Virus record (IMG/VR): IMGVR_UViG_3300027759_000056 | Location: 1 to 64,000 of that record | Source: a virus | DNA length: 64,000 nt | Strand: one strand, 5' to 3' | Shown: piece by piece, positions 1 to 64,000 of the stretch | Numbering within the stretch: the stretch's first letter is position 1 | How the letters are laid out: every line of letters starts with the position of its first letter | The notes under the pieces: generated by a model | Told to the model about the DNA's origin: nothing | Seen by the model: the letters and a program-made list of their open reading frames with translations, nothing else | Database searches by the model: none | Program-made: the position numbers and the translations under genes

Positions 1-2
1 TA

Positions 3-185
3 TGGCGTAAAATTGGTGATTTAATCCAAATTAAAGAAAAAAGAAGTTTTTTGTTTTGGTATTTACCATTTTTCAAAACAGTGACATACCAAATTGATTT
101 TATCGGTTTAGATTGTTCAGCATTACTAAAAAACCCAAAAACAAAAGAATCAAGAACAATAACAGGAAATGTAAATGTTTTATAA
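3..185 (+). CDS. Hypothetical protein, 5'-truncated
   Basis: An open frame enters from the left edge and reads about 60 codons to TAA at 183-185. The visible part contains an aromatic segment (SFLFWYLPFF) followed by TVTYQIDFIGL. The true start lies outside the window. It is followed after 19 nt by the next small gene on the same strand, so it is probably the upstream member of the 1-1,665 operon. I recognise no family. Confidence 0.5.
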   Translation, partial: WRKIGDLIQIKEKRSFLFWYLPFFKTVTYQIDFIGLDCSALLKNPKTKESRTITGNVNVL

Positions 186-204
186 TAATCTACGGAAGAA
201 AAAA

Positions 205-306
205 ATGAAAACAAATTTTAAAGCAAAGTTATTATGGACGATTGAATTGGTAATTGAATTTGTGATTTATTTAATTATATGGGGTTTAATTATTGAAAAA
301 TTATGA
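205..306 (+). CDS. Small single-pass membrane protein (33 aa)
   Basis: MKTNFKAKLLW is followed by one continuous hydrophobic helix (IELVIEFVIYLIIWGLII). The TGA stop overlaps the next start as ATGA, the arrangement used repeatedly in this operon. The basic N-terminus and single helix predict a small inner-membrane peptide. No function can be assigned. Confidence 0.55.
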   Translation: MKTNFKAKLLWTIELVIEFVIYLIIWGLIIEKL

Positions 307-539
307 CAAATAATAAACAACGAACGGGAGTAGATATTCTATTTGATAGATTTTTAGAACTTTTTTTATTTCATGAGGGTATTCCTGAAGAATTACAAGA
401 AGCATATAACATAGCCAAAGAAGTAGAAAAGACAGCAATTATCAAAGCAGTTAATAAAGGTTGGAATTACCATGAAGATGGTTTTGTGAGTTGGATGGGA
501 GAACAATACTACGAACAAATATACGGAGGTAACAAATGA
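303..539 (+). CDS. Hypothetical protein (78 aa)
   Basis: Soluble, mildly acidic protein with a predicted helical core (PEELQEAYNIAKEVEKTAIIKAV) and a C-terminus ending GGNK. Both ends overlap neighbours by ATGA, so translation is probably coupled. Its last codons contain a canonical GGAGGT (525-530) that serves as ribosome-binding site for the next gene. That is unusual in this window, where such sites are otherwise rare. No family recognised. Confidence 0.7.
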   Translation: MTNNKQRTGVDILFDRFLELFLFHEGIPEELQEAYNIAKEVEKTAIIKAVNKGWNYHEDGFVSWMGEQYYEQIYGGNK

Positions 540-988
540 TAGAAAATGAATTTACACCATACGAACTTGCTTTAGAGTTAAAGCAACTTCAATTTAATGA
601 ACCTTGTATTGCACACTATACTGTTGTTCCCGAAGACAATATTAACTGGTTTACAATTTCTGAACAAGCAGTTACAGGTAATAGTAGTATTTTTGGTTCT
701 AGTAAAAATTACAACACTGAGTGGTTTGAAACAGAAGGTACAATATCAGCACCAACCTATGCACAAGCATTTAGATGGTTTAGAGAGAAGCATAATCTTA
801 GATGTCAAATCAATTATATTGGAGGACTAATCAATAAAACTACATGGTGGGATATTTCTGTTATTGGTCACTATAATACAGACCCTAAAGAATGGGAGAT
901 GAAGTATCAACCATACGAAGAAGCAGAACTTGAATGTCTTAAAAAATTAATTGAATTATTAAAAACCCACGAAGGAGGTAACAAATGA
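536..988 (+). CDS. Hypothetical protein (150 aa)
   Basis: Aromatic-rich soluble protein with a YAQAFRWFREKHNL segment, a pattern common in phage proteins of unknown role. It starts 6 nt after GGAGGT at 525-530 and overlaps both neighbours by ATGA. Its 3' end encodes EGGNK, so it carries the same 14-nt GGAGGT...ATG junction as the upstream gene, now serving the gene at 985. A frame at 597-830 is a shadow. Confidence 0.75.
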   Translation: MIENEFTPYELALELKQLQFNEPCIAHYTVVPEDNINWFTISEQAVTGNSSIFGSSKNYNTEWFETEGTISAPTYAQAFRWFREKHNLRCQINYIGGLINKTTWWDISVIGHYNTDPKEWEMKYQPYEEAELECLKKLIELLKTHEGGNK

Positions 989-1293
989 AAACACATTTAA
1001 TTACAACACTGATATTGATAGGACTTTTAACTCTTTCTGTAGCGATGGCTATGAGCGAATATGTTTTGATGGGAGTTATGGGAACTGTGATTCTTCTATT
1101 TGCTTACTGTGGTGTTTATTTAATTGTAAGTCGCAACATGATAAATAAAAATATGAACGACCAAAATATTAATGAAAAAAATGTTAAACATCTTCAGTGG
1201 CTATATGATAGAATGGCAAATGTTCATGGTGAGAACAAAGACTATGACTACATGATTAAGTTTAAGGAAATTATTGAACAATTAAAAAAATAA
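985..1293 (+). CDS. Membrane protein with two N-terminal helices (102 aa)
   Basis: Two hydrophobic segments (about residues 4-22 and 27-50) are followed by a charged, Asn-rich cytoplasmic tail (NMNDQNINEKNVKHLQWLYDRMANV). Translation starts 5 nt after GGAGGT (974-979) and overlaps the preceding stop as ATGA. It resembles small phage membrane proteins with a soluble tail. No specific role can be assigned. Confidence 0.7.
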   Translation: MKTHLITTLILIGLLTLSVAMAMSEYVLMGVMGTVILLFAYCGVYLIVSRNMINKNMNDQNINEKNVKHLQWLYDRMANVHGENKDYDYMIKFKEIIEQLKK

Positions 1294-1294
1294 T

Positions 1295-1567
1295 ATGAAA
1301 AAACTATTCTTATTCCTGTTAAGGAAATACAGCAAGACGGAATCACAACGAATGGAAATCTATACGGAGTTGTGGTACCAAACCAAATCTGAATATAACA
1401 AAGCAACTGCGTTTGAAAATGTTTACAATATGAACGTTGAGGTTCTTATGTCAAACCCCTTCTTTGTTAGAAGAATTAAGTTTGGTGAAGTAAAACATTT
1501 GGAATGGATAAAAGAACGTTTGGATAATTCGTTTAAGGATAGTATTGAGTTAACATCAAAGAAATAA
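1295..1567 (+). CDS. Hypothetical protein (90 aa)
   Basis: A basic N-terminus (MKKLFLFLLRKYSK) is followed by a soluble region. A VKHLEWIKERL segment resembles VKHLQWLYDRM in the upstream protein, so the two tails may be distant paralogs. The start lies 1 nt after the previous stop (TAATATG), consistent with coupled translation. An antisense frame at 1,423-1,653 is rejected. Confidence 0.65.
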   Translation: MKKLFLFLLRKYSKTESQRMEIYTELWYQTKSEYNKATAFENVYNMNVEVLMSNPFFVRRIKFGEVKHLEWIKERLDNSFKDSIELTSKK

Positions 1568-1569
1568 CC

Positions 1570-1665
1570 ATGATTGATGCAATTGGATATTTTATTGTGA
1601 TGGTGGCAATGATAGGTGGAACAATTTATCAGACCATTAACTACAGGGACCATAATGTGGATTAA
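1570..1665 (+). CDS. Small membrane protein (31 aa)
   Basis: MIDAIGYFIVMVAMIGGTIYQTI forms a single hydrophobic helix with a short polar tail ending in NVD. It follows the previous stop by 2 nt and is the last gene of the left operon. It is supported by contiguity and composition only. Confidence 0.5.
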   Translation: MIDAIGYFIVMVAMIGGTIYQTINYRDHNVD

Positions 1666-1675
1666 CTATCACATG

Positions 1676-1785
1676 CCGGAAACCGTCTCGGAACCCCCAC
1701 CCCCTTTTTCTGACCCCGTCCACCCGTCCTTCGGACGGTTCTCTGACCTCCCGAACCCTTCGGGTGTTATATTGTCCCCCTAATT
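1676..1785. other. C-rich non-coding segment with two UUCG hairpins
   Basis: This stretch is markedly richer in C and G than its surroundings. It holds CCGTC-cttcg-GACGG (around 1,726-1,740) and a second UUCG-capped hairpin with arms CCCGAA and TTCGGG. Neither is followed by a T-run, so a classic terminator is not indicated. I see no reading frame. It separates the left operon from the late-type promoter at 1,818. Confidence 0.45.
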
Positions 1786-1829
1786 ATATCCATCTTAAAA
1801 AAAGGTGGGTTTGATTATATTTATTAATA

Positions 1830-2795
1830 ATGAACCTACAAGAAAACATATATAGGATAAAACAAATGATGGGTCTTCTTACAGAAGAAGAAGACCAACT
1901 TGAAGTAAAAGGGGTTAATCACGGAGTTGTGATTAAACAACCCTATCAACAAGGTCAAGAAGGAGAACAATATAATAGTTTTATAATTGGTGTTACTCAT
2001 TTTAATAAAGAAAATCCAGTATATTTGGAACTTGGTGATATTAATCCTTCAATTATTGAGGAAATAAAACAGGTTGCCACTAACTGTGGATATTACTATG
2101 AAGGAATAGGTGGACCTGATTTAATAAACATTGAAAGATTCTTTAAAGAAGAATTGGGGTTAAATAATATCGTAAAGCACGGAAGTTACGAACCAAAACT
2201 TGAAGATAATAATCCGGACAAAAAGTATTTTATGTATACTTTCTTTTCTAATGGGAATGCTATTGATGAGAAAACCAAAGCTTCGTTGGATGGAATCAAC
2301 CAAGATAAAATCCTATTAGACCAACTTTCCATATTAAAAAATAGTGGTCAGAAAATAAATTCAATTTATGACTTAATTATGTTAGGTGATGGGTCAAAGT
2401 TATTTTGGGAGGGTAGTTTATCTTTTGATGATAATGATAAAAAATGGTTTATTGAACAAATAAAAAATACACCCAACACACAAAATATAATGGGATTACT
2501 ACAAAGCGAGCCAACACCTGAAAATATAAGAAAATTTATTCAAAGTGGGTTTGATATTATGTGGGGAAATTTTGATTCAAAGAAAGACAATTTTGGTTAC
2601 CAAGATGGTAAAAATTTATTGACTAACATGGCGGAAACCGCAACAAAAAGAAGAAGAGAATACATTAAAAACAATTTAGTTTGTGGAATTTATTTTATAG
2701 GTGAAGGACACATAAAATCTTGGCAAGAACAATTTGTAGATACAAAAGTAATTGAACCCATAATGAACTTACAAAAACAAATATCAAAAATATAG
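1830..2795 (+). CDS. Candidate virion protein with LLTE N-terminal tag (321 aa)
   Basis: The first 19 residues (MNLQENIYRIKQMMGLLTE) are amphipathic and end in an [LI]xE site. The same pattern (KKMKTMMGLIKE) opens the polyphosphate kinase at 29,501. The remainder is soluble with no recognised domain. TATTTAT lies 5 nt before the ATG, the phage-specific promoter class of this window. I infer an internal head protein processed by the prohead protease. Function unknown. Confidence 0.75.
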   Translation: MNLQENIYRIKQMMGLLTEEEDQLEVKGVNHGVVIKQPYQQGQEGEQYNSFIIGVTHFNKENPVYLELGDINPSIIEEIKQVATNCGYYYEGIGGPDLINIERFFKEELGLNNIVKHGSYEPKLEDNNPDKKYFMYTFFSNGNAIDEKTKASLDGINQDKILLDQLSILKNSGQKINSIYDLIMLGDGSKLFWEGSLSFDDNDKKWFIEQIKNTPNTQNIMGLLQSEPTPENIRKFIQSGFDIMWGNFDSKKDNFGYQDGKNLLTNMAETATKRRREYIKNNLVCGIYFIGEGHIKSWQEQFVDTKVIEPIMNLQKQISKI

Positions 2796-2807
2796 TATTT
2801 ATTCATT

Positions 2808-2921
2808 ATGAAAAGTTCAAAGAGTACGTATTCAAGATGTAGAAAAATGAGTAAGAAATTTGCCTTAAGAATTAAACAGAACAACGAGGTTCTGAATAAG
2901 GCCAAAGAATCTAACAAGTAA
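2808..2921 (+). CDS. Small basic protein (37 aa)
   Basis: MKSSKSTYSRCRKMSKKFAL continues through a Lys/Asn-rich helix and is strongly basic throughout. TATTTAT ends 5 nt before the ATG, and the gene is closed by the terminator at 2,927. The promoter, start and terminator together support a real gene. It could be a small nucleic-acid-binding virion peptide, but that is inference from charge alone. Confidence 0.55.
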   Translation: MKSSKSTYSRCRKMSKKFALRIKQNNEVLNKAKESNK

Positions 2922-2926
2922 TCTTA

Positions 2927-2956
2927 AACCCCCATCTTATGTTGGGGGTTTTTTAT
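2927..2956 (+). terminator. Intrinsic terminator, copy 1 of 3
   Basis: AACCCCCA (2,927-2,934) pairs with TGGGGGTT (2,943-2,950), followed by a T-run. The same stem, loop (TCTTATGT) and tail recur at 3,496 and 3,706. Confidence 0.85.
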
Positions 2957-2978
2957 TTTATTGTATATTTATATTATT

Positions 2979-3488
2979 ATGAAAAGATTTGTAATTACAG
3001 AAGATGAAAAAAACCATATATCAAAAATGTATGGTTTGATATATGAAAATATGATTAAAATTCCGAAGCAATATGGTGGAGTGAGAGTGGAACTTGGTAA
3101 TTCATCGTCCCCTGAAGATATTATGGATTCTTATAACACTACAGTTGAAGAAGGAACTACTCTTGTTAGTTATTCTGATGGGGTATTTTACAATGAAAAT
3201 GATGAGGAAATTACTTTAGATGTTGTTTTGGATGAATTAAATTATGCGATTAATGGTGATGAAGATGAGGATTATTATGACTCTCCCGTTAAAAAGACAG
3301 GTAGAGTTAGTGATAATGAATTTGTATTTAGTGATTCGGGAATTGACCAACACAAAATTACCTTTAACCCAAAATTTAATACATATGAATTTCGCCATTC
3401 GTCTCGATTAAATGGTTCTTCAGGTATGACAGTACTAACTGATGAACTGATGAAATCATTACTTGATTTTTTAACCAAACGTAACTAA
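2979..3488 (+). CDS. Candidate virion protein with ITE tag (169 aa)
   Basis: The start is set at the ATG 6 nt after TATTTAT, giving MKRFVITEDEKNHISKMYGL. An upstream in-frame ATG would include the promoter. The N-terminus fits the window-wide MKxxxITE pattern, with possible cleavage after E8. The body is acidic (DDSP, EDEDYYDS) and has no recognised domain. Flanked by terminator copies 1 and 2, it is a monocistronic unit. Confidence 0.75.
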   Translation: MKRFVITEDEKNHISKMYGLIYENMIKIPKQYGGVRVELGNSSSPEDIMDSYNTTVEEGTTLVSYSDGVFYNENDEEITLDVVLDELNYAINGDEDEDYYDSPVKKTGRVSDNEFVFSDSGIDQHKITFNPKFNTYEFRHSSRLNGSSGMTVLTDELMKSLLDFLTKRN

Positions 3489-3495
3489 ATACTTT

Positions 3496-3525
3496 AACCC
3501 CCATCTTATGTTGGGGGTTTTTTAT
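3496..3525 (+). terminator. Intrinsic terminator, copy 2 of 3
   Basis: Same hairpin and T-run as at 2,927, placed 7 nt after the stop at 3,488. The match extends through the loop and tail. Confidence 0.85.
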
Positions 3526-3540
3526 TTCATTTATTTTTAT

Positions 3541-3548
3541 TATCTTTG
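3541..3548 (+). promoter_or_regulatory. Bacteroidota -7 element TATCTTTG, leaderless gene
   Basis: TATCTTTG fits the TAnnTTTG consensus and ends exactly 4 nt before ATG 3,553. A start site about 4-8 nt downstream would coincide with the start codon. This is a type example of the host-like promoter class here. Confidence 0.7.
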
Positions 3549-3552
3549 TAAA

Positions 3553-3702
3553 ATGAAATACGAATATACCTATATTAGCAACAAAGATTTTGGACAAGGA
3601 ATGGCTCAGGTTTCCAATTTGGCAAAACAAGGATGGAGATTAATATCAACAGTTACTCGTGGGGGAACCTATAAGTTTGTTTTAGAAAAAGAAGAACAAT
3701 AA
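3553..3702 (+). CDS. Small protein (49 aa), DUF4177-like
   Basis: The start MKYEYTYISNKDFGQGMAQVSN is chosen because TATCTTTG ends 4 nt upstream. The longer frame includes terminator and promoter sequence. The pattern KQGWRLISTVTRGGTYKFVLEKE (two beta-strands after a GW turn) resembles the DUF4177 fold found in bacteria and phages. The role of that family is unknown. It is closed by terminator copy 3. Confidence 0.65.
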   Translation: MKYEYTYISNKDFGQGMAQVSNLAKQGWRLISTVTRGGTYKFVLEKEEQ

Positions 3703-3705
3703 TAT

Positions 3706-3736
3706 AACCCCCCATCTTATGTTGGGGGTTTTTTAT
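3706..3736 (+). terminator. Intrinsic terminator, copy 3 of 3
   Basis: Third copy of the ACCCCCATCTTATG hairpin with T-run. It sits directly upstream of the next late-type promoter. Confidence 0.85.
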
Positions 3737-3763
3737 TTGAAATCTTTTTTGTATATTTTTATT

Positions 3764-4030
3764 ATGATACAGGAAAATGAAACATTAAGTGTTAGGGTGG
3801 ATATGACATATGTTGGTGGTAGATTAAACTTTCAATTGTTTGCCGACAAAGGAGTTAAACCTGAAATGTTGAGAGCCATGTTGGTTGGTGGTGTTGCTTT
3901 AACTATTAAAGCCGAAGAAGGTCCTGAGAAACAAGGTGTGGCAATGAAAGAGGTTATTGATTACTTGACCAGTGAGTTCATCTCAACCGATTCATTTGAG
4001 AATGCCAAGTATGTATATCCAGAGGATTAA
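3764..4030 (+). CDS. Hypothetical protein (88 aa)
   Basis: Starts at MIQENETLSVRVDMTYVGG; the longer frame reads through terminator copy 3. The upstream TATATTTTTATT is a variant of the late-type motif. The sequence alternates beta-strand and helix (KPEMLRAMLVGGVALTIKAEEGPEKQG). No family recognised. Confidence 0.65.
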   Translation: MIQENETLSVRVDMTYVGGRLNFQLFADKGVKPEMLRAMLVGGVALTIKAEEGPEKQGVAMKEVIDYLTSEFISTDSFENAKYVYPED

Positions 4031-4057
4031 AGTATGTTTCAGTGTATTTATTAATAC

Positions 4058-4357
4058 ATGAAAATCATCATTACAGAATCTCAACACAATAAATTACAAA
4101 TGAAACAATGGCTCTTAAGAAGACAAGAGTTATTCATGAGTGAATATAATGATTCTCTTACACAAACTAACCCTTGTAATCATGATGATAGTAAAAGTTA
4201 TGTTAATAGGGTAATACATTACACTATGGATGGACTTCATCCTCATTTTTATTTAAATCATGATTTTGATTATGAGTTATTGTTTGAGGTTATCTTTGAT
4301 ATGGTTTATGTTGATTTAACTGAAAAATATAATTCTGAAATTAAAAATTGCCAATAA
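4058..4357 (+). CDS. ITES-tagged small protein (99 aa)
   Basis: Begins MKIIITESQHNKLQMKQW, one of four proteins here with the ITESQ, LTESQ or ISESQ start. TATTTAT lies 6 nt upstream. The remainder is His/Asp-rich with a short helical C-terminus and no recognised domain. It is followed after 1 nt by another tagged protein, so the pair is probably co-translated. I infer cleavage after E7 and incorporation into the virion. Confidence 0.75.
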   Translation: MKIIITESQHNKLQMKQWLLRRQELFMSEYNDSLTQTNPCNHDDSKSYVNRVIHYTMDGLHPHFYLNHDFDYELLFEVIFDMVYVDLTEKYNSEIKNCQ

Positions 4358-4358
4358 T

Positions 4359-4649
4359 ATGAGATACATAATTAGTGAATCACAACTTGACATAGTTATC
4401 CCTACACCTTTGAAAAGAAGGTTGGATGGTCTACAGGAACTCATGTATGATGTTATGATGAATAACGGTATGAGTTTGGATGCCGATGAATACAATGATG
4501 TGGAAGATTTTGTTAATTATGTAATTGACATAATGATGTATGATATTTTTCCTCACACGGATTACGAAGAGATTCCAACATACGAGAAAATATTAATCCA
4601 TCTTCTTGGTGATAAGATTCGTGAATTTTGGAATGAGAACCAAAATTAA
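4359..4649 (+). CDS. ISES-tagged small protein (96 aa)
   Basis: Starts MRYIISESQLDIVIPTPLKRRL, directly coupled to the preceding stop (TAATATG). The body is acidic and helical. A similar length and tag to the upstream gene suggest a related role, although the bodies show little similarity by eye. Confidence 0.75.
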   Translation: MRYIISESQLDIVIPTPLKRRLDGLQELMYDVMMNNGMSLDADEYNDVEDFVNYVIDIMMYDIFPHTDYEEIPTYEKILIHLLGDKIREFWNENQN

Positions 4650-4650
4650 T

Positions 4651-4665
4651 TATCTTTGTATTTAT
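4651..4665 (+). promoter_or_regulatory. Abutting host-type and phage-type promoter elements
   Basis: TATCTTTG (4,651-4,658) is immediately followed by TATTTAT (4,659-4,665), and ATG is at 4,671. Both motif classes are present without a spacer, which suggests one gene expressed in two phases. Confidence 0.55.
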
Positions 4666-4670
4666 AACTA

Positions 4671-5474
4671 ATGGCTAACGAAATAGACTTTTCAAATTTA
4701 ACAACTGAGGATTATCAAGATTATTGGAATCAGTTTTTAAGATTTTATGCCGATGAGACTGGTAAAAACTTCTCAAAGAAATTACCAATTAGTTACTTGG
4801 ATAAACTTCTTAGAGATGAAATTATTGAAAAATACGAATTAGACACTTCAAGGTATTCAGCAAATAGAATTATTCCACTTACCCAACAACTTATTCAAAA
4901 AGGTGCCATTGAATTTGAAACATTCAGACCTGAAGAAAAGTTTACCGAAAAATATGCAAATCCCCTGTCAAAAATTATATCAAGAATAAAAATCAATCCA
5001 AAATATAAGATAACTATTGGTGAAGAAAAACCAAATGAAGTTTATGTTCGCGTTAACATTGATACAGAAGATTGGTTGAAACTTTCAAATGAAGAAAAAA
5101 AACAAGCCAATGAATTTCAAGCTAATCTAAGAATTAATATTCAAAAGTTTCTTGGTGTTGAATTTGGTTCGCCAGCTCATGGTAAATTAAATATGAACGG
5201 TTATGGTACCAATGTTATGAATGGTGACGAATGGATTACAAATGTCATGAATAAAAAGATTAAAAAGGAAATTAAAGAATCTATATTTAATGAGTATATT
5301 CAACGTATGTCAATTAAAATTAATGGTGACAAATTAAAAATTTCAATTATTAGCCCAAGAAACAGAAGGATGAATAGGTATTGGGATGTAAGAACTCAGT
5401 TTGAAAAATTTATGAAAGATTTATTTGAGAAGTACGGTTATAACAAAGATTCTTTTGAACTTGATTTTGTTTAA
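4671..5474 (+). CDS. Hypothetical protein (267 aa)
   Basis: Soluble charged protein with no signal peptide or [LI]xE tag. The N-terminus (MANEIDFSNLTTEDYQDYWNQFLRFYADETG) is helical. The C-terminal part has strand-rich segments (KISIISPRNRRMNRYW). It is preceded by two abutting promoter elements. No family recognised. Confidence 0.75.
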   Translation: MANEIDFSNLTTEDYQDYWNQFLRFYADETGKNFSKKLPISYLDKLLRDEIIEKYELDTSRYSANRIIPLTQQLIQKGAIEFETFRPEEKFTEKYANPLSKIISRIKINPKYKITIGEEKPNEVYVRVNIDTEDWLKLSNEEKKQANEFQANLRINIQKFLGVEFGSPAHGKLNMNGYGTNVMNGDEWITNVMNKKIKKEIKESIFNEYIQRMSIKINGDKLKISIISPRNRRMNRYWDVRTQFEKFMKDLFEKYGYNKDSFELDFV

Positions 5475-5510
5475 CCTTCAGTTGTAAAGACTATATTTAT
5501 TAAAAAAAAC

Positions 5511-6155
5511 ATGAAAAAAATATTATTAACATTAATTACATTATTCACAATCGTAGCGATGACCTCTTGTGATAATGGAAAAAAAGAAGAGAGTAAAGAA
5601 GAATTTACGCACCAACGTGCATTACAATTATTTCACGGTAAGTTTGCCTTCTGTGGAGCATCACCTGCAACGTTAACAGGAAACAAAATTGTTGTTCAAG
5701 GTGATACATTCCTTGAAGGATGTGCTACATGTCCTGTAATGGAAGGAACTGCTCTTGTGAATACTTTATTGGTTGGTGACCCTTACATCACTCCTGATAG
5801 TACAAACAAGACTGTCTGGTCATACTTTTGGTATTATGATAGTGTTCCTCAAGCACCAACTTGGATAAATCAACCAACGGTAAACAGAACATTTACAATC
5901 ACTGAAACCCCAGGTGGTGGTATGAGCAATATGTGGTGTATGCCATGTAAGATATTACCAAATAAAGTTAATGGTGTAACATTGGCTAAATGTTATGGAC
6001 CAATCAATGAATTGGCTTTACCATTACGTCAATCAGTTAAAGCGTTACCTGGTGAAACATCTGTAACACAAGCACCTGTGGGAGCAACTTATCCTGTCGG
6101 AACAATTATACCCGATGCGGACTCAACAAAACATTATAAAAAAGTAACAAAATAA
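5511..6155 (+). CDS. Lipoprotein of unknown function (214 aa)
   Basis: The signal sequence ends in a lipobox (VAMTSC, Cys20), so the protein should be exported and lipidated. Paired cysteines (FCGAS, GCATCPV, MWCMPCK) suggest disulfides or metal binding. TATTTAT lies 10 nt upstream and a terminator follows. It could alter the host surface after infection, but nothing in the sequence proves this. Confidence 0.75.
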   Translation: MKKILLTLITLFTIVAMTSCDNGKKEESKEEFTHQRALQLFHGKFAFCGASPATLTGNKIVVQGDTFLEGCATCPVMEGTALVNTLLVGDPYITPDSTNKTVWSYFWYYDSVPQAPTWINQPTVNRTFTITETPGGGMSNMWCMPCKILPNKVNGVTLAKCYGPINELALPLRQSVKALPGETSVTQAPVGATYPVGTIIPDADSTKHYKKVTK

Positions 6156-6163
6156 AAATTAAA

Positions 6164-6192
6164 AACCCCACTCAAAAGGTGGGGTTTTTTGT
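6164..6192 (+). terminator. Intrinsic terminator
   Basis: ACCCCAC pairs with GTGGGGT around a TCAAAAG loop, followed by a T-run. It lies between the lipoprotein gene and the convergent small gene ending at 6,193. Confidence 0.8.
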
Positions 6193-6351
6193 TTATTGTT
6201 CTTTTGACATCTTGTACAAAGCGTAAACCGCAATCAACGGTGATACGGACTCTGTAAACCAACCAATTTGGTCTAAGTCAAAGTACAACCTTACAAATGT
6301 TAAAAGTCCTAATACAATCAAAATAATTGGGTAAATAAGTTTTTGTTTCAT
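6193..6351 (-). CDS. Small membrane protein (52 aa)
   Basis: MKQKLIYPIILIVLGLLTFV begins a protein with two hydrophobic segments split by a short DLDQIGW linker. On its own strand TATCTTTG ends 4 nt before the ATG, matching the leaderless class. The exact promoter spacing is strong support for this short gene. Confidence 0.6.
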   Translation of the reverse strand: MKQKLIYPIILIVLGLLTFVRLYFDLDQIGWFTESVSPLIAVYALYKMSKEQ

Positions 6352-6435
6352 ATGTCAAAGATAACATATTAACATTTAAGTTAAAACAATTGTGTTTAAT
6401 ATGTGTATAAGTGTATTTATTAACAGTAGAGAATT

Positions 6436-6567
6436 ATGGATTACATTGTTTACGTAAATAATAAACTTGATTCATTTATTATTTTTCCAAATTCTAATTA
6501 TTCTGTGGACAAAACAGGAAGGGAAACTATTCACAAGTCCTCACCTGTTAAAAACCCATTTTCTTAA
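6436..6567 (+). CDS. Small hypothetical protein (43 aa)
   Basis: MDYIVYVNNKLDSFIIFPNS opens a short soluble frame ending at TAA 6,565-6,567. A TATTTAT motif lies upstream, with a longer leader (16 nt) than usual. The 3' end overlaps the convergent gene by 4 nt. Modest support only. Confidence 0.4.
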   Translation: MDYIVYVNNKLDSFIIFPNSNYSVDKTGRETIHKSSPVKNPFS

Positions 6568-6818
6568 TAATCAATGCCTTTTGTTGCAAAAGTAATATTT
6601 TCAATATCTCTTCTTTTTAATCCCATACTTTTACAAACATTTTCAATATCTTTAACAATCTCATTCTGATAATTAAGTGCTTCGTACTTATTTGATATAA
6701 TGTAAATCAAGTAAGTAGTGTAATCAAAATCATTGTCTTCACGTACCACTATCTCATCCACTGATGGATATTTTGGTTTAACAACCAAGTTCAGTACATT
6801 TTCAATAGCGTTTACCAT
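6564..6818 (-). CDS. Hypothetical protein (84 aa)
   Basis: Alternating strands and helices (YPSVDEIVVREDNDFDYTTYLIYIIS, then a helix KDIENVCKSMGL). A similar layout occurs in the small proteins at 8,843, 9,494, 14,128 and 14,506, suggesting a loosely related family. No known function. Confidence 0.6.
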   Translation of the reverse strand: MVNAIENVLNLVVKPKYPSVDEIVVREDNDFDYTTYLIYIISNKYEALNYQNEIVKDIENVCKSMGLKRRDIENITFATKGIDY

Positions 6819-6857
6819 ATAATTGTAAATATAAGTAAATTACATTATCTTTGTTGT

Positions 6858-7193
6858 ATGGAACCGAATATTATTGATAAAATGGTAAAAGTAGTGAGAG
6901 TTCACTATATGAACCATACGGTTTCAGGAACCTATCAGTTTTGTATTAAAATTGAAGTTGAATTTTTACATCCCATAATGTACGTAAATGGATGGGATAC
7001 ATATCACATTCCAATATATGATAATCTAGGTATGTTAAATGAAACGGTCTATAATGCATTATTTGCGTTACACAAATACTGTGGAGTATCAAAAGAGGAG
7101 TTATTGTTGTGGATGCTATCTAAAATTGATTTTGATAAGGCTTGGGATAAAGATATGTATTTTTGGTTACGTAAAAGTTTTATTAAATACTAG
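6858..7193 (+). CDS. Hypothetical protein (111 aa)
   Basis: Soluble protein, MEPNIIDKMVKVVRVHYMNH at the start and a Trp-rich C-terminus. TATCTTTG ends exactly 4 nt before ATG. The 3' end overlaps the convergent repeat-protein gene by 11 bases. No family recognised. Confidence 0.65.
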   Translation: MEPNIIDKMVKVVRVHYMNHTVSGTYQFCIKIEVEFLHPIMYVNGWDTYHIPIYDNLGMLNETVYNALFALHKYCGVSKEELLLWMLSKIDFDKAWDKDMYFWLRKSFIKY

Positions 7194-8787
7194 TTCCCTC
7201 ACTTATAACTTTACCAACAATATTTGTGGTATTAACCCATTCATCCATTGGTTTTGTTTCTTTAATACCACTCTCAATAACATCATCCACATATTTGGTA
7301 TGTGGTTTGGTTCTATCTTCTTGTCTGTGATAGTAGTTACCCCAATCCATATTACCTTCTTGAGAGGGTAATGGTTGTACTTCTTTAATACCTTTTTCCA
7401 AAACACTTGCGACATCATCTAATCTATGGTTTTCACGATATACAACAGAAAAATCCATTGGGTTGTATAGTGGAGTATGTGAGGGTATACATTGTTTAAC
7501 ACCATTTTTAATTACACCACCAACTCTACCTTTATGGTGATAAACATCATCATGGGTTTCTTTGATTCCATTTTGAATAACATCTTCTACAACACAAGAA
7601 CCATCAATTTGTAATGAGCTGTTTGTCAGTTTTACACCCTGTTTAATTACTTCCTCAACCTCATTATTTTGTTTTGGAGATTCAAGTTGATGAACCATTT
7701 TACCTTTCATTTCTATTGAACCCAAATATCCACCACCTTTAGTTTCTTTAACACCTTCAGAAATAATCCTATCAACTTTAGTTTCATCAAATAAAACACC
7801 ACCTTCAGTGCGTTTTATTCCACGTTCAATCACATCATCAATTAATTGTGGAATGTTAACGGTATTATTATCCGACAGAAAATCAAGGACTCCCAAAATA
7901 TCACCATCTTCACCAGGTGTTTTGGTTTCCTTCACCCCATTTTGAATGATGTCATCAACAGTCTTTGGGTGTCGCTCTGCATCTCGGTGAGTTTCTTTCA
8001 CCCCATTTTGAATGATGTCATCAAATCTTTCATCACCATCTAACCAATCACCATATTCGGTATGCTTAACCCCATTTTGAATGGCATCTTCAACCGAAGA
8101 TGGTCTAACCCCTTTGTGTAATTCAATTTCTTTTACCCCATTTATAATGGCGTCTTCAGCATCGGTATTCATAGAATCCCCGTTTCTTCGGGTCTTTTTC
8201 ACCCCATTTATAATGGTATCTTCAACATATTTGTTTTTATGATGTGTGGTGTCTATGGTGTGTTTCACCCCATTTTGAATTGTGTTTTCAACACTGATAC
8301 ATTGTTGATTTTCGTTACCTCGTGTGTGTTTCACCCCATTTTCAATGGTGTCTTCAGCCCTTTCCTGAGAGAGCAGGTCTTTTGAATCCTCGGTGTGTTT
8401 CACCCCATTTTGAATTATTGTGTCAACTACATCATTAGTATAGTATGGAGCATCTTTGGTTTCTTTAACCCCATTTTGAATGGTGTCTTCAACTTGGTGG
8501 GACTCATCTCGGGTATTTGACCCGGTGTAGTTCACCCCATTTATAATGGTATCTTCAACCCATTTGGTAATGTAGTTTTGATTTTCAACAACATCCAAAG
8601 AAAGAACCTTAAGTAAATTTTTGAAAAAATTGTAATTGTACCATAAAGTACCATCCTTAGTTAATTCAATAACCCATTTTTTTTCATCAGTAAAAATTAA
8701 CCAAGTACTATGATTGTTAACGTATTTATCACAACCCACAATAGCCTTGTCAATCATCTTATTAATTAGTTTACCTAAATCTTTCAT
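7183..8787 (-). CDS. Tandem-repeat protein, about 18 copies of [VA]EDxIxNGVKxT
   Basis: After an 80-residue N-terminal domain (MKDLGKLINKMIDKAIVG...), the protein repeats a 12-14 residue motif such as VEDTIQNGVKET. Copies are separated by 10-30 unrelated polar residues. Central copies are near-identical, C-terminal copies drift (VDDVIESGIKET, VGKVISEGTSI). There is no signal peptide or membrane segment. A TACCTTTG element precedes the ATG at 8,787 by 6 nt; the longer frame uses TTG. The layout suggests a multivalent scaffold, sponge or decoy. I recognise no described family. Confidence 0.75.
   Translation of the reverse strand: MKDLGKLINKMIDKAIVGCDKYVNNHSTWLIFTDEKKWVIELTKDGTLWYNYNFFKNLLKVLSLDVVENQNYITKWVEDTIINGVNYTGSNTRDESHQVEDTIQNGVKETKDAPYYTNDVVDTIIQNGVKHTEDSKDLLSQERAEDTIENGVKHTRGNENQQCISVENTIQNGVKHTIDTTHHKNKYVEDTIINGVKKTRRNGDSMNTDAEDAIINGVKEIELHKGVRPSSVEDAIQNGVKHTEYGDWLDGDERFDDIIQNGVKETHRDAERHPKTVDDIIQNGVKETKTPGEDGDILGVLDFLSDNNTVNIPQLIDDVIERGIKRTEGGVLFDETKVDRIISEGVKETKGGGYLGSIEMKGKMVHQLESPKQNNEVEEVIKQGVKLTNSSLQIDGSCVVEDVIQNGIKETHDDVYHHKGRVGGVIKNGVKQCIPSHTPLYNPMDFSVVYRENHRLDDVASVLEKGIKEVQPLPSQEGNMDWGNYYHRQEDRTKPHTKYVDDVIESGIKETKPMDEWVNTTNIVGKVISEGTSI
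7190..8560. repeat. DNA repeats encoding the NGVK motif
   Basis: On the plus strand a block near TTTCACCCCATTTTGAATGG recurs with about 40-60 nt of unique sequence between copies. Best-conserved copies lie at 7,930-8,550. The periodicity resembles a CRISPR array, but it is in frame within a long gene and spacer lengths vary. Confidence 0.75.
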
Positions 8788-8842
8788 TTGGAACAAAGGT
8801 AATAAAAAATTATGATACTAACAAACTATTTATAGAAACTAC

Positions 8843-9187
8843 ATGGAAATGACTTACACTGATAAAGCCATTTTGGAGTTATTGAATAACCCAAAGATTA
8901 TACCACCAAATGATATTATACACGAATACACCGTGGCATCACACAATGATGTAGAATTGTTGGTTATTAAAGTTATTCTTAATATTGATGTTAATAATAA
9001 AGGACAACGTGGTGATGGTGAAAGAATGTTGTATGAAAATAATTTTGACGCTTATAAACTTAGTGAAACCATTATTAAAAAAATACTTAGACCATTAGGT
9101 TTATTAAAAACAATATCTTGGGGAGTGTTAATTGTTATTGATGCTAGTGGTAATAGACTTGTTGAACACTCCATGATTAAAAATTAA
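8843..9187 (+). CDS. Hypothetical protein (114 aa), paralog of 9,494
   Basis: Central strand LLVIKVILNIDV, then YENNFDAYKLSETIIKKILRPLG. Corresponding segments in the protein at 9,494 are ILVIKMFLN and WENYNLDTAWWHAHIIPNRILKPLVG, indicating an old duplication. TATTTAT lies upstream. No function known. Confidence 0.65.
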   Translation: MEMTYTDKAILELLNNPKIIPPNDIIHEYTVASHNDVELLVIKVILNIDVNNKGQRGDGERMLYENNFDAYKLSETIIKKILRPLGLLKTISWGVLIVIDASGNRLVEHSMIKN

Positions 9188-9211
9188 ATTTTTTTCTTAT
9201 ATTTATACCTA

Positions 9212-9493
9212 ATGAAATACCTAATTACAGAAAGCCAAAAAGAAAACATTATTAAAAAGTATATCTTATCAAATTTTGATAGGGTTGATGATGTGTGGTT
9301 TACAAACAGAAGAAACGAAATTGTTATTAATGTTTTGGTAGATAATTTGGATGATGAGTTGACTAAAACAAACCTTTATGAGTTAAGACAAAGTATCATA
9401 AATAAGGCAGATAAAACTTTCAATTTGGGATATAACAGACCCAATGGAGGTTGGGCTTTTTCATTCTCACAAAAAACCATTCAAAAGTTTTAA
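9212..9493 (+). CDS. ITES-tagged small protein (93 aa)
   Basis: Starts MKYLITESQKENIIKKYIL, with TATTTAT 5 nt upstream. A short strand (IVINVLVDNL) and helix follow, similar in layout to its neighbours. The stop is directly followed by the next ATG. Predicted tag cleavage is after E7. Confidence 0.75.
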   Translation: MKYLITESQKENIIKKYILSNFDRVDDVWFTNRRNEIVINVLVDNLDDELTKTNLYELRQSIINKADKTFNLGYNRPNGGWAFSFSQKTIQKF

Positions 9494-9877
9494 ATGGAAC
9501 TTACAAATGTAATAGAAAAATTATTGAATAGAGATTCGTTTTTGAATCTTTTAGAAAATGATATTATTGAAAAATTTGAAGTTAGTGTTAGTCCTTTTGA
9601 ATCCAAAATTTTAGTTATAAAAATGTTTCTGAATACAACTACAGATGAATTTACAACTACAGATGAATTTACAGGTACCGGTGAATCCACACCTCGTTTA
9701 TCTGAGTGGGAAGTAAGGGGGAAATTATGGGAAAATTATAACTTGGACACAGCTTGGTGGCACGCACATATTATTCCAAATAGAATACTAAAACCATTGG
9801 TGGGTAAGGATTATTTTATAAAAATACTTCTTTTTGTTGTGGACAAGAATGGTATTCATTTATTTACTGAAAATTAA
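9494..9877 (+). CDS. Hypothetical protein (127 aa) with TTDEF repeat
   Basis: Paralog of the 8,843 protein. It differs by an insertion TTTDEFTTTDEFTGTGEST coded by an 18-bp tandem repeat. The start abuts the previous stop without a spacer, so translation is coupled. The repeat looks like recent slippage. Confidence 0.65.
   Translation: MELTNVIEKLLNRDSFLNLLENDIIEKFEVSVSPFESKILVIKMFLNTTTDEFTTTDEFTGTGESTPRLSEWEVRGKLWENYNLDTAWWHAHIIPNRILKPLVGKDYFIKILLFVVDKNGIHLFTEN
9635..9670 (+). repeat. 18-bp tandem repeat, two copies
   Basis: Unit ACAACTACAGATGAATTT repeats exactly twice and is in frame in the gene at 9,494. Confidence 0.85.
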
Positions 9878-9879
9878 TT

Positions 9880-10182
9880 ATGAATAAAGAAAATTTAGAA
9901 CAGGGTTTAACAAAACTATTAAAAACTTTTTTCACAAAAAAGTATGATAGAGATTTTTCTGATTTAACCGTTGTGTTAGATGAATATGAAGAAGATGCTG
10001 ATGATACTGATGATGAGGGTAATTGGGTTTCAGCTGAGAGTTATTATTTTACCGTATATTCAGATAATTTTGATGGTTCACAACCACTAATTGAACTTTA
10101 TCAATTATCTAGAGAATTGTTTGGAAATATAATAGGAAGTAAAAATTGGATTGAAATTGAATTCAAAAAATATCCCTTGTAA
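9880..10182 (+). CDS. Hypothetical acidic protein (100 aa)
   Basis: Helical N-terminus (MNKENLEQGLTKLLKTFF), an acidic loop (EEDADDTDDEGNW), then a strand YYFTVYSDNFDG. It follows the previous gene by 2 nt in the same operon. The layout resembles the paralogous pair upstream. No family recognised. Confidence 0.6.
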   Translation: MNKENLEQGLTKLLKTFFTKKYDRDFSDLTVVLDEYEEDADDTDDEGNWVSAESYYFTVYSDNFDGSQPLIELYQLSRELFGNIIGSKNWIEIEFKKYPL

Positions 10183-10213
10183 TTTATCAAACTTATACTA
10201 TATTAGAAATATC

Positions 10214-10399
10214 ATGGAAAAAAACGAAGCGAAAGCACAAGCCTATAATAATCTTTTATTTCAACATTCAAGATTGGAGGAACAAATCAGACAAATCAAA
10301 GCAGAAAACTTTGACTTAACAAAACAAGATGTTGAAAAAATTGACAGAATTAGATTCCAACAACAAATGTTGATGGCTGAAGTTCAGAAATTATTCTAA
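10214..10399 (+). CDS. Small coiled-coil protein (61 aa)
   Basis: Start MEKNEAKAQAYNNLLFQHSR; a longer frame would add 21 residues overlapping the previous gene. The whole protein is a predicted amphipathic helix with heptad-like spacing (LEEQIRQIKAENFDL). It overlaps the next gene by one base (TAATG). Confidence 0.6.
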   Translation: MEKNEAKAQAYNNLLFQHSRLEEQIRQIKAENFDLTKQDVEKIDRIRFQQQMLMAEVQKLF

Positions 10400-10536
10400 T
10401 GAGAATAATCCTTTTATTATTAATCACAGTTTTTTTATTTGGTTGTAGTAGAAAACACTTCAATAGAAAACATCCATACCAACCAAAAAGGGTAAAATAT
10501 CTTGACTCAAGATATGAAAGATGTTATCAACCATAA
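10399..10536 (+). CDS. Small lipoprotein (45 aa)
   Basis: MRIILLLLITVFLFGC is a signal peptide with lipobox LFGC (Cys16). A short basic, Tyr-rich mature part follows. The start overlaps the preceding stop as TAATG. Its size and export signal would fit an outer-membrane spanin partner, but no inner partner is adjacent. Confidence 0.55.
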   Translation: MRIILLLLITVFLFGCSRKHFNRKHPYQPKRVKYLDSRYERCYQP

Positions 10537-10556
10537 TTTTGTGATATTTATTAAAC

Positions 10557-10772
10557 ATGTCAAGAAAAAAATTAATTACCGAACAATATGGTGACGAGGT
10601 TGACTTATTCAAACTTGCAGCATCTTATTACAAAAAACATGGTATGGAAAGAACCAAAAAGGTTTTGACTAAAATTATGGATACTTTGGAAAAAAGAGAA
10701 ACCCCTGATAGAGCACCTAAAGATGTTTTTCCGGGTAAACACTATATCGAAGAGGTAAAAAAAAAGACGTGA
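10557..10772 (+). CDS. LITE-tagged protein (71 aa), possible frameshift donor
   Basis: MSRKKLITEQYGDEVDLFKLAAS carries the tag; TATTTAT is 5 nt upstream. The frame ends at TGA just after a run of nine A (10,757-10,765). A -1 slip there would enter the next frame and append a zinc ribbon. The body ends PGKHYIEEVKKKT. Confidence 0.7.
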   Translation: MSRKKLITEQYGDEVDLFKLAASYYKKHGMERTKKVLTKIMDTLEKRETPDRAPKDVFPGKHYIEEVKKKT

Positions 10773-10957
10773 CGTGTGATAATTGTGGTTGGTCATGGGA
10801 CATTGAACCTAATGACAAACACCCTTATCTTTGCCACCAATGTGGGCACGTAAATAAAAAGACTGAATCTAAAGAAGGTGCTGGAGCGTACGACGCACCA
10901 GCCTTTTCTATGAAACCTGACCATGTTCATTTCAGAAATGTTAAAAATAGGTTTTAA
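10769..10957 (+). CDS. Zinc-ribbon domain protein (62 aa)
   Basis: Two CxxC pairs (CDNCGW and CHQCGH, 17 residues apart) form a zinc ribbon of the CDNCGWSWDI type, which I associate with large phages. If free-standing it starts at GTG overlapping the previous TGA. The A9 run upstream makes a -1 frameshift fusion to the tagged protein plausible. An assembly homopolymer error is the simplest alternative. Confidence 0.6.
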   Translation: MTCDNCGWSWDIEPNDKHPYLCHQCGHVNKKTESKEGAGAYDAPAFSMKPDHVHFRNVKNRF

Positions 10958-10961
10958 CAAG

Positions 10962-10968
10962 TATTTAT
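10962..10968 (+). promoter_or_regulatory. Phage-type promoter motif TATTTAT
   Basis: Type example of the second promoter class: TATTTAT ends 5 nt before ATG 10,974. There is no TAnnTTTG and no ribosome-binding site. Confidence 0.6.
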
Positions 10969-10973
10969 AAGTT

Positions 10974-12350
10974 ATGAAAGTAATTCTTACCGAATCTCAA
11001 ATTAATAGAATTTTAGAACAAAACAATGATTTGATTACAACAATCAAACAAATGGGTTTTGTTCCATCAGGAAATGCAATATTCAAACACAGTCAAAAAC
11101 CTGAATTAACTTTAACCTTAACTGGTGATTATATTATTGTAAAAGATAATGGTAAAGAAATTACAAAAATTAAAACAAGTGAAATTGAAGACTTGGAAGG
11201 TACCATTAAATCAACATCATTAAAAGAACAAGTTGCTCAAGGTGCTCAAGGTGACCCTTATGAATATAAAAAAGAAGGTGGGTATTACTATGCAAGGAAA
11301 AAAGGTTCCAAAAATTGGATACTAACACGAGGTAATATGGCTGATTCAATAGAAAAAAAAATATTTGCAAACAAACAACCAAAAAATCCAACTCAAGTAA
11401 ATCCAACTCAAGTAAATCCAACTCAAGTAAAAACTGAAAAAAAATATTGTCCAGCACATCCTCAAAGTGCCGATGTTAATCCAAACTTAGAAAAAAATTA
11501 TCAAACAGAAGCTGCAAAATTAATTGGTAAGGGCATCCCAACAAGAACTAGTTGTGAGATTTCATTTATTAAATTAAGACCAAAATTTTCTAATAAATCT
11601 TTTTTTGTATTTGATGGTTCTCAAAACTTAATTTATTTATTTGATAAGACAGGAAATTTTGTTGCTAAAAGTTATGTATTGGATGGTGCTGATGCACAAT
11701 CACAAGACACCAAAAAAATTGCACAAGCTCTTTGGACATGGCAACAACAAGTTGAAAGTTTGGGTTTCAAATGGGACCCAAAAATGCAAAAATATTTAGA
11801 TAAGACTAATAAAAATAGAACTTATAGTAATGATTTAATTTACAATAGTATTGATAAAAATGACACTAGATTTTTTCCTAAAGGTGTGTATTCAATTGTT
11901 GGGTTATCAACAGATAAAGAATATGCTGGTGGACAAGATAATTTATTCAGAGTTGAAACATTAGATGGTAAAAAAATTGCCCAAGCAATTCACGGTTTTT
12001 ATAACGAAGCACCAAGAGTTGCTGCGTTAGAAGAATTAAAAACCAAAATGGGTACAAGTGCATCTCCAAAATCAGCATCAGTTCCACAAGAATTTTTGAG
12101 TATGGTTGAGAAATATAAATCCACTCAAAAATTTAATAAATCTTATGGTTGTGTTAATCTACCAACAGATTTCTTAAAAATTGCTAAACCATACGCTGTG
12201 GGAGCAATGTTATTTGTTATTGGTGAAACTCAAAATAATTATTTGGTTCAAAACGCCAACACATTCTTCCAAAAAATGGGTAACGCTGAAAATTGTTCAG
12301 ACCCAACATCTTTAGGTACGGAACTTCCAAATTTGGAAATGACCGCTTAA
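10974..12350 (+). CDS. LTES-tagged L,D-transpeptidase-like protein (458 aa)
   Basis: Opens MKVILTESQINRILEQNND. A linker with three NPTQV repeats lies near residues 138-153. The C-terminal half resembles a YkuD-type catalytic domain: a histidine in IHGFYNE (about residue 339) and SYGCVNLP with Cys393. L,D-transpeptidases use Cys and His to attack peptidoglycan cross-links. With the tag and TATTTAT 5 nt upstream, I infer a virion enzyme that modifies the wall at entry. An endogenous cross-linking role in lysis control is possible. Confidence 0.7.
   Translation: MKVILTESQINRILEQNNDLITTIKQMGFVPSGNAIFKHSQKPELTLTLTGDYIIVKDNGKEITKIKTSEIEDLEGTIKSTSLKEQVAQGAQGDPYEYKKEGGYYYARKKGSKNWILTRGNMADSIEKKIFANKQPKNPTQVNPTQVNPTQVKTEKKYCPAHPQSADVNPNLEKNYQTEAAKLIGKGIPTRTSCEISFIKLRPKFSNKSFFVFDGSQNLIYLFDKTGNFVAKSYVLDGADAQSQDTKKIAQALWTWQQQVESLGFKWDPKMQKYLDKTNKNRTYSNDLIYNSIDKNDTRFFPKGVYSIVGLSTDKEYAGGQDNLFRVETLDGKKIAQAIHGFYNEAPRVAALEELKTKMGTSASPKSASVPQEFLSMVEKYKSTQKFNKSYGCVNLPTDFLKIAKPYAVGAMLFVIGETQNNYLVQNANTFFQKMGNAENCSDPTSLGTELPNLEMTA
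11385..11429 (+). repeat. 15-bp tandem repeat, three copies
   Basis: AATCCAACTCAAGTA is repeated exactly three times in frame and encodes NPTQV units in the interdomain linker. Confidence 0.9.
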
Positions 12351-12390
12351 TTTATTTTTATATTTAACATTTTTTCATTACCTTTGAGGT

Positions 12391-13020
12391 ATGAGAAATC
12401 TTTTATTTGTTTTAATGGTTTTATTCATTTCTTCTTGTGAAAAACAAGAGACTTCAGTAGTTGTAAAACCAAAGGTTGTTAAATCTGTTAAAACCCAAAA
12501 AACTATATTTGTTGTTCCTATGGGTAAAACCAGTAATTTTGATGTTAACTACATTGTTAATGAACTAAAACAATTTTACAAATGTGATGTTAAAGTATTA
12601 CCTAAAGTTGAAACACCTGCAATTGCCAAAGTAAATGGTTTGAAAAGATATAGAGCTATCGATATTTTGAATTTCTTATCTACTAAGTACAAAAAGAATA
12701 ACGGAAAAGTATTGGCACTTACTGATGGTGATATTTGTACTGATAGAGAACTTAACGGTATTGTATATAAAAATTGGGGTGTATTTGGATTGGGTAGATT
12801 AAACGATAAACCTTGTGTTATCTCAACTAACAGATTCAAAACAAACTATTACGACAGGTTGTCAAAAGTAACCATCCATGAAATTGGTCATACCTTGGGT
12901 TTAAGTCACTGTGATAACGATAAGAATTGTCTTATGAGTGATGCTAAAGGTAAAGGTGGACAAGTAGATTCTGAGAAAAAATGGATGTGTGATAAATGTA
13001 GAAAAAAAATAAAATTATAG
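12391..13020 (+). CDS. Archaemetzincin-like metalloprotease lipoprotein (209 aa)
   Basis: Signal peptide with lipobox ISSC (Cys16). The C-terminus has HEIGHTLGLSHC, a Cys six residues later, CLM, 17 residues, then CDKC. This follows the archaemetzincin signature HExxHxxGx3C...CxM-x17-CxxC, with one extra residue between the first two cysteines. It should be a zinc protease anchored in the envelope. TACCTTTG ends 4 nt before ATG, so it belongs to the host-type class. Its substrate is unknown. Confidence 0.75.
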   Translation: MRNLLFVLMVLFISSCEKQETSVVVKPKVVKSVKTQKTIFVVPMGKTSNFDVNYIVNELKQFYKCDVKVLPKVETPAIAKVNGLKRYRAIDILNFLSTKYKKNNGKVLALTDGDICTDRELNGIVYKNWGVFGLGRLNDKPCVISTNRFKTNYYDRLSKVTIHEIGHTLGLSHCDNDKNCLMSDAKGKGGQVDSEKKWMCDKCRKKIKL

Positions 13021-13033
13021 TATTTATAATCAT

Positions 13034-13348
13034 ATGGGACGTTTCATTCTAACTGAAGAAGATAAAAAAGAAGTCATGAACAATTACTTTGGTGAATTTA
13101 ACCAAAAGTTTTACGATTTTCTAAAGTCCAACATTGAAGTCGAGTCTCACAATACCGAACATTACCCAAGACCTTTTGTTCTATTGTATATTGATGGTAA
13201 ATCAAAAATACTTAATGATTCAAAAAAATACTTGGTAAGTAAAATAGTTAGTGTATTCTCAGATGATTTTCCAAATGTTCCTGAGTCATCGTTAAGACTT
13301 ACCGCAAAAAAGTTTATTGACGAACTCAAAAAAGAATATTACGGTTAA
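13034..13348 (+). CDS. LTEE-tagged small protein (104 aa)
   Basis: MGRFILTEEDKKEVMNNYF starts 6 nt after TATTTAT. The body alternates strand (FVLLYIDGKSKIL) and helix like other small tagged proteins here. Tag cleavage is predicted after E8. Function unknown. Confidence 0.7.
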   Translation: MGRFILTEEDKKEVMNNYFGEFNQKFYDFLKSNIEVESHNTEHYPRPFVLLYIDGKSKILNDSKKYLVSKIVSVFSDDFPNVPESSLRLTAKKFIDELKKEYYG

Positions 13349-13398
13349 TTGCAATTTTCTTCACATACAAATATTTATTTACAAGTCCCCTATTACAC

Positions 13399-13414
13399 TT
13401 AGTGAATAAACCTT
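13399..13414 (+). promoter_or_regulatory. Third upstream motif TTAGTRAATAAAC, copy 1
   Basis: TTAGTGAATAAACCTT precedes the gene at 13,437. Related copies lie at 42,039 (TTAGTAAATAAACTT) and 62,433 (TTAGTAAATAACACTT), each shortly upstream of a gene. It may be a further promoter class. Confidence 0.35.
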
Positions 13415-13436
13415 AAATTTTAATGTATGGAAGACA

Positions 13437-13811
13437 GTGAACCGATTAGAAACTACAGCAACAGCATTTATCAAGCCATCATACAGGTTTATAGACAAAC
13501 TTGGGGTAACCATGTTCAAAGAGGGTGATGATACCTCTTATCTATTAACATTATTTGTTGACCCTTATTCTTTAAGAAAATATTTGGAAATAAGTCCCAA
13601 TTTTATTAGTGGTACTGGTAAAATCAAAAAAGATTTAACGGACAGACCATTTAACTCATTTACACAAATTGTCGATGAGACAAATTCAACAAGTGTTAAC
13701 AACGCTAAAAAATTAACACAGAATATTAAAAAAGATTTCTATTTGGCAAGAAAAATGTCAGGAGTTGAATTTCCATCGGGTTTAGTTTCATTGCGTATTG
13801 TTTTTCAGTAA
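13437..13811 (+). CDS. Hypothetical protein (124 aa)
   Basis: The frame begins at GTG; the nearby ATGs at 13,423 and 13,427 lie in other frames and give at most a 33-residue peptide. A strand segment LLTLFVDPYSL resembles DVTLYVDPNIL in the protein at 36,581. Start choice is uncertain and a sequencing frameshift near the N-terminus cannot be excluded. Confidence 0.55.
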   Translation: MNRLETTATAFIKPSYRFIDKLGVTMFKEGDDTSYLLTLFVDPYSLRKYLEISPNFISGTGKIKKDLTDRPFNSFTQIVDETNSTSVNNAKKLTQNIKKDFYLARKMSGVEFPSGLVSLRIVFQ

Positions 13812-13832
13812 AACTTTATTTATCTTTGTTTC

Positions 13833-14135
13833 ATGATGTCAAAACAAAAAAAATCTGCTTACAATTTCGCTTATAAAGTTGGTATTACTGTGTTTGTAAT
13901 TTTAGTGGGAATAGTTTCACTTATTGTCATTACTCTAACAAAATCTTGTAATACTTTTACAAAAACAAACATCCAACATCATGATTCTCTTATAACTATG
14001 ATGGATACGGTATATCTACCAAATCCAAACGCTGTTAAAGTTGTTATTCACGATACTGTTTATAAAACAGCGACGTGTAACAAAAAACATTGTGATGTTG
14101 TAAAAACTACTAAGGATACGTCAAAGTCTAAATAA
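13833..14135 (+). CDS. Single-pass membrane protein with extracytoplasmic tail (100 aa)
   Basis: A short basic N-terminus, one transmembrane helix (VGITVFVILVGIVSLIVITL), then about 60 polar residues with CNKKHCD. TATCTTTG ends 4 nt before ATG. The layout matches an inner-membrane spanin or similar anchor; no partner is certain. It overlaps the convergent gene by 8 nt. Confidence 0.6.
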   Translation: MMSKQKKSAYNFAYKVGITVFVILVGIVSLIVITLTKSCNTFTKTNIQHHDSLITMMDTVYLPNPNAVKVVIHDTVYKTATCNKKHCDVVKTTKDTSKSK

Positions 14136-14409
14136 TGTCGTAACTTGCTTGGACAACAATTTTTAGTCCACCATTTTTTCCGTTAACAAACTCATACGCT
14201 TCTTCTATTAACCAACTAATATTTTCTGGCCAATAATTCATTGATGTTTCAGGGTCAGTTAAATAAACTTTTGCCGTAATTTGTTGTGATTTTGTTTGTG
14301 AAAGTGGAAACGCTTTAATTAATTCTATTCTTGAACCCTCACCGAAGAACAACTCCATTTTATTTTTTATACCACGATTGCAGTATGATTCCATCATTGC
14401 GAGTTTCAT
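14128..14409 (-). CDS. Hypothetical protein (93 aa)
   Basis: Helical N-terminus, a strand QITAKVYLTDPE, a helix ENISWLIEEAYEFV and a terminal strand LKIVVQASYDII. The strand-helix-strand layout matches the loose family of small proteins at 6,564, 8,843 and 9,494. Confidence 0.55.
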   Translation of the reverse strand: MKLAMMESYCNRGIKNKMELFFGEGSRIELIKAFPLSQTKSQQITAKVYLTDPETSMNYWPENISWLIEEAYEFVNGKNGGLKIVVQASYDII

Positions 14410-14505
14410 AGTAAAAATATAATTTTAATTTAAGAATAAAAAAGTAAAAATCGGCATATTTATACTAGCTTAGCATTTAGTCTAGCAGCTTTAATAGCTT
14501 TTTAA

Positions 14506-14763
14506 TTATTTAGCATTTGTTATTATTTTCCAGCCATTTCTTAAATGCGGCATTTTATTAGTTTCTTCTTTAATTAAAGAATAAGCTTCGCATTTCATAT
14601 TAAAAAAATTTTCTGGTAATGGAGTAGTTTCTACTACTATGGTTGGGTCCATGTAAATTGATTGATTATCTTTTTCCCTACAATCAAACGTTATTGATTT
14701 TAGAAATGAATATTTCTCGACTAATTTATCACTAACTTCTTTGCTTATTGGACAGGTAATCAT
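14506..14763 (-). CDS. Hypothetical protein (85 aa)
   Basis: MITCPISKEVSDKLVEKYSF with a strand DPTIVVETTPL and a helix. On its strand TATTTAT ends 5 nt before the start. It is transcribed toward the 14,128 gene across a 96-nt AT-rich gap in which I see nothing. Confidence 0.55.
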   Translation of the reverse strand: MITCPISKEVSDKLVEKYSFLKSITFDCREKDNQSIYMDPTIVVETTPLPENFFNMKCEAYSLIKEETNKMPHLRNGWKIITNAK

Positions 14764-14810
14764 GATAAATAAATATCTCTTTATATTTATAATTAATAAA
14801 TTACCTTACT

Positions 14811-15053
14811 ATGAACTTTTTTATGAAACTAATGGGTGATGGTTCTGATGTATCTTCTAAAAGATTCTCAGGTATCATTACATTGATTAACTTAATCGGA
14901 TTGGCTTATGTTGCGACAATTAAATCAGGTACAACACCTGAATATATGTTTGACACATTAGCTCTTTTATGTGGTGGTTTCTTAGGTTTAACAACTGTTG
15001 AAGCTATTTTTGCGAAGAAAAAAAATCCTGAACCTAAAAAGGATGGTGAATAA
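14811..15053 (+). CDS. Holin-like membrane protein (80 aa)
   Basis: Two hydrophobic helices (FSGIITLINLIGLAYVATI and MFDTLALLCGGFLGLTTVEAIF) are separated by a short loop, with a charged Lys/Glu tail. Size and topology match small class II holins. It ends at a strong terminator. Lysis enzymes encoded nearby on the other strand support the idea, but topology is the only direct evidence. Confidence 0.55.
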   Translation: MNFFMKLMGDGSDVSSKRFSGIITLINLIGLAYVATIKSGTTPEYMFDTLALLCGGFLGLTTVEAIFAKKKNPEPKKDGE

Positions 15054-15073
15054 CCATCAGTGAAATTAAATTT

Positions 15074-15107
15074 AACCCCTTAAATTTGACGTTTAAGGGG
15101 TTTTTTA
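15074..15107 (+). terminator. Intrinsic terminator
   Basis: AACCCCTTAAA pairs with TTTAAGGGGTT (11 bp) and is followed by a T-run. Confidence 0.85.
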
Positions 15108-15120
15108 TTATCTTTGTAGT

Positions 15121-15330
15121 ATGTCTACGTCTGGAACCACAAAAGCGTCTGAGAGCTTAAAATTTGAACGTGTATATGAAACTGAATATACCAAGTCAGT
15201 TTGGAGATTTGATTATTCCATCACAAAAAGTGGACCCGTGTCCGTGAGTGTGACCCATAAAAAAGAATTTTTTGAGAAAAAACAAACTCTTGGTGATTTG
15301 GTACCAAAGAAAAAAAGTCGTAAAAAATAA
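15121..15330 (+). CDS. Small basic protein (69 aa)
   Basis: MSTSGTTKASESLKFERVYE, two strand-like segments, and a strongly basic tail (PKKKSRKK). TATCTTTG ends 4 nt before ATG. The stop abuts the convergent gene. No family recognised. Confidence 0.6.
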   Translation: MSTSGTTKASESLKFERVYETEYTKSVWRFDYSITKSGPVSVSVTHKKEFFEKKQTLGDLVPKKKSRKK

Positions 15331-15957
15331 TTAAAGGAGTTTCTTTTGTAGTTTTTCTATTAAAAACTTTGTCTCAGATTCATTGAGACTATCAATGAAC
15401 GAATCCAAATTGGATTCTTTCATAATTTTTCTTTTTTTGTTTGATTCTGGTATTACGTCAGAAACCATAGTAATCTGTCTTAACTCTATACCATTACCTT
15501 CACCATCACCATAATCTCTGTCAGTTTCACTAAAATCATAGAAATCAAAAACTTCACCCTGTCCTAATTCGTAGAAACTTCTATATAGTTGGTCTTCCTT
15601 AAAATAACCTTCTACTTGACCCTCATAAGTAACATGTACCTGTTCAACCCTATCTTCATAAGTTTCAACATCAAACGTATAATATTTTGGAATAATTACA
15701 TTATCAACAGTTAATGTGTCGTTGTCTAAGTTATCTTCATTTTCCTCCAAAGCGTTCATCCAATAATAGTAATCATCGGCTTCACGACCAAGACCTAATT
15801 GTTTTTCGTATTTGTAATAAAATTTATAAGGGTCACCAGCTTCCCACTCAATATAATGTTTTGATGGCCAATCACTATTACTATCATGTTCTCTTTTCCA
15901 CAATTTGTAGAGAATTTTAAGTGCTTGGACTAATTTTTCTTTTGGTATATTTTTCAT
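15331..15957 (-). CDS. Hypothetical acidic protein (208 aa)
   Basis: Contains a Tyr/Asp-rich middle (EADDYYYWMNALEENEDN) and a C-terminus KESNLDSFIDSLNESETKFLIEKL. It follows the muramidase gene by one nucleotide and so is probably co-transcribed with it. C-terminal short helices of this kind recur in other proteins here. Function unknown. Confidence 0.65.
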   Translation of the reverse strand: MKNIPKEKLVQALKILYKLWKREHDSNSDWPSKHYIEWEAGDPYKFYYKYEKQLGLGREADDYYYWMNALEENEDNLDNDTLTVDNVIIPKYYTFDVETYEDRVEQVHVTYEGQVEGYFKEDQLYRSFYELGQGEVFDFYDFSETDRDYGDGEGNGIELRQITMVSDVIPESNKKRKIMKESNLDSFIDSLNESETKFLIEKLQKKLL

Positions 15958-15958
15958 A

Positions 15959-16735
15959 TTAAGAATAATTTGAACCCATTATATCACTTACTTTTTTAGC
16001 CCCTTGAGCAATTAAACTATTACCACTATTTTTTCTAGCGTCAATAGAAATTTTACTTAATTCTTTTGGGTTAGTAATACCGCTTTTAACGGAATCATTA
16101 ATTTTCTTGGCAAATTTTTGAAACCAACCTGGACCATTCCAAGTGGCATAAACAAAATTAGATAATAAACCACTATTTTTATTAACTATTTCACGAGATT
16201 CAGGAGATAAATATTTTTGAGCAAATTCATCATAAAATGGTTTCATCATTTTACTAACCAATGATTTTAATCTTGGTTCCAATGAACCTCCTTTGTAATT
16301 CCATTTCCAATTTGATTTGGCATTCTCCTTATCAATTATATCCCAAAATTCTTTACCTGCGGAACTTGTATTGATTTTTCCACCATTCTTCCTGTCAATA
16401 CCAAACATTGTTTCACCTGAATTACCATAACGAGAATCTTTAACTCTACCGTCTTTTAACATATTAGGATGGAAATAACCACCTTCAAGTTTATCTATAA
16501 TATTTTTGACAATATTATCAAAGTTTGTATCACCACCTGAAACACTTGATGATGAATCTGTATTTGTTGTCTCACCATTATCATCATCATTATTAAGAGT
16601 TGCATCCATAAATGATTTGAGTATTGCTTGACCCATAGCGTCTTTTATTCCACCAAAAACATTCTGAGCCAACTGCTCATTAACCATCATTAATTCTTTT
16701 TGGCGATGAATTTCCGCTAACAATCTTTTATTCAT
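15959..16735 (-). CDS. GH108-like N-acetylmuramidase with tag-like N-terminus (258 aa)
   Basis: MNKRLLAEIHRQKELMMVNEQLAQ holds two xxE sites (LLAE, MVNE). After a Ser/Asp-rich linker the segment IDKLEGGYFHPNMLKDGR...GETMFGIDRKNGG matches GH108 muramidases, whose catalytic Glu lies in EGG. TATTTAT precedes the start by 5 nt. I infer a virion-associated lysozyme. The C-terminus has no recognisable wall-binding domain. Confidence 0.7.
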   Translation of the reverse strand: MNKRLLAEIHRQKELMMVNEQLAQNVFGGIKDAMGQAILKSFMDATLNNDDDNGETTNTDSSSSVSGGDTNFDNIVKNIIDKLEGGYFHPNMLKDGRVKDSRYGNSGETMFGIDRKNGGKINTSSAGKEFWDIIDKENAKSNWKWNYKGGSLEPRLKSLVSKMMKPFYDEFAQKYLSPESREIVNKNSGLLSNFVYATWNGPGWFQKFAKKINDSVKSGITNPKELSKISIDARKNSGNSLIAQGAKKVSDIMGSNYS

Positions 16736-16749
16736 AAATTATAAATATC

Positions 16750-17088
16750 TTAAATTGCGAAACTTTCCCCACAACCACAGGTACGAGACGCATTTGGATT
16801 TATAAATTGAAAACCTTTTCCATTTAACCCATCCGAAAAATCTAATTCGGTTCCAAATAAATAAAGAAAAGATTTTTTATCTATTGCAATTTTTATTGAA
16901 TTATCTTCAACAATATTATCACCTTCTTGTGGTATGTTGTCAAAACCTAATTCATATGATAAACCTGAACAACCACCACCTTTAACACCCACTCTCAAAA
17001 AATAAGTTTCCCTATCCAACTTTTGTTCTTCCAAAAGTTCTTGTAATCTTATTCTTGCTTTTTCTGATACCGTAATAATTTCCATCAT
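16750..17088 (-). CDS. A-type iron-sulfur carrier (IscA/ErpA family, 112 aa)
   Basis: Complete HesB/IscA domain: [14 protein letters not shown], then [11 protein letters not shown] and a C-terminal CGCGESF, giving the three cluster-binding cysteines. Such proteins pass Fe-S clusters or iron to apoenzymes. The start overlaps the paaA stop as ATGA, so the pair is a translationally coupled operon, consistent with iron delivery to the diiron oxygenase. Phage IscA/HesB proteins are known from marine phages. Confidence 0.9.
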
Positions 17089-18056
17089 GCCAATGGTGAT
17101 ACATAAACAGAATCTTTATTTTGTAAAGCTTCTCTAACCCATCTTCCACGTTCTTCAGCCATACGTCTAACAGCAATTCTTTCTTTATTACATGGACCAT
17201 TACCTTTTACCACAGCCCAAAACTCATCCCAATCAGGGTCAGAGTAAGTCCAAGTACCATCTTCATTTTTTTTCAAATCAGGGTCAGGTAATGTTAAACC
17301 AAGTTCTTCTATCTTTGGAACATACATACTGAAAAATTGATTTCTCATTTCATCATTGGTCATCATTTTGATTTTCCATTTAATAAGTTTTTCAGAATGA
17401 ACCGATTGTGAATCTGGTGGACCAAAAAAATGAATCACAGGTCTCCACCATCTATTCAAAGCATCTTGTACCATTTCCCTTTGTTCAGGTGTTCCTGTTG
17501 CAAGATAAACTGTATTGTCATGTCCTTGCTTCAAATGGAAACTTTCTTCAAAACAGATACGTTCTAATGCTCTACAATAAGGTCCATAAGAACCTTTGGC
17601 ATTAGCAAGTTGATTTACAATTGCCGCAGCATCAATCAACCATCCAATAACTGCAGTATCAGCCCAAGTCTTGGCGGGATAATTAAACACGTTGGAATAT
17701 TTTGATTTACCTGAAATTAAATCATTAACCATTTCTTCACGTGGTTTTCCAAGTGTCTCAGCTGCGGAATATAAAAGTTGAGCATGACCAACTTCATCCT
17801 GAACTTTGGCCATCAATGCTAATTTCCTTCTAAATCCTGGTGCTCTTGTAATCCATGTTCCTTCAGGTAAAGCTCCCACAATTTCTGAGTGAGCGTGTTG
17901 TTCAATCATACGGACAAGTTGCTTTCTATATTCTTTGGGCATCCAATCCTTTGGTTCAATCTTATCACCCGAGGCAATCCTTGCTTCAAACTCGGCAAGT
18001 TTTATTGGGTCGTCATCAACATCAAAATCTTTTGTCAAATTTGTATTTCCGTACAT
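17085..18056 (-). CDS. paaA: Phenylacetyl-CoA epoxidase catalytic subunit PaaA (323 aa)
   Basis: Full-length PaaA-like sequence. Ferritin-like diiron ligands are visible as E58 (HAHSEIVG), E88 and H91 (QDEVGH), and the EESFH motif (E171, H174). PaaA forms 1,2-epoxyphenylacetyl-CoA with PaaB, PaaC and PaaE, none of which is in this window. It is driven by TATTTAT 4 nt before ATG, directly after the terminator of the upstream gene, so it looks late-expressed. It may act with host partners or have a new substrate. Confidence 0.85.
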
Positions 18057-18066
18057 ACCAATAAAT

Positions 18067-18096
18067 ATAAAAAACCCCCAACTTAGTTAGGGGTTG
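18067..18096 (-). terminator. Terminator overlapping a gene end and abutting the paaA promoter
   Basis: On the minus strand AACCCC pairs with GGGGTT and is followed by TTTTTT. The phosphoesterase stop (18,083) lies inside the hairpin, and TATTTAT of paaA follows directly. Confidence 0.75.
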
Positions 18097-18841
18097 TAAT
18101 GTTGTTAAGAACTTTTACTTCTTTGAAGTGAACATTCAGTTCGATTTCCCACGGGTCATTCTTCATTTCGTAGTTACCATCTAAGACACTACCGTTAAAG
18201 AATTCGGTGTTACCATTGTATGCCCAACTATGACCTTCGTGGATATGTCCTGATAAATGAAGAATAGGTTTAACCTCTTGTACTTTGCGTTCCAAGTCTT
18301 CACAACCAGCAAAGAACTGTTGATGTGGAATGTAATCACACTTATACATCACAGGACCGTGAGTAATAACCACATGAGTTCCCAAAGGGATTTGGTCCCA
18401 TACTTGTTTGATGTCGTGACCTCTTTGTTTGTTGAATACCCAAAAATCACCACCGAACCAAGGAGTTGCAGGAGAACCCCAAAACTTAACGTCCCCAATT
18501 CCACAACCATTGTTTTCCAAGTAGAACACATTGTTTGGCAAATTGTCCAAAAGGTTATTTAACCAAGCGGGTTTTGAAGGAGAATAATGTTCACCCATAA
18601 GGTGTTTTTCCAACTTATTTTCATTCAAAGGGTGGTGCTCATCAAAACAAATATCGTGATTACCAGCGATGAAGATTTTATATTTGTGGGGTTGATTAAC
18701 CAACCAATCAATAAAATCTTCCACTTGATATCTTTCACCGCGATTGCTGATGTCACCGCTGTGAATTAACACATCACCAAAAGGAACTTTAACTTTCCTG
18801 TGGAATCCGTGAGTGTCTGATATGTGTACAATGTTCATCAT
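18083..18841 (-). CDS. Calcineurin-like metallophosphoesterase (252 aa)
   Basis: All metal-binding blocks are present: DTHG, GDISNRG, GNHD, THGP and GHIHEG. These proteins hydrolyse phosphomono- or diesters with a two-metal centre. TATCTTTG ends 4 nt before ATG on its strand. The substrate cannot be told from sequence; it resembles generic Ser/Thr-phosphatase-type phage enzymes. Confidence 0.85.
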
Positions 18842-18969
18842 GAGGCAAAGATAGTTAATTTATTTGATATTGTTTATTATTTTTTTTCCTTTTTTTGAAA
18901 CAATACTGTGAGCATCATGGTTAAAAAAAGCCCCAAAGTATGACAAAGGTAAACAATCATACAATATTT

Positions 18970-19218
18970 TTAGTAGTCTCCCCATGTAGTATCATCAATT
19001 TGCTCTGACAATGTTTCAATTTTGTTTTCAACGTATGAACGTATTTTTTTCATACTTTCCAATAATTCAATTCTTAATTTATGGAACTCCTCATCTTCAA
19101 TTTCTTCAAATGAACTGTAGTGTTCAAAACAATAATCCATACCTTCATCACCCATTCTATATTGAACGGCTTTGAAATTCTCAAGGTTATCTTCTATTTC
19201 TTTAATATTCGGTTTCAT
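18970..19218 (-). CDS. Hypothetical protein (82 aa)
   Basis: Acidic helical protein (MKPNIKEIEDNLENFKAVQY...), starting one nucleotide after the HNH gene stop. The following 128-nt gap to the phosphoesterase holds a TACCTTTG element on the same strand and no convincing gene. Confidence 0.6.
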   Translation of the reverse strand: MKPNIKEIEDNLENFKAVQYRMGDEGMDYCFEHYSSFEEIEDEEFHKLRIELLESMKKIRSYVENKIETLSEQIDDTTWGDY

Positions 19219-19219
19219 A

Positions 19220-19585
19220 TCAGTTAATTATCTCAAAGTAAAATTTAATTTGTTTTGGTGTTTCAGTCAATAATCCATAATCACGTGCCAATCTAAAATT
19301 TGGTGTATCACGATTTAATCTCATTAGTGATGTCTCAATTACGTTTCTAAATTGTTCCAAGTTATAAGTTGTTTTCCATTTATTACAACGAGAACAGGAC
19401 GGGTTAAGATTTTCTAAATTATGGGAACCTTTTTTTATCTTAGCCCGTTCCGCCTCATTCTCCGTTAATGTATGCCAATGAGGTTCAATGTGGTCAACCT
19501 GCATTTGTTTTATTGTAATTTCAACACCACAATAAGCACAATGACCATCACATTTGTCATACACCAACTGTCTATCAATTTTCAT
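19220..19585 (-). CDS. HNH endonuclease (121 aa)
   Basis: Start at MKIDRQLVYDKCDGHCAYCG, overlapping the upstream stop. It has CxxC pairs CAYC and CSRC, and the core QVDHIEPHWH...NLENLNPSCSRCNKWK typical of HNH nucleases. It may be a homing-type nuclease or an accessory packaging HNH. A longer frame from 19,639 would overlap the upstream gene extensively and is rejected. Confidence 0.8.
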   Translation of the reverse strand: MKIDRQLVYDKCDGHCAYCGVEITIKQMQVDHIEPHWHTLTENEAERAKIKKGSHNLENLNPSCSRCNKWKTTYNLEQFRNVIETSLMRLNRDTPNFRLARDYGLLTETPKQIKFYFEIIN

Positions 19586-20066
19586 CTTTAATGAAGTGAG
19601 GTATGTTAACCCTAACACAAGTTTGTGGTTGTGCCTCATTCATAAAAAAGTTATTGACGTAACCCATGATGTTTGCAGAACCAATTGGATTTGCAGAATG
19701 AACCAACACGGTTGGAAAATTGAATGATATACTTTTCTTTTGAAGTCTTCCCAAAATTAACCAATCAGGATTTTTTTCATAAAAATGATTCACTAACCAC
19801 TTGGCACAATCGTATCCTGTCTTTTCATGGATGTTATCATAATCCAATTTATAGTTGGGGGATACATTAGTAAAATATTCTTTCATTGCTGTGTCACCTA
19901 AATCATGGTCCAAAGAAATCAATTTGATTGTCTCCAAACCAAGTTCCATAACTTTAGATACAAACTCATCGTAAGAACGAACAACAATCCATTCAGGAAC
20001 CTCGTGAGTAGATGGGTTTGGTGATGGAGTCCTAACATCATCCAAATAAATGTAATTCATTTTCAT
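19575..20066 (-). CDS. Receiver-like domain protein (cyclic-phosphate processing type, 163 aa)
   Basis: YIYLDDVRTPSP...WIVVRSYDEF...KLISLDHDLGDT is the pattern of the phage and bacterial receiver domain predicted to process cyclic phosphates in RNA repair. Conserved acidic residues are DD (9-10) and DHDLG. TAACTTTG ends 4 nt before ATG. Together with the HAD protein at 50,152 it hints at an RNA-repair function. Confidence 0.65.
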   Translation of the reverse strand: MKMNYIYLDDVRTPSPNPSTHEVPEWIVVRSYDEFVSKVMELGLETIKLISLDHDLGDTAMKEYFTNVSPNYKLDYDNIHEKTGYDCAKWLVNHFYEKNPDWLILGRLQKKSISFNFPTVLVHSANPIGSANIMGYVNNFFMNEAQPQTCVRVNIPHFIKDEN

Positions 20067-20075
20067 AATACAAAG

Positions 20076-20510
20076 TTAATTATTTTTTTCTACATTAGTA
20101 TAGTAGTAATTCAAAAATTCATAAACTAATGACTCAAGAATTTCTAATTTATTATCATTCAATTCTTTTTGTTCCAAGAAACTTTCACCATCAACTTCAA
20201 TACTGAAATACCTACTTGTCATTACAAACGAAGGAAAACCATCATTACAAGGTGTTAATTCAATCTTGTCAATGACTTCCATGGCATCGTTCCAACAATA
20301 AAAAGGGTTACAAATATCGTTCTCAAAATGTGTAACAATATCACCATCATCTTCCATGTGAACCAATTCACTGATAGAATAAAAGTCTCGAGGTAATTCC
20401 CATTTTGATTGTACAACCACTTTTTCGGTTAATGTTTCATTGTGAGTACACGTTACTGTTTGGGTAAATTTGAATCCCATAAAATGAAAAAGTTGATTTG
20501 ATTTGTCCAT
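20076..20510 (-). CDS. Hypothetical protein (144 aa)
   Basis: Start MDKSNQLFHFMGFKFTQTVT, 7 nt after TATCTTTG. The longer frame reads through a terminator and is rejected. Strand-rich, with a C-terminal helix (NDNKLEILESLVYEFLNYYY). No family recognised. Confidence 0.65.
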   Translation of the reverse strand: MDKSNQLFHFMGFKFTQTVTCTHNETLTEKVVVQSKWELPRDFYSISELVHMEDDGDIVTHFENDICNPFYCWNDAMEVIDKIELTPCNDGFPSFVMTSRYFSIEVDGESFLEQKELNDNKLEILESLVYEFLNYYYTNVEKNN

Positions 20511-20544
20511 AGTCCAACAAAGATAATAAATAAATTTGATAAAA

Positions 20545-20570
20545 AAAAGACCCGATTTCTCGGGTCTTTT
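20545..20570. terminator. Bidirectional intrinsic terminator
   Basis: AAAAGACCCGA pairs with TCGGGTCTTTT over a 4-nt loop. A and T runs on both sides allow use in either direction; here both flanking genes are on the minus strand. Confidence 0.75.
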
Positions 20571-20630
20571 ATAAAAGAGATATATATATAAAAACACCCA
20601 AAGGGCGATGAATATATAAATATTGTTAAT

Positions 20631-20852
20631 TTACAATTTTTCTACACTGCCAACCTTTTCTTTCATAGATTTTTTGAAAGTATCTTTGAAAGTTTGTTTT
20701 GTTTGGTCTTTTTTACCCAACGATTTAAAATGTTCTTTGTGTAGATTCTTAAAATTATCAAATAGTTTTTCAGTTCTTCTGACTTGAGTTAGTGTTTCAC
20801 AAGAATCTAAAACTTTCAAAACCCAATTAAAATCTTCATTTATATTTTCCAT
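20631..20852 (-). CDS. Hypothetical helical protein (73 aa)
   Basis: MENINEDFNWVLKVLDSCET, Lys-rich and helical throughout (FKNLHKEHFKSLGKKDQTK). It is flanked by terminators on both sides and is therefore a single-gene unit. No family recognised. Confidence 0.55.
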   Translation of the reverse strand: MENINEDFNWVLKVLDSCETLTQVRRTEKLFDNFKNLHKEHFKSLGKKDQTKQTFKDTFKKSMKEKVGSVEKL

Positions 20853-20863
20853 ATTACAAATAT

Positions 20864-20897
20864 AATAAAAGGTGTTGAAATAAACAACACCTTTTTA
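20864..20897 (-). terminator. Intrinsic terminator of the endolysin block
   Basis: AAAAGGTGTTG pairs with CAACACCTTTT (11 bp), downstream of the endolysin on the minus strand, with T-rich sequence following. Confidence 0.8.
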
Positions 20898-20901
20898 CAA
20901 A

Positions 20902-21723
20902 TTACGCCAACAAATGGTAATATTCTTTGAAGTGTTTAATTCTGTCAGGTAAACCTATGGTTCCACCATTAACTCTTTTTGTTACTGCCGTTACAGTAGC
21001 ATCGTCAGCTCCTTTATCAGAAATTGCATTTAATCCGTTCTTACTGAAGAACCAACCTGCAGATGCCAATGCGTATTTTGTGGCAACCAAATCAGGATTT
21101 GCTACAGTATCTTCACCGATTGATTTAGCGAAAGATGTGTAGTTTTCTTTCCCTGTTAATTGGATATAACCTCTACCTCTGAATTTATAACCTTCTTTAG
21201 TTTCTTCACCACCATTACCCATTCTACCACCATAAACTTTTGATGCGATTTTTTCAGGGTTTCTTGCGTAAGATTCCGCAATGTTACCAGGGAAATATTT
21301 TGGGAAAATCTTTTTAAGACCGTCAGCCGAATAGTTTAAGTTTTCTTGAGTTGCTTTGAATCCACCTGATTCGTGTCCACATTGTGCCAAGAAATGAGCC
21401 AATCTTAAAGGAGTGTTAATTTGGAATTTTTCCATTACTGTTGGAATCTGTGTGATTACTGCATCAGGTACATGTCCTTTTAATTTTTCCAAATTGATTG
21501 GACCACCTTTAGGAATTACAACATCTTCTTTGATTAACGTACCTAATCCAAGTTTCTCTAATGATGCTGGTCCGATGATTCCATCAGCCACCAATCCATT
21601 TTTTGTTTGCCATTCTTTAATTGATTTTTCAGTTCCAGGACCAAAGTTACCATCGGCAACTAATCCTAATTTTGCTTGAAGAGCTTTTACCTCTTCGCCT
21701 TTTGAGCCATTTTTTAATATCAT
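20902..21723 (-). CDS. GH19 endolysin with peptidoglycan-binding domain (273 aa)
   Basis: Residues 1-55 form a PG_binding_1 domain (GSKGEEVKALQAKLGL...DGIIGPASLEKL). Residues from about 80 form a GH19 chitinase/lysozyme domain, with ESGGF carrying a likely catalytic Glu, then RGRGYIQLTG and FFSKNGL. It should cleave peptidoglycan glycan strands at lysis. TATTTAT lies 17 nt upstream. There is no signal peptide, so release would need a holin, possibly 14,811. Confidence 0.9.
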   Translation of the reverse strand: MILKNGSKGEEVKALQAKLGLVADGNFGPGTEKSIKEWQTKNGLVADGIIGPASLEKLGLGTLIKEDVVIPKGGPINLEKLKGHVPDAVITQIPTVMEKFQINTPLRLAHFLAQCGHESGGFKATQENLNYSADGLKKIFPKYFPGNIAESYARNPEKIASKVYGGRMGNGGEETKEGYKFRGRGYIQLTGKENYTSFAKSIGEDTVANPDLVATKYALASAGWFFSKNGLNAISDKGADDATVTAVTKRVNGGTIGLPDRIKHFKEYYHLLA

Positions 21724-21752
21724 AGTATCTTAGTTTTACTATAAATACCACT

Positions 21753-22466
21753 TTAAATGGATAGGTTAAAACCCATAGTAAAATTTTTAATATCGTTTTG
21801 TGCTCCTGTAATTATGAATGATTCAAATGATGTTGAGTAGTTTACCTTAATACTAAATTTTTTATTTAGGTCAAATAAAAATGTTGTTTTTGTATTGGTA
21901 ATATAATCTTTCTTATCCAAAAGGTTTGGTTGATAAAAACCCTCAAATGAGTATGATATTTTGTACTTTTCATTTTTTCCAAACAGTTGGATTCTTGGTG
22001 AAACTCTTAAACCTTTTCTATTTGTTAAATCACTATAATCATTATTAAAGTATAATGTTCCTAATGAAAAAGTACTTTCTAATAACTTTCTTTTGAAAAT
22101 TGTTTTACCATATCCAATACCTGCTTCAACACGCTGATTTACTTTCTTAGAGTATAGAGATGAAATTTGACCAAAAGAAAATATTGAATAATTTTCATCA
22201 ATAACTCTTGGTTGAACTCTCAATACAAAATCATTAATTAATTGGGTATTGTTATTTGTCATCATTTGATATGATGTAGATAATCCCGTTTCAAATTTTT
22301 TCCAACCTACGGAACTAAAAGAATTCAAAAGTATGTTGTCTTGTTTATTAGTATTGGCTTGACTAATACTTCCTGTTAAATCAAATGTAAATTTTGTTTT
22401 AATAGTGTCTTGACTAAAAAGTTGTAATGAGGATAATAAAAGTAAAAATAAAAATAATTGTTTCAT
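21753..22466 (-). CDS. Outer-membrane beta-barrel, DUF481-like (237 aa)
   Basis: Signal peptide (MKQLFLFLLLLSSLQLFSQ), then alternating amphipathic strands ending in a barrel-type strand (NFTMGFNLSI). It fits the DUF481 (YdiY-type) family of outer-membrane proteins. It lies downstream of the exported-protein genes in the same direction. A host-type surface protein in a phage is unusual; it may mask or remodel the outer membrane. Confidence 0.65.
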   Translation of the reverse strand: MKQLFLFLLLLSSLQLFSQDTIKTKFTFDLTGSISQANTNKQDNILLNSFSSVGWKKFETGLSTSYQMMTNNNTQLINDFVLRVQPRVIDENYSIFSFGQISSLYSKKVNQRVEAGIGYGKTIFKRKLLESTFSLGTLYFNNDYSDLTNRKGLRVSPRIQLFGKNEKYKISYSFEGFYQPNLLDKKDYITNTKTTFLFDLNKKFSIKVNYSTSFESFIITGAQNDIKNFTMGFNLSI

Positions 22467-22485
22467 ATTTGTAATTAGTGTAAAG

Positions 22486-23562
22486 TTAATTTCTGTAACC
22501 AGTCCTAACTAAATAATAATTAGAATTTCCTTTATTGGAAAGACCACTAAGTGTGATTGTTTGTACTCCAGGATACGTGGATTTAAGATTTGATGTTGAC
22601 GTATTTATGGTACTCCATTCTGATGAAGTAAATATTCTATAATCAACCATACCTGATTTCCAAGAACGACCAATTATTTTCATATAAATTGAATAAACAT
22701 CTGATATAGAAAGATTGTTATCATCATTAACATCCATTCTATAATAGTCACGAGAATTAAATGATTGTTGTAATACTTTTTGATTAAATGATTTTGCGTC
22801 ACTTACAATAGGTGATAAAATTGTTAATGTGTTAATTCGTAATTGGAAATCATATGAAGTGGCATCTCTTGTTGAACTTATACTATATTTCCCGTTGGCG
22901 TCTGTTGTTGTAGTACTCAATGAAGTGTATGTGGAACTTGTTTTTAATTTACTGTATAATTCTATTGGTACATTTTGAATTCCGACACCTTCTGAATTAT
23001 AAATGTAACCTGTATAACTAAATGGGTCGGTTGCTCCCACAATTCTTGTTTTAAAATCAAAAGTATTACCATAAGAATATGTTCCACATATTACAGGAGA
23101 ACCTGAATATTGCATTACAAATCTCATATACACTTCACCATTATATACTGAAGTTGGGACTGTAAATGTTGCACTTACCGTCTTAGTTCCATTCCATTGA
23201 TAATTTGAACTATGAACCAATTCACCAGCATCGGTTAAAACACCATTACCATTAAAATCAATCCATAGTTTGAAATATTCCATATAGTTACCATTAGTCA
23301 CCGCAGTGTATGATATTGTAATACTTTGTCCTGCTTTAATTCTTGGTACAGTATCTTTTGTATATGCATAATCATAATATCCGGCAGGACTTCCACCAGA
23401 TGTGTTACTAAAACCTTTACTACCGGCAAAAGTCCTTCCGTTTATCGTTACACTAGAAACATATTCACAACAAAAACTTGTAGGTCTACTAGCACACAAA
23501 GGTGACTGAGAATATGACTTCAAGGATATAAATAATGTCAATATGTATACAATCCACTTCAT
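22486..23562 (-). CDS. Exported GEVED and dockerin-like protein (358 aa)
   Basis: Signal peptide, then a GEVED-type domain (LWIDFNGNGVLTDAGELVHSS). A carboxypeptidase-regulatory-like segment follows, then a dockerin-like EF-hand unit (MDVNDDNNLSISDVYSIYMK). These domains occur on secreted Bacteroidota proteins. The same dockerin-like motif is present in the 27,114 protein. No C-terminal T9SS domain is evident. The stop overlaps the next gene start. Confidence 0.7.
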   Translation of the reverse strand: MKWIVYILTLFISLKSYSQSPLCASRPTSFCCEYVSSVTINGRTFAGSKGFSNTSGGSPAGYYDYAYTKDTVPRIKAGQSITISYTAVTNGNYMEYFKLWIDFNGNGVLTDAGELVHSSNYQWNGTKTVSATFTVPTSVYNGEVYMRFVMQYSGSPVICGTYSYGNTFDFKTRIVGATDPFSYTGYIYNSEGVGIQNVPIELYSKLKTSSTYTSLSTTTTDANGKYSISSTRDATSYDFQLRINTLTILSPIVSDAKSFNQKVLQQSFNSRDYYRMDVNDDNNLSISDVYSIYMKIIGRSWKSGMVDYRIFTSSEWSTINTSTSNLKSTYPGVQTITLSGLSNKGNSNYYLVRTGYRN

Positions 23563-24017
23563 TAAATTTTAGAAATACCGTCTTGTAAAGATTTTTTAAC
23601 TGCAGATGCAAAAACACTTTTTTCAAATGGTAAGTTCTCATCTTTCAATTCGGCAAAAGATGCTTTAACTGAAAGTTTTGCTGAACCCTCACCAACATAA
23701 ATTTTATCATTAAATAAAATTTCAGTTTTAACAATTGTGTTCTTTTTTCTAATCATAAATGGACCAAAATTGATACCAACAGTAGGAGCCTCAATTGAAG
23801 TGATATTAACCACAACAGGTTTTCCATCAATACAAATTGTAAACTTTTCACCTAACAATTCTTCAGTCATTTGTTTTATACCGAAAGTGAACCTTTTAGA
23901 TGAAAGGTCAGGGTTTTCAGTTTTGTTGTTAATTTCTTTGACTGTGTAACAGTCCTGTGCGTTTAGGTTGATTATACCCATGAGTATAATACCTAATAGT
24001 ATTATTGTGTTTTTCAT
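23562..24017 (-). CDS. Exported protein of the CsgG-like cluster (151 aa)
   Basis: Signal peptide (MKNTIILLGIILMGIINLNAQ) and a strand-rich mature part (VNITSIEAPTVGINFGPFMI). It overlaps both neighbours by a few bases. Position beside a CsgG-like gene suggests an accessory role like CsgE or CsgF, but I cannot show homology. Confidence 0.6.
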   Translation of the reverse strand: MKNTIILLGIILMGIINLNAQDCYTVKEINNKTENPDLSSKRFTFGIKQMTEELLGEKFTICIDGKPVVVNITSIEAPTVGINFGPFMIRKKNTIVKTEILFNDKIYVGEGSAKLSVKASFAELKDENLPFEKSVFASAVKKSLQDGISKI

Positions 24018-25609
24018 AACATTATTTTACCACCAGTTAATATCTGATAGTTTAAGAATTTATCCGAGTATTGATATGTTCCTGAGAAACTCACATTGAA
24101 TTTAAAGTTTTTGGAAATTGAATAATCCCAAGAACTAAATGGAACCAATAAGACTCCTGAACTCCACCATCTACCTTCGTAGAACTTTGTAAACGGTGAA
24201 TACACGGCTAACATTAATATATTTGCATTAACTTTCTTACCAACCTTAAACATATAAAAACCACCACCAACAGCTGATAAATTTGTGAACACTTCATCAC
24301 TCAAACTACCCACAGTAAAGTTAGCACCACCCATAAGTGACAATCTACCATATCTGTGAGATTCAAGTGCGGTTGTGGTATTAAATAAATTTTTTTCAAA
24401 ATCAACCATAGATGAGTTGGCAAATATTGCCGTATTTGTCTTCTTTTTATTTGTTAATGCGGTGTAAAATGTAAGATTTGAATTATTAATTGTTGTTGTA
24501 AAATTTAATAGAGCTCCTTTTGCTCTTGAATTGTCCGTATTTGACTTTGTCATGGACATAGTAGCCCTAAATTGGTTAGAATTGTCCTCAGCACTCCTAA
24601 TAACAACAATATCACCAGTTCCTATAATAGAACCTGTTTTTGCGGTAGTCTTTGAACTTGGTTTTCCACCACCTGAACTACTTGATTCCGCAGCATTTGC
24701 TACAGAATTGGTTGTTCCACCATTTCCACCCGATTTATTGTCTGTTGGAGTGGTTGTAGGGTCATTTTTGGGTTCTGCAGTACCATTTCCGCCAGAACCA
24801 CCTGAATTCCCCGTATTTGACCCTGAATTCCCCGTATTTCCACCATTTTGACCCGTATTTGACCCTGTGTTACCACCTGAATTCCCCGTATTTGACCCCG
24901 AATTCCCCGTATTTCCGTTATTTTGGGGTGTTTGAGGGTTAGTTGGTGGGTTTGTACCCGTATTTTCACCAGTTTGTGGTGTTTGGGGGTTATTTCCCGT
25001 TTGTGGCTCATTTTTGGGTGTTTGTGGCTCATTTTGGGGTGAATTTGAGCCAGAATTTGGGTTATTTTGACCGATATTTCCTGTACTTGTACCCGATTGG
25101 GTGTTATTACCCCCATTTTCGGTGGTATTTGTACCCGATTGGGTGTTATTTTTGTCATTTTTACCGTTTTTTCCCGAACCTTTCCCCGAACTTTCACCTG
25201 ATGATGAATTATCTACACTATTACTTAATCCACCTGAAGTTATATTTCCAACACTACTAGCAACCGTCATTGTAGATACTGCGGTTACAGAACTTAATGT
25301 TGAGATGATATTTTGTGTTATTATTGTATTTTGTGATACTTGTGTCTTTGTTTTGATTTCATCACAAGGTGCTGAGGCGTATTTGGTTGACAAATCACCT
25401 ACCCATCCTGCAAAATTACCATTATCAAAGTCATCTTTTGTGAATGTATTAACATAACCCAAATAATTTACGGTTACTGATGAATTGGCGTTAGGTATAT
25501 TAATTACCTTAAGTTTTTTTGAACAAGGGTCCACATACGAATATGTGAACCCCTGACCAAAACTGATAGAGGATACCAACAATAATAATATTGAGAATAT
25601 CCACTTCAT
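24014..25609 (-). CDS. Exported protein with long Gly/Asn/Ser/Thr/Pro linker and C-terminal barrel (531 aa)
   Basis: Signal peptide, a small Cys-containing N-terminal domain, and a low-complexity linker of about 140 residues (TGNSGSNTGNSGG-type repeats). The C-terminal ~190 residues have amphipathic strands ending in an aromatic barrel strand. The layout suggests a surface-exposed disordered stalk anchored by an outer-membrane barrel. It sits downstream of the CsgG-like gene in an overlapping operon. No named family recognised. Confidence 0.7.
   Translation of the reverse strand: MKWIFSILLLLVSSISFGQGFTYSYVDPCSKKLKVINIPNANSSVTVNYLGYVNTFTKDDFDNGNFAGWVGDLSTKYASAPCDEIKTKTQVSQNTIITQNIISTLSSVTAVSTMTVASSVGNITSGGLSNSVDNSSSGESSGKGSGKNGKNDKNNTQSGTNTTENGGNNTQSGTSTGNIGQNNPNSGSNSPQNEPQTPKNEPQTGNNPQTPQTGENTGTNPPTNPQTPQNNGNTGNSGSNTGNSGGNTGSNTGQNGGNTGNSGSNTGNSGGSGGNGTAEPKNDPTTTPTDNKSGGNGGTTNSVANAAESSSSGGGKPSSKTTAKTGSIIGTGDIVVIRSAEDNSNQFRATMSMTKSNTDNSRAKGALLNFTTTINNSNLTFYTALTNKKKTNTAIFANSSMVDFEKNLFNTTTALESHRYGRLSLMGGANFTVGSLSDEVFTNLSAVGGGFYMFKVGKKVNANILMLAVYSPFTKFYEGRWWSSGVLLVPFSSWDYSISKNFKFNVSFSGTYQYSDKFLNYQILTGGKIML
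24776..25180. repeat. Imperfect tandem repeats coding the low-complexity linker
   Basis: Short repeats around GAATTCCCCGTATTTGACCC on the plus strand are reused many times and produce long overlapping false frames on both strands. Confidence 0.8.
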
Positions 25610-25974
25610 TAATCTACTGATGTTACGTTAGATAAAGATTGACCATCTTCTTCGTCAACCTTTTGGATTAACATTTTGTCTCTGTCTTCAGAGTTGAACC
25701 AATAGTCAACAACTTTGTTCAAGTTACCAACAAACGCACCCAACAAGATTAATAATAATTCTTTCCAATCTTCACCAATTGTTATATTGAAGAATACCGC
25801 TGAGTTAATTCCAGCGATGATGAAAAAGAATAAGAATAAAATTGCTAAGGTAATATTCCATCTGTTATTTTGCATTTGTTGCAACATGAAATAGAATCTG
25901 TTCTTGTCTTCTACTTTTACATAATCAGGTTTACCTAAACCCAATGTGTTTTTAATTTTTTCTTTAATTGCCAT
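25609..25974 (-). CDS. Membrane protein with two helices (121 aa)
   Basis: A cytoplasmic N-terminus, two hydrophobic helices (WNITLAILFLFFFIIAGINSAVF and LLLILLGAFVGNLNKVV), then an acidic tail. It is co-oriented with the exported-protein genes and overlaps 24,014. It could be the inner-membrane part of the putative export set; this is inference. Confidence 0.65.
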   Translation of the reverse strand: MAIKEKIKNTLGLGKPDYVKVEDKNRFYFMLQQMQNNRWNITLAILFLFFFIIAGINSAVFFNITIGEDWKELLLILLGAFVGNLNKVVDYWFNSEDRDKMLIQKVDEEDGQSLSNVTSVD

Positions 25975-25975
25975 T

Positions 25976-26704
25976 TTAATTTTTGAATACTTCTTTTTTT
26001 ATCAACTTTTCTACCACTCTTACGGTAGATGTTTCCAATGCTTTTTTGGTTGATACACCCACAGTAGACTTGTTAAACTTTGGTCCTTCAATATCACCAA
26101 GAGTTGATGATGTTTTTGTCGTAACCGCCTTACCTTGTCCACTACCTGTGATAACCTCACCAGATTCTGCATCAACAAATCTAACTTGTAAACCAAGTTG
26201 TGTAATTTGTTTGATTGTAACACCTGATGTTTCAACCACCTCATCTTCACCTACAGAAAAGTCATAAACTTCAATGTAGACGAAATACTTAGCTAACTTA
26301 ATCTTACCTTTACCATCAACTTTGTTTTCAGTAAAACCTTTGTTAGACGCTTTGAATTGGTTCACCATTCTCTCTTTTATTTCCAACTTGTCTTCAGTGA
26401 AAACAAATCTTCCAGTCTGTTCCAAATATTCTAATACAATATTTGTAACACCCAAACCAACTCTTGCATCTTTTAATTCAGGATACATCTCATACACCTC
26501 ATCGTTAATACCAATCTTTAAGATTTGAATTGGAATCTGAATTGTGTCTGTGTATGGAGGTAATGAATCCAAAGATTTTTTCTTTTCAAAGCCTGCGGTA
26601 TATTCCTCAGTTTTAACTGAACCTATTTGTGCGTTACACTCTTTAGGTGTTCCACAACTAAATAAAAATAAAGTTAAACCTATTAGTATATTACCAAGGC
26701 GCAT
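25976..26704 (-). CDS. CsgG/HfaB-like outer-membrane lipoprotein (242 aa)
   Basis: Lipobox LFSC (Cys17). The core follows the CsgG layout: VGLGVTNIVLEYLEQTGRFVF (the GlG...L...L..SgrF block), a transmembrane-type pair (AKYFVYIEVYDFSVGEDEVV...), then LGLQVRFVDAESGEVI. CsgG forms the curli secretion channel in the outer membrane. No CsgA-like amyloid repeats are visible nearby. The start overlaps the upstream gene. I am confident of the family, not of the substrate. Confidence 0.75.
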   Translation of the reverse strand: MRLGNILIGLTLFLFSCGTPKECNAQIGSVKTEEYTAGFEKKKSLDSLPPYTDTIQIPIQILKIGINDEVYEMYPELKDARVGLGVTNIVLEYLEQTGRFVFTEDKLEIKERMVNQFKASNKGFTENKVDGKGKIKLAKYFVYIEVYDFSVGEDEVVETSGVTIKQITQLGLQVRFVDAESGEVITGSGQGKAVTTKTSSTLGDIEGPKFNKSTVGVSTKKALETSTVRVVEKLIKKEVFKN

Positions 26705-27023
26705 CTTCAGTTTCGCTTTTCTTTGCCGGTTTAGATTCTGCAGGTGCCGCTTGTTTTTCTACAACAGTTCTTTCTTTGATAACTGTGTTAGTTCCACCAC
26801 CGCCAGCAGTGTTCTTTGACGAATTGTCAACACTTAAATTGATTACAGGTGCCGCCGCTGGGGCTTGTTCTGTTTTAGGTTTTTCTTCGTCATCACCACC
26901 ACCGAATAATGTTGATGTGAACCATGCTCCACCAGCCGTAACCGCGGTAGCAATTGCTCCGATAATGGTTTTTTTCAAACTAGACCAAGTACCGTCATTT
27001 GTTTCTTCTGTTTCTTCACTCAT
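26691..27023 (-). CDS. Tail-anchored type membrane protein (110 aa)
   Basis: One helix (TIIGAIATAVTAGGAWFTSTLF) after a short acidic N-terminus, then a Pro/Ala/Gly-rich tail (QAPAAAPVINLSVDN...GGGG). It is upstream of and overlaps the CsgG-like gene. It may span the periplasm to link the membranes, an inference from layout. Confidence 0.6.
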   Translation of the reverse strand: MSEETEETNDGTWSSLKKTIIGAIATAVTAGGAWFTSTLFGGGDDEEKPKTEQAPAAAPVINLSVDNSSKNTAGGGGTNTVIKERTVVEKQAAPAESKPAKKSETEDAPW

Positions 27024-27065
27024 TTTGTTTTGTATTTTATTTTGGTTTATTTTATTTTTCGGCTA

Positions 27066-27131
27066 TTGGGGGTCAGTGACCCCCGTGTATTAATTAGTTT
27101 TAACTGTTGTGTATTAGTTAGTTTTAACTGC
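27066..27131. repeat. Hairpin and 22-bp direct duplication after the T9SS gene
   Basis: GGGGGTC and GACCCCC form a short hairpin near 27,069-27,085. Two near-identical 22-bp copies (27,086-27,107 and 27,110-27,131, one mismatch) cover the end of the 27,114 gene, so the last codons are duplicated just past the stop. Confidence 0.65.
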
Positions 27132-29006
27132 TCTTTTTACTTCTATCTCTTCTTCTTTTTTCAAAACTGCCAAGTACATTCCATCAGATAAGTCTGACAT
27201 ATCAACTGTGTAAGTGTATTTTCCTGAAGGAGTCATATCACCCATTACACTTTTAACTTCTCTTCCTGTTGCATCAATAATACTTAAAGTTGTATTACCT
27301 TGTTGTTTTATGTTGAAAGAAATTGTTAAATTTGATGTAAATGGATTTGGATAAAGTTCCATATCATTACCAACGTAAACGTGTCCACCCATTCTGAATA
27401 CCTGAACAATACCATCAGTAGGTGTAATGTTTAAATCAATTGCGTCTTTGTTACCAGCAAATTTTCTTGTAACATATAATGGACTTACTCCCCATTGACT
27501 TTGAGGTTTCTTTGCAGAAAATTGAAGTGTGTAAATTAACTCACCATCATTGAATAAGTTGACGTTATTAGTTGGGTCATACCCACCCCATTCAACTTTG
27601 TTCTCTGATGTGTTTATGTATGATAACCATAAAGAAGATTTCAATTCGTTTTTAACGCTTTTGAATTCCAACAATGAAGTATCGTATTTAATCATCAATT
27701 GTAATGCTCCAACGTTGATACCACCAGTCTTTAATCTAACTGGAATGTTTACCAAGTTTCCATCATCAACTTTTAACAGAGGTAAATTAACTTCTATTGT
27801 TTCAAGAATGTTGTCATATTGTGTTGTAACATCAATGATGTGTTTTTTAGCATTTGCAGGATTAACAATTTCAATTGGAGTCATACGAGCTCTGTTGTAA
27901 CCAGTTCCGTTAACGTCACCCATACCTAATACATAATAAGTTACAGAGTCAGGTTGACCTGCGATGATTTGGAATGTGAAGTTTGTTACACCAGGAACTG
28001 TAGATTGTTTACTTGAACTTGAACCGTTAACTGAACTATATTGACTTTCAGTGAAGAACAAGATGTCTTTTCTACTGTTAGCCCAAGAAGTGAATCTTCC
28101 TGAAACTCTTGCGTAAATTCCATAAACGTCTGATACAGTGATTTTATCATCGTTGTTTACGTCAGTAGAATAGAAATCAAATCCAGATGGTGTTAAAGTT
28201 CCTAACACAAATTTGTTAGCTCTTTGTGCATCTGCAGTTGAAACAATTGCTCCCACACCCATCGTATCACCTTTAACCGCGATTCTAACATCCCAAGCAG
28301 TTGTATCAATTTCCACATTAGTAAAATTGAATCTACCTTGAGTATTAGTAACCGATGTTTGAACATAAGACCAAGTTGAAGATGTTTTTAATTTCTTCTC
28401 TAAAGATACACTTAGGTTTTTAGATGCAGTTCCTGTTACGTTAACAAACTTTCCTTTAAACGACATAACTTGTGGTTTAAATTTACCACCAAAGTTTTTA
28501 AGTGTTAAAGTGTAGTCAAGACCTGATTGAGTTGTTGCTGTTTCAGGAAAAGACGCTGTACCAGTAAACTTCATGTCGGTCACACTCAAATATGTTGTTG
28601 AAAGTGCTGTTGTGTGTTTTAATGTAACTTGAAATAATCTACCATCGGGAATAGTAAAAGAACTATTAGTTCCTGTGTAAACCATTGTGATTGTTACATA
28701 ACCACCAGCCGCATTGTCAACATATTGTAAGTCTTGTGAAAATGACGTGTTCATAGATGTTACGGTGTCAACTTTAGCAAAAGCCGCATTGTCGTAAAAC
28801 ACTCTATATTGAACTGCGGTAATGTTTGTTGATGTGTTGTTGTAAAAACACAATCCTATATTTGTTTTCCCAGACCTATAGGTACCTGTTTGATAGGTTG
28901 AGTCCAACATAATGTGAGCACCCGTGGTACTTGGAGTTGGACATGTTTGCGCAAAACCTATCACTGAAGCGCAAATTGTGATTAATGACGTAAGAAGTCT
29001 TTTCAT
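27114..29006 (-). CDS. Secreted cohesin/dockerin-like protein with T9SS sorting domain (630 aa)
   Basis: Signal peptide (MKRLLTSLITICASVIGFAQ). A dockerin-like repeat DVNNDDKITVSDVYGIYARV lies mid-protein, and cohesin-like beta segments lie on both sides. The C-terminal ~80 residues (LYPNPFTSNLTISFN...GMYLAVLKKEEEIEVKRAVK) form a type A T9SS sorting signal. It should be secreted and attached to the cell surface by the host type IX system. It is the first gene of the 29,006-20,902 block. TATTTAT lies upstream on its strand. Confidence 0.8.
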   Translation of the reverse strand: MKRLLTSLITICASVIGFAQTCPTPSTTGAHIMLDSTYQTGTYRSGKTNIGLCFYNNTSTNITAVQYRVFYDNAAFAKVDTVTSMNTSFSQDLQYVDNAAGGYVTITMVYTGTNSSFTIPDGRLFQVTLKHTTALSTTYLSVTDMKFTGTASFPETATTQSGLDYTLTLKNFGGKFKPQVMSFKGKFVNVTGTASKNLSVSLEKKLKTSSTWSYVQTSVTNTQGRFNFTNVEIDTTAWDVRIAVKGDTMGVGAIVSTADAQRANKFVLGTLTPSGFDFYSTDVNNDDKITVSDVYGIYARVSGRFTSWANSRKDILFFTESQYSSVNGSSSSKQSTVPGVTNFTFQIIAGQPDSVTYYVLGMGDVNGTGYNRARMTPIEIVNPANAKKHIIDVTTQYDNILETIEVNLPLLKVDDGNLVNIPVRLKTGGINVGALQLMIKYDTSLLEFKSVKNELKSSLWLSYINTSENKVEWGGYDPTNNVNLFNDGELIYTLQFSAKKPQSQWGVSPLYVTRKFAGNKDAIDLNITPTDGIVQVFRMGGHVYVGNDMELYPNPFTSNLTISFNIKQQGNTTLSIIDATGREVKSVMGDMTPSGKYTYTVDMSDLSDGMYLAVLKKEEEIEVKRAVKTN

Positions 29007-29032
29007 ATTGTAATATCTTGGTATATATAAAT
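29007..29032. promoter_or_regulatory. 26-bp divergent promoter region
   Basis: Only 26 bp separate the divergent starts at 29,006 (minus) and 29,033 (plus). The interval holds TATATATAAATAT, which reads as late-type AT motif in both directions. At least one transcript must be leaderless or nearly so. Confidence 0.5.
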
Positions 29033-29488
29033 ATGGTTAAGCGTCTTCTAGTATTACTTTTTATTCTATCATCAACAAATTTGTTTGGACAAATAAAGAT
29101 TGCCCCCGTTGAGTTTTTATGGGTAAAACGAGTGGACTCTGCTTTAACTATTATTAAAACCTATGATAAAAGTGCTTATGATACACTTACAAAGTATTGT
29201 ACCAACATTGGTTTTTGGAATGGGAAATATTCTTCTATTGATGGAATTAATGAAATCTTAATAACAAAAAATGATGTGTTATCAGGTTCGTTAAATAATA
29301 TAGCCGCGGTGATTGTCCATGAATCAAAACATTTACAATACGTTAACAATAATATTTTGATACCATTAAGTGTTGAAGAGATTGAATGTTTTACATATGA
29401 AAAAAACTTTTTATTAAAAATACCAAATGTTGAATTATGGTTGATTAACAATACTGAAAAAGAAATAAAAAGGTTTCAGGGTAACTAA
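29033..29488 (+). CDS. Exported putative metallopeptidase (151 aa)
   Basis: Signal peptide (MVKRLLVLLFILSSTNLFGQ) and IVHESKHLQYVNN, an HExxH zinc-binding motif with a following EEIEC that could supply the third ligand. A frame starting 15 nt earlier would include the promoter. It should act in the periplasm. Family not identified. Confidence 0.65.
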   Translation: MVKRLLVLLFILSSTNLFGQIKIAPVEFLWVKRVDSALTIIKTYDKSAYDTLTKYCTNIGFWNGKYSSIDGINEILITKNDVLSGSLNNIAAVIVHESKHLQYVNNNILIPLSVEEIECFTYEKNFLLKIPNVELWLINNTEKEIKRFQGN

Positions 29489-29500
29489 GTATTTATATAT

Positions 29501-30601
29501 ATGTTTGATTTATTAACAGAAGTAAAAAAAATGAAAACAATGATGGGTCTTATTAAAGAAGACCAAGATTTGGAATCCATTAACAAACACGCACAAAATA
29601 TTCTGAATATTCTAAAATTCAGTAATTTATACTCATCAACAATTAAAAAACTTATTGATAAAATTATTAAATTTGGTGAAACCAACATTATTGATTTTGA
29701 TTTGATTGAAAAAAATCTTAAAAATATAATGTTAAAAAAAGGTAACCGTAAGAAAAATGTTGAGGATTATTTTTTAAGAATATTTACATCATTAGAGTTT
29801 AGAGAAAAAGGTATTTACGGTATTGAACCCGAAAGTGAAGATTTTGGTTCTAGTATTGAAGACGTTTCAATAGTACCTAAAAAAATCTTTAATAAAGAAT
29901 TATACGGATTACAAGTTGAATTAATTAAATTACAAGATTGGTTAGCTGAAACAGGTAAAACCGTTCTTATTGTTTTTGAAGGTAGAGACAGTGCTGGTAA
30001 AGGTTCATCAATTAAAAAATTTACAGAAAACATGAATCCAAAAGGATTCAAAGTAATTCAACTTGGAATTCCAACACCTGAGGATAGAGCTGATTGGTGG
30101 GGTAGATATAGAAAACAAATTGAACCGGGTAAAATTAATTTATTTGATAGAAGTTGGTACAATAGAGGTTTAGTTGAACCAGTTGCTGGTTATGGTACTC
30201 CTGAAGAATACGAAGACTTTATGGAAAACGTTGAAAACTTTGAAAACTCATTGGTTGAAAATGGTGATTTCCTTTTCAAACTTTGGTTTTCAATCGATAA
30301 AGAAACCATGGCAAAAAGATTTAAACAAAGATTAAGTTCACCATTAAAGAAATGGAAATATTCACCTAACGATGAAAAGATGTTAGATTTATGGGATAGA
30401 TTCACTGAATTCAAAGAAAAATTATTTGACAAAACATCAACAGTAAACCACCCTTGGGTTATATTGGATTCATCAGATAAAAGAGTATCAGGATTAAACT
30501 CCATAAGATATGTTTTACAGAACATACCATACAAAGGGAAAAATAAAGAATTCTTAAGTAAAGAATATCCCGAAGCATTAACAATATTAAAACCAGAATA
30601 A
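29501..30601 (+). CDS. ppk2: Polyphosphate kinase 2 with LLTE N-terminal tag (366 aa)
   Basis: Residues 1-20 (MFDLLTEVKKMKTMMGLIKE) carry two [LI]xE sites. A ~110-residue spacer precedes a full PPK2 domain: Walker A GRDSAGKGS (G161 region), DRADWWGRY, Walker B-like DRSWYNRG (D216), KLWFSIDKETMAKRF. PPK2 transfers phosphate from polyphosphate to nucleoside mono- or diphosphates. TATTTAT lies 4 nt before ATG. The tag suggests packaging in the virion, so the enzyme could raise NTP levels at once after injection. Confidence 0.85.
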   Translation: MFDLLTEVKKMKTMMGLIKEDQDLESINKHAQNILNILKFSNLYSSTIKKLIDKIIKFGETNIIDFDLIEKNLKNIMLKKGNRKKNVEDYFLRIFTSLEFREKGIYGIEPESEDFGSSIEDVSIVPKKIFNKELYGLQVELIKLQDWLAETGKTVLIVFEGRDSAGKGSSIKKFTENMNPKGFKVIQLGIPTPEDRADWWGRYRKQIEPGKINLFDRSWYNRGLVEPVAGYGTPEEYEDFMENVENFENSLVENGDFLFKLWFSIDKETMAKRFKQRLSSPLKKWKYSPNDEKMLDLWDRFTEFKEKLFDKTSTVNHPWVILDSSDKRVSGLNSIRYVLQNIPYKGKNKEFLSKEYPEALTILKPE

Positions 30602-31392
30602 TGAAAGATTTTATCCGTTATATATTAAAAGAAAACTTACCAAAAAAAGGTATTGTAATAAAAGAAGGTGTTGAAATCTCAGAAGGGTTAAAATACCATA
30701 GAGAATATGATTTACCATTAGTTGAAAATGTATATAGACCATTTTCTGATGAATATTTTTCATTGATAAATGAAGCTCGTGGTCTTTGGAAAAATGGTTT
30801 AGTAGAGCTTTGTGAAGATGATGAATGGTTATTAAAAACCGATATTGGAAAAACAGGAATATTTGAAGGTGAGGAGGTTTGGTTAGATATTCCATTTTTA
30901 GATGAGTCAGAACTTGATGAAATAGGATTACATTCATCAGGAGTAGAATCGTTTTTAGAAAAATTAAAAGAAAATCCTGAGTATATTGATAAGTTAGGTT
31001 TTGATTCATTATCAGATATTAAACATTATATTCATAAAAATGGTATCTCCGATTGGGAAGAATTAAGAAGTGAATTAAATGATTTAATGGGTGAATCAAT
31101 TAATGAAGCTGAATATAAAGGTAGAAAAGTTAATTTAAATTCACCATTTAGAACTTCAGGTGGACCAAAGAAATTTGCTGTATATGTAAAAGCACCAAGT
31201 GGTAATGTTAAAATTGTTAGATTTGGTGACCCAAATTTAAGAGTTAGAAATAATAACCCTGGAGCAAGAAAAAGTTTTAGAGCACGTCACAAATGTGATA
31301 CAAAACATGACAAAACCAAAGCAGGTTATTGGGCTTGTAACGTTGCTAGATATAGAAAGAAATTAGGGATTAAATCTTCATCTCCTTGGTAA
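30601..31392 (+). CDS. DUF5872-like candidate virion protein (263 aa)
   Basis: The start overlaps the PPK2 stop (TAATG). Two processing-type sites are seen: VEISE-G near residue 29 and SINE-A near residue 165. The C-terminal ~95 residues (KIVRFGDPN...NPGARKSFRARHKCD...GYWACN) match a domain common in T4-related phage proteins (DUF5872). I infer a head protein cut into parts, with the basic Cys-containing C-domain released. Confidence 0.7.
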   Translation: MKDFIRYILKENLPKKGIVIKEGVEISEGLKYHREYDLPLVENVYRPFSDEYFSLINEARGLWKNGLVELCEDDEWLLKTDIGKTGIFEGEEVWLDIPFLDESELDEIGLHSSGVESFLEKLKENPEYIDKLGFDSLSDIKHYIHKNGISDWEELRSELNDLMGESINEAEYKGRKVNLNSPFRTSGGPKKFAVYVKAPSGNVKIVRFGDPNLRVRNNNPGARKSFRARHKCDTKHDKTKAGYWACNVARYRKKLGIKSSSPW

Positions 31393-31443
31393 TTTAATAT
31401 TAATATAATATTCTCAAACATTCCATTTCCTATTTATAGTTGT

Positions 31444-32151
31444 ATGGAATTACAAAATTTATTAACGGTAGTTATACCGTGTAAAAATGAGAGAGAGAAT
31501 ATACAGAACGTTTTAAATTCTCTTAACAAACAAAAAAATTCTAAAGGTTTATTGGTAATTGTTGCAGATGTTAGTGATGACATGACAACAATACATTACA
31601 TTAATGCCGAAAGAAATAAAAACATTCAAATTTTAACAATTGATGGCGGGTATCCAGCTTATGGTAGACATCAAGGTGCTTTAATGTCTGAAACTCCATA
31701 TACGTTGTTTTTGGATTCGGATATGGAAATTAAAGATAAAGATTTTTTAGAAAAAATATTAAATGAAATCATTACTAAAAAAGGTTCATTACTTACTTGT
31801 AAAGTTAGAACCACTGATAACGAATATAACTACGTTTATAAGTTTTTTGATTTAATACAAAAGTTTCATAGAATAACAGGACCATTTGCATTAGGTGGAA
31901 TTATGTTGTTTGATACTAAAAGTTATTTTAAACTTGGGGGATTTAATCCAAATGATAAATTTGCGGAAGATTATAATTTAAGTAAAAAAGTTAACTCAAA
32001 AGATTTTATTTTATCAAAAAATATAATACATACATCATCAAGAAGATTAAAATCTAAAGGTGTTTGGTACATGGCCAAATTAATGTTCCTTTCTTTTCTT
32101 AATAGAAATAACCAAAGTTTTTTTGAAAAAACACATTCGTATTGGTCATGA
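31444..32151 (+). CDS. Family 2 glycosyltransferase (235 aa)
   Basis: GT2 fold: LTVVIPCKNERENIQNVL, a DVSDD segment, and LFLDSDMEIKDKDF with the metal-binding DxD-type motif, then GGIMLFDTKSYFKLGGF and EDYNLS. It would add sugars to lipid carriers, surface polymers or virion proteins. TATTTAT is 6 nt upstream. It overlaps the next gene by ATGA. Confidence 0.8.
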   Translation: MELQNLLTVVIPCKNERENIQNVLNSLNKQKNSKGLLVIVADVSDDMTTIHYINAERNKNIQILTIDGGYPAYGRHQGALMSETPYTLFLDSDMEIKDKDFLEKILNEIITKKGSLLTCKVRTTDNEYNYVYKFFDLIQKFHRITGPFALGGIMLFDTKSYFKLGGFNPNDKFAEDYNLSKKVNSKDFILSKNIIHTSSRRLKSKGVWYMAKLMFLSFLNRNNQSFFEKTHSYWS

Positions 32152-32864
32152 GTTATAAAACGGTAATAATTTCAGATTTACATTTGGGTTCAAAAGCTTC
32201 AAGGTCAAAAGATATTATTAATTTTTTGGAAACAATTGAGTGTAATAATTTATTTCTTAATGGTGATATTATTGATGGGTGGGCGATGAAACGTGGTTCA
32301 AAATGGAAGGATTCACATACCAAAGTTATTAGAAAACTACTTAAAATGGCTGAGAAAGGAACAAATGTAGTTTGGATTAGAGGTAACCACGATGATTTTT
32401 TAGATAACTACATGGGATTAACATTAGGTAATATTACAATAAAAAAAGATTTAATATACAAAGGTGTTGATAAAAGATTGTATTATATTTTTCATGGTGA
32501 TGTTTTAGATGTATTCTCATCAAAATTTAAACTAATAGCAAAAATAGGTTCTATTGGGTATGATTTGGCTTTGTGGTTAAATAGAGTTTACAACAAATAC
32601 AGAGAACTCAGAAAACTACCATACTATTCAATATCTAATGATATTAAACAAGGTGTTAAAGCTGCGGTTAATTTTGTTGGTGACTTTGAAAAAAATGCGG
32701 TACTTTTGTCTAAACAAAAAAATTGTGACGTTGCGGTTTGTGGACATATCCATAAAGTTGAATTGAGTGAAAAATATATGAACTCTGGTGATTGGTGTGA
32801 AAGTTGTACAGCATTGGTTGAAGATTATGATGGAAAGTGGACTATTATTAATTTCCATTTATAA
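32148..32864 (+). CDS. Metallophosphoesterase, LpxH-like (238 aa)
   Basis: IISDLHLGS, NGDIIDGW, RGNHDD, and CGHIHKVE supply the two-metal site in the order used by UDP-2,3-diacylglucosamine hydrolases (LpxH) and their relatives. The start is the ATG overlapping the glycosyltransferase stop. With its neighbour it could alter lipid A or glycolipids, though LpxH-like folds also act on other substrates. Confidence 0.75.
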   Translation: MSYKTVIISDLHLGSKASRSKDIINFLETIECNNLFLNGDIIDGWAMKRGSKWKDSHTKVIRKLLKMAEKGTNVVWIRGNHDDFLDNYMGLTLGNITIKKDLIYKGVDKRLYYIFHGDVLDVFSSKFKLIAKIGSIGYDLALWLNRVYNKYRELRKLPYYSISNDIKQGVKAAVNFVGDFEKNAVLLSKQKNCDVAVCGHIHKVELSEKYMNSGDWCESCTALVEDYDGKWTIINFHL

Positions 32865-32872
32865 TTATAAAT

Positions 32873-33142
32873 GTGAACTTTCCTTTTACACAAAAAAATG
32901 AAGACGGATATATTGTCCGTACATTTGCACATGATGTTGAATCAGAAGAATTAACTTGGCATTACGATTTACACGAAAGATTTGTTGTTTGTGAACACGA
33001 TACTGATTGGCAAATCCAATTTGATAATGGATTACCAAAACAAATAAAAAAAGGTGAAACAGTTCATGTTCCACCTTTAGTATATCACCGAGTTATAAAA
33101 GGTACTGGTGATTTAACAGTTAAAATTAAAGAAATTATTTAA
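32873..33142 (+). CDS. Cupin-like protein (89 aa)
   Basis: GTG start 8 nt after the previous stop. The strand order and turn GLPKQIKKGETVHVPPLVYHRVIKG are cupin-like, with His residues that could bind metal (HYDLHERF, VYHRV). Small cupins bind metals or small ligands. No partner is evident. It overlaps the convergent nuclease gene by 8 nt. Confidence 0.6.
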   Translation: MNFPFTQKNEDGYIVRTFAHDVESEELTWHYDLHERFVVCEHDTDWQIQFDNGLPKQIKKGETVHVPPLVYHRVIKGTGDLTVKIKEII

Positions 33143-33719
33143 CAATATACAGTTTGAAATCACTACTTAATGGTTTTTCATTCTTAAAAAAGTATTTTGT
33201 TGTTTTACCATTAACTGTGATGTATTTGTAAAATCCTGAAGGTACTGTAGCACCTGTAGGTAACTTAATTGATTTTTTATCAAACACTAAAACAATTTTA
33301 ACTTTTACAGTTGATGTCTTTGACAATTCTCTTTCGTGTACTTCTAACAATCTCCAAGTACCACGATTTAAGTATTGGTCTTGTAAACAACAATTTAGAA
33401 ATGTGAACGTAGAAAATAACATCTCTTTAGTACAATTAAAGTCAGCTGCTGGTGCTAAATGACCTTTATCGTAAATGTTATTTTCATAGTCTTTACCGTC
33501 AGATGTTTTAATTGAATCTACGGTAAAGAAATCCATACCAGTTCTTGGTGTACTTCCATTTGGACATTTAACAACATACTCAACCCATAAAGGTTCCTCT
33601 AATACTTCAGAATACATTCCCTTAAAGATTGGGTTTTGAAAAAAAACCGAATCTCTTAATTTAGTTTGTGAAAACAAAAAAGTTGGTAGTAAACATAGTA
33701 CGAATAATAATTTTTTCAT
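33135..33719 (-). CDS. Secreted DNA/RNA non-specific endonuclease (NUC1 family, 194 aa)
   Basis: Signal peptide (MKKLLFVLCLLPTFLFSQ). The catalytic block YDKGHLAPAADF matches the DRGH motif of NUC1 nucleases, followed by FTFLNCCLQDQYLNRGTWRLLE. A periplasmic nuclease could degrade incoming DNA or released nucleic acid. TATTTAT ends 4 nt before the chosen ATG; the longer frame includes the promoter. Confidence 0.85.
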   Translation of the reverse strand: MKKLLFVLCLLPTFLFSQTKLRDSVFFQNPIFKGMYSEVLEEPLWVEYVVKCPNGSTPRTGMDFFTVDSIKTSDGKDYENNIYDKGHLAPAADFNCTKEMLFSTFTFLNCCLQDQYLNRGTWRLLEVHERELSKTSTVKVKIVLVFDKKSIKLPTGATVPSGFYKYITVNGKTTKYFFKNEKPLSSDFKLYIVK

Positions 33720-33748
33720 ACTAATAAATACTACCAACCAAATACTAT

Positions 33749-34729
33749 TTATCCACCACCATATTCTACATATTCACTCCAATCAGGTTGGTCATTAGTG
33801 GGTTCATCAATTGTTACTAAAACTTCATTTCTAACACGTCTGTTAACAGTTCTCATTGGTCCATCATCCGCAAGAGGTATTGGTTCTGATTCATCTTCTT
33901 TCATATGTAAATCATGAGATTTTGTCCAATACTCACCACCAAGTTCTTTATTGGTTTTTGTTTCTGAAGATGAGTACATTTTTTTAATCAAATTATAAAC
34001 ATCAAAATCAATTTCAGCCGACAAAGAATCTATTCTATCATCAATGGAGTTCCAAAATGAAATATCGTAAAATTTTTTATTTTCTTTCCACATATGAAAC
34101 GCTAATTTATATCCTGTTTCTTTATTTATACAATAGACTAAAACACCATTTTCAGTATATCTAAAATATTGACTGGGGTTATGTTTTGCTGAGGTACACC
34201 ATTTTGTACTTGAGCCGTATTTTAGAGATGATTCATAGGTTAATGGTCTAATAATCAACCATTTTTCAGTTTCTAAATCAACGTATGTTTGTTTTTCAAA
34301 TTCTTTACCAATGTTTTTTATACTAATTAAATTTACAATACCTTCAATTTCATCAATAGTTTTTAATTGATTAATATCAACATTATGAATTTGATTTTTT
34401 TCATACATCTCCATAAAATTTACAAAGACATCTATTTCATTATTGGGAATTCTTTCTAATAATGACCAAAAACTATAAATTAATGTAGGGTCTGAAATAC
34501 TAAATTTACCTTTTAAATGTGGTATTGTGTTTTCTATTCTTGTAAGAAATTCAGTAACTTCATATTCACCCCAAGTATCTACTCGTTCTTTAAATGATGA
34601 ATCAGCAATTTTTACCAATAATGGTAAAAATTTATTTGTATTTGATGGGTCCACCATTTCTAACACATCAATAAGTGATAGGTTCATCCAAGGTGGTACG
34701 GTTTCTTTAAACTTTTTTAATTTTGTCAT
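33749..34729 (-). CDS. YGSxTKWCT-motif protein (326 aa)
   Basis: Start MTKLKKFKETVPPWMNL; the longer frame runs into a tRNA gene and is rejected. Residues ~150-250 hold SSLKYGSSTKWCTSAKHNPS...FHMWKENKKFYDISFWNSIDDR. The same order of motifs occurs in the 56,569 protein, so they share a core domain, seen by me in other large phages but of unknown function. The tail is acidic. TATCTTTG lies 18 nt upstream. Confidence 0.7.
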   Translation of the reverse strand: MTKLKKFKETVPPWMNLSLIDVLEMVDPSNTNKFLPLLVKIADSSFKERVDTWGEYEVTEFLTRIENTIPHLKGKFSISDPTLIYSFWSLLERIPNNEIDVFVNFMEMYEKNQIHNVDINQLKTIDEIEGIVNLISIKNIGKEFEKQTYVDLETEKWLIIRPLTYESSLKYGSSTKWCTSAKHNPSQYFRYTENGVLVYCINKETGYKLAFHMWKENKKFYDISFWNSIDDRIDSLSAEIDFDVYNLIKKMYSSSETKTNKELGGEYWTKSHDLHMKEDESEPIPLADDGPMRTVNRRVRNEVLVTIDEPTNDQPDWSEYVEYGGG

Positions 34730-34760
34730 GATTAAATTATTTGATACAAAGATAGTAAAT

Positions 34761-34795
34761 AAAAAAAACCGAGTCAAATAACTCGGTTCTTTTTC
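34761..34795 (-). terminator. Terminator after tRNA-Ser
   Basis: ACCGAGT pairs with ACTCGGT, followed on the minus strand by a long T-run. It directly follows the tRNA-Ser(GCU) gene. Confidence 0.8.
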
Positions 34796-34797
34796 TG

Positions 34798-34882
34798 CGG
34801 AAGATGAGGGACTTGAACCCACGCATCCTTTTACGGATGTACGGTTTAGCAAACCGCTGCATTACCACTCTGCCAATCTTCC
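34798..34882 (-). tRNA. tRNA-Ser(GCU)
   Basis: GGAAGAT pairs with ATCTTCC, anticodon loop TTGCTAA (GCT), long variable arm ACATCC/GGATG and G73. Length 85 nt. The upstream HNH gene overlaps its 5' half by 37 nt. Confidence 0.95.
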
Positions 34883-35412
34883 GTATTATTTTTTATAATT
34901 TGATATCCATTATATTCTAATATTTTAACACAATTTTCAAATAACTCATTTATAGTTAAATCTCCTTTCATCATATTAATTTCAGACTTTAATATACCCA
35001 TATTTTCTAATGTATTTTTTCCACCTTTATTTACTGGTATTATATGGTCTAAATGATAATCTTTTGGATTTGTAATGTCAATTGGTTGACCTGTTAAATA
35101 ACAAATTGGATTATCACTTATTTTTTCTTTACCTTCTTTTATTGTGAAATTTTTTTCTTGAATATTCATTAATTTAGTTGAACCATCTCTTCTTTGAAAA
35201 TCCCTAAATTTCAAATTAGTATTTCTATTTCTATACCTATCAATTTTTTCAACTAACTTATCTTGTCTTTTTTGTTTTACTCTATCATAAGCCTTTTCTT
35301 TTTGACCTTCACCACAATAGTATGATATTGTTGACATTGAACAATTAAGTTCTTTTTTAATTTCTGAATATGTTTTACCTTCTTCCCTTAATTTCAATAT
35401 ATTTTCTTTCAT
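34846..35412 (-). CDS. HNH endonuclease with N-terminal HTH, overlapping tRNA-Ser (188 aa)
   Basis: MKENILKLREEGKTYSEIKKEL is a helix-turn-helix. Residues ~100-150 form an HNH domain (CYLTGQPIDI...YHLDHIIPVNKGGKNTLENM). No stop occurs before the tRNA, so the last ~12 codons are read through the 5' half of tRNA-Ser. This is typical of a homing-type gene inserted beside a tRNA. An alternative start at 35,430 is possible. Confidence 0.8.
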   Translation of the reverse strand: MKENILKLREEGKTYSEIKKELNCSMSTISYYCGEGQKEKAYDRVKQKRQDKLVEKIDRYRNRNTNLKFRDFQRRDGSTKLMNIQEKNFTIKEGKEKISDNPICYLTGQPIDITNPKDYHLDHIIPVNKGGKNTLENMGILKSEINMMKGDLTINELFENCVKILEYNGYQIIKNNTEDWQSGNAAVC

Positions 35413-35465
35413 ACTTATGTTTCTAATCATAAATATATGATACGAACACTAAATACTTATTAAAT

Positions 35466-35499
35466 AAAAAAATTCTTGGGTTAGTGTCCCAAGAATTTT
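35466..35499 (-). terminator. Terminator after tRNA-Ser(UGA)
   Basis: AAATTCTTGGG pairs with CCCAAGAATTTT; a T-run follows on the minus strand. The HNH gene begins downstream. Confidence 0.8.
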
Positions 35500-35500
35500 G

Positions 35501-35588
35501 TGGAAGTTGAGGGATTCGAACCCCCGAACGACTTTCACCGTTGCTAGTTTTCAAGACTAGTGCGTTCAACCAACTCTGCCAAACTTCC
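35501..35588 (-). tRNA. tRNA-Ser(UGA)
   Basis: GGAAGTT/AACTTCC acceptor, loop CTTGAAA (TGA), long variable arm GCAACGG..., T-arm GGGGGTTCGAATCCC. 88 nt. A second Ser(UGA) gene lies at 53,144. Confidence 0.95.
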
Positions 35589-35609
35589 AAAGTAATTATA
35601 AATACAAAG

Positions 35610-36035
35610 TTATATAGTTTTATCTAAAATATCAAGATTACCTTCAATAATTTGATTGATTCTATTTTTTGCTCTGTCACTAATAGGAATTGGATTACCC
35701 TCATCATCAATCCTAACAAACGTAATTTGTGTGTGTAAAATCACTGTTTGTTTTCCAGTATACACACTATGTGACCTTGCTTCTAAATAAAGAGTGATGG
35801 ATGTATTTCCAACTTTAACAGGTTTACCATATATTTTGAGTAGTTGACCTTCTTTACCTGGTTTGATAAATCTACATTCATCCAAAGCGATTGTTACCAA
35901 TCTTGGTGAATCACAAAGTTGCATTGATAGACCTGATGCTGCTGAGTCCACCCAAGCCAAAATCTTACCTCCAAATAAATTTCCGTGAAAACCCAAGTCT
36001 GATTTTTTGATTGGGTGTGTGTTTAACAATTCCAT
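35610..36035 (-). CDS. Hotdog-fold acyl-CoA thioesterase (141 aa)
   Basis: MELLNTHPIKKSDLGFHGNLFGGKILAWVDSAA matches YciA-type thioesterases, with the conserved N-x-FGG-xxx-W-xD active-site block. These hydrolyse acyl-CoAs. TATTTTTG lies 2 nt before ATG. It is a metabolic gene and, like paaA, acts on CoA esters, which may be coincidence. Confidence 0.85.
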   Translation of the reverse strand: MELLNTHPIKKSDLGFHGNLFGGKILAWVDSAASGLSMQLCDSPRLVTIALDECRFIKPGKEGQLLKIYGKPVKVGNTSITLYLEARSHSVYTGKQTVILHTQITFVRIDDEGNPIPISDRAKNRINQIIEGNLDILDKTI

Positions 36036-36091
36036 GACAAAAATATACAAGTTTATTTGTTGAAATCAATTTGTTTATGTATCTTTGTTTT

Positions 36092-36568
36092 ATGAAACGT
36101 TTAATAATTTTCATTTTTGTTTTGTTTACAATATCTATTAAGGCACAGACAAACTACAACAATGGTAGGACGTGTGATTTTATTTTGGTTCAAGGTGACA
36201 CATCTTTAATTACTGGATTCAATGGGTTAGATAAAAAAGATTTTGGGATATACTTGGGTGTAAAGTATGGTGGTTTATTCAGTGGGAGTATTTTTTATAC
36301 ACCATTTAATTCAATTAATAGGTTAGGTATTTCTAAAGGTTATATGCACGATGGTATAAGAGGAACTGCTGGTATTAAGATTACACCAACAGGAACAAAT
36401 AGTTATTCTTTGGTACCTGAGTTCGGTATTGCGTTACACCCAATTCGTTTAATCAGTAAAGACCCATATTCTTTTGATATTGTATTATCATATTATCAAT
36501 CAAGCACAGCTCGTTTTGGTTTTGGTATCTCATTCCCTATTCAATATAGAAATAACTTTAGGTTATGA
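36092..36568 (+). CDS. Exported beta-rich protein (158 aa)
   Basis: Signal peptide (MKRLIIFIFVLFTISIKAQ), then glycine/aromatic-rich strands ending FGFGISFPIQYRNNF, suggestive of a small outer-membrane barrel. TATCTTTG ends 4 nt before the chosen ATG. No family recognised. Confidence 0.65.
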   Translation: MKRLIIFIFVLFTISIKAQTNYNNGRTCDFILVQGDTSLITGFNGLDKKDFGIYLGVKYGGLFSGSIFYTPFNSINRLGISKGYMHDGIRGTAGIKITPTGTNSYSLVPEFGIALHPIRLISKDPYSFDIVLSYYQSSTARFGFGISFPIQYRNNFRL

Positions 36569-36580
36569 TATTTATATTTG

Positions 36581-37543
36581 ATGGACAATTCAACCATAGA
36601 GCAGATTAACAAGATTTTTGGAACTAAAAAATTAACTTGGTGCGGTAATTTTTTAAGGTATGATAAGAATGCCAGACAAGATTGTTACAATTTTACTTTT
36701 CAAATCAAAGAAATCAAACCGATGATTTCTGTTGGTGAGTGGAAAGACCATGCCCTTGTTGATGTTACTTTATATGTTGACCCAAATATCTTACTTGGTA
36801 AACTTGTGTCTGGTGAATACAAAGACATTTGGGGGGATAGTGAACAGTTACTACGTTTTTACCCAATTAAAAATGGTACTGCGGAAAAAATAACAAATGC
36901 CTTAAAATTAGTTTCTAATTTAGATGTTATTGTAAAATCAATCAAACCGGTTCTTATTGGTGGTGAAGAAGAAACTATTACAGAACAAAAAGTGAGTAAT
37001 AGTTTAATTCGTAATATTGTTAGAGAAATTGCCTTCGAAATAAAAAAAGATTTGCACGGTAAACGTAAAAAGAATATTGGGAGTTACGATATTGGAATGG
37101 AAGAGCCTGTGGATATTGTTTTATTTGTTAACCCAACACCAAACAAAGATGAAAATATAAAACCATTGGACATTCAAGGGTATTGGGATGAAGATGAAAA
37201 TCAGATTGAAATTGATATTGACATTGATGATGATGCCGATATGGATGTCATGTATGAATTGATTGGTGAATTAAATGATGTGGTAACACATGAATTTGAA
37301 CACGCAAAACAAACAAAAAGAGGATACGTTTTTCCTGATGTTGAGTATACTCAACCAAAACGTTATTACTTACAACAACACGAAATTGAAGCTCAGGTTG
37401 CTGGTTTCAAAAGAAAGGCAAAATTACAGAAAAGACCTATTGAAGAAATTATTCGAGAGTACTTCCAAAAAAGAGGTATTAGAAAAAGTTTGATTAATCT
37501 TTTGGTGGAACGATTAATGGACTACTACGTAAATAAAAATTAA
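36581..37543 (+). CDS. Putative zinc metallopeptidase with internal ITE site (320 aa)
   Basis: N-terminal ~130 residues are a strand/helix domain; ETITEQKVSNSLIRNIV contains an internal [LI]xE site that may separate two parts. The C-terminal part has DVVTHEFEHAKQT, an HExxH motif, and QQHEIEAQV as a possible third-ligand helix. TATTTAT is 5 nt before ATG. This domain order occurs in large phages, perhaps as a structural protease. Overlaps the next gene by 4 nt. Confidence 0.7.
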   Translation: MDNSTIEQINKIFGTKKLTWCGNFLRYDKNARQDCYNFTFQIKEIKPMISVGEWKDHALVDVTLYVDPNILLGKLVSGEYKDIWGDSEQLLRFYPIKNGTAEKITNALKLVSNLDVIVKSIKPVLIGGEEETITEQKVSNSLIRNIVREIAFEIKKDLHGKRKKNIGSYDIGMEEPVDIVLFVNPTPNKDENIKPLDIQGYWDEDENQIEIDIDIDDDADMDVMYELIGELNDVVTHEFEHAKQTKRGYVFPDVEYTQPKRYYLQQHEIEAQVAGFKRKAKLQKRPIEEIIREYFQKRGIRKSLINLLVERLMDYYVNKN

Positions 37544-38154
37544 GATTTTAATATTCTTTTAACAATCTCCTCAAGAGCTGCTGTTGAAACGTGCATTATT
37601 CCTGTTGCTGCCAATGTTTTAACAAGTGTTTCTATTTGGTCAGGAGATAAACTATTACCTTGTAATGCGATTGTTAAATACCCCAATAACGGTATCAAAT
37701 AAATGTATGACATAATATCAGTCAAAAACGCTGCGGAGTTCCCTAAGGTACCTAAAAATCCCTTAAACACGGTTACCAATCTCTTTGTTTTTAATACAGA
37801 ATATCTAAATTCATTTTCAATATTGTCTTCTTTTATTTTTGGTAGAATTTCTTTTAATACATCTTTACCTTCATTGAATACAATACAAATGGTTCCAACA
37901 ATAATCATTAATTTTTGGTCTTCGGTCAAATGTGGGAATTTGTTATTTATTAAATCCATTAATGGTTGCATTAAACCACCAACACCAGCACCAAAAGTTA
38001 ATAATATTCTAAGATTAAATTTTAATCTTTTACTAATTCTTTTATATAGATTGGCTGAAAAGTCCGTACTTTTTTCATAAATTGTTGACAGGATATCTGG
38101 CATCCCCTCAACAAGAATTACTTTTGTTTGTTCTTCCGTAATTAATACGTTCAT
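37540..38154 (-). CDS. LITE-tagged multi-pass membrane protein (204 aa)
   Basis: MNVLITEEQTKVILVEGMPDIL carries the tag, with possible sites after E7 and after VEG. At least three hydrophobic segments follow (LRILLTFGAGVGGLM, LMIIVGTICIVF, IYLIPLLGYLTIALQ). TATTTAT is 4 nt before ATG. A membrane protein with a head-type tag could be ejected to form a pore or block superinfection; this is inference. Confidence 0.7.
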   Translation of the reverse strand: MNVLITEEQTKVILVEGMPDILSTIYEKSTDFSANLYKRISKRLKFNLRILLTFGAGVGGLMQPLMDLINNKFPHLTEDQKLMIIVGTICIVFNEGKDVLKEILPKIKEDNIENEFRYSVLKTKRLVTVFKGFLGTLGNSAAFLTDIMSYIYLIPLLGYLTIALQGNSLSPDQIETLVKTLAATGIMHVSTAALEEIVKRILKS

Positions 38155-38190
38155 ACTAATAAATACTTCGATATATTTATTCTTTATAGT

Positions 38191-38817
38191 ATGTCACAAT
38201 TAAATCCAAAATTAGAACCTGGCGATAGAATAGTTTTACTACATATGGATGACCCGTATAGTGCGGTCCGTATGGGTACAAAAGGTACAGTACTTAAAAT
38301 TGTTAAAGTTCCATTTGATATGGGATACCAATATAATGTTAAATGGGATGATGGTTCTGTGTTAGATTTATTACCTGAAGCCGACAGTTGGGTATTAGCC
38401 ACGGATGTTAAACCAAAGAAAAATTTAACAACTGAAGAATTTAATCAAGAATTAAAAACGTTATCAAAACATAAAGACATTATTAAAAATATGGATTATA
38501 GACCAGTTCTTGATTATCTAAAACTTATTCAAAAATCAGGATTGGTTAATATGCTTCAGGCAAGAGCATTTTTAATGACTGACTCAAAAAATTTACACAA
38601 GTTAATTTATAAGTTTGATGGCGAACCTGAAGATTATCCTGAGTTATTTGAGAATATTGATGAAGTAAGAGACATTCTAATTAACGAAACAATTAGAATC
38701 ATGCAAGAACAAAATATGGAATTTGACGATTCAACAGTCAATCGTGTTTTTCAAAAAGTTTGTGGTGCGGTTATGGAGATGTACGTAAGTCTATACTCAA
38801 CTTACTTTAAGAAGTAA
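38191..38817 (+). CDS. DUF4314-domain protein (208 aa)
   Basis: Residues 1-75 (EPGDRIVLLHMDDPYSAVRMGTKGTVLKI...YNVKWDDGSVLDLLPEAD) match DUF4314, a small beta-barrel found in phages and plasmids. The rest is helical. TATTTAT lies 10 nt upstream, divergent from the neighbouring gene. Confidence 0.75.
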   Translation: MSQLNPKLEPGDRIVLLHMDDPYSAVRMGTKGTVLKIVKVPFDMGYQYNVKWDDGSVLDLLPEADSWVLATDVKPKKNLTTEEFNQELKTLSKHKDIIKNMDYRPVLDYLKLIQKSGLVNMLQARAFLMTDSKNLHKLIYKFDGEPEDYPELFENIDEVRDILINETIRIMQEQNMEFDDSTVNRVFQKVCGAVMEMYVSLYSTYFKK

Positions 38818-39106
38818 TTTCGTATCTATACTCATCGTGAGTTTTAATTGGTATTACCGTAGTTTCCAAAAAAACTGGTGACAACTCACCATAATACCCA
38901 CCTTTAATATTATAGTCAAAATATTCTTCTGCTTCCAACCAAGTCATTCCATCTTTACACAGGGTTTCAATTATTTGGTTTTTTGAATATAATATTCTAC
39001 GACCTTCAAATGATTCTACAATACCAATAATTGCTGCGTTATAACCATCTAAGAGTATGGAACCTTCACAATATTCGTCAAGTTCTAATATATGTCTAGT
39101 TTCCAT
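38807..39106 (-). CDS. Conserved phage hypothetical protein (99 aa)
   Basis: The pattern LDGYNAAIIGI...RILYSKNQIIETLCKDGMTWLEAEEYFDYNIKGGY is one I associate with many phage genomes, where it has no assigned function. The start overlaps the stop of the upstream gene by one base. The 3' end overlaps the convergent gene. Confidence 0.75.
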   Translation of the reverse strand: METRHILELDEYCEGSILLDGYNAAIIGIVESFEGRRILYSKNQIIETLCKDGMTWLEAEEYFDYNIKGGYYGELSPVFLETTVIPIKTHDEYRYEITS

Positions 39107-39501
39107 TACGGGAAAAAATAATATGAAACCCTTTGTTCTTTATCAAAAACAACAACACCCAAACCATTTTCCAATACTTTGATAACAATTTCCATGTTTC
39201 TTTTAAGAAATGTGTTATAAACTTTCAAATACGCAGCGTCATCAACTTTTGAGTAGGATAAAATATCATAATTAATATCACCATTAGAAATCATACCAGT
39301 GTTTTCGTCAGTAACATTAAAAACCCAAAGAGTTTTATATGTTGTCATATCTTGATTTGGAACAAAATCCCATTTCTGAGTCTGATAATTGTATATCATC
39401 TTAGATGTGGATAACGTATTAGTCATAACTTTTGTAGTTGTGTACTGACCAAATAATGATGTTGAAAACAACAATAACAGAGACAAGAATATATTTTTCA
39501 T
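39106..39501 (-). CDS. Exported protein (131 aa)
   Basis: Signal peptide (MKNIFLSLLLLFSTSLFGQ) and a strand-rich mature part (KTLWVFNVTDENTGMI). It overlaps the downstream gene by one base. No family recognised. Secreted or periplasmic by the signal only. Confidence 0.65.
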   Translation of the reverse strand: MKNIFLSLLLLFSTSLFGQYTTTKVMTNTLSTSKMIYNYQTQKWDFVPNQDMTTYKTLWVFNVTDENTGMISNGDINYDILSYSKVDDAAYLKVYNTFLKRNMEIVIKVLENGLGVVVFDKEQRVSYYFFP

Positions 39502-39522
39502 TTAGTTTTAATTCAAAAAAAA

Positions 39523-39593
39523 GGTTCTCCGTTGTTGACAGGGCTTAAATAAATTACCAAGATACTACTACTCTAAACAACAACGTGAGAACC
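39523..39593. ncRNA. Long inverted repeat, possible small RNA or regulatory hairpin
   Basis: GGTTCTCCGTTGTTG (39,523-39,537) pairs with CAACAACGTGAGAACC (39,578-39,593) over 15 bp with a single bulge; the loop is 40 nt. There is no T-run, so it is not a simple terminator. It lies between two minus-strand genes. Confidence 0.45.
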
Positions 39594-39624
39594 GTATATA
39601 ATAAACTTAGATATTATATTTCAT

Positions 39625-39861
39625 TTAGTCAAGTTCATCATCATCTTCAACAAGATAATTACCATTTTTAATGTCATCTATGGATAATTCATCACCCCCA
39701 TCAAAAGAATCATATTCTTCTTTTGTTGAACGAGTAATCACATAACCTGTATCGAACAGGGAATCCATAACCTCAATGTTATCCCCCAGTACATCCTCAT
39801 CGGGGAAAGTTACATACCCGATGAGGTCACCATTTTTTTCAATCTTTATATAAACTTCCAT
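39625..39861 (-). CDS. Hypothetical acidic protein (78 aa)
   Basis: MEVYIKIEKNGDLIGYVTFPDED, strand-rich with an acidic tail ending DDELD. It overlaps the upstream gene by one base, so the two are co-expressed. Confidence 0.65.
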   Translation of the reverse strand: MEVYIKIEKNGDLIGYVTFPDEDVLGDNIEVMDSLFDTGYVITRSTKEEYDSFDGGDELSIDDIKNGNYLVEDDDELD

Positions 39862-40604
39862 TAGTTATAGAACCTTTCTGCCAAGAATTTGAAACGACCA
39901 CCTTGAACAAACTCTCTGATTTGGGATTTCGGTAACCAAAACTCGAACTCACCAATTTCTTCAACACGAAGAGCCAATTCCTCGTGGAAACGAGCCACCT
40001 CAACCTTGTCTTTGATGTATTTCAATCTCAAGTTCTTAGCACATACTGGACCCATACCAGTCAAAATTGAGAACTCGTCAGTCAATTCAGCTCCACAACA
40101 ACGACACACATCACCATTTTCTTTAGTCAATTTGGCACGAACTCTTACCGCTTTGGCACTGATGTGAGTTGTTCCAACCAAGTCAACCAAGATTGGCATG
40201 AACTCCAAACCATATTCTTCTTTGATTTTCAAAGCGATACCACGTTTGATACGGATAGATTCGTTCTTCAAATCAACACGAATTTCCATAGTGGGGGTCT
40301 TTTCTTTTTTGATGCTTTTAACCGCCGCAGAGATTTGACGTTCAGACAAGTTTCTCCATTTGGTGTAGTCTTCTTTCATCTTCAAGATGAACTCATTTGA
40401 ACCTGTGTAGTTCATAATCAATTGTAAATCTTCAGAAAGATTCTCAATTACAAGTTCACCACTACGTTCAATTGTACGTAGAGCTCGTTCAGCAATATCA
40501 CGCTGACGGTTAGTTAAAGATGAGTAGCGAGTCAAAGACTGTTTTAGGCTGTTCAAGAAGTTATTTGAACCTTGGTAGTTGCGGACTTTTTGTTCTGTTG
40601 TCAT
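39861..40604 (-). CDS. Cys-rich zinc-site protein, DUF6011-like (247 aa)
   Basis: A duplicated N-terminal helical unit (SNNFLNSLKQSL...LTNRQRDIAERA and SNEFILKMKEDY...LSERQISAAVKS) is followed by CRCCGAELTDEFSILTGMGPVCAKNL. This Cys-rich block matches the DUF6011 type found in phage and bacterial nucleic-acid proteins. TATCTTTG lies 24 nt upstream, so this gene does have a leader. Confidence 0.7.
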   Translation of the reverse strand: MTTEQKVRNYQGSNNFLNSLKQSLTRYSSLTNRQRDIAERALRTIERSGELVIENLSEDLQLIMNYTGSNEFILKMKEDYTKWRNLSERQISAAVKSIKKEKTPTMEIRVDLKNESIRIKRGIALKIKEEYGLEFMPILVDLVGTTHISAKAVRVRAKLTKENGDVCRCCGAELTDEFSILTGMGPVCAKNLRLKYIKDKVEVARFHEELALRVEEIGEFEFWLPKSQIREFVQGGRFKFLAERFYN

Positions 40605-40675
40605 GGTGGTGGTTATTTGTTATACAAAGATAATACTTTTTTCTTACTGCACAACTATTTATAGAGAAAAAGATT

Positions 40676-41968
40676 ATGAACGCATATTTTTTCCCAGTAT
40701 CAAACGAAGAACGTGAAAACATCTTGAATAAACACAAACATGTTTATAATGGATACAAGACGTTGAATCCTAATCCCGTTGAAAATGAACAACCATTATT
40801 TGTTCAAGACTTTGCAAATGACAAAGGTGGGTTAGTAGTAAATAATAAAGGTGAAGTGAAAGCATACACCAACATGGGTATTAACGAAGCTAGAAAAAGA
40901 AAACCATATTTAGATGATGATGATGCTACTGATGTCCACCCTCATGGTGAATCAGATTGGAACAAACCTAAAGAAATGGATGAAAGTGAACACATGTGTG
41001 AACAATGTGGTTTGAAAGAATCATTATGTGAGTGTGGTGGTTATATGGAAGAGGCTGAATGTAATGAGTGTTGGAATGAAGGTGAAGTAGACGAAGCTGA
41101 AGATGGTGGATTATCAACAATTGAAGAATTGGGTGATGCCATTATGGGTTCAGGAAGATTGGAAGAGATATTAGAAGAAAACAAACCTGAAGATTACTCA
41201 GATGAATTTGAATTTGTTGATAACATTATATTTCAATTAGTAGACCCATATATGGACGATGAGTACTATGATGAGTTGTATGAGTATATAAAAGACATGT
41301 ACGGTGAAACATTATTTGACGAATATAGGTCTGAAATGGGTGATGAGTTTGATGATGATATGTTTGATGATGAAGAAGATGACGAGTCCGATGATGAAGA
41401 AGATGAATATGTTACAGAACAATCAAACAACATATTATCAAATGAATTAGATTCACCAATAGGTAGAAGTTCTTACAGTTATATCAGTGGTGGTCCTGAA
41501 CAATTCAGTGATGATGAAGATGAAGAACACGATGGTTATGAAGATGATATTGAAAACATCCAAAATATGTTTGATTATGCATCACAACACGATGCTGACC
41601 CAGATTCCAAAGATATGATTAGAAATCTTAATAAAGATATGAATCAAGAATTTGATGGTGATGAACCATCTGATGATGAAAAAGAAGCATACACATTTAT
41701 TTCAGGAGGACCTCCAGGTGTGACATTCAGAGAGGAAGAAGAAGAACTTGATGAAGAAGAAGTTGAAGAAAAATGGTCTGAAAAATACAAAAATAGTATT
41801 GACTGTAATAACCCAAAAGGATTCAGTCAAAAAGCTCATTGTCAAGGAAAGAAAAAAGAATCAAAAGAGGAAGTAGAAAAAGAAGTGGACGAAGATTTAA
41901 GAGAGTCTTTTGTAACACAAAGGAACAAAATAACAGAAATGTTCCAAAGATTTAACAAATATAATTAA
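40676..41968 (+). CDS. Very acidic candidate head protein (430 aa)
   Basis: MNAYFFPVSNEERENILNKH is followed by long Asp/Glu-rich stretches and a Cys cluster (CEQCGLKESLCECGG). A C-terminal basic motif (KYKNSIDCNNPKGFSQKAHC) is familiar from T4-like phage head-associated proteins. Possible [LI]xE sites include MGINE-A and YVTE-Q. TATTTAT lies 15 nt upstream. I infer a scaffold or internal head protein. Confidence 0.7.
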   Translation: MNAYFFPVSNEERENILNKHKHVYNGYKTLNPNPVENEQPLFVQDFANDKGGLVVNNKGEVKAYTNMGINEARKRKPYLDDDDATDVHPHGESDWNKPKEMDESEHMCEQCGLKESLCECGGYMEEAECNECWNEGEVDEAEDGGLSTIEELGDAIMGSGRLEEILEENKPEDYSDEFEFVDNIIFQLVDPYMDDEYYDELYEYIKDMYGETLFDEYRSEMGDEFDDDMFDDEEDDESDDEEDEYVTEQSNNILSNELDSPIGRSSYSYISGGPEQFSDDEDEEHDGYEDDIENIQNMFDYASQHDADPDSKDMIRNLNKDMNQEFDGDEPSDDEKEAYTFISGGPPGVTFREEEEELDEEEVEEKWSEKYKNSIDCNNPKGFSQKAHCQGKKKESKEEVEKEVDEDLRESFVTQRNKITEMFQRFNKYN

Positions 41969-41975
41969 CACTCAA

Positions 41976-42004
41976 AACCCTCACATAAAGTGGGGGTTTT
42001 TTAT
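41976..42004 (+). terminator. Intrinsic terminator
   Basis: ACCCTCAC pairs with GTGGGGGT (one G-U pair) and is followed by a T-run, directly after the acidic protein gene. Confidence 0.8.
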
Positions 42005-42038
42005 TTGCTATGTCTTTTACTTTTTTATTTGATATTTC

Positions 42039-42053
42039 TTAGTAAATAAACTT
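42039..42053 (+). promoter_or_regulatory. Third upstream motif, copy 2
   Basis: TTAGTAAATAAACTT 16 nt before ATG 42,070; compare copies at 13,399 and 62,433. Confidence 0.35.
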
Positions 42054-42069
42054 TTTTTTTAACAAAAAG

Positions 42070-42378
42070 ATGGAAGTTAGGGAAATAATAGAAACCACAA
42101 TCAAAGAACCGATTATTGAGGTTAAGTTTAGATTAGCAACAGATAGTGATGAAGTGATGAGAACCGTTGAATTTCAATTGGACGAGATTGAAGAATATGG
42201 TTATAATGTTCTTACAGAAGATTTTGATTTATTTGACATTGATGATGATTGGGAGGATGAAGATTTTGATTATATGGAAGATGAAGACGAGTTAAATGTT
42301 GATGAGGATGAATTAATATCATTTATGAATGAATATTTTCTAATTAATGACCATGTCCCACCCGCAGAACTATTTTAA
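42070..42378 (+). CDS. Acidic protein (102 aa)
   Basis: Strand-rich N-terminus (PIIEVKFRLATDSDEVMRTVEF) and a strongly acidic C-terminal half (DDDWEDEDFDYMEDEDEL). It lies between candidate head proteins, and a virion or scaffold role is possible. Preceded by the TTAGTAAATAAAC motif rather than by TATTTAT. Confidence 0.65.
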   Translation: MEVREIIETTIKEPIIEVKFRLATDSDEVMRTVEFQLDEIEEYGYNVLTEDFDLFDIDDDWEDEDFDYMEDEDELNVDEDELISFMNEYFLINDHVPPAELF

Positions 42379-42393
42379 GTAGTATTTATAGAT

Positions 42394-42642
42394 ATGAACA
42401 TTAAAACAATTGATATGGATACATTGATTGATATATTCAATCAATTGGCAAAACAAAAAAATGAGTTTACTGAACAAGATGCTGCTGGAGGTGAATCCGC
42501 TGGTTCATCATCAGGCGGTAAAGTTCCACCAAAATGGGCCGATACTTACACAATTGCAAGAGGACCTGCAAATATGTTAGGAAAACAAGGTGAAAAATGG
42601 GATACTGGTCTAAAAAGAGGTGCTGGTAATCAAATTTGGTAA
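42394..42642 (+). CDS. FTE-tagged small candidate virion protein (82 aa)
   Basis: A helical N-terminus ends KNEFTEQDAAGGESAGSSSGG, a likely processing site followed by a flexible Gly/Ser linker. The C-terminus (ARGPANMLGKQGEKWDTGLKRGAGNQIW) is basic and aromatic. TATTTAT lies 4 nt before ATG. It resembles small linker-type virion proteins of T4-like phages. Confidence 0.65.
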   Translation: MNIKTIDMDTLIDIFNQLAKQKNEFTEQDAAGGESAGSSSGGKVPPKWADTYTIARGPANMLGKQGEKWDTGLKRGAGNQIW

Positions 42643-42662
42643 TTAAAAGATATTTATAACTT

Positions 42663-43916
42663 ATGGAAAACATTTATGATATGAAATTATCCCAAAATGG
42701 TAAATATATTTTAGCCAATGGAATGGTGTATGACATATCATTAGACGAATCAGTTTCAATAAACGACTTATCGTTTGGTTTTTGGTTTGATTTTATTAAA
42801 GAAAATTCAATATCATCTTTATTCAATAAAACAAAAACAACATTAGAAATTCAAAAAATTTTAAGAGAAACGGTTTATAATATTTCTGAAATATTTGATA
42901 CTGATAGTAAATTGAATGTTTTGATTGAATATGAAACAAAATTTGGAAATAATTTATTGATTGAGAGTGAGGAAAATTTATCATCAAAAATCAATGAAAC
43001 TTTTGATTTTGTAAAATCAAAATTATTATCGTATGGAATTTTAAGTGAACAAAGTTGGTGGGATAAGACTAAAAATTTTGTATCATCAACCGCAAAAAAA
43101 GTTAGTGATAAAATTTCAGGGGCTTGGAATTGGGTAAAAGAAAAAGGTGCTGGATGGTTCTTTGAGAACTTAAGAAGTGCATTGTTTAGTTGGGGTGGAG
43201 CTGCGGTTCAGGCGTTTTTATCTTCAGGGGCAACTGCTGGAATTGGAAATGTTGTTTTGGTTATAGTTTGGGGAGCAATGTTGGCTTATGACCTTTATTT
43301 GGCTGTAGGTGGAAATGTTAATTGGGTAAATTTAATTATTGATATAGTTGGTATTGCTACCACAGGACCTGGAGCCAAGATAGTTGGTGAGGCATTCAAA
43401 AAATTAGGTATTTTTGGAAAAAAACTTCCTTTAAATTCTATATTAGAAACCCTTTCAAAATCATCAATTGGTAAATGGTTTGTTGGTATTATTGAAATGG
43501 CGGTAAAAGGACTTTCAGGAATTGCTAATACATTAACTAAAGGAATTACGTGGTTAGCTGAAAAATTTGGAATTAATTTTACAAATAGTTCAGGTCAATT
43601 ACAAACATTTTTGAATAAAGCGGTTACTGATATATCATCAAGTCCTACTCTTAAAACAGTCGCGGGTAAAGTTGGACAAAAAGCCGGTAAGACATTAGTA
43701 AAAAATGTTGCATCTAAAGTTGGTAAAGCAGCATCAACAAAAGTTGGTCAAACTGCGGTGGCTGGAGGAGCCACATATGGAATAAACAAAAAAACGGGAG
43801 CAAACACTGAGGTACTTGGTGGAGCATTCAAAGATAAACCAAATCAAGAACAAGAACTATACGCATCTCTTGGTAATGTAAAATCAAGTGATTTTGTAGA
43901 TGGAGTTGATTTTTAA
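42663..43916 (+). CDS. Large candidate ejection or structural protein (417 aa)
   Basis: An N-terminal region ends with ILSEQSWWDKTKNFV, a processing-type site near residue 126. After it come long hydrophobic and glycine-rich segments (GNVVLVIVWGAMLAYDLYLAVGG, IIDIVGIATTGPGAKIV) and a basic Ala/Lys-rich C-terminus. This layout resembles internal virion proteins that enter membranes. TATTTAT is 5 nt upstream. The next gene has a similar plan. Confidence 0.65.
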   Translation: MENIYDMKLSQNGKYILANGMVYDISLDESVSINDLSFGFWFDFIKENSISSLFNKTKTTLEIQKILRETVYNISEIFDTDSKLNVLIEYETKFGNNLLIESEENLSSKINETFDFVKSKLLSYGILSEQSWWDKTKNFVSSTAKKVSDKISGAWNWVKEKGAGWFFENLRSALFSWGGAAVQAFLSSGATAGIGNVVLVIVWGAMLAYDLYLAVGGNVNWVNLIIDIVGIATTGPGAKIVGEAFKKLGIFGKKLPLNSILETLSKSSIGKWFVGIIEMAVKGLSGIANTLTKGITWLAEKFGINFTNSSGQLQTFLNKAVTDISSSPTLKTVAGKVGQKAGKTLVKNVASKVGKAASTKVGQTAVAGGATYGINKKTGANTEVLGGAFKDKPNQEQELYASLGNVKSSDFVDGVDF

Positions 43917-43921
43917 TATAT

Positions 43922-46042
43922 ATGAAAAACGAAATACTAAATGAAGGACAATTAGCTTTGGAAAAAGCACTTTTGATGATGAAATATGATTCAAAAGATA
44001 CTCTAAGTGAAAATTTAGAAAAAATAAATTTAAGTGAACAAGTTCAATCATTACTTGGAGCGGCTGAACGTGGATTAAGTAATGCTGCTGCAACTGAGAT
44101 TAAAACTGTTTTACAAAATCTTAGAAAACCACTACAAACTATTGATGGAGTTGTTTTATCAAATGGTGACGATGTGGTAAAGGCATTAAAGGCTGGTAAA
44201 CTTGCCGATGATGGTATCAGAAGTATTAGAACTGCACTTTTGAAAAGTACGACTAACCCAAAAATAAGAACAAAATTAATTGATTCATTATTGGAGAACC
44301 CACAAGTTCTTTCAAAATATGCAGGAAAAACTGAAAATCAAATTAAAGCGGCTTTTAAGAAATTGGGTTATAGTGATGAAGCAGCACTTGAAACCGCAAC
44401 AAAAATAGTAAACAAAAGTGCTGGTGGAGTTGGAGCTGGGGCTGGAGCCGCAGCAAATACCACGGTTAACGCATCAAAATTAGCATCACTTTATTCAAGT
44501 GTAAAAGGGTTAAAATGGAAAGGTCTTCCAAGAATTGTAAGATGGGGTTTAACAGGTGCTGGGTTATATGCGGCATATAGATATTTTATCCATGAAGAAG
44601 AATTGTTTCCACAATGTTTAGAAAAGAAAATACCTGATAATTTATTATCAGATGCCTTAAAAAACAAAAGTGTGATTATTAAGTCTACAGGTAATAGACA
44701 AATTGATACTTTAGGTGGTTTGAAATTTTATTTAGATTCAAACAAAGTATCATCTGTTAATGGTTCTTATACTGGTACGTATAGTTGTGATGGTGATAAT
44801 TTAATGAGTGATATTGGTGGAAGTGAATTTATTGTTACCGGTTCAGTAGTTGGTTCAGGTTTAGCTTCCGCAGCAGCACCCGCAACAGCTTCCGCAGCAG
44901 CACCCGCAACAGCTTCCGCAGCAGCACCCGCAACAAAAGTGGCCCCAATTACTGATACAAAATTATTAAATACGTTAAAATTCGATTATGAGTTTCCGGG
45001 TGATAAAGGATACACATACGCATTTGTTCCAACAGTAACTGAAGATACCTCAACTCAAAGTGGAACATGGTATGCTAAAAGTAACAAAACGGGTAAAGTA
45101 TTCGATATTACTAAAAACTATCCACAAACAGCTGAAAAATTAAATACACAATTTCCAAATGCGGCTACAACTGGAAGTCAAACAACTCAAACATCAAATG
45201 AGTCAAATAAAACAACAACCGCAGCTGATGACGTATCTTCAATACAAGGTAAAAAACTTGAGGTTCAGTCTGTGAGTCCTGATTTACAAACACCAAAAAA
45301 TATTAATTTAGCAACAACTATGAATCCAAATACAAATAATTCAGATAAAATTGGTCCTAAAACCGAAAGTCTAAAAAAATCATTAAAGAAAAATTTAATT
45401 GAAGCGAAAGAAAATAAAGAAAACTTAATGGTTGAAACAAATATAGTTGAAAAACGTTTTAACTTTATTGTTGAAGGTAAAACTTTTAATAATTTAGAAG
45501 ACCAAAATAATTTAGTTGAATCTGTAATTTCTGAAATAGGGTACTTAAAGAATCAAGGATATACCTCAAAAGCAATCAATGAAGGTTTATTCTCAATGTT
45601 AAGTAGTTTATTAGGTGGTGGAGCTCAAGCGGTACCAGCGGTATTTGGTGAATACATAGCAAATTGGATAACAGGTAAATTACAAATACCAAAAAATAGT
45701 TATATGAACGGTGTTATTGTCGCGTTGATTGGTAACTTGAATATTGCGGATTATGATAGATTCTTCAGTGATTGCAGATTCGCATCAAATAAAATTGCTG
45801 ACTCGTTAATTGAGGGTTATTTAGTTCAGTTACAAAATCAAAAGGATGTTAATTCAGGAGCTTCAGGATTTATTGTGTCGGCATTAAGAAACTCAGTTGT
45901 TGATTATTTTGCTGAAGATAAAAATTCATTAATACAAATATTAGAGGACAAAATTGGTGAATTCCTTTGTCCAAAACTATCAAAACTTTCAGGAATAATT
46001 GGTGATAAGGCCAATGAAATGAAAGCTAAAGTGGTAGCATAA
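43922..46042 (+). CDS. Large tagged candidate ejection or structural protein (706 aa)
   Basis: Starts MKNEILNEGQLALEKALLMM, with further [LI]xE sites (INLSEQ, LIEAK, FIVEGK, AINEGLF) that could give several mature pieces. It has an Ala-rich linker (ASAAAPAT x3) and a C-terminal domain of ~150 residues (SMLSSLLGGGAQAVPAVF...). It begins 5 nt after the preceding stop. I infer a polyprotein-like internal head component. Confidence 0.65.
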   Translation: MKNEILNEGQLALEKALLMMKYDSKDTLSENLEKINLSEQVQSLLGAAERGLSNAAATEIKTVLQNLRKPLQTIDGVVLSNGDDVVKALKAGKLADDGIRSIRTALLKSTTNPKIRTKLIDSLLENPQVLSKYAGKTENQIKAAFKKLGYSDEAALETATKIVNKSAGGVGAGAGAAANTTVNASKLASLYSSVKGLKWKGLPRIVRWGLTGAGLYAAYRYFIHEEELFPQCLEKKIPDNLLSDALKNKSVIIKSTGNRQIDTLGGLKFYLDSNKVSSVNGSYTGTYSCDGDNLMSDIGGSEFIVTGSVVGSGLASAAAPATASAAAPATASAAAPATKVAPITDTKLLNTLKFDYEFPGDKGYTYAFVPTVTEDTSTQSGTWYAKSNKTGKVFDITKNYPQTAEKLNTQFPNAATTGSQTTQTSNESNKTTTAADDVSSIQGKKLEVQSVSPDLQTPKNINLATTMNPNTNNSDKIGPKTESLKKSLKKNLIEAKENKENLMVETNIVEKRFNFIVEGKTFNNLEDQNNLVESVISEIGYLKNQGYTSKAINEGLFSMLSSLLGGGAQAVPAVFGEYIANWITGKLQIPKNSYMNGVIVALIGNLNIADYDRFFSDCRFASNKIADSLIEGYLVQLQNQKDVNSGASGFIVSALRNSVVDYFAEDKNSLIQILEDKIGEFLCPKLSKLSGIIGDKANEMKAKVVA
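44864..44935 (+). repeat. 24-bp tandem repeat, three exact copies
   Basis: Unit GCTTCCGCAGCAGCACCCGC plus AACA repeats three times in frame and encodes ASAAAPAT linkers. GC content is far above the surroundings. Confidence 0.9.
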
Positions 46043-46105
46043 GAGATTTCCAAGGTAAGACTTGTAAATATAAATCACTTAATCAAAAGGGGGTGTTTTC
46101 AAAAC

Positions 46106-46135
46106 CAAAGGGTTCCGTAAGGAACCCTTTTTTGT
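46106..46135. terminator. Bidirectional terminator between convergent genes
   Basis: AAAGGGTTCC-gtaa-GGAACCCTTT, a 10-bp stem with A/T runs on both sides. It serves the 43,922 gene and the convergent clpP. Confidence 0.85.
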
Positions 46136-46138
46136 TGG

Positions 46139-46816
46139 TTATTTTTTCTCTTTTCTAACTACAATCTCATCAATAATTCCGTATTCTAATGCATCATTTG
46201 CACTTAACCACAAATCACGACTTGAGTCTTTCATAACTTGTTTTGCTGTTTTACCACAATACCCACCTAACAAATCAAAAAGAATTTGGTTAATTTTTTT
46301 CCACTCAACCATATCAATTTCTGCGTCTTGAATGTTTCCACGGAACCCACCTGAAGATTGGTGTAACATTGTTCTTGAAAACCTCAAAGATGAACGTTTA
46401 CCTTTGGTACCAGCACCTAATAATACTGAACCCATTGACGCTGCCATACCAGTGTTAACTGTACGAATATCACAACGTATATAATCCATAACATCAACCA
46501 TAGACAAACCTGACTTTACTGAACCACCAGGACTGTCAATATGCATTGTAATGTCTGAACCTTCAACAGAATCCAAATACATTAACTGTGCTTGAACTAC
46601 CGTTGACATATTATCATCAACAGGTCCCGCAACCCATAATAATCTTTCCCTCATTAAACGAGAAAAGATATCCATTTGGGTAACCCTCATTTCTCTTTCT
46701 TCAAGAATGTAGGGTGTCATCGAATTCTCAATTCGTTGATTGTAATAATGTAAATCTAATGAACCTTTACCAAGATGCTTGGTGTAGTAACTTTGAAACT
46801 CTTTTGTAGTATCCAT
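46139..46816 (-). CDS. clpP: ClpP-type serine protease (225 aa)
   Basis: ClpP fold with GMAASMGS (catalytic Ser127), MLHQSSGG (His152) and a downstream acidic residue. An N-terminal extension of ~45 residues precedes the core. ClpP rings degrade proteins with AAA+ partners. Here it may turn over host proteins or substitute for a prohead protease. No ClpX-like gene is in the window. Confidence 0.9.
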   Translation of the reverse strand: MDTTKEFQSYYTKHLGKGSLDLHYYNQRIENSMTPYILEEREMRVTQMDIFSRLMRERLLWVAGPVDDNMSTVVQAQLMYLDSVEGSDITMHIDSPGGSVKSGLSMVDVMDYIRCDIRTVNTGMAASMGSVLLGAGTKGKRSSLRFSRTMLHQSSGGFRGNIQDAEIDMVEWKKINQILFDLLGGYCGKTAKQVMKDSSRDLWLSANDALEYGIIDEIVVRKEKK

Positions 46817-46837
46817 ATTTTATTTTGTATAATTTAG

Positions 46838-46922
46838 TACCGATGGCCGGAGTCGAACCGGCACGGACCTTACAGTCCACAGGATTTTAAGTCCTGCGTG
46901 GCTACCTTTTCACCACATCGGC
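46838..46922 (-). tRNA. tRNA-Leu(UAA)
   Basis: GCCGATG/CATCGGT acceptor (one G-U), loop CTTAAAA (TAA), long variable arm GTGGACTGTAAGGTCCGTG, A73. Confidence 0.95.
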
Positions 46923-46954
46923 ATTGTTATACAAATATAAGAACTATTTTTTAA

Positions 46955-47446
46955 TTAAACAAATGATTGTTTGTAATCAGACCACAATACTTCAACTTCT
47001 GAACTTATAATAGATGAAAAAACAGTTGGTTCATAAACTCTGTATCTCATTTTCATATTTGCTTCTTCAGGTGTCTTGTTGGCCTTTTTCAAATTACAAG
47101 AAGAACAACATGTTACCAAGTTAGTCCAACTGTTTTTTCCATCACGTGAACGAGGTATGATATGGTCAATTGTTAAATTTTTTTCACTTCCACAATAAAC
47201 ACATTGGTTGTTATCTCTTTTATAGATACGTTTTCTATTTAACCTAACACCTCGTGTTTTAAATCTAACATATGACAATAAACGAATTATTAATGGTTTA
47301 ACATAATTTTTAACTGATGATGATATTTTTTGAGAGTCTTGTTTTAAAACCTCAGCCTTTCCTTTTATGACCAATACAAATCCCTTACGAACCGAAGTTA
47401 CGTTCAAAGGTGTGTAGTCTGAGTTTAATACTAATACTTTATCCAT
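46955..47446 (-). CDS. HNH endonuclease (163 aa)
   Basis: MDKVLVLNSDYTPLNVTSVR, then an HNH domain with CVYCG, TIDHIIPRSRDGKNSWTNLV and CCSSCN. It is of the McrA-like type common in bacteria and phages. TAAATTTG lies 16 nt upstream. The longer frame includes a terminator and is rejected. Confidence 0.85.
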   Translation of the reverse strand: MDKVLVLNSDYTPLNVTSVRKGFVLVIKGKAEVLKQDSQKISSSVKNYVKPLIIRLLSYVRFKTRGVRLNRKRIYKRDNNQCVYCGSEKNLTIDHIIPRSRDGKNSWTNLVTCCSSCNLKKANKTPEEANMKMRYRVYEPTVFSSIISSEVEVLWSDYKQSFV

Positions 47447-47480
47447 TTCAATATGTTTTACAAATTTACAAAATTTATGT

Positions 47481-47512
47481 GTAAAAAAAAAGTCCTGATT
47501 TCTCAGGACCCT
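47481..47512 (-). terminator. Intrinsic terminator of the small gene at 47,527
   Basis: GTCCTGA pairs with TCAGGAC, followed on the minus strand by a run of nine T. Confidence 0.8.
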
Positions 47513-47526
47513 TCTAAACACGTTTA

Positions 47527-47637
47527 TTATCTTTTTCGGCGTTTCAAAAGGGTCATAGGTTTATCAAACAATAACGATGGCGTACCGTTAAGATACACAA
47601 TCTCTGTTTGCCCAATATTCATTGCCGTACAATTCAT
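47527..47637 (-). CDS. Small basic protein (36 aa)
   Basis: MNCTAMNIGQTEIVYLNGTP with a basic tail (LLKRRKR). On its strand TATTTAT lies 6 nt before ATG and a terminator follows, so promoter, frame and terminator agree. No family recognised. Confidence 0.5.
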   Translation of the reverse strand: MNCTAMNIGQTEIVYLNGTPSLLFDKPMTLLKRRKR

Positions 47638-47697
47638 CTACACATAAATAGGTGTAAATGTTGAAAAAGTCAAATATTTTGTTTATCTTTCTATCAT

Positions 47698-48051
47698 ATG
47701 AATATTAACTTAAAGTATTTTCTACTAACTTGTTTGTTTTTTTTATTAGGTCAAACTGGTGTGTGGTTCCAACTAAATGCACAATTTATGTGGGATTGGG
47801 CAAAAAAGAATCCATTGGCTATGTCGTTTGTTGGTGTGCCGTTCACATATCTTTTTATATTAGCCACAGGTTATGGTGAAAAAGCATTTATGGGATTAAT
47901 GTGGCCACAAAGATTTTTAGGATTCTCAATTGGTATTGTAATCTACGCAATTTTAACATATTTTTTCTTAAACCAAGGTATGACACCTAAAACATGGGTT
48001 AGTTTGACTTTGGCAATTATGATTATTATAATTCAAGTAATATTTAATTAA
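47698..48051 (+). CDS. Four-helix integral membrane protein (117 aa)
   Basis: Four hydrophobic segments with short loops (KYFLLTCLFFLLGQTGVW, FVGVPFTYLFILATGYG, FSIGIVIYAILTYFFL, LTLAIMIIIIQVIF) resemble small multidrug-resistance-type or DMT-fold proteins in size. I cannot name a substrate. The upstream element TATCTTTC departs from consensus at the last base. Confidence 0.65.
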   Translation: MNINLKYFLLTCLFFLLGQTGVWFQLNAQFMWDWAKKNPLAMSFVGVPFTYLFILATGYGEKAFMGLMWPQRFLGFSIGIVIYAILTYFFLNQGMTPKTWVSLTLAIMIIIIQVIFN

Positions 48052-48055
48052 AGTT

Positions 48056-48235
48056 ATGGCATATTGTATTGTAAAATTGATGAAAACTAATAATGGTGTT
48101 GAAATACCTGTTATATTATTGGATAACCACGATGAGGTTTGGGAATTTGATGATGTGGATATTGCCATTAAAATGTCTGAAATTTTAACAAAGAATTCTG
48201 ATTCGGGATATAGATATTTCGTAAAGAAAGTTTAA
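48056..48235 (+). CDS. Hypothetical protein (59 aa)
   Basis: MAYCIVKLMKTNNGVEIPVI, with strand and helix and no membrane segment; 4 nt after the previous stop. Its TAA lies inside the TAACTTTG promoter of the following tRNA gene. Confidence 0.6.
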   Translation: MAYCIVKLMKTNNGVEIPVILLDNHDEVWEFDDVDIAIKMSEILTKNSDSGYRYFVKKV

Positions 48236-48240
48236 CTTTG
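48233..48240 (+). promoter_or_regulatory. TAACTTTG promoter of tRNA-Arg
   Basis: Fits TAnnTTTG and lies 13 nt before the tRNA-Arg gene. Confidence 0.55.
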
Positions 48241-48253
48241 TGAAATAATAAAT

Positions 48254-48327
48254 GCCTTCGTAGCTCAGCTGGATAGAGCAACTGCCTTCTAAGCAGTAGG
48301 TCACAGGTTCGAATCCTGTCGGGGGTA
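48254..48327 (+). tRNA. tRNA-Arg(UCU)
   Basis: GCCTTCG/CGGGGGT acceptor with wobble pairs, loop CTTCTAA (TCT), T-arm CAGGTTCGAATCCTG, A73. An antisense frame here is a known false gene pattern. Confidence 0.95.
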
Positions 48328-48331
48328 CAAA

Positions 48332-48478
48332 ATGAAATTTTGGAATAAAGACGAATGGCAAGGTAGGTCCAAAGAACAAGTGGAAAGCTATTATAGAAAT
48401 ATTGGTACCGTAACAACAATTGCGGTTTTATCATTTTGTTTGGTAAGTTTTATCATTTCAATATGGCACATCCTTTAA
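48332..48478 (+). CDS. Small single-pass membrane protein (48 aa)
   Basis: MKFWNKDEWQGRSKEQVESY, then one helix (TVTTIAVLSFCLVSFIISIW). It starts 5 nt after tRNA-Arg, so it is probably transcribed with it. Overlaps the next start by 16 nt. Confidence 0.5.
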   Translation: MKFWNKDEWQGRSKEQVESYYRNIGTVTTIAVLSFCLVSFIISIWHIL

Positions 48479-48816
48479 TTCACGCAAAATCTTCTGCTAA
48501 AAAGTTTGGTGGAAAATTTGAAGATTACATTCATTTACACGATTGGTTAGATGAAACAAAGGCATGGGTGGGACATTCAAATCATAGAATGTTTCGTCAT
48601 CACTCAGAAGGTATTTTTGAGATGGAAAAAATATTTGGTAAATCATTTATTAATAGCGATGGTAAAACAGTTTACACCAGATATGTTGGTGAACAACACA
48701 TAAAAGAAGATTGTTTTAATTACATCCCAACAGCAAAAGATTGGATTGATGCTTTACAGGCTGAAAAGAAACCAATGTGGATGATAAGAACATTGGACCT
48801 CAAAGTTGATGATTGA
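48463..48816 (+). CDS. DUF6915-like conserved protein (117 aa)
   Basis: MAHPLIHAKSSAKKFGGKFEDYIHLHDWLDETKAW...HRMFRHHSEGIFEMEKIFG...YVGEQHIKEDC is highly patterned, with conserved His residues. It matches a family seen in bacteria and phages (DUF6915 type). The many His residues suggest metal binding. The start at MAHP is preferred to the longer frame. Confidence 0.75.
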   Translation: MAHPLIHAKSSAKKFGGKFEDYIHLHDWLDETKAWVGHSNHRMFRHHSEGIFEMEKIFGKSFINSDGKTVYTRYVGEQHIKEDCFNYIPTAKDWIDALQAEKKPMWMIRTLDLKVDD

Positions 48817-48827
48817 TATTTATTATT

Positions 48828-49502
48828 ATGACTCCCAAACAAAAATCAATTTTTGAATTAGTTAGTAAATACGCATCTTCTCGTGGTTGTGAGTATCTTG
48901 AGATGGATGTTGACCCTTGGAATTTCACACCATATAACGGTAGAAATTTTGGTTGTGGAACTGAAAGACATGAAAATCCGCAAAAATTACCATTTGACAT
49001 AAGTGATATGATTACAGAATATGTTGGTGAAAATGCTTCAGATATTGATGAAGATAATTTGAGTGGGTTAAGTTTTAGATTATATCCCCAAACAAGGACA
49101 ATTACTATTAGTGGAACTTATCAAGAAGTTGTTGACGGACCTTTAGATGAAACTGAAAAAAGTGAAGAAGATGATGAAATTCTAAAAGAGATTATGGATT
49201 ATCTTAAAAACGAAGACATATATCCATTTGCGGAAGTTGAGTTTAGTGGTGCTGGTGATGATGGATATATTGAAGATAACTTATATGTTGATGCAGGTTC
49301 AAAACCACAAAGAAAAGTAGGTGATGTTCCAGGGTTAGAGGATTATTTATATGACATGTTAAATGTGTATGGTGGTTGGATGAATGATGAAGGTTCTTTT
49401 GGAAATTTCATGATTGACTCAAGAGCGGGTACAATTACATTAAAATTTACTTGGAATGAATATGCGTATGAAGATGTTGTATTCCATCAAGAAGAATTTT
49501 AA
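48828..49502 (+). CDS. Acidic hypothetical protein (224 aa)
   Basis: MTPKQKSIFELVSKYASSRG, a winged or helical N-terminus, then acidic strand-rich repeats (LYPQTRTITISGTYQEVV). TATTTAT lies 4 nt before the chosen start. No family recognised. Confidence 0.65.
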   Translation: MTPKQKSIFELVSKYASSRGCEYLEMDVDPWNFTPYNGRNFGCGTERHENPQKLPFDISDMITEYVGENASDIDEDNLSGLSFRLYPQTRTITISGTYQEVVDGPLDETEKSEEDDEILKEIMDYLKNEDIYPFAEVEFSGAGDDGYIEDNLYVDAGSKPQRKVGDVPGLEDYLYDMLNVYGGWMNDEGSFGNFMIDSRAGTITLKFTWNEYAYEDVVFHQEEF

Positions 49503-49505
49503 CCT

Positions 49506-50132
49506 ATGTCAGTTCTAAACCACAACATACCAAGTTTTAAGGCTTTAGTCCGCAAATCACATTTTACAAAAAACGAATCTGATTTTGAAACATTCTTAAA
49601 TGTTTATTGTTTTGGAATTCAATCTGTTAATGGAAAGATTTTAACTTTTCATGTTATGACAGATGATGGTATGGTAAGAAGTCGTGTACCAATGTCAGAA
49701 ATATTCACAAAACCCCCCACCAATGATATTCCTTTTCATTTCAAACAATTATGGGATTGTTTTTCAGAAAATGTTAGTGTTATAGAATATGATTTTCTTA
49801 AGGGTCATAAAGTTCAAGTTGCCTTAAGAGACGGTAATAAAGTTTGGGGGACCTATATGTTTACTGTGGATTGGTATAACAATCCGTTTAGTGATGAGCC
49901 GTCAGATTATAAGTGTGGACACATCTTCAGTGCTGATGATGGTTACTTGATGTGTCAACCAAATAACAGAATATTTTGGAAAGATTCAAATTGGGTTACC
50001 AAGGGGTTACCTGAAAACCTAAAACAATTCAAAGTAGATACCGAATTACCATCTGTAGAAAATGTTAGTGATAGATGGGTGTCTGAAGATTCCGATAGTT
50101 TTTATTACGATATTTCTTTGATTAAAGAATAA
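49506..50132 (+). CDS. Hypothetical protein (208 aa)
   Basis: Compact beta-rich sequence (KILTFHVMTDDGMVRSRVPM...VQVALRDGNKVWGTYMFTVDW) with CGHIFSADDGYLMCQPNNR. It follows the previous gene by 3 nt. I have the impression of a widespread phage family but cannot name it. Confidence 0.7.
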   Translation: MSVLNHNIPSFKALVRKSHFTKNESDFETFLNVYCFGIQSVNGKILTFHVMTDDGMVRSRVPMSEIFTKPPTNDIPFHFKQLWDCFSENVSVIEYDFLKGHKVQVALRDGNKVWGTYMFTVDWYNNPFSDEPSDYKCGHIFSADDGYLMCQPNNRIFWKDSNWVTKGLPENLKQFKVDTELPSVENVSDRWVSEDSDSFYYDISLIKE

Positions 50133-50151
50133 TCTTCATTACCTTTGCTTT

Positions 50152-50715
50152 ATGAAAGTTATATTTTTGGACCACGATGGTGTTATATGTCTATCTGACA
50201 ATTGGGGTAATCGTTTCAAAAAACAAAAAGAGTGGGGCGGTCGTAAATTATCTATGGGTTTGAATGAAATCCCGTTGGAGTATCGTTTTGACAATTTTGA
50301 TAAAAAAGCGATTAAAGTACTTAATGAAATCTTAGAGGAAACAGATGCCGAAATTGTTGTGTCTTCAGATTGGAAGAAATGGGCAACAGTTGAAGAGATG
50401 GGAGAATATTACGAATCACAGGGTATTATCAAAAAACCAATTGCGTTTACTGACTCTATTTTATATGATGACTATGAGAATTTTCCATGGCATAACAAAT
50501 GGGAGTCAGAACAAACTCGTAGTTTGGAGATTGCACAATATCTTGGTCAGAATCCTGTAATTACACATTGGGTGGCAATAGATGATTTGAATATGTCATT
50601 GAGAGAGATAGATGATACATCTTGGGGATTGAAGAACTTTGTATTAACTCCTGTAAATAATGAAGGGATTAAACAAACGGGTATAAAAGAAAAAGTATTG
50701 GAATATTTATTATAA
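50152..50715 (+). CDS. HAD-superfamily phosphatase, RNA-repair type (187 aa)
   Basis: MKVIFLDHDGVIC (motif I DxDG), a VVSSDWKK motif II, and WVAIDDLNM motif IV define a HAD hydrolase of the type associated with RNA-repair proteins. TACCTTTG ends 4 nt before ATG. The 19,575 receiver-like protein may belong to the same pathway. Confidence 0.8.
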   Translation: MKVIFLDHDGVICLSDNWGNRFKKQKEWGGRKLSMGLNEIPLEYRFDNFDKKAIKVLNEILEETDAEIVVSSDWKKWATVEEMGEYYESQGIIKKPIAFTDSILYDDYENFPWHNKWESEQTRSLEIAQYLGQNPVITHWVAIDDLNMSLREIDDTSWGLKNFVLTPVNNEGIKQTGIKEKVLEYLL

Positions 50716-51972
50716 ATGAGAAAAGTTTCTAAACAAAACATTAAAGAAGCTGTTGGTGTTCCAGCAAACATTGAAGTTGCATCACAGAATTTATATAATG
50801 ACATTGCAAAAAAATTAAAGAATAAAGAAATTGGTCCTGAGGATGTTGTTAAATTCAAATTTATTAACAAAGATGGTAGATATTCATTTGGAGATTTTAA
50901 TCCAAATTTTATAACCGCTGAGTTCGGTTTAGGTACTTATTCTGGTGATGCCATAGATAATAGTACCGGAAATAAAATAACGGGTGGGTTGGTTCACAGT
51001 ATGGGATTTTCAAAACAATCAAAATTAAATGATGTATTTGATTTGGTTAGTGTGGATGATGATGGTGGTATTGAATTAAATATTGATTATGCTCAACCTA
51101 ATGATGATGAAGAGTGGTCAGGGAATAAAATTTTGGACACAATGGAAAAAAACAAGTCCAATAGTATATCATCATTGGGGCATGAATTAAAACATGCTTA
51201 CGACAACTACAAAAAGCCGGTAGAAAAATTGGTTGATAGAAGCAATTATGCTGGATTTCAAAGGTCAAGGTCAGGAGTACGACCAATGGACCAATTTATG
51301 TTCAATATGTATTTTATAAATCAAATTGAAAATTTGGTTAGACCAACTGAATCATATGTTGAAATGGTTTCTGATGGTGTTGTAACAAAAGAACAATTCT
51401 TAAAGTTTTTGTTAAATTCAAAAACATATAAAACTTTGGTGCAAATACGTGACAGTTCATTTGATAATTTGGTTGAAGACTTAAAAGGTTACGAAACTGA
51501 AATTGATGATTACTTAAATAACACAGTTGATGATTATGATTCATCTTCATTAGACATTGATGATAAGGTAAAATACTTTCTAAAAGTATTTGCATTCGTA
51601 ACAGCACAAAAGGTTCACGAAGTAAGAAAACAAATGGTTTCTCCAAATATTTTTCAAATGTTATTTAGTAGTAGTTTATTTGGTGGTAATGATGAGGCTG
51701 ATAAATTTTTAGAAAGTACTTTAGGTGATTTAACCAAAATGATGGACAATCCAAATAAGTTTTACTACACTTCAATTGAAAACATGAAAAAAATTGCAAT
51801 TAAAATGATGAAAAAATTGTCAAAACTATACTCTTTAATTAACAAAGACAAAACAATCACTGTTGAAACAAGAGACCCTATGAGTTTTGAGATGGACCAA
51901 TTGATGAGAAAAACTCAAAAACCAAGAAAGATTGATACCAAGTTGGATGAAAGATTTACCAAAAAAAAATAA
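50716..51972 (+). CDS. Putative zinc metallopeptidase (418 aa)
   Basis: MRKVSKQNIKEAVGVPANIEV is amphipathic. LGHELKHAYDNYKKP is an HExxH motif near residue 156, with RPTESYVEMV downstream as a possible third ligand. The C-terminal half is helical and basic. It abuts the HAD gene stop. Such HELxH proteins occur in several large phages. Target unknown. Confidence 0.7.
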   Translation: MRKVSKQNIKEAVGVPANIEVASQNLYNDIAKKLKNKEIGPEDVVKFKFINKDGRYSFGDFNPNFITAEFGLGTYSGDAIDNSTGNKITGGLVHSMGFSKQSKLNDVFDLVSVDDDGGIELNIDYAQPNDDEEWSGNKILDTMEKNKSNSISSLGHELKHAYDNYKKPVEKLVDRSNYAGFQRSRSGVRPMDQFMFNMYFINQIENLVRPTESYVEMVSDGVVTKEQFLKFLLNSKTYKTLVQIRDSSFDNLVEDLKGYETEIDDYLNNTVDDYDSSSLDIDDKVKYFLKVFAFVTAQKVHEVRKQMVSPNIFQMLFSSSLFGGNDEADKFLESTLGDLTKMMDNPNKFYYTSIENMKKIAIKMMKKLSKLYSLINKDKTITVETRDPMSFEMDQLMRKTQKPRKIDTKLDERFTKKK

Positions 51973-51973
51973 T

Positions 51974-52210
51974 ATGATTACAATGGAAGACTTAAAAGAT
52001 TTTGACTTCACAAATGATAGTAAGGTTGAATTTATGACCAAACCAGGTTTTGTAGAAAAACGTATTCAACAAATGATTCAAATTGGTGCGAATGAAGAGT
52101 ATGAAAAATACAGTGAAGGAATGAGTGATGATGACATTGCAAAATGGAAAGAAGGGTTTGTAGTCGGAGCAAACTGGTTATTAAAAAATAAAAACGAAAA
52201 AAATATTTGA
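51974..52210 (+). CDS. Hypothetical protein (78 aa)
   Basis: Start MITMEDLKDFDFTNDSKVEF, just after the previous stop. A helical acidic protein with a C-terminal MSDDDIAKWKEGFVVGANWLLKN. Its stop overlaps the -33 part of the tRNA-array promoter. Confidence 0.65.
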   Translation: MITMEDLKDFDFTNDSKVEFMTKPGFVEKRIQQMIQIGANEEYEKYSEGMSDDDIAKWKEGFVVGANWLLKNKNEKNI

Positions 52211-52236
52211 CATATCAATAAACTTTTGTATCTTTG
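52207..52236 (+). promoter_or_regulatory. Promoter of tRNA array 1
   Basis: TTGACA (52,207-52,212) and TATCTTTG (52,229-52,236), 22 nt apart start to start. The same spacing occurs at 59,420/59,442. Unlike the leaderless genes, the next ATG is 24 nt after the -7 element. Confidence 0.7.
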
Positions 52237-52259
52237 TACCATATTTAATACTAAACACA

Positions 52260-52355
52260 ATGAAACTCGTAAATAAACAAATCGTGAAACATGTCATTCA
52301 ATTCTGTTCGAATTGGTATCTTCGCGTATTCGTAAGTTCGGGTGTTTTAAGTTAA
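52260..52355 (+). CDS. Leader peptide of tRNA array 1 (31 aa)
   Basis: Begins MKLVNKQIVKHVIQFC and contains adjacent N, W, Y, L, R codons before its last third. The final codons (AGT TCG GGT) form the 5' arm of a predicted antiterminator. Completing translation would cover this arm and let the terminator form. Stalling further upstream would expose it. Confidence 0.6.
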   Translation: MKLVNKQIVKHVIQFCSNWYLRVFVSSGVLS

Positions 52356-52407
52356 CACATAGTAGCCTTAAAAAGGAAACCCGAACTCACAAGGTTCGGG
52401 TTTTTTT
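52335..52407 (+). promoter_or_regulatory. Transcription attenuator of tRNA array 1
   Basis: AGTTCGGGT (52,335-52,343) can pair with ACCCGAACT (52,379-52,387), 9 bp. The second arm can instead pair with GTTCGGGT (52,394-52,401), giving an 8-bp terminator followed by seven T. The folds are mutually exclusive. Small hairpins lie between arms 1 and 2. Confidence 0.7.
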
Positions 52408-52415
52408 GTTTTTAA

Positions 52416-52426
52416 GTTCTTTGACA
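52416..52426 (+). promoter_or_regulatory. boxA-like antitermination motif, array 1
   Basis: GTTCTTTGACA resembles boxA (GCTCTTTAACA) of rRNA leaders. It lies between the attenuator and the first tRNA. The motif and following TTGGTAA recur before array 2. Confidence 0.55.
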
Positions 52427-52443
52427 TGTTGGTAATCAAAAAT

Positions 52444-52516
52444 GGGACGGTAGCAAAGATGGTCAATGCGCTGGACTGAAAATCCAGTCATGGTGGTTCG
52501 AGTCCACCCCGTCCCA
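52444..52516 (+). tRNA. tRNA-Phe(GAA)
   Basis: GGGACGG/CCGTCCC, loop CTGAAAA, regular T-arm, A73. First gene of array 1. Confidence 0.95.
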
Positions 52517-52524
52517 CAATACAT

Positions 52525-52598
52525 TGGTGATTAGCTCAGTTGGTTAGAGCACTACGCTGATACCGTAGGGGTCACAGGTTCAAATCCTGTATCACCAA
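52525..52598 (+). tRNA. tRNA-Ile(GAU)
   Basis: TGGTGAT/ATCACCA, loop CTGATAC, A73 followed by encoded CCA (52,599-52,601). Confidence 0.95.
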
Positions 52599-52606
52599 CC
52601 ATAAAT

Positions 52607-52677
52607 TACCCTTTCGTCTAACGGCAGGACGAGTGGTTTTGGTCCACTTAGTGGAGGTTCGAATCCTTCAGGGGTAA
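52607..52677 (+). tRNA. tRNA-Gln(UUG)
   Basis: TACCCTT/AGGGGTA, loop TTTTGGT, A73. CCA not encoded. Confidence 0.93.
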
Positions 52678-52683
52678 CAATAT

Positions 52684-52757
52684 GACTTCGTAGCTCAATT
52701 GGCTAGAGCACCGTGCTTTTAACACGGGGGTTTCGGGTTCAAGTCCCGATGGGGTCA
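52684..52757 (+). tRNA. tRNA-Lys(UUU)
   Basis: GACTTCG/TGGGGTC with wobble pairs, loop CTTTTAA, A73. Confidence 0.95.
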
Positions 52758-52763
52758 CAATAT

Positions 52764-52836
52764 CTTTCCTTAGCTCAGTTGGAAGAGCACTTGGCTTACA
52801 TCCAAGATGTCGTTGGTTCAAATCCAACAGGAAAGA
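52764..52836 (+). tRNA. tRNA-Val(UAC)
   Basis: CTTTCCT/AGGAAAG, loop CTTACAT, A73. Confidence 0.95.
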
Positions 52837-52843
52837 CAAAAAT

Positions 52844-52925
52844 GCCAGTATCGCATAGCGGCAATTGCGGCGGATTGTAAACCCGCTCTCATTTGAGTTC
52901 GTAGGTTCGAGTCCTACTGCTGGCA
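52844..52925 (+). tRNA. tRNA-Tyr(GUA)
   Basis: GCCAGTA/TGCTGGC, loop TTGTAAA, long variable arm TCTCATTTGAG as expected for bacterial Tyr, A73. Confidence 0.93.
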
Positions 52926-52930
52926 CAAAA

Positions 52931-52980
52931 CTTATAATCCTCCAAAACTCACTTTTTTTACTAGTTTTGGAGAGTTATAG
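52931..52980. other. Stable hairpin between tRNA-Tyr and tRNA-Cys
   Basis: CTCCAAAACT pairs with AGTTTTGGAG (10 bp), extended by TATAA/TTATA after a 2x2 internal loop; the loop is T-rich. It could be a processing signal. It lacks a T-run after the stem. Confidence 0.5.
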
Positions 52981-52987
52981 AATATAA

Positions 52988-53061
52988 GTCCATATGCCTG
53001 AGAGGTTCAAAGGGACAGTCTGCAAAACTGTTATTCGTTGGTTCGATTCCAACTATGGACT
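52988..53061 (+). tRNA. tRNA-Cys(GCA)
   Basis: GTCCATA/TATGGAC, loop CTGCAAA, U73 as expected for Cys. Confidence 0.93.
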
Positions 53062-53063
53062 CT

Positions 53064-53135
53064 GTGACTGTAGTTCAGTGGTAGAGCATCGGCTTGTGGT
53101 GCCGAGTGTCGTGGGTTCGAATCCCATCAGTCACC
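53064..53135 (+). tRNA. tRNA-His(GUG)
   Basis: GTGACTG/CAGTCAC, loop TTGTGGT, C73. The -1 base is T, not the usual G. Confidence 0.93.
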
Positions 53136-53143
53136 CCAAATAC

Positions 53144-53226
53144 GGAAGTGGTCCGAATGGACGAGGACACCGCCTTGAAAGCGGCTGGCTGTAAAAGGCT
53201 TGGGGGTTCGATTCCCTTCTCTTCCG
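53144..53226 (+). tRNA. tRNA-Ser(UGA), second copy
   Basis: GGAAGTG/CTCTTCC with one mismatch, loop CTTGAAA, long variable arm, G73. Confidence 0.9.
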
Positions 53227-53234
53227 CAAAAAAT

Positions 53235-53309
53235 GGTTCCTTAGTTTAATTGGATAAAACATCTCGCTACGGACGAGAAGATGTGGGGGTTCGAATCCCT
53301 CAGGAATCA
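53235..53309 (+). tRNA. tRNA-Arg(ACG)
   Basis: GGTTCCT/AGGAATC, loop CTACGGA; A34 is normally converted to inosine. A73. Confidence 0.93.
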
Positions 53310-53316
53310 CAACTAC

Positions 53317-53387
53317 GTAAGTGTGGTGTAATGGTAGCATAAAGGTCTCCAAAACTTTTGGCGAGGGTTCGAGTCCTTCCACTTGCG
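53317..53387 (+). tRNA. tRNA-Trp(CCA)
   Basis: GTAAGTG/CACTTGC, loop CTCCAAA, G73. Confidence 0.93.
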
Positions 53388-53393
53388 CAAAAT

Positions 53394-53475
53394 ACCAAAG
53401 TGGCGTAACGGTAGCCGCATTAGTCTTAGAAACTAATGTCCTAAGGGCGTGTGGGTTCGACTCCCACCTTTGGTA
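53394..53475 (+). tRNA. tRNA-Leu(UAG)
   Basis: ACCAAAG/CTTTGGT, loop CTTAGAA, long variable arm, A73. Confidence 0.93.
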
Positions 53476-53486
53476 CAAAAATAAAT

Positions 53487-53568
53487 TGGCAGGTAGCCTA
53501 GAGGTCAGGCAGCAGACTGTTAATCTGCGACGGAAACGTCTACGTGGGTTCGATTCCCACCCTGTCAG
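53487..53568 (+). tRNA. tRNA-Asn(GUU) with long variable arm
   Basis: TGGCAGG/CCTGTCA, loop CTGTTAA, G73. The variable region is 15 nt and forms GACG-GAAA-CGTC. A long arm is expected for Leu, Ser and Tyr but not for Asn. The D-arm is class I type (GCCT/AGGC). Confidence 0.88.
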
Positions 53569-53613
53569 CAAAATATTTTTTGTAAAGTCAAATATCTGTT
53601 GTATATTTGTTGT

Positions 53614-54090
53614 ATGGAAAAGGGGTTTATATCATCTTCAAAAGCAATCAAAGGATATACTGAATCAAAAATTGCCAAATCTGAAAACAACGATTGTGTT
53701 GTTAGAGCAATTGCATCAGCTGCGGATATGGATTATGATTCCGCCCACCAATTCGTTAAAGAAACATTCAATAGAAAAAATGGTAAAGGTACTTTTGGAC
53801 TTGGTACTGGTATGAATTTGTTGTCAAAGAATGGTAAACAAATTAACGGTAAAAACATTCAAATTATTTCTGAAGAACACAACACCATGTTGTATTATGT
53901 GGTAGTTAAAGGTGTAAAAAAATTAAGAGCAACAACAACCGCATCATTCATCAAAAAACACCCTGTTGGTTCTTATGTGGTTGTTGTTAAAGGTCATGCG
54001 TTTACCATCAAAGATGGTGTTGTTATTGGTAACCCTGATGATGGTAAAAAAATGAAAAAACACATTACAGGGGCTTGGAAAATTGGATAA
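53614..54090 (+). CDS. Papain-like cysteine peptidase-type protein (158 aa)
   Basis: NDCVVRAIASAADMDYDSAHQFVKETF places a likely catalytic Cys at the start of a helix. A C-terminal GSYVVVVKGHAFTIKDGVVIGN supplies His and a later Asn/Asp. This order matches a phage family of predicted cysteine peptidases. TATATTTG ends 4 nt before the chosen ATG. It sits inside the tRNA cluster with its own promoter. Confidence 0.7.
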   Translation: MEKGFISSSKAIKGYTESKIAKSENNDCVVRAIASAADMDYDSAHQFVKETFNRKNGKGTFGLGTGMNLLSKNGKQINGKNIQIISEEHNTMLYYVVVKGVKKLRATTTASFIKKHPVGSYVVVVKGHAFTIKDGVVIGNPDDGKKMKKHITGAWKIG

Positions 54091-54097
54091 TATGTTT

Positions 54098-54105
54098 TAA
54101 CTTTG
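54098..54105 (+). promoter_or_regulatory. TAACTTTG promoter inside the tRNA cluster
   Basis: Fits TAnnTTTG, 13 nt before the next tRNA, the same distance as at 48,233. Confidence 0.55.
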
Positions 54106-54117
54106 TATAACAATAAT

Positions 54118-54191
54118 GGTGTGGTAGCTCAGCAGGTAGAGCAGTAGATTGAAACCCTACGTGCCACGTGGTTCGATTCCCGTTCACACCA
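54118..54191 (+). tRNA. tRNA-Phe(GAA)-like, degenerate
   Basis: GGTGTGG/TCACACC acceptor; anticodon loop TTGAAAC (GAA). Position 31-39 is mismatched (A-C), and the T-stem needs a bulged base (ACG-T-GG with CCCGT). It may be a second tRNA-Phe or a decaying copy. Confidence 0.7.
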
Positions 54192-54197
54192 CAAAAT

Positions 54198-54329
54198 AAT
54201 TAGATGGGCGTAATGAGGGATGGTACCCGAGTCCCCAAGATTGGAGGTCACCAGTAATAGGTGGCCGTTGCGTCGTAAGGTTGTCTAATCCGTCCTGAAC
54301 GGTATTCGGTTCGAGTCCGACTCTAATTA
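54198..54329 (+). ncRNA. Expanded tRNA-like RNA 1 (132 nt)
   Basis: AATTAGA pairs perfectly with TCTAATT, the T-arm CGGTTCGAGTCCG is normal, and CCGT/ACGG forms a long variable arm. Instead of an anticodon loop, GATTGG/CTAATC encloses about 40 nt with a 7-bp hairpin (GGTCACC/GGTGGCC). No U33 or anticodon is evident. Either an intron-bearing tRNA or a tRNA mimic. Confidence 0.55.
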
Positions 54330-54330
54330 T

Positions 54331-54407
54331 GAAAAACTAACCCAGTTTCACAATGAGGGCTGATACCTTCGGAGTGGGGGTGACGGTCAGGAAAGACTGA
54401 CAACCAT
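54331..54407 (+). ncRNA. Structured spacer between tRNA-like RNAs
   Basis: Contains hairpins around CCTTCGG and GTCAG-GAAAGA-CTGAC (54,386-54,401). G-rich segments contrast with the AT-rich genome. It has no frame and no T-arm. Confidence 0.35.
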
Positions 54408-54565
54408 AGTCAGGTGGCGGAATTGGTAGACGATAATGGAGTTATACTATCAAACACAGAGGGTGCGGCGTAGATGGGAACTACTACATTATCTCTTGGA
54501 CGCAAGAGAGCAATATAACCCTAACCATTTGGTATAACGTGTAGGTTCGAATCCTACCCTGACTA
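54408..54565 (+). ncRNA. Expanded tRNA-Leu-like RNA 2 (158 nt)
   Basis: The 5' part (AGTCAGGTGGCGGAATTGG) is a textbook tRNA-Leu start. The 3' part has T-arm GTAGGTTCGAATCCTAC and acceptor CCTGACT, A73. The anticodon stem AATGG/CCATT encloses about 85 nt with GTTATA/TATAAC and TCTCTTG/CAAGAGA hairpins. The insertion is too short for a normal group I intron. No U33 at the stem border. Confidence 0.6.
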
Positions 54566-54660
54566 CAAAAACATAAACTCAAGTACCCACACAGTGGTGA
54601 GACGGGCTAAGTAAGATACAATTCCTCGGAACTGGGAGTAGAGAGCTTGAGAGTGTTTTT
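54566..54660 (+). ncRNA. Structured 3' end of tRNA array 1
   Basis: CTCAAG (54,578-54,583) pairs with CTTGAG (54,646-54,651) around inner hairpins (CCAC/GTGG, TTCC/GGAA), followed by six T. It may combine an RNA element with the array terminator. Confidence 0.4.
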
Positions 54661-54671
54661 TAATTAAAAAT

Positions 54672-55355
54672 ATGAAAAATTTAGTAAAAGCAATTATTTT
54701 GGTCATTGTTATAGGAATTTTAGGTTTCATAACAAGTTGGAAAGTTTGGGGTAACAATAAACCAATTGAAGATACCGTTAAAATTGATACGGTAAAAATT
54801 AAACCACAAGACACAATTGTGGATGTTAAAGGAAAATACGTTCTTTTTATTGGTGATTCACATACATCAAATCCTAATGGATGGCAAACAATCTTATCCA
54901 ACAAAACAAAGATGAGAATGAATAACATTTCTGTTGGTGGAAAAACTACAGGTTGGATGTTAGAAAGGGCAAAAGAATCAATTCACGAGAATTTAGATTA
55001 TTGTTTTATCTATGGTGGTGCCAATGATATGTTTAACAGTAAAATTACTATTGAAAGTGCCATAAAGAACATTCAAAGAATTGTTAATATTTGTAATTCC
55101 AAAGGTGTTAAACCAGTTGTGATTACGGGATTTGACCCCCTTACTTGTATTAACACACCAGAAAATCCAAACTATAAATTTAAGTATTCCAAATTTCAGA
55201 ATGAATTGATTAAAAAAATTGTTGGTGGAAAGGTGATTAATACTCGTGTGATTACAAAATCGGATTGTTGGGATGGACTTTGTCATATGGCACCATCAGG
55301 ACATAAAAAAATTGGAAATTGTGTTATCAAAGAAATGAAGTTTAAGACATATTAA
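54672..55355 (+). CDS. Membrane-anchored SGNH/GDSL hydrolase (227 aa)
   Basis: N-terminal membrane helix (ILVIVIGILGFITSWKVW), then SGNH blocks: FIGDSHTS (nucleophile Ser), ISVGG, YGGAND, and C-terminal GLCHMAPSGH. Such enzymes deacylate or deacetylate lipids and sugars, including surface polysaccharides. It should face the periplasm. No close upstream promoter motif is evident. Confidence 0.8.
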   Translation: MKNLVKAIILVIVIGILGFITSWKVWGNNKPIEDTVKIDTVKIKPQDTIVDVKGKYVLFIGDSHTSNPNGWQTILSNKTKMRMNNISVGGKTTGWMLERAKESIHENLDYCFIYGGANDMFNSKITIESAIKNIQRIVNICNSKGVKPVVITGFDPLTCINTPENPNYKFKYSKFQNELIKKIVGGKVINTRVITKSDCWDGLCHMAPSGHKKIGNCVIKEMKFKTY

Positions 55356-55376
55356 CACATCAGTATATTTATTGAT

Positions 55377-55814
55377 ATGGAAATTACAAAAAGAGACCTT
55401 TTAAATGGTTTATCATCAAAATCAAATCCAGCAACTGAAACTGCAGATGTGGTTGATATGATTGCAACATTACTTCATTCAAGAAATCAGGCTCATGTTT
55501 TTCATTGGCAAACAAAATCACAATCATCATTTGCTGAACATATGGCCTTAGGTACGTATTACGATGAGATTGTTGAATTAATTGATAATATTGTTGAAAG
55601 TTATCAAGGAAAATACGAAATAATTACTGGTTATAAAACAATTAAAACAGTTGATTATAAATCAACAGAACAAGTAATATCTTATTTTAAAGAATTAGAT
55701 GAAAATATTGAAAAAAATAGAACATCGGTTAAAGAATCCTATATTCAAAATCAAATTGATGGAGTTCAAGAATTGATTTACTCAACATTATACAAATTAA
55801 GATTCTTAAAATAA
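55377..55814 (+). CDS. Ferritin/Dps-like protein, DUF5856 type (145 aa)
   Basis: Four-helix pattern with HVFHWQTKSQSSFAEHMALGTYYDEIVELIDNIVESYQG, which resembles Dps-like phage proteins grouped as DUF5856. Dps proteins bind iron or DNA. TATTTAT is 4 nt before ATG, so a virion or late role is possible. MEITKRDLLNGLSSK has no clear [LI]xE tag. Confidence 0.7.
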   Translation: MEITKRDLLNGLSSKSNPATETADVVDMIATLLHSRNQAHVFHWQTKSQSSFAEHMALGTYYDEIVELIDNIVESYQGKYEIITGYKTIKTVDYKSTEQVISYFKELDENIEKNRTSVKESYIQNQIDGVQELIYSTLYKLRFLK

Positions 55815-55849
55815 TTGACGAATCACGGTTTTAAACATATATTTGCCTC

Positions 55850-56461
55850 ATGGCTAAATACACACTTAATACCTATGGATGGTCTTTTGAGGCTATCTGC
55901 AAATCTCTAACTGACGAACAAGTCCAAATTATTAAAGACAAAATGGAAGAAGAAGGTTTTTCGGAACTCCATGAAATCCGTTTTGATTTGGATGAACTAT
56001 TGGACCTTGATTTTTGGGACGGTGAAATATTTCACAAAACCGAAGCGTTTGACAATGGTACAATGCACTTTGAACTTCTTGATGAAGAAGAAAATAAAGT
56101 ATTAGAGTTTGGTATTGGTGAAACCGCCGACTTATACGAAACAATTGAAGATTTTGAAGAAAAGTATGAGTATAGAGGTTATAGTCCGATTCCTGAAGAA
56201 AAAGGACCAACCAATTTGTATTTAAGCATAGATGAAAACAAAGGTGGGATTTTTACATTCAAACTTGAATCTGATACCATACCGACACCATCGGATTTTA
56301 CTTACTCAACAGGTTCAATAGACACAACTGATGGTGATTATGATTTTATTGACAAAATTTTCTTTAAAGGACAACCATTAGAAATTGAAGATTGTTTGGA
56401 TAATTCAGGGAAATCATCCTCATGTATGATTTATACATTGGATGGTGAAACCATAGAATAA
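55850..56461 (+). CDS. Hypothetical acidic protein (203 aa)
   Basis: MAKYTLNTYGWSFEAICKSL...FDLDELLDLDFWDGEIFHKTEAF, strand-rich acidic. TATATTTG ends 4 nt before ATG. I associate the TYGWSFEA...L.D start with phage proteins of unknown role. Confidence 0.65.
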   Translation: MAKYTLNTYGWSFEAICKSLTDEQVQIIKDKMEEEGFSELHEIRFDLDELLDLDFWDGEIFHKTEAFDNGTMHFELLDEEENKVLEFGIGETADLYETIEDFEEKYEYRGYSPIPEEKGPTNLYLSIDENKGGIFTFKLESDTIPTPSDFTYSTGSIDTTDGDYDFIDKIFFKGQPLEIEDCLDNSGKSSSCMIYTLDGETIE

Positions 56462-56465
56462 TTAT

Positions 56466-56539
56466 GGCGAGGTAGCTCAGTCGGTTAGAGCGCAGGATTC
56501 ATAACCCTGAGGTGGGGGGTTCAATTCCCTCCCTCGCTA
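56466..56539 (+). tRNA. tRNA-Met(CAU) or tRNA-Ile2
   Basis: GGCGAGG/CCTCGCT, loop TTCATAA, A73. The anticodon stem CAGGA/CCCTG has one mismatch. It is one of four CAU tRNAs here; elongator Met or lysidine-modified Ile cannot be separated by eye. Confidence 0.9.
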
Positions 56540-56568
56540 CAAATACATAATTGTGAGTATTTATATAT

Positions 56569-58122
56569 ATGATTTTATTTGAAGGTCGTAAGGAAGACTC
56601 ATTTAAGAAATTCCAAAAAAGTATTGATGGTGAAAGAAAGATGATATCCACTTACATGGATGATGCGTCTGCGTATGATTTTTTAATTGGTGAACCTTTT
56701 ATAAAAGAGACTAATTACAAATATCTTAATGATATTTTGGATTATTATTATACCGTAAATTATTATTCAGGTGAAGCTGAGCCTTTAGACAAAGACAAAG
56801 CAAGAAATCTAATATTTGGAATGAGGAGTGAAATTGACAAGATTGTTGCTTCTTTAGAAACATTTGAAAAACACAAATCCAAATTCAAATATCCTGAGTT
56901 TAGAAAATACAATACAAATATAGAAGATTTTTTTAAGGAAGCTCAAAAGATTAAAACTGACGTTGAGACCAAACAGATTGAAAAATCCGCCAAGAAAGAA
57001 ATAGATAAAATTTTTGAAAACGATACGTTGTTGGTTATAAAACCAAAATCATTTACAGCATCTTGTTATTATGGTTCAGGTACAAAATGGTGTACAACAA
57101 TGAAAGGTAATCCATCGTACTTTAATCAATATAGCTCAAGTGGAAACTTGTATTATTTAATATTAAAAAATGTTGATAGAAGTAACAAGTTTTACAAAAT
57201 GGCTATTCACGCACCAAAGAATAAAAGATTTGATGAAGCTTCAATTTGGTACGATTCAACTGACGAAAGATTAACATCAAGAGAAAAAGAATCTGTATTA
57301 GCTCATATGCCAAAAGACGCTTATAATGCAATGGTTAATGACTATAAAACTTCATTCCCTGAAGAGAATCCAATAGATATTATTTACAAGATAATGCCAA
57401 ATGTGAACCAAAATGTGGATGATTATGTATATAAATTCAAAGGTGGTGAAATAGAATTGGCAATTGATTCACCTGAGATTGAAGATACTGACACAAATAG
57501 TCTTAGAATTAGTTCTACTTGGGGTATATCGGAACAAAGAAATGGTAAAGAGGTTTATCATGAAGATGGTGCCATTGATTGTTATTTGGAATCTTATCCA
57601 AATCAAGTGTTATTACCAAACTATTACATAGTTAAAATAAGTTATGAGATAATACCATATTCAGATACTAAAATTGTTGAAAGATATGATGGTACTACAA
57701 CATTACAACTTGACAACGAAAGAAAAAACGACCCAGAATATGTTAGAATACAACTTAACGGTGCATTAAAACAAATATTTGACGGTTTCCAAAATAAAAT
57801 GGAGTATAGACTTAGAAATGATGAGGATTTATTAGAGAAATATCCACCAACAAAGTCTAAAGCTTATACCATGTCAAAATACACCTTCACAGGTAAAGGA
57901 GCGTTAACCAAAGCATTTATGGAATATCTTAAAAACATTCCTGAAGGTAAGGTCGGTAATAAGAACGAATTTTTAACTCAAATAGGTAGAAGAAGTGGTC
58001 CTGGTCAATATAGTAGTTTCTTTTCAGCGTCAAATATGGCAGGTATTAGTGCCAGACAAGGAAAAAGTGGTTTGGTTAAAGGACCAAACTTTGACAAATT
58101 TTACAAGAAAATATTTGAATAA
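56569..58122 (+). CDS. LFE-tagged YGSGTKWCT-motif protein (517 aa)
   Basis: MILFEGRKEDSFKKFQ gives a short processing-type N-terminus (LFE-G). Residues ~155-230 hold SCYYGSGTKWCTTMKGNPSYF...MAIHAPKNKRFDEASIWYDSTDER, paralogous to the 33,749 protein. The C-terminus adds ~280 residues absent there, including YTFTGKGALTKAFMEYL. TATTTAT is 4 nt before ATG. Function unknown. Confidence 0.75.
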   Translation: MILFEGRKEDSFKKFQKSIDGERKMISTYMDDASAYDFLIGEPFIKETNYKYLNDILDYYYTVNYYSGEAEPLDKDKARNLIFGMRSEIDKIVASLETFEKHKSKFKYPEFRKYNTNIEDFFKEAQKIKTDVETKQIEKSAKKEIDKIFENDTLLVIKPKSFTASCYYGSGTKWCTTMKGNPSYFNQYSSSGNLYYLILKNVDRSNKFYKMAIHAPKNKRFDEASIWYDSTDERLTSREKESVLAHMPKDAYNAMVNDYKTSFPEENPIDIIYKIMPNVNQNVDDYVYKFKGGEIELAIDSPEIEDTDTNSLRISSTWGISEQRNGKEVYHEDGAIDCYLESYPNQVLLPNYYIVKISYEIIPYSDTKIVERYDGTTTLQLDNERKNDPEYVRIQLNGALKQIFDGFQNKMEYRLRNDEDLLEKYPPTKSKAYTMSKYTFTGKGALTKAFMEYLKNIPEGKVGNKNEFLTQIGRRSGPGQYSSFFSASNMAGISARQGKSGLVKGPNFDKFYKKIFE

Positions 58123-58150
58123 TTCTTATTAGTGTCTTATACTTTTGATA

Positions 58151-59419
58151 ATGGAAAAATTATCAAATGTAGGGAACAATATTGTGGGCTCTGAAATTAT
58201 TAAAATCTCACAACAAATCAAAGAAATTGCTAAAACAAAATCAGTATCTAACCTAACCATAGGTGACTTTAATTCCAAACTATGGCCAATACCCTCAAAA
58301 TTAAGAGAACACATTCAAGATGCGTATGAGTGGGATTTAACCAACTATCCAAACTCACAAGGAGAACTTGAATTAAGAGAATCCGTATCCAAACACATTA
58401 AACATCAGTTCAATGTTGATTATTCACCTGAAGAAATATTAATTGGTGGTGGAGTTCGTCCATTAATTTATACGGTTTATAAAGCCACGGTAAATCCAAA
58501 TGAAGAGGTGATTTATCCTGTACCATCTTGGAATAATAACCACTATTGTTTTTTACATAACGCAAAAAAAGAAGAAATTGAATGTACACCTGAAAATTCA
58601 TTTTTCCCAACCGTTGAAGATGTTGACGGCAGAATAAGTGATAAAACATCATTGGTTTGTATTTGTTCACCGCAAAATCCAACAGGTCGTGTAATTGACC
58701 CCGAAGTTCTGAAAGGTATTTGTGAGTTGATTGTGAGAGAAAATAAAATCAGGTCAACACAAGTAGGTTCAAGACCATTGTATTTGTTCTTTGACCAGAT
58801 TTATTCTGACATCACCAAAGAAGGTTTGTTTATCCACCCATTAACTTTATGTCCTGAAATCAGAGATTATTTGATTTGTGCTGATGGTATTTCAAAGTCA
58901 TTAAACGCAACTGGTGTTCGTGTTGGTTGGTTGTTTGGTCCAAAAGATATTATTGGAAAGATGACCGAAGTTTTGTCTCACATTGGAGCATGGGCTCCAA
59001 AACCTGAACAACGAGCATTGGATGCGTACATCAGAGAAGATTATGAAGATTACATTTCTCACATTAACTATGTAACAAAATCGTACGAATTTATATCAGA
59101 TAAAATATGTGGTAAGTTGGAAGAATTGAAAAACAAAGGTCATAATGTTGATTACCAAAAACCTGATGGTGGAATTTATATTTCGGTTTATTTGGGTTAT
59201 GTTCATTCATTTCCAACAACTGAAGAGTATATTTCGTTCTTAATTAATACCTGTGGGTTGGGAATTGTTCCGTTTGAATATTTTGGTTCAAAGAGTAACA
59301 AAGGATGGTTTAGAATATCAATTGGTAATGTTGCCGAGTTAAATTTGGACTCAATTATTAAAACAATTGAAAATTCTGTACAAAAATCAGTAAGTTATGT
59401 AAATTCTTTAGCATTTTAA
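58151..59419 (+). CDS. PLP-dependent aminotransferase, class I/II (422 aa)
   Basis: Full aspartate-aminotransferase fold type I: YPNSQGELELRESV, CSPQNPTGRVI, FFDQIYSDI and the PLP lysine in SKSLNATGVRVGW (K249), then a C-terminal SIGN segment. It should transaminate an amino acid using 2-oxo acids. TACTTTTG lies 3 nt before ATG. It directly precedes the control region of tRNA array 2, which suggests a link to amino-acid supply. Confidence 0.85.
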   Translation: MEKLSNVGNNIVGSEIIKISQQIKEIAKTKSVSNLTIGDFNSKLWPIPSKLREHIQDAYEWDLTNYPNSQGELELRESVSKHIKHQFNVDYSPEEILIGGGVRPLIYTVYKATVNPNEEVIYPVPSWNNNHYCFLHNAKKEEIECTPENSFFPTVEDVDGRISDKTSLVCICSPQNPTGRVIDPEVLKGICELIVRENKIRSTQVGSRPLYLFFDQIYSDITKEGLFIHPLTLCPEIRDYLICADGISKSLNATGVRVGWLFGPKDIIGKMTEVLSHIGAWAPKPEQRALDAYIREDYEDYISHINYVTKSYEFISDKICGKLEELKNKGHNVDYQKPDGGIYISVYLGYVHSFPTTEEYISFLINTCGLGIVPFEYFGSKSNKGWFRISIGNVAELNLDSIIKTIENSVQKSVSYVNSLAF

Positions 59420-59449
59420 TTGACACTTTTCAAAAGTTTGATATATTTA
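59420..59449 (+). promoter_or_regulatory. Promoter P1 of tRNA array 2
   Basis: TTGACA (59,420) and TATATTTA (59,442), the same 22-nt spacing as array 1, with A replacing the final G of the -7 consensus. Confidence 0.5.
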
Positions 59450-59476
59450 ATAAGAAATTAAATAATAATACATTCA

Positions 59477-59545
59477 ATGATTACCATCAACATATTCGGC
59501 ACACCAGCAACAGAGGCTGATACTTCCAAAGTGGAGATGGGATAA
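59477..59545 (+). CDS. Leader peptide of tRNA array 2 (22 aa)
   Basis: MITINIFGTPATEADTSKVE and two more residues, then TAA. The last codons (GAG ATG GGA) form arm 1 of the attenuator. The peptide is unrelated in sequence to leader 1, but its position relative to the hairpins is the same. Confidence 0.5.
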   Translation: MITINIFGTPATEADTSKVEMG

Positions 59546-59598
59546 TATTGTAAAAAAATATCTTACAAAAACCCATCTCAAAAGGATGGGTTTTTTTT
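59534..59598 (+). promoter_or_regulatory. Transcription attenuator of tRNA array 2
   Basis: GAGATGGG (59,534-59,541) can pair with CCCATCTC (59,572-59,579), 8 bp, with an inner TTGTAA/TTACAA hairpin. The alternative ACCCATC/GATGGGT (59,571-59,577 / 59,585-59,591) is a terminator followed by eight T. Confidence 0.65.
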
Positions 59599-59606
59599 GT
59601 GTTTGT

Positions 59607-59637
59607 TTGGCAGTATCAAAAAAATGTATTAACTTTG
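59607..59637 (+). promoter_or_regulatory. Promoter P2 of tRNA array 2, beyond the attenuator
   Basis: TTGGCA (59,607) and TAACTTTG (59,630), spacing 23 nt. It lies after the terminator, so it bypasses attenuation. Confidence 0.6.
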
Positions 59638-59667
59638 TAGTGTTGAAAAACACAACAGAACAAAAAA

Positions 59668-59678
59668 GTTCTTTGACG
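59668..59678 (+). promoter_or_regulatory. boxA-like antitermination motif, array 2
   Basis: GTTCTTTGACG followed by TATTGGTAAG matches the array 1 motif in sequence and position, 18 nt before the first tRNA. Confidence 0.55.
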
Positions 59679-59696
59679 TATTGGTAAGAAAAAATT

Positions 59697-59768
59697 GCTC
59701 GGTTCATCTATCGGTTAGGATGCTAGGTTTTCATCCTAGAAAGAGGGGTTCGACTCCCCTACCGAGTA
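59697..59768 (+). tRNA. tRNA-Glu(UUC)
   Basis: GCTCGGT/ACCGAGT, loop TTTTCAT, A73. Confidence 0.95.
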
Positions 59769-59777
59769 CAAATAAAT

Positions 59778-59849
59778 AGCGGGGTGGAGCAGAGGTAGCT
59801 TGCGAGGCTCATAACCTTGAGGTCACAGGTTCGAATCCTGTCCCCGCTA
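59778..59849 (+). tRNA. tRNA-Met(CAU), initiator-like D-arm
   Basis: AGCGGGG/CCCCGCT, loop CTCATAA, D-arm TGGAGCAGAGGTAGCT as in initiator tRNA, encoded CCA. The anticodon stem CGAGG/CCTTG lacks the full GGG/CCC run. Confidence 0.9.
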
Positions 59850-59860
59850 CCAAAATAAAT

Positions 59861-59931
59861 CGCGAGTTGGTGTAATGGTAACATAATGGGCTCATAACCC
59901 ATAGTTCCGAGTTCGAGTCTCGGGTTCGCAA
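59861..59931 (+). tRNA. tRNA-Met(CAU) with C1-A72 mismatch and GGG/CCC stem
   Basis: CGCGAGT with GTTCGCA leaves C1-A72 unpaired, and the anticodon stem ATGGG/CCCAT has three G-C pairs. These are two hallmarks of initiator tRNA. CCA is encoded (59,932-59,934). Confidence 0.88.
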
Positions 59932-59935
59932 CCAA

Positions 59936-60150
59936 TGGATGTAACTTGGGTCGTGCCACATTGGCCACTTTTACATCAAGAGTCAGAAGGATTAGAGGTG
60001 GCCGTGACTACTCTGACTCGAATACAAAGTACCACGATGCTTACCGTAAGAACAGCACAGTGGTAGATAGAGTTAACGTGAATAACCCAAGGCATAAGCG
60101 TTAACAACCCCCAATAAGACTATTTGGCCAATAGAAACTGTTGGGGTTAT
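59936..60150 (+). ncRNA. Structured RNA A, at least six hairpins
   Basis: Successive stems: GATGTAA/TTACATC, GTGCCA/TGGCCAC, GAGTCAGA/TCTGACTC, ACCAC/GTGGT, GTTAACG/CGTTAAC, CCCCAA/TTGGGG enclosing CTATT/AATAG. There is no reading frame and no T-arm. It lies between two tRNA genes and must be co-transcribed with them. I cannot assign it to a known RNA family. Confidence 0.5.
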
Positions 60151-60155
60151 TAAAA

Positions 60156-60227
60156 GCGAGTGTAGTATAAAGGCTATTACTCCAGCCTTCCAAGCTGGAT
60201 ATGCGAGTTCGATTCTCGCCACTCGCT
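60156..60227 (+). tRNA. tRNA-Gly(UCC)
   Basis: GCGAGTG/CACTCGC, loop CTTCCAA, U73 as expected for Gly. Confidence 0.95.
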
Positions 60228-60228
60228 C

Positions 60229-60434
60229 AAAAAGAACCTTTTCTTACGGAAGTCCGATTAGCGCGGATGAAAGGAACCTTGACTTCACGGGAGTAGCTAC
60301 CCAATTGAAGCTTGAATGACTCAAGGTACTCTGTAATGGACCCTGCTCTATGGTGCACACATAACAGGTGATGGGGAACAAACCATCGGTAAAATCTAAA
60401 CCCACGGTGAGCGTGGAAGGAAAGTTTCTTTTTT
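60229..60434 (+). ncRNA. Structured RNA B with closing stem
   Basis: AAGAACCTTTTC (60,232-60,243) pairs with GGAAAGTTTCTT (60,419-60,430), 11 of 12. Inside are ACCTTGA/TCAAGGT enclosing CTTCA/TGAAG, GATGG/CCATC and CCACG/CGTGG. It ends in eight T just before the next tRNA. A ten-base segment GGGAGTAGCT is shared with the following tRNA-Gly. Family unknown. Confidence 0.5.
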
Positions 60435-60436
60435 TT

Positions 60437-60508
60437 GCGGGAGTAGCTCAGGGGTAGAGCTTCAGTTTACCAAACTGAAAGTCGAAGGTTCGAATCCTTT
60501 TTCCCGCT
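60437..60508 (+). tRNA. tRNA-Gly(ACC), unusual anticodon
   Basis: GCGGGAG/TTCCCGC, stem TCAGT/ACTGA, loop TTACCAA giving ACC, U73 and encoded CCA. Gly anticodons with A34 are rare in bacteria. Confidence 0.85.
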
Positions 60509-60528
60509 CCAAATGTAAATCTTAAAAA

Positions 60529-60563
60529 GGGCCCTTCCGTGTTTATCACGGCTTGTTGGGCCC
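60529..60563. other. Two-tier hairpin with GGGCCC arms
   Basis: GGGCCC (60,529) pairs with GGGCCC (60,558), enclosing CCGTG/CACGG. It lies between tRNA-Gly and tRNA-Asp. No T-run; possibly a processing site. Confidence 0.5.
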
Positions 60564-60579
60564 GGGTTTACTAACTTAC

Positions 60580-60651
60580 GGTCCTGTAGTTAATCGGCTA
60601 TAATATTGCCCTGTCACGGCAAAGTGCCGGGTTCGATTCCCGGTGGGACCG
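60580..60651 (+). tRNA. tRNA-Asp(GUC)
   Basis: GGTCCTG/TGGGACC, loop CTGTCAC, G73. Confidence 0.95.
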
Positions 60652-60662
60652 CAAAAATAAAA

Positions 60663-60732
60663 GGGCCTGATGTCAACGGCAGACCGTTTGATTTGCAATC
60701 AGAACGTATGGGTTCGATTCCCACAGTGTCCA
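60663..60732 (+). tRNA. tRNA-Ala(UGC)
   Basis: GGGCCTG/AGTGTCC with the alanine identity pair G3-U70; two acceptor mismatches. Loop TTTGCAA (TGC), A73. Somewhat degenerate. Confidence 0.8.
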
Positions 60733-60741
60733 CAAACAAAT

Positions 60742-60817
60742 AGCGTAGTAGAGGAGTCAGGTTTATCTCATCTGCTTTGGGAGCAGAGGCACGCTGGTTC
60801 GAATCCAGTCTACGCTA
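60742..60817 (+). tRNA. tRNA-Pro(UGG)
   Basis: AGCGTAG/CTACGCT, loop TTTGGGA, A73. Last gene of array 2. Confidence 0.93.
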
Positions 60818-60850
60818 CTAATTATAAAAAAAATTTACTATCTTTGTAAC

Positions 60851-61138
60851 ATGAAAAACATATTAAAAGACCCCCGATTTTATTTTTTCCTATGGATTGT
60901 TCTATCTATTATTCTTGCCATTACGTTAGGAGCTTGTAAACAGAAACCTTTGATTGAAAAAGGTGATGTAGTTGAAAAGTTCGTTATTGATTCAATGGTT
61001 CAATTGCCACCTCACAGCACAATTGAACTTGACAGGAAGTACAAGTATTTCATGTCAGACAGCAGTGAGTTTACTTCTTTGAAGAAATATAACATTGGTG
61101 ATACAATCACTTATGTTTACAAAAAACAAGGAAAGTAA
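60851..61138 (+). CDS. Lipoprotein (95 aa)
   Basis: A basic N-terminus, a hydrophobic helix and lipobox LGAC (Cys29). The mature part is soluble with strands (GDVVEKFVIDSMVQLPP). TATCTTTG ends 4 nt before ATG. It resembles small lipoproteins that phages use for lysis or exclusion; nothing specific is visible. Confidence 0.7.
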   Translation: MKNILKDPRFYFFLWIVLSIILAITLGACKQKPLIEKGDVVEKFVIDSMVQLPPHSTIELDRKYKYFMSDSSEFTSLKKYNIGDTITYVYKKQGK

Positions 61139-61157
61139 TATATATTAAAACATAAAT

Positions 61158-61231
61158 GCCTGAATAGCTTTAATTGGTAGAGCACCTGACTTGTAATCAG
61201 GGGGTTGGCGGTTCGAGTCCGTCTTCAGGCT
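61158..61231 (+). tRNA. tRNA-Thr(UGU)
   Basis: GCCTGAA/TTCAGGC, loop CTTGTAA, encoded CCA after U73. Confidence 0.95.
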
Positions 61232-61246
61232 CCAAACACAATAATC

Positions 61247-61432
61247 ATGGACCCCAAGACTCAAATGACGCAGGAAGATTTTTTAACTGAATTGACTGAA
61301 TTAAGTCAGTCATTTGGATTGTATGGTGAAAATGACAACTTTGGTGTTGATGGAGTTTACATACATACCCAACCAGAAATGTACATATGTCCGTGGGATA
61401 ATACTCAAGGGGATTGTACTCATTTCAACTAA
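61247..61432 (+). CDS. Small acidic protein (61 aa)
   Basis: Start MDPKTQMTQEDFLTELTEL, 13 nt after the encoded CCA of tRNA-Thr. The longer frame reads through the tRNA and is rejected. The C-terminus (YICPWDNTQGDCTHFN) has two cysteines. Confidence 0.6.
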   Translation: MDPKTQMTQEDFLTELTELSQSFGLYGENDNFGVDGVYIHTQPEMYICPWDNTQGDCTHFN

Positions 61433-61437
61433 TATTT

Positions 61438-61511
61438 GGACGGGTAGCTCAACAGGTTAGAGCAGGATGCTTATATCATCAAGGTTGGGGGTTCAAGTCC
61501 CTTCTCGTCTA
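61438..61511 (+). tRNA. tRNA-Ile(UAU)
   Basis: GGACGGG/CTCGTCT with wobble pairs, loop CTTATAT (TAT), A73. It reads AUA directly, whereas most bacteria use lysidine-modified CAU. Confidence 0.9.
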
Positions 61512-61525
61512 CTAAAAATTTAATT

Positions 61526-62098
61526 ATGAGCAACGAATATAATCAATGGTATTGGAAACTTTATAGATGGTTCAGATGGGACGCTAAACATCTTCATCGT
61601 GATATTGCACAGGGTTTTAGAAACCTATGGAAATGGTTACCAATAATTTGGAAAGACCGTGATTGGGATGACCATTTTATTTTTGAAGTTTTGAAATTCA
61701 AAATCAAGAATACCGCCAAGTATACAGAAAAAAAACAAAGGTTTGTTGGTTGGGAAAAAGAAGTTAGATATATGAGAATATGTGAAACTTTAATTGATAG
61801 AATTCAAAATGAGTATTATCAGATGGAGTATCAAGATTATCATGATTTTGATATTAGTACGGTACCAACAGAAGATGGTTTGTATGAAGTTGTCTTTGAT
61901 GTTAAACGTGATGATACTGATGAATTTGTTAAAAAATACCCACACGCTCTAAGAAAAGCAAAAAAAGACCCAAGATTTAAGAGTTATTTTAAGAATGAAA
62001 GAAATGGTTATCTTGCTGTGGGTATGATTAGACACGAAAAAGCAAGAAAACTGTTATTCAAAATTTTGGAACAAAGAATTGAGCGTTGGTGGGATTGA
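61526..62098 (+). CDS. Hypothetical basic protein (190 aa)
   Basis: MSNEYNQWYWKLYRWFRWDA with many Trp and basic residues, and a region KIKNTAKYTEKKQRFVGWEKEVRYMRIC that may be helical. It has a phage-like pattern but I cannot name a family. It lies between tRNA-Ile and tRNA-Met. Confidence 0.65.
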   Translation: MSNEYNQWYWKLYRWFRWDAKHLHRDIAQGFRNLWKWLPIIWKDRDWDDHFIFEVLKFKIKNTAKYTEKKQRFVGWEKEVRYMRICETLIDRIQNEYYQMEYQDYHDFDISTVPTEDGLYEVVFDVKRDDTDEFVKKYPHALRKAKKDPRFKSYFKNERNGYLAVGMIRHEKARKLLFKILEQRIERWWD

Positions 62099-62108
62099 TT
62101 TTTTTCAC

Positions 62109-62116
62109 TATATTTG
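62109..62116 (+). promoter_or_regulatory. TATATTTG promoter of tRNA-Met
   Basis: Fits TAnnTTTG, 10 nt before the tRNA. Confidence 0.5.
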
Positions 62117-62126
62117 TATAACAAAT

Positions 62127-62200
62127 GGACCTTTAGCTCAGTTGGTCAGAGCGGCTGACTCATAATCAGTAGGTCGTAGGTTCAAGCCCTACAGGGTCCA
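62127..62200 (+). tRNA. tRNA-Met(CAU), elongator type
   Basis: GGACCTT/AGGGTCC, stem GCTGA/TCAGT, loop CTCATAA, A73. The class I D-arm lacks initiator features. Confidence 0.93.
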
Positions 62201-62203
62201 CAA

Positions 62204-62389
62204 ATGAAACAAAAAATGTATAGACCAAAAATTGACCGAGTTATTGGTGGAGTATGTTCTGGTATTGCATACCACGTAGACATTGACCCAATTTTTGTTC
62301 GAGTATTATTCTCAATATTAATTTTTAGTCCACTCCCAATTATCTTTGCTTATTTATTATTTTGGTTTTTTACACCAGGTGGTGAATAA
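62204..62389 (+). CDS. PspC-domain membrane protein (61 aa)
   Basis: MKQKMYRPKIDRVIGGVCSGIAYHVDIDPIFVRVLF is a complete PspC domain, followed by one membrane helix. PspC senses envelope stress in the phage-shock system. The gene starts 3 nt after tRNA-Met. A phage copy could interfere with the host response. Confidence 0.85.
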   Translation: MKQKMYRPKIDRVIGGVCSGIAYHVDIDPIFVRVLFSILIFSPLPIIFAYLLFWFFTPGGE

Positions 62390-62432
62390 AAAGTTTTAAT
62401 ACCTGATTTATATCAGTTTTTTTTGTATTTAT

Positions 62433-62448
62433 TTAGTAAATAACACTT
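62433..62448 (+). promoter_or_regulatory. Third upstream motif, copy 3
   Basis: TTAGTAAATAACACTT, 8 nt before ATG 62,457; compare 13,399 and 42,039. A TATTTAT overlaps its 5' side. Confidence 0.35.
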
Positions 62449-62456
62449 TTTTACTA

Positions 62457-63083
62457 ATGGAATGGGCTGATATTCTTAAAACATTAATAACCGCTGTATC
62501 ATCAATTGTTGTTGCATTGGTTGCTGCAGGGTATTTTAGAAAAAATTCTGAAAAAAACAAAGAAGAAAAAAGCCGTGGTAAATTAATGGAACAAATTCAA
62601 CGTGATGAATTGGTTCATTTTACATTAAGAGAAATTAGAAGAAAATTTAATTCAGATAGAGTTTATATTATTCAATTTCATAATGGTGGAAGTTTTTATA
62701 CTCAAACACCAATGCAAAAAGCATCCATTACATATGAAAGATGTTCAGATGGATTAGAAAAATTTTCAGAAAGATTTCAAAATATTTTAATTTCAAATCA
62801 TAATTGGTATTTTACCGAAATTATTAACAATCGTTGTTTTTTTTCAGACATTGAAACACAGGTCAAAGATTTACCTGAAAAAAGTTTATTAAAAAATTAT
62901 GGTAATTACGCACATGCTGGAGTACCAATTTATGATGTTGAAAAAAGATTAATTGGTGTTATGTGTTTATCTTGGGTATTTTCTGATTTACAAATAAATG
63001 ATATACATGATGGTAAATTCAATGATGAGTTCAAAAAACAACTTTATGATGATGCCAATTCTTTAAGACCATATCTTGTATGA
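62457..63083 (+). CDS. Membrane-anchored GAF-like protein (208 aa)
   Basis: One helix (LITAVSSIVVALVAAGYF), a charged linker, then FNSDRVYIIQFHNGGSFYTQTPMQKASITYE and a C-terminal GVPIYDVEKRLIGVMCLSW, consistent with a GAF-type sensor fold. The same arrangement occurs in phages without known function. It overlaps the next gene by ATGA. Confidence 0.65.
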   Translation: MEWADILKTLITAVSSIVVALVAAGYFRKNSEKNKEEKSRGKLMEQIQRDELVHFTLREIRRKFNSDRVYIIQFHNGGSFYTQTPMQKASITYERCSDGLEKFSERFQNILISNHNWYFTEIINNRCFFSDIETQVKDLPEKSLLKNYGNYAHAGVPIYDVEKRLIGVMCLSWVFSDLQINDIHDGKFNDEFKKQLYDDANSLRPYLV

Positions 63084-63361
63084 TTGAATTTTGGGACATA
63101 GATTTTGATGACGAATTAGATTTAGAGGTTGAAGATTTTGTTGAAGGTTTATTAAAATTAGGATTCAAAAGAAAAAACAAAGACATTTTTGTTAAATCAG
63201 TAATTAATCATAATGGTGATAAAGTTGATGACGGATTATTTTACCATCTAAACGAACAACTTTTGGTTTATTATCCTGAACCTAATAGTGGAATAACAAT
63301 CAAAGGTGTAGGTGATGACATCAATAAAATTGATGAATTTATCCGAAAGAATATAATGTAA
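63080..63361 (+). CDS. Hypothetical acidic protein (93 aa)
   Basis: MIEFWDIDFDDELDLEVEDF with a short strand region (GITIKGVGDDINKID). It overlaps the GAF-like gene by 4 nt. No family recognised. Confidence 0.6.
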   Translation: MIEFWDIDFDDELDLEVEDFVEGLLKLGFKRKNKDIFVKSVINHNGDKVDDGLFYHLNEQLLVYYPEPNSGITIKGVGDDINKIDEFIRKNIM

Positions 63362-63372
63362 TATTTATTGTT

Positions 63373-64000
63373 ATGGAAATGACTTATCCCGTAGCCGGAG
63401 AAACCTTTAATAGTAACTCATCATTTGGTATGAGAGGAACTGGTACACACAAAGGAATTGACCTTAAAGCCGATTCTGGTGACCGTGTAGTTGCCGCTTT
63501 ACCAGGTACTGTAATAAAATCAGACGATAATACTGACCCACAAGGTTATGGTGGACAAATATTAATTAAACACAATATTGACGGTGATATTTTTTATACT
63601 CGTTATGCTCACTTAAGAAAAAGATATGTTCAAGTAAATGAGAACGTTTCTCAGGGTGAAAAAATTGGAGAATCAGGTGGTGGTGAAGGTGATGCAAATA
63701 GAGGTAGAGCAACTGGTCCACATTTACATTTTGAATTATTAGATTACGGTCAAAAAGCAATTGACCCTGAACCATACTTAAAAGGTGCTTTAGCGGTTGG
63801 AGCTGCGGGTCTTGTTGCTGGAGGAACAAATAGTGGAAGTACAAGTTCATCAGGCTCAACTCTTAATACCGACGCTGCTGGAAAAGCGGTTGATAAAATT
63901 ATGGCTGGGTTTATGAAAGGATATTCACCTATAGGTTATTTATCATCACTAAAAGGATTGTCTGAACCAAAAAAAGAATCGGAAATTTCAAAACCAATAC
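63373..64000 (+). CDS. M23 family peptidase, 3'-truncated (>209 aa)
   Basis: The frame runs from ATG 63,373 to the window end without a stop. It holds HKGIDLKADSGDRVVAALPG, YTRYAHL and GPHLHFEL, the zinc ligands of LytM/M23 endopeptidases, giving a cut of peptidoglycan peptide bridges. A Gly/Ser linker and a helical region follow. TATTTAT lies 4 nt before ATG, so it is probably a virion enzyme such as a tail-tip peptidase. Confidence 0.85.
   Translation, partial: MEMTYPVAGETFNSNSSFGMRGTGTHKGIDLKADSGDRVVAALPGTVIKSDDNTDPQGYGGQILIKHNIDGDIFYTRYAHLRKRYVQVNENVSQGEKIGESGGGEGDANRGRATGPHLHFELLDYGQKAIDPEPYLKGALAVGAAGLVAGGTNSGSTSSSGSTLNTDAAGKAVDKIMAGFMKGYSPIGYLSSLKGLSEPKKESEISKPI

Follow-up and report, generated by a model that had tools for sequence, protein, structure and literature searches.

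Within the 64,000-nucleotide window, i.e., the whole stretch of DNA analyzed (IMG/VR virus record IMGVR_UViG_3300027759_000056, positions 1 to 64,000), nine co-directed ORFs were found on the minus strand, running from position 29006 to position 20902, next to an ORF on the plus strand:

20902..21723, minus strand: endolysin with PG-binding and GH19 domains (Pfam)
21753..22466, minus strand: DUF481 outer-membrane barrel (Pfam, E 1.5e-5)
22486..23562, minus strand: GEV, exported protein with a GEVED head on a TTR/dockerin/C-terminal scaffold (Pfam, head survey)
23562..24017, minus strand: E151, exported CsgG-like paralogue of 151 aa (hhalign, profile)
24014..25609, minus strand: STALK, 531 aa, signal peptide and predicted 12-strand outer-membrane barrel (AF2)
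25609..25974, minus strand: TM121, optional two-TM inner-membrane protein (alignment, contig counts)
25976..26704, minus strand: exported protein of 242 aa with predicted CsgG/PelC fold (AF2, Foldseek, VIA)
26691..27023, minus strand: TM110, 110 aa (alignment, contig counts, hydrophobicity)
27114..29006, minus strand: T9C, 630 aa, signal peptide, cohesin-like domain and T9SS tail (Pfam, PDB profile)
29018..29488, plus strand: exported HExxH...E protein, divergently oriented (alignment, contig counts)

The single orientation of the nine genes and the endolysin at the end of the block agree with the earlier note on this DNA. Its statement that most genes overlap was half true, as four of the eight junctions overlap (14, 1, 4, and 1 bp) and four are gapped (1, 19, 29, and 90 bp), yet the block is operon-like.

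The block is a phage cassette, as had been assumed, since the isolated Flavobacterium phage immuto, whose host is Flavobacterium sp. LMO8, carries a syntenic block, gp13-gp19, and the only bacterial-genome relative, retrieved by a pattern scan of 84,980 genomes, shares its contig with a gene for a T4-type Gp23 capsid protein. Dozens of distinct viral contigs were syntenic as well. Host contamination was considered and ruled out on the basis of the immuto synteny, the capsid-bearing contig, and the lack of chromosomal matches in the Bacteroidota genomes scanned (sets of 148 and 395). Linkage was measured from three baits, namely the CsgG-like protein, T9C, and E151, with eligible contigs as denominators. 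With the CsgG-like bait, T9C (52/52 contigs), TM110 (58/58), STALK (48/48), E151 (44/44), and the dockerin protein GEV (36/36) were found on the same strand throughout. With T9C and E151 as baits, the other core genes were present in every eligible contig except one, the exception being TM110 with the E151 bait (34/35). The core hence consists of T9C, TM110, the CsgG-like protein, STALK, and E151, which are essentially always linked and co-directed. Signal-like N-termini occurred in the CsgG-like protein (44/44), E151 (29/29), STALK (26/28), T9C (13/13), and GEV (54/60), compared with 9 of the 85 control ORFs. Between the window phage and immuto, the CsgG-like protein is 62% identical, against 27% for the terminase, 35% for the portal protein, and 44% for the capsid protein. 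This higher conservation, combined with the nearly exceptionless linkage of five to six genes, indicates that the cassette, carried by large viruses of Bacteroidota as an almost invariant set, appears to serve these phages as a core function and not as a dispensable addition.

The outermost gene of the block, T9C, corresponds to the T9SS-sorted cohesin/dockerin-like protein described earlier. Its cohesin-like domain (ca. 27396-27803; PF00963, E 4e-7) is accompanied by a T9SS type A sorting tail (27132-27356; PF18962, E 1e-11; TIGR04183, E 3e-10) and by an N-terminal unit with a TTR-like stretch and a dockerin loop (28128-28163). Similarly, profile searches against the PDB matched the cohesin 6kg8 (E 0.005), the dockerin 4uyp_B (E 0.007), and the T9SS-tailed 5jvk. 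T9C is split into two genes in immuto and in loci L124, L126, and L133. T9SS tails were present in all 25 phage records, one in 24 of them and two in the remaining record. The GEVED/dockerin-like nature of GEV was borne out too (GEVED head at 23050-23277, E 1e-13; dockerin loop at 22699-22734), and this protein is devoid of a T9SS tail in the window phage. Classical dockerins possess two calcium-binding segments. Here, exactly one canonical 12-residue calcium loop of the dockerin type was found in 49 of the 62 T9C relatives and in 47 of the 62 GEV relatives (ca. 1e-4 in shuffles), and a second canonical loop in none of them. Among 60 GEV relatives, the head was Lectin_C (35), LamG (12), PA14 (5), GEVED (5), or Ig_7 (2). 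The head was less than 15% identical in 156 of 400 GEV pairs, comparisons in which the scaffold displayed a median identity of 33%. Judged from these alignments, GEV is a constant TTR/dockerin/C-terminal scaffold with an exchangeable head.

The remaining core proteins are predicted to reside in the cell envelope. The CsgG-like protein was modelled by AF2 with a pLDDT of 71.9, and its predicted fold matched CsgG best in the PDB (Foldseek E 6.7e-8; VIA Z 13.1 over 162 residues), followed by PelC (VIA Z 10.3). A PDB sequence-profile search with the alignment of this protein gave no match, and hhalign found no significant similarity to the single sequence of E. coli CsgG (probability 1.1), so that the assignment rests on the predicted fold. 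E151 is, from profile comparison, a paralogue of this protein (hhalign probability 96.9, E 1.7e-10); its profile matches CsgG-like ORFs at E<1e-6 (E 4.6e-7 in locus G001), and gave weak ribosomal S1 matches only against the PDB. STALK, the stalk-plus-barrel protein of the earlier note, contains an N-terminal beta domain and a helix (25253-25552), with two cysteines invariant in close relatives, followed in the AF2 model by a disordered linker of ca. 200 residues rich in Asn, Gly, and Ser and by a 12-strand barrel (24017-24631). A sequence search with STALK against the PDB gave a low-complexity match only. The modelled barrel resembles autotransporter and FapF channels, as it matches the NalP translocator 1uyn (VIA Z 25.5 over 229 residues, helix included), the porin-like KdgM (Z 19.1), and FapF (Z 18.4); the helix is placed in the pore, with moderate placement confidence. 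In comparison with FapF and type Va autotransporters, the helix and the barrel are set apart by the long linker, identity is ca. 10%, and a Fap gene set was not noted. TM110 consists of a short, weakly hydrophobic N-terminal membrane segment, a disordered tail, and a C-terminal EDAPW motif, and is probably associated with the inner membrane. TM121 was found in 35 of 52 contigs.

Taken together, the cassette may encode a surface-display apparatus, in which a phage-encoded envelope complex and the T9SS of the host would show a glycan-binding head on the infected cell; a probability of about 0.5 is given to this reading. A first part of the mechanism may consist of a periplasmic ring formed by the two CsgG-fold proteins, which would join the inner-membrane-associated TM110 and, where present, the two-TM protein to the outer-membrane barrel. 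The pairing of ring and barrel is modelled on PelB/PelC, an exopolysaccharide exporter in which the CsgG-like periplasmic ring protein PelC is paired with an outer-membrane barrel. The cassette shares with that exporter a CsgG-like protein and an outer-membrane barrel; unlike it, the block showed no genes for a polysaccharide synthase, and the barrel is of the 12-strand autotransporter/FapF type with a periplasmic or plug domain of its own. The ring-barrel complex would export or anchor surface proteins, possibly including GEV. Secondly, T9C would leave the cell via the host T9SS. Thirdly, GEV would dock on the T9C cohesin in a calcium-dependent way and expose its lectin head at the exterior of the infected cell. 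This head may bind glycans on the cell itself and mask phage receptors, so that other phages would be excluded. Alternatively, it may bind neighbouring cells or particles, the resulting aggregation keeping new hosts near released virions. The probable display of an exchangeable sugar-binding domain suggests that the phage remakes the look or stickiness of its host during infection. A more far-reaching version is put forward tentatively: an obligate trans-envelope apparatus restricted to T4-type large phages of Bacteroidota, whose twin CsgG-fold periplasmic complex and own autotransporter-like barrel might export or clamp a cohesin-dockerin scaffold showing a lectin matched to the host; secretion and display of this kind are not known from cells or viruses.

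A different reading, considered unlikely, is that of a machine for breaching the outer envelope during lysis, in which the two-TM protein acts as a holin, the periplasm is bridged by the CsgG-fold ring and the barrel, and this complex opens the outer membrane late in infection. Indeed, an endolysin lies immediately downstream in the window, and for phage Melnitz a role of curli pores in regulating lysis has been proposed (PMC9004378). Also, in some phages the slot between TM110 and the CsgG-like protein is taken by other, non-homologous short two-TM proteins, reminiscent of holin replacement, and loci L119 and L124 encode a one-TM coil protein, with a weak Rz-spanin-like match for the L124 copy (E 0.015). 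However, none of the two-TM proteins matched a named holin family with an E-value of any weight, PHROGs giving nothing useful, and linkage to the endolysin was seen in 19 of 30 loci, with 12 on the same strand, which makes it a frequent neighbour and not a core gene; the constant linkage to endolysin and holin of a lysis cassette was not found. Moreover, in immuto the cassette sits among replication genes, apart from lysis and virion genes, and this phage keeps its own holin and chitinase ca. 28 kb away, which weakens the earlier suggestion that the block helps release. Nor is it obvious what lectin heads and a T9SS tail would do in lysis. The DUF481 domain predicted earlier is present and belongs to the transcription unit here, but with one match among 136 loci it is outside the conserved core.

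Type VIII, curli-like secretion, with a CsgG-like outer-membrane pore exporting an adhesin or a fibre, is still less probable. The predicted CsgG fold is in its favour, as are the weak matches to Pfam CsgG (PF03783) that two of the 26 relatives, though not the window protein itself, gave at E 5.7e-4 or weaker, and the curli modules known from pelagiphages (PMC9599517, PMC7029224). However, no curlin (CsgA/B), CsgE, or CsgF match was obtained at E<=1 with Pfam and NCBIfam profiles among ten proteins, although remote forms may escape such profiles. In addition, residues 149-169, for which 44 aligned sequences were compared (hairpin 1 being located at 26171-26287), displayed no apolar face: E153, D154, and E155 are invariant or nearly so and lie on both faces, and a charge usually occurs at position 158. 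The earlier description as a CsgG-type lipoprotein holds for the fold, and for the lipobox of the window protein, but a lipobox was found in 12 of 44 relatives by pattern and ca. 14 by eye. As these sequences appear to lack apolar membrane hairpins and a conserved lipid anchor, and a separate barrel protein always accompanies them, it is unlikely that the CsgG-like protein makes a curli pore. Of the coat or secretion system proposed earlier, a phage-encoded envelope assembly is retained and the curli-like pore is not.

A device that captures glycans and takes them up to feed the infected cell would fit the lectin, PA14, and LamG heads and the porin-like matches of the barrel; the lectins would bind polysaccharide and the barrel would import it, with the HExxH protein as a helper hydrolase. 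This reading is improbable, as neither a SusC/SusD-type pair nor a TonB-dependent receptor was found among the block proteins scanned, and the endolysin was the one enzyme there that degrades polysaccharide. That the proteins decorate virions instead of cells is most improbable given their signal peptides, the T9SS tail, and the distance from the virion gene cluster in immuto, although tail fibres typically bear exchangeable domains that bind glycans, and the fibres of jumbo phages are among the places where laminin-G domains are found (PMC7824862).

Compared with known systems, a surface-display cassette of this kind appears to be undescribed, although phage curli modules and phage T9SS cargo are known already. 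In the type VIII (curli) modules that pelagiphages and phage Melnitz encode (PMC7029224, PMC9599517, PMC9004378), too, an exported protein with the CsgG fold belongs to a conserved set of envelope genes, which may alter the infected-cell surface; unlike those, the present cassette combines a CsgG-like protein lacking apolar hairpins with its paralogue, a separate 12-strand barrel, T9SS sorting, and dockerin-lectin proteins, and gave no match to the curlin, CsgE, or CsgF families. Type A sorting tails have been found on cryophage cargo that varies among variants, one with PA14, and superinfection exclusion has been suggested (PMC7468147). That cargo stands alone and is variable, whereas here one conserved T9SS protein is part of a multi-gene cassette and the variability resides in its tail-less partner. 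The cassette resembles a cellulosome in its surface-anchored cohesin and dockerin-bearing proteins with interchangeable binding modules, docking being predicted here, and differs from it by single-loop dockerins, T9SS anchoring, phage encoding, and the absence of cellulase domains among those seen. Among the papers searched, none reported phage dockerin and cohesin. Immuto on Flavobacterium LMO8 offers a defined, isolated system to study why phages remodel infected-cell surfaces; with the cassette, long-standing conjectures about superinfection exclusion and the capture of siblings become testable, and it may provide a compact, phage-built platform for the surface display of lectins.

The earlier note does not mention that the lectin heads can be exchanged, that the protein at 23562-24017 is a CsgG paralogue, that the barrel is autotransporter/FapF-like, or that an exported HExxH protein is encoded next to the block. 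This HExxH protein, whose likely start is the ATG at position 29033, was found in 25 of 30 contigs. As H101, E102, H105, E121, and E128 were invariant in 22 aligned sequences, it is probably a zinc peptidase associated with the cassette.

All nine co-directed ORFs recognized in the earlier note were found on the minus strand, from 29006 down to 20902. Most of these genes had been said to overlap, which held for four of the eight junctions (14, 1, 4, and 1 bp), but not for the remaining four, which are gaps of 1, 19, 29, and 90 bp. Pfam bore out the domain calls, namely a T9SS sorting tail and a cohesin in a 630-aa protein (T9C; 27114 – 29006), a GEVED domain in a 358-aa protein (GEV; 22486 – 23562), DUF481 (21753 – 22466), and the endolysin (20902 – 21723). 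The observation was thus confirmed, and its interpretation as a CsgG-like export and surface-protein block of a phage was partly supported. The virus record is 112 kb long, its opening 64 kb being the window; farther along, at about 86 – 88 kb, lies a gene for a T4-type Gp23 capsid protein. A host contaminant joined to phage sequence could be dismissed, as the block recurs (gp13 – gp19) in an isolate, Flavobacterium phage immuto (MW353175, 160 kb), and the bacterial match is a phage contig. Relatives of the CsgG-like protein (25976 – 26704) were retrieved by a pattern scan from no fewer than 277 viral contigs, several of which exceed 250 kb (up to 434 kb). When 84,980 genomes of bacteria and archaea were scanned in this way, a single match appeared, representing phage DNA because its 254-kb contig also carries a Gp23 capsid gene. 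Profile searches of two sets of Bacteroidota genomes (148 and 395) found nothing beyond that contig. Gp23 was present in 18 of 25 records tested. Immuto is only distantly related to the window phage, with 27% identity in terminase, 35% in portal, and 44% in capsid, yet the CsgG-like proteins of the two are 62% identical.

The block contains a conserved phage envelope and surface cassette, recurring, with small permutations, in the order T9C, TM110 (26691 – 27023), a facultative two-TM protein, the CsgG-like protein, STALK (24014 – 25609), facultatively GEV, and E151 (23562 – 24017). Linkage was near-perfect, the counts being restricted to distinct contigs of sufficient length for the gene in question. 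With the CsgG-like gene as bait, T9C (52/52), TM110 (58/58), STALK (48/48), GEV (36/36), and E151 (44/44) were always present, all on its strand; TM121, the two-TM protein of the window (25609 – 25974), occurred in 35/52, and the endolysin in 19 of 30, on the same strand in only 12. Separate scans, whose contig sets overlap in part, gave TM110 52/52, CsgG 47/47, STALK 41/41, and E151 38/38 for T9C as bait, and CsgG 36/36, STALK 37/37, TM110 34/35, and T9C 9/9 for E151. DUF481 had one match among 136 loci and does not belong to the core. Across phages, the slot between TM110 and CsgG holds differing short two-TM proteins for which no family name was found (L119:8759-9001, L094:8685-8981, L129:8699-8992, and window 25609-25974), as if these were interchangeable. 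An additional one-TM coil protein lies between CsgG and STALK in two loci (L119:9711-10082 and L124:9660-9980), the latter with a weak Rz-spanin-like match.

The CsgG-like protein was modelled with AlphaFold2 on 44 relatives (pLDDT 71.9, pTM 0.64). CsgG chains were the top PDB matches (Foldseek E 6.7e-8; VIA Z 13.1, rmsd 3.4, 162 aligned), followed by Cj1090c (Z 10.7), PelC (Z 10.3), and LptE and FlgT (Z about 8.8). Sequence methods gave little: the window protein had no Pfam match and its relatives a weak one at best (E 5.7e-4); hhalign against E. coli CsgG, whose sequence was verified against PDB entries, gave nothing significant. As to the lipid anchor of the proposed CsgG-type lipoprotein, pattern matching recognized a lipobox in 12 of 44 rows and inspection by eye in about 14; the others carry ordinary signal peptides. 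In addition, the long hairpin at the position of the first membrane hairpin of CsgG has no apolar face, since E153, D154, and E155 are invariant or nearly so and position 158 is usually charged. The charged hairpin and the minority of lipoboxes make a periplasmic ring-type subunit like PelC more likely than a curli pore. E151 is, by profile comparison, a paralogue of the CsgG-like protein (hhalign probability 96.9, E 1.7e-10; profile match E 4.6e-7).

The predicted model of STALK comprised:
Residues 21 – 119, N-terminal beta domain and helix
Residues about 120 – 318, disordered linker rich in Asn, Gly, and Ser
Residues 327 – 530, 12-strand barrel
VIA matched it to the NalP translocator (Z 25.5; 229 residues aligned, among them a helix in the pore), KdgM (Z 19.1), and FapF (Z 18.4), the helix placement being of moderate confidence only.

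In T9C, an N-terminal unit and a dockerin loop are combined with a cohesin and a T9SS tail, and its profile matches in the PDB were cohesin 6kg8 (E 0.005), dockerin 4uyp_B (E 0.007), and T9SS-tailed 5jvk; in immuto, L124, L126, and L133, two genes with products of about 365 and 250 aa take its place. Exactly one T9SS tail was encoded in 24 of 25 phage records, and two in the other. GEV shares TTR, dockerin, and C-terminal modules with the N-terminal unit of T9C, and one canonical calcium loop per protein was found in 49/62 T9C and 47/62 GEV, versus about 1e-4 in shuffles. The head of GEV varies, and among 60 representatives were Lectin_C (35), laminin-G (12), GEVED (5), PA14 (5), and Ig_7 (2) heads; among 400 random pairs, 156 had head identities below 15%, with a median scaffold identity of 33%. 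PDB entries matched by the GEV profile include mannose receptors and langerin, and the lectin heads carry EPN and WND motifs, which in C-type lectins presumably point to mannose-type sugars. Both motifs are complete in the C-type lectin heads of the GEV proteins at L046:7612-8595 and L050:10607-11584; these heads are no obvious diversity-generating target, since their sequence is conserved between phages rather than diversified.

Export signals were present in T9C, the CsgG-like protein, E151, STALK, GEV, and a divergent exported HExxH protein (29018 – 29488). In the most likely reading, the two CsgG-fold proteins would form a periplasmic complex bridging the inner membrane and the barrel; the host T9SS would carry T9C outside, and GEV would dock onto it, exposing its head. 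By binding glycans, the head would either mask receptors against other phages or stick cells together. In immuto, the cassette lies among replication and nucleotide genes; about 28 kb separate it from the genes for holin and chitinase, and the virion genes are far away. Such a location fits action on the living infected cell better than a part in lysis or in the assembly of virions. Phage curli modules (PMC7029224, PMC9599517, PMC9004378) and variable phage T9SS cargo (PMC7468147) are already known and share with the cassette the idea of a remodelled infected surface; it is set apart by its components and by the division of labour between an exporter or anchor that stays constant and a lectin that is swappable. 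A literature search, with most subscription journals outside its coverage, found no paper on the cassette, which is apparently undescribed so far.

With the CsgG-like gene as bait, the HExxH protein was encoded near the cassette, on either strand, in 25 of the 30 contigs eligible for it; with its invariant HExxH and downstream Glu pair, it is probably a secreted zinc peptidase. Polyphosphate kinase 2 (PPK2; 29501-30601, E 3.8e-66), uncommon in phages, adjoins the cassette. The window further encodes an M54/M10-like metallopeptidase (12391-13020, E 6.6e-10), a class I/II aminotransferase (58145-59419, E 1.2e-38), and 29 tRNA genes (ARAGORN), mostly in a dense array at 52444-62201.

Follow-up and report, generated by a model that had tools for sequence, protein, structure and literature searches.

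The window analysed here, a stretch of 64,000 nt, is part of a T4-type virus record of 111,976 bp, and its ORF list contains a gene for a polyphosphate kinase 2 (PPK2) that carries a long N-terminal extension. This locus raises the question of what such an extension does on a metabolic enzyme and whether the enzyme is carried in the virion. By analogy to T4, the best explanation (probability roughly 0.55) is that the gene encodes a late-made class I PPK2, which an N-terminal capsid-targeting sequence, analogous to the one on T4 internal proteins, directs into the head.

The enzyme

The gene and its catalytic parts are located as follows.

29501-30601, plus strand: PPK2 coding sequence, 366 aa; Pfam PF03976, E 3.8e-66; kept in 80 viral contigs
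29888-30547, plus strand: PPK2 kinase domain, residues 130-349 (Pfam PF03976)
29981-30001, plus strand: Walker A motif GRDSAGK (G161 to K167), invariant in 28 sequences
30146-30166, plus strand: Walker B motif and class signature DRSWYNR, residues 216-222, invariant in 28 sequences

The PF03976 score of 223.4 bits, compared to a gathering score of 22.3, places the protein in this family, and the complete PPK2 of the original prediction, with a Walker A motif near residue 161 and DRSWYNR near residue 216, was confirmed in all three respects. In an alignment of 28 non-redundant relatives with 58-94% identity to the window's PPK2, the Walker A, Walker B and lid Arg/Lys residues D163, K167, D216, R217, R273, R277 and K283 are all invariant. 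They align with D62, K66, D117, R118, R174, R178 and K184 of FtPPK2, which are substrate-binding/catalytic residues of that enzyme (Marked as such in PMC4748334). The class-specific residue after Walker B, which is Asn in class I PPK2s (PMC8776046), is N221 in the window's protein. Among the NCBIfam PPK2 models TIGR03707 matched best, with 255.6 bits and thus below its equivalog cut-off of 301.8; the protein is class I-like, and an equivalog relationship to the P. aeruginosa enzyme is not called. With an AlphaFold model derived from the 28 sequences (mean pLDDT 73) as query, Foldseek ranked the class I PPK2 of F. tularensis first (E 1e-21); the matches of the whole model were chiefly PPK2s and other P-loop kinases, and the helical segment of the extension received no assignment from them. 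Structural alignment to the class I PPK2s of F. tularensis (4YEG/5LLB) and S. meliloti (3CZQ) revealed approximately 40-44% identity in the kinase domain. These enzymes have Walker A, Walker B, the lid residues and the class I Asn in common with the window's PPK2, but none of the cellular relatives examined has the extension of about 120 residues. On these sequence features, the enzyme can be identified with high confidence as a polyphosphate kinase 2. The same model search also matched a BFVD entry of an uncultured marine phage, A0A8D9CF65 (419 aa, E 6e-24, 33% identity), which is named a "thymidylate kinase" and is probably a misnamed PPK2.

Nucleoside diphosphates are phosphorylated by PPK2s of class I (PMC8776046) and, with the window's PPK2 taken as a member of this class, would be its expected substrates. 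PPK2A of P. aeruginosa strongly favors polyphosphate consumption and the PPK2 of C. glutamicum favors synthesis (PMC8776046); the catalytic direction of the window's enzyme cannot be predicted from its sequence.

The N-terminal extension

The kinase domain is preceded by about 120 residues opening with MFDLLTEVKKMKTMMGLIKE, in agreement with the extension of approximately 110 residues, starting LLTE...GLIKE, that had been noticed at first reading. It consists of three pieces.

29501-29560, plus strand: N-terminal tag, residues 1-20 (MFDLLTEVKKMKTMMGLIKE), with two [LI]xE motifs (LTE 5-7, IKE 18-20), conserved in PPK2s
29567-29806, plus strand: helical segment, residues 23-102, four predicted helices in the AlphaFold model
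29807-29866, plus strand: acidic flexible linker, residues 103-122, based on sequence and a pLDDT of about 40

From residue 31 onward, the pLDDT of the helical segment is mostly 76-88. When the whole protein was used as query, 80 viral contigs were retrieved, most alignments began at residue 1-8, and an N-terminus of the same kind was present in nearly all of these contigs. Cellular relatives align from residue 107 or so onward (74 in one case), and the median number of residues before Walker A is 84 for them vs 160 in the window's PPK2. When loci of the 80 best cellular PPK2s were searched with profiles of the whole extension and of the helical segment, no significant match emerged; the sole suggestive match of these profiles was the PPK2 of a 735-kb phage (E 0.03-0.04). 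Within the PPK2 alignment, the glutamates of the first and second motif are conserved at 0.86 (E7) and 0.75 (E20), respectively. In a few PPK2 relatives (L067, L076, L070), the first [LI]xE site is weak or missing, which counts against a packaging role of the tag. In a further contig (L081, around 9929-11000), the tag and kinase halves of the PPK2 lie in different frames, which may be due to recombination, decay or sequencing error.

The tag on unrelated proteins

Few proteins other than PPK2 matched a strict regular expression of the tag, and a profile was used instead. This profile (A1, 22 positions) was built from PPK2 tags alone (28 distinct variants) and searched against eight related phage records, in most of which it matched non-PPK2 proteins at E < 0.001. 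In related genomes, this search placed the PPK2-type tag at the start of a dozen or more unrelated proteins, among them a P-loop protein starting with MNLQENILRIKEVMGLLSEGKS and a glucosaminidase starting with MNLYEDITRIKEIMGVDSE (Pfam E 7.7e-14); a further start among the matches is MNLHENIKRIKEVMGLLVEQ. In the DNA near the PPK2 and head genes, the best A1 matches with E < 1 sit at protein starts, with a frameshifted PPK2 contributing one of these tags; reversing the sequences as a control left no match below E 1. A tblastn search of the phage collection with the 22-aa tag consensus, a query too short for this program, returned no match.

Additionally, a second tag type (MKxIITESQ) was described by a profile built from eight proteins of the window's own record, which at E ≤ 1 gave 9 matches in that record and 1-21 in other records. 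The window's tagged proteins are listed below.

1830-2795, plus strand: unrelated protein with PPK2-type tag (MNLQENIYRIKQMMGLLTEEED), E 6.4e-6 with the tag profile
2979-3488, plus strand: second tag type (MKRFVITEDEKNHISKMYGLIYEN), second-tag profile
4058-4357, plus strand: second tag type (MKIIITESQ), second-tag profile
4359-4649, plus strand: second tag type (MRYIISESQ), second-tag profile
9212-9493, plus strand: second tag type (MKYLITESQ), second-tag profile
10974-12350, plus strand: second tag type (MKVILTESQ), second-tag profile
13034-13348, plus strand: second tag type (MGRFILTEED), second-tag profile
37540-38154, minus strand: second tag type (MNVLITEEQ), second-tag profile

After removal of 22 residues, the tagged proteins fell into 54 BLAST groups, a set in which the regular expressions admit some chance members among the singletons; PPK2 makes up one of these groups. 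The comparison of N-termini thus identifies the tag, with high confidence, as a module common to PPK2 and unrelated proteins. This speaks against the idea that the tag is a PPK2-specific N-terminal helix serving oligomerisation or polyphosphate binding, even though residues 2-14 are modelled as a helix by AlphaFold at low confidence; together with the option that the enzyme is inactive, which conflicts with the invariance of all catalytic positions checked in the 28 sequences, this explanation is highly improbable.

Large proteins with a tag-like start were also seen, namely a 706-aa protein of the window (43922-46042, plus strand) that begins with MKNEILNEGQ and has no significant family match, and others in L120 and L077. 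The glucosaminidase domain mentioned above lies behind its tag at 1483-1944 of L126, and this protein is possibly a head-carried cell-wall enzyme.

A prohead protease motif and the T4 precedent

The record encodes a gp21-type prohead protease (83379-83813, within 83226-83954 of the record) and, around 86-88 kb, the capsid protein gp23. The protease was found in 9 of 9 records and gp23 in 8 of 9. In T4, cleavage by the protease gp21 follows L/I-X-E, and ten N-terminal residues of the internal protein IPIII are enough for packaging (PMC9026906); such tags occur on diverse packaged proteins of T4 (PMC3012670). Both tag types described here contain [LI]xE, at which the prohead protease of T4 cleaves; among the tags this motif takes the forms LLTE, LLNE, ILSE or FLINE/S (the slash marking the presumed cut position). 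All eight aligned capsid proteins have LINE/A or LINE/S at residues 57-61, the window's own phage having LINE/A. By analogy, this site would correspond to the place where T4 gp23 is cut. In the annotated phage collection, Flavobacterium phage vB_FspM_immuto (immuto) and Rhodothermus phage RM378 are among the closest matches by capsid protein. Two proteins of immuto, immuto26A_41 (25061-25456) and immuto26A_188 (111675-112139), start with MKKQILSEQF.RMQ.LAGIITES, similar to the PPK2 tag, and a T4-like HFIAEA is found near the start of the protein preceding its prohead protease.

As with the T4 internal proteins (IPI-III, Alt), a short N-terminal tag with an L/I-X-E motif is common to unrelated proteins of the window's phage, and its genome also encodes gp23 and a gp21-type protease. 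Unlike in T4, the tagged proteins are many more, the cargo is a metabolic kinase, and packaging is a prediction. The T4 tag comprises ten residues, whereas the window's tag is longer and of other sequence; its RIKxMMG half is without known counterpart, and only the hydrophobic-x-E pattern is shared with T4's own targeting sequence. The distance of about 55 kb between PPK2 and the head genes of the record counts against packaging as well. On balance, the parallel to T4 makes it somewhat probable that the tag is a capsid-targeting sequence, and the virion-type tag of the original prediction has gained strength, as it recurs on unrelated proteins, carries the prohead-protease motif and occurs in a phage that encodes the protease.

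A different explanation is that of an ordinary auxiliary metabolic gene, by which PPK2 regenerates GTP/ATP or stores phosphate for DNA and virion synthesis in the late-infected cell, with the tag serving another cellular purpose such as docking to a phage protein. The activity of class I PPK2s on nucleoside diphosphates (PMC8776046) would suit this role, and ppk2 on viral contigs has already been described as an auxiliary metabolic gene and reported to be transcribed (PMC13188868). We nevertheless regard it as rather unlikely, since T4 provides a direct precedent for reading such a tag, which bears the prohead-protease motif and occurs on many unrelated proteins of a protease-encoding phage, as a packaging signal. 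The passages considered on viral ppk2 describe no tag, packaging or architecture (PMC13188868), and in the library searched no paper treats polyphosphate kinase together with huge phages or jumbo phage. Viral ppk2 itself is already known, and its packaging would be new.

Promoter boxes, timing and host

The following box lies 11 nt before the PPK2 start codon.

29490-29497, plus strand: TATTTATA box of late-promoter type

The late-type promoter that had been suspected upstream of the gene thus holds up: within 70 bp upstream of genes, the TATTTATA octamer occurs 23 times in the record, with 1.3 expected. TATTTAT stands upstream of PPK2 in most non-redundant relatives and is also seen ahead of the gene for the prohead protease, of several genes of the virion module and of many tagged genes. 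Under two strict tag definitions, the box is commoner at tagged genes (P 0.02 and 0.008), whereas with a loose definition the association is not significant (P 0.17), so that it hinges on how the tag is defined. As the box is common to PPK2 and virion genes, late timing of PPK2 may be deduced.

Other genes are preceded by TAnnTTTG boxes at about -12, which we take to be a Bacteroidota promoter element. Together with a protein containing a type IX secretion sorting domain, these boxes fit a Bacteroidota host. This protein (27114-29006, minus strand) combines a cohesin-like domain with the C-terminal sorting domain in a phage genome and adjoins several short genes with signal-peptide-like starts. 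In window positions 1-14000 and the whole record, TATTTATA and TAnnTTTG boxes are often located some 12 nt ahead of the start codon, giving the impression that many transcripts are nearly leaderless.

PPK2s of huge phages

In a PPK2 tree with the 80 best cellular matches as cellular sampling, the PPK2s of uncultured phages of 635-735 kb (LR756501-3, LR745206) and the window-type PPK2s form one clade (support 1.0), the sister group of which includes several Bacteroidota PPK2s. The huge-phage enzymes share with the window's protein the long N-terminal extension and a tag recurring in the genome, but differ in tag sequence, and their helical segment is just marginally alike. Their N-termini (MINNFIKFINEE, MISNYDNFMNES, MPVYNFHKFINEE) are of a FINE type that resembles the T4 tag sequence, and this tag is nearer to T4's targeting sequence than that of the window. 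FINE-type starts occur on many proteins of these phages, with 32-47 matches per record at E ≤ 1 to a profile (A4) that was loosely aligned and included the huge-phage PPK2 tags themselves, so its weaker matches are unreliable. In the huge phages, the prohead protease is no more than a weak match. In the translations of a 642-kb phage (L102), PPK2 lies near genes resembling NAD salvage enzymes (4153-6615 and 20459-21466).

A possible role at entry

The tag on unrelated proteins, its [LI]xE motif, the LINE/A site of the capsid protein, the promoter box and the tags of the huge phages together argue well for a late and probably packaged PPK2. The enzyme would be made late in infection, bind the prohead scaffold via tag residues 1-16, be cut by the gp21-type protease at LTE7 and/or IKE20, and be ejected together with the DNA. 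Early in the next infection, it might then transfer phosphate from host polyphosphate to GDP/ADP; such action at entry is plausible. More tentatively, these phages may inject at least ten tagged proteins including PPK2, with PPK2 working on host polyphosphate before phage gene expression and thereby either paying for the first transcription or lifting the silencing of AT-rich DNA.

That the injected enzyme is directed solely against silencing, and not at energy supply, by removing polyphosphate that aids Hfq in silencing AT-rich foreign DNA, appears improbable. Polyphosphate and Hfq do silence prophages and mobile elements at AT-rich DNA in E. coli (PMC10954037), and the packaged T4 protein IPI is a counter-defence protein (PMC3012670). 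However, this silencing was shown in E. coli only, nothing here links it to Bacteroidota, and polyphosphate consumption by the window's PPK2 is an assumed direction.

If packaged, the PPK2 would be, to our knowledge, the first virion-carried polyphosphate enzyme, and phage entry would be tied to polyphosphate, a host store built under stress. The tag would moreover allow head cargo, mostly proteins of unknown function, to be predicted from sequence in a widespread group of large phages. As Flavobacterium phage immuto is in culture and bears a similar tag, the proposed packaging is open to a direct test in this relative.

The downstream neighbour

The gene following PPK2 is the next feature on the same strand.

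30601-31392, plus strand: overlapping gene 3′ of PPK2, 263 aa, PHROG 7595 (a family of unknown function)

A "DUF5872-like head protein" had been proposed for this ORF, and this label fails. DUF5872 was rejected, as Pfam gave no family for 30601-31389 of the window even at E ≤ 10; the only family match is PHROG 7595 (unknown function), its phage relatives are annotated as hypothetical, two as "HVA1 family", and nothing in these matches marks the ORF as a head protein. The 1-nt overlap claimed alongside was found as described, the last base of the PPK2 stop codon TAA (30599-30601) being the first base of the ATG of the next ORF. Homologues of this ORF are located near PPK2 in 21 of 29 loci, mostly as the very next gene downstream (offset +1 in 16).

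Follow-up and report, generated by a model that had tools for sequence, protein, structure and literature searches.

Organization of the tRNA array loci

What is the role of a short open reading frame and a terminator placed directly in front of a phage tRNA array? The function of such arrays is debated, and their expression is usually treated as constitutive. The window analysed here (bases 1–64000 of a 111,976-base IMG/VR virus record, 64,000 nucleotides in all) contains two arrays, and an earlier note made from its letters had described a promoter, a 31-codon leader (52,260–52,355) and a T-run terminator before the first tRNA of array 1, all of which we found in the window. We consider it highly likely that a ribosome-mediated transcription attenuator controls the array, such that a shortage of any encoded tRNA would open the whole of it. 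Going beyond the earlier note, we detected a 20/20 match between leader codons and array, a second leader at array 2, and a boxA element after each attenuator.

All parts of both loci lie on the plus strand, and promoter calls throughout rest on consensus. The P1 promoter of array 1 (52207..52236) was located by consensus scan, with TTGACA at 52207 and TATCTTTG at 52229–52236. Its TTG to TA distance is 19 nt, a Bacteroidota-type form; the known form of promoters in this phylum is TTG-N(17–23)-TAnnTTTG. P1 is kept in the related loci L032, L043, L061, L214 and L226. Leader ORF 1 (52260..52355), recognised from its reading frame and codon statistics, encodes the product MKLVNKQIVKHVIQFCSNWYLRVFVSSGVLS, and its final codons contain arm 1, AGTTCGGGT (52335..52343), the 5' strand of the antiterminator. 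Arm 2, ACCCGAACT (52379..52387), is common to antiterminator and terminator, while arm 3, GGTTCGGGT (52393–52401), together with a run of seven T forms the 3' strand of the terminator (52393..52407). After these three arms, all assigned by pairing, comes a boxA element, GTTCTTTGACATGTTGG (52416..52432), that resembles the boxA of Bacteroidota rRNA operons. ARAGORN and Rfam then place 13 tRNAs at 52444..53569 (Phe, Ile, Gln, Lys, Val, Tyr, Cys, His, Ser, Arg, Trp, Leu and Asn), the first of which, tRNA-Phe, starts at 52444.

Array 2 is preceded by the same series of parts. Its P1 promoter (59420..59449) consists of TTGACA and, at 19-nt spacing, TATATTTA; leader ORF 2 (59477..59545; again from reading frame and codon statistics) encodes MITINIFGTPATEADTSKVEMG and carries arm 1, GAGATGGG (59534..59541), in its last codons. 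Arm 1 forms a duplex of −12.6 kcal/mol with arm 2, CCCATCTC (59572..59579), and terminator 2 is completed by arm 3, GGATGGG, and T8 (59584..59598). A possible second promoter, P2 (TTTG, then TAACTTTG; 59606..59637), lies between terminator 2 and the boxA element GTTCTTTGACGTATTGG (59668..59684), and possibly circumvents attenuator 2. The array itself (59697..62201; ARAGORN and Rfam) reads Glu, Met, Met, Gly, Gly, Asp, Ala, Pro, Thr, Ile(UAU) and Met, its tRNAs being interrupted by other RNAs and small genes. Attenuators 1 and 2 have entirely different arm sequences and identical architecture.

Several other RNAs were observed in and around the arrays. A freshwater-1 RNA (RF02979, 73.8 bits) lies at 60332–60394 inside array 2, between both tRNA-Gly genes, and is the only known family in the G+C-rich, apparently structured inter-tRNA stretches at 59940–60130, 60240–60430 and 54560–54640. 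The tRNA-Ala (UGC) at 60663–60732 was called by Rfam only (29.5 bits) and missed by ARAGORN; it is possibly diverged.

Competing RNA pairings

The 9-nt pairing that had been proposed between the end of leader 1 and arm 2 was borne out, arm 1 being the full complement of arm 2 (duplex −13.7 kcal/mol). Both alternative states also appeared when folding energies were calculated, as the earlier note had suggested doing: RNA extending past arm 2 and ending before arm 3 has the arm 1/arm 2 helix in its minimum-energy fold, and the downstream RNA alone folds as the terminator (−19.0). Competition with the terminator had been proposed as well, and arm 2 is indeed common to both helices, but the terminator stem put at 8 bp is a perfect 10-bp stem, made longer by an A–T extension. 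The minimum-energy fold of the full-length leader is the terminator, the stabler state at equilibrium, and therefore the decision must fall during transcription, as in known attenuators.

To place the locus among others, we used the boxA motif that lies between terminator and first tRNA before both window arrays, GTTCTTTGAC(A/G)T(G/A)TTGG. Loci were collected from IMG/VR by this motif, blind to leaders, so that selection was for boxA and in part for GGGTTTTT preceding it. Among the matches listed, 158 distinct boxA sites lay just 5' of tRNAs; an intrinsic terminator was present at 127 of them, and 125 of these 127 had an ATG ORF ending at most 75 nt before the terminator. The design was found in this way, among the matches listed, at 125 tRNA arrays from many phages. 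The same putative device, used by many viruses of Bacteroidota, stands before array 2 and more than 100 other phage arrays. The collected loci were redundant, and statistics were calculated on 54–55 non-redundant leaders. Leaders were taken by a longest-ORF rule, by which L181, at least, was read in a wrong frame and retained so in the statistics; where an array ran on past a second leader (L283), it was split ahead of the final statistics.

In 55 non-redundant loci, the leader end paired with its own arm 2 at a mean of −14.0 kcal/mol, compared with −9.1 kcal/mol for foreign (shuffled) arm 2 sequences (z = −15) and −5.1 kcal/mol for an upstream control window. Because own and foreign partners were treated alike, the choice of the best helix gives this test no bias. 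Arm sequences differ between phages while pairing with the own partner holds, although pairing of arm 1 is weak in some families (L273, L147 and L163). Conservation of the competing pairing in related phages, named beforehand as a check, was therefore found in related and unrelated phages alike, and an attenuator of the proposed polarity, in which full translation would favour termination and stalling would favour read-through, appears to be the best explanation.

The distance from the stop codon to arm 2 is 20–34 nt in 48 of 54 loci, a spacing at which a ribosome that has reached the stop codon would cover arm 1 but not arm 2. Ribosome-mediated attenuators have a terminator and an antiterminator that share a strand, an antiterminator 5' strand that is covered by the finishing ribosome, and regulatory codons that match the product of the operon. 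The phage loci have a shared strand in arm 2, an arm 1 whose position and spacing correspond to the covered strand, and leader codons that match the operon product, which here is tRNAs.

Leader codons match the tRNAs of the array

We defined the sensor as the leader codons at which a stalled ribosome would leave arm 1 free. In leader 1 these are codons 2–21 (K L V N K Q I V K H V I Q F C S N W Y L), with the Arg codon CGC directly 3' of them. At the anticodon level, array-1 tRNAs read 20/20 sensor codons and array-2 tRNAs read none. Twelve of the 13 array-1 tRNA species are represented in the sensor and all 13 in the whole leader. The 20/20 match has P = 1e-6, because array 1 reads half of the window's codons, and species coverage has P = 2e-5; the two values together were not reached in 2 million random draws. 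Stalling had previously been assigned to the N-W-Y-L-R codons. These codons are part of the match, but they are not its limit, as codons of all array tRNAs are used. All eight non-Met species of array 2 have a codon in the leader 2 sensor (8/8), including ATA for Ile-UAU, with P = 1.4e-3 for both match and coverage, and the codon set of leader 2 is complementary to that of leader 1. Sequence statistics establish the codon match as well as the parts and their competing pairings.

The match extends across viral loci. The 54 non-redundant leaders had codons for a fraction of 0.95 of the tRNA species in their own array, compared with 0.70 (sd 0.03) for swapped arrays, which reached a maximum of 0.81 in 20,000 permutations; for the sensor only, the values were 0.89 and 0.56. 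All array tRNAs were represented in 40/54 leaders, and the coverage result was unchanged under an earlier clustering of the loci. Examples include a Ser-Asp-Val-Glu-Thr-Lys-Met-Ala-Gly-Leu array with the leader MKTTMTYRLEVVKTKMEGADSLLPNLRVYHNS, an Asp-Glu-Val-Leu-Ala array with the leader MKKLLDILLVLAEVLLWDDEEAMRIVGNVT, and a Ser-Ser array whose leader begins MKTLPNINWSSSRWSSRKN. At least one array tRNA was unrepresented in the other 14/54 leaders (e.g., L117 and the second leader of L247, which represents 5/10), and L061 has a short array yet retains a full leader. Match at the level of isoacceptors in split codon boxes was modest, a trend only. Leader families (pooled pN/pS 0.49) evolve, by this measure, under constraint at the protein level, which, like the in-frame codon signal, suggests that the leaders may be translated.

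A leader could instead sense stalled or absent translation generally, as in host shut-off, ribosome inhibition or low initiation, its codon content being incidental. Folding is compatible with this, since without a ribosome arm 1 would be free to pair with arm 2, and read-through would be expected from a wholly untranslated leader under our model too. However, codon content tracks the array in the 54 non-redundant leaders, does so in frame only, and distinguishes between the two arrays of one genome. Leader DNA read in frames +1 and +2 gave coverages of 0.60 and 0.62 (p about 1e-8 to 1e-9), and in-frame pieces of real genes, of the same length and from the same contigs, gave 0.64 (p = 5e-10). 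On nine contigs with two leaders, coverage was 0.95 for the own array and 0.31 for the neighbour's, and sensor coverage was 0.85 and 0.14. We therefore regard general sensing of translation as quite unlikely.

It is still less likely that the ORF arose by chance, or is simply a small gene, and has its own terminator, the array being transcribed separately or by read-through from upstream. Such transcription is suggested by a promoter-like TAnnTTTG element 3' of the terminator at some loci (about 19%, including window array 2; 6.5% in shuffles), and isolated tRNAs of the window genome have a simple promoter only, for example the leaderless tRNA-Leu(UAA) at 46837. Array 1, however, has no TAnnTTTG between its terminator and tRNA-Phe, and both the arm 1/arm 2 pairing (z = −15) and the codon match would be left unexplained. 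Direct binding of tRNA, by a T-box-like element or another RNA sensor, is the least probable reading and hardly credible: the element does precede tRNA-related genes and has a terminator and an antiterminator, but no Rfam family reaches gathering score over either leader, and arm 1 lies inside an ORF whose codon signal is in frame 0 only. T-box identity was rejected, as neither gathering score nor E ≤ 5 brought up a family match, and identity with the Rfam families Thr_leader and Phe_leader was rejected at 27.8 and 30.3 bits against a curated score of 55.

A gained tRNA gene and a gained codon

Comparison with relatives offers one view of how leader and array may change together. The relatives L032, L043, L069 and L226 have the array order of the window without tRNA-Ser(UGA) (53143..53227), which lies in a window-only 97-bp insertion between His and Arg. 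Only in the window is the seventeenth codon of leader 1 (codon 17) TCG, a Ser codon that UGA reads; the relatives have CAG (L032, L043, L061, L069 and L226) or AAT (L214). The apparent gain of a tRNA-Ser gene thus coincides with the gain of a Ser codon, a single event in the predicted direction. The contig holding L043 and L144 is 294,914 bp long with both leaders present, so the window probably comes from a similar jumbo phage. No relatives were found through the neighbouring 418-aa protein.

Proposed mechanism

Based on these features, we infer translation of the leader, stalling, switching, a function for boxA and a biological trigger, as follows. RNA polymerase would start at P1, and a ribosome would translate the leader behind it. 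With no delay at any codon, the ribosome would arrive at the stop codon and cover arm 1, arm 2 would pair with arm 3, and transcription would terminate before the tRNAs. When a tRNA for a sensor codon is scarce or uncharged, the ribosome would stall upstream and leave arm 1 free to pair with arm 2, and polymerase would read through into the array; renewed tRNA supply would close it again. Since the sensor holds a codon for each array tRNA, it would act as an OR gate, and the locus would be an attenuator that reads many inputs within one leader. With a single codon per tRNA, a response to strong depletion and not to mild starvation is expected; the sensitivity of classical leaders, which have many copies of one codon, has been analysed (PMC1183508).

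The trigger may be loss of host tRNAs through host decay or defence nucleases. Phages meet strong tRNA depletion when host defences cut tRNAs (PMC10264068, PMC11555353), and the attenuator may be linked to such defence. On balance we lean towards a broader reading, in which the leaders form a widespread modular class of regulators that list the tRNAs of their own array as test codons, evolve with gene gain in the array, and respond as an alarm with many inputs when host defences destroy tRNAs, providing replacement tRNAs on demand. A leader that tests its own array's tRNAs would tell what the phage must monitor and predicts induction by the loss of any single tRNA, so codon-matched leaders make the tRNA-depletion or anti-defence hypothesis directly testable. 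The rule that leader codons predict array content could also be used in phage genome annotation and in tRNA-supply reporters.

The boxA copy 3' of both window attenuators is part of the design. The sequence GTTCTTTGACATATTGG, found between tRNA-Ile/tRNA-Ala and 23S in Bacteroidota genomes (L355, L357 and L359), is identical to the phage 17-mer. The phage boxA is thus like that of the host rRNA operon, and phages appear to have copied the host signal for rRNA antitermination. Though the same boxA is used in rRNA operon antitermination (boxA, NusB–S10), the phage copy lies 3' of an intrinsic terminator and serves a tRNA array. It probably loads the host NusB–S10 antitermination factors, which would carry polymerase through the long untranslated array.

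Similar boxA elements were seen in two other phages, which we rejected as family members given that no leader and tRNA array arrangement was seen. In Prevotella phage Lak-A2 (MK250019), a boxA-like GTTCTTTGACATATTGATAA follows directly after a TATCTTTG promoter, and a second copy, GTTCTTTGAAATTTTGATA, lies about 110 bases on, 3' of tRNA genes. Cellulophaga phage phi13:2 has a boxA-like AAGTTCATTGACATATTGGTAA (about 2501–2522) before an apparently structured stretch free of tRNAs, and the 5-kb locus contains no tRNA genes.

Distribution and relation to known systems

The terminator-plus-boxA pattern occurred in more than 120 stretches of the viral collection and gave 61 matches in 257 Gb of bacterial and archaeal genomes. 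None of these 61 had a leader before a tRNA array, and the one with downstream tRNAs was an rRNA-operon spacer. Cellulophaga phage phi38:1 (NC_021796) is a possible cultured example of the design, with the candidate leader MKTIMNIATDIRTKGVKLLGRSRVL (35283–35360), a terminator at 35386–35413, an array that starts at 35522, and a leader/terminator duplex of −19.6 kcal/mol. Its first eight non-Met tRNA types are all in the leader (gene-piece chance 0.06), counting one tRNA-Ala recognised by eye only and uncalled by ARAGORN and Rfam; later tRNAs of the array are not covered. The design is not universal, as the first tRNA of Bacteroides crAss001 is preceded by a simple promoter alone, with no leader. 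Five leader peptides had no real match in an annotated phage collection.

Like the trp, his, thr and leu attenuators of enterobacteria, the phage device has a short leader, there translated, with codons matching the product, and mutually exclusive terminator and antiterminator structures in which stalling leads, here by prediction, to read-through. Unlike the phage device, which serves a tRNA set, those attenuators serve biosynthetic enzymes; they use runs of one codon, whereas phage leaders combine codons for different tRNAs, up to 13 or more of them, and they have four RNA arms, compared with three arms and then boxA in phages. T-box riboswitches likewise regulate tRNA-related genes through attenuation according to tRNA charging, which they sense by binding tRNA directly, whereas the phage leader appears to sense by translation. 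Similar, too, are the phage tRNAs that counteract host defences aimed at tRNAs (PMC10264068, PMC11555353), in that arrays replace depleted host tRNAs; in one case phage tRNAs were expressed from a strong promoter (PMC11555353), and the terms "leader" and "attenuat-" are absent from the texts of both papers. The earlier note knew of no described phage tRNA operon with such control, and full-text searches of the open literature likewise gave us no account of a phage tRNA array controlled by a leader-peptide attenuator. Mechanisms of this general type are known, but the control of tRNA arrays, the sensing of many codons by one leader, the combination with boxA and the occurrence in viruses all seem to be novel.

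Other features of the window

Isolated tRNAs occur outside the arrays (Leu-UAA, Arg-UCU, Ser-GCU and Ser-UGA; 46837–46922, 48254–48328 and 34797–35588), and the leader 1 sensor contains no TTR, AGR or AGY codons. ARAGORN made no call for two tRNA-like genes (54200–54330 and 54410–54570) in which inserted or variable parts are long; in the relatives L032 and L043, a gene similar to them was called as tRNA-??? with a two-base anticodon. A 537-aa ORF on the minus strand (7183–8796) consists mostly of repeats of a VEDTIQNGVKET-like unit.
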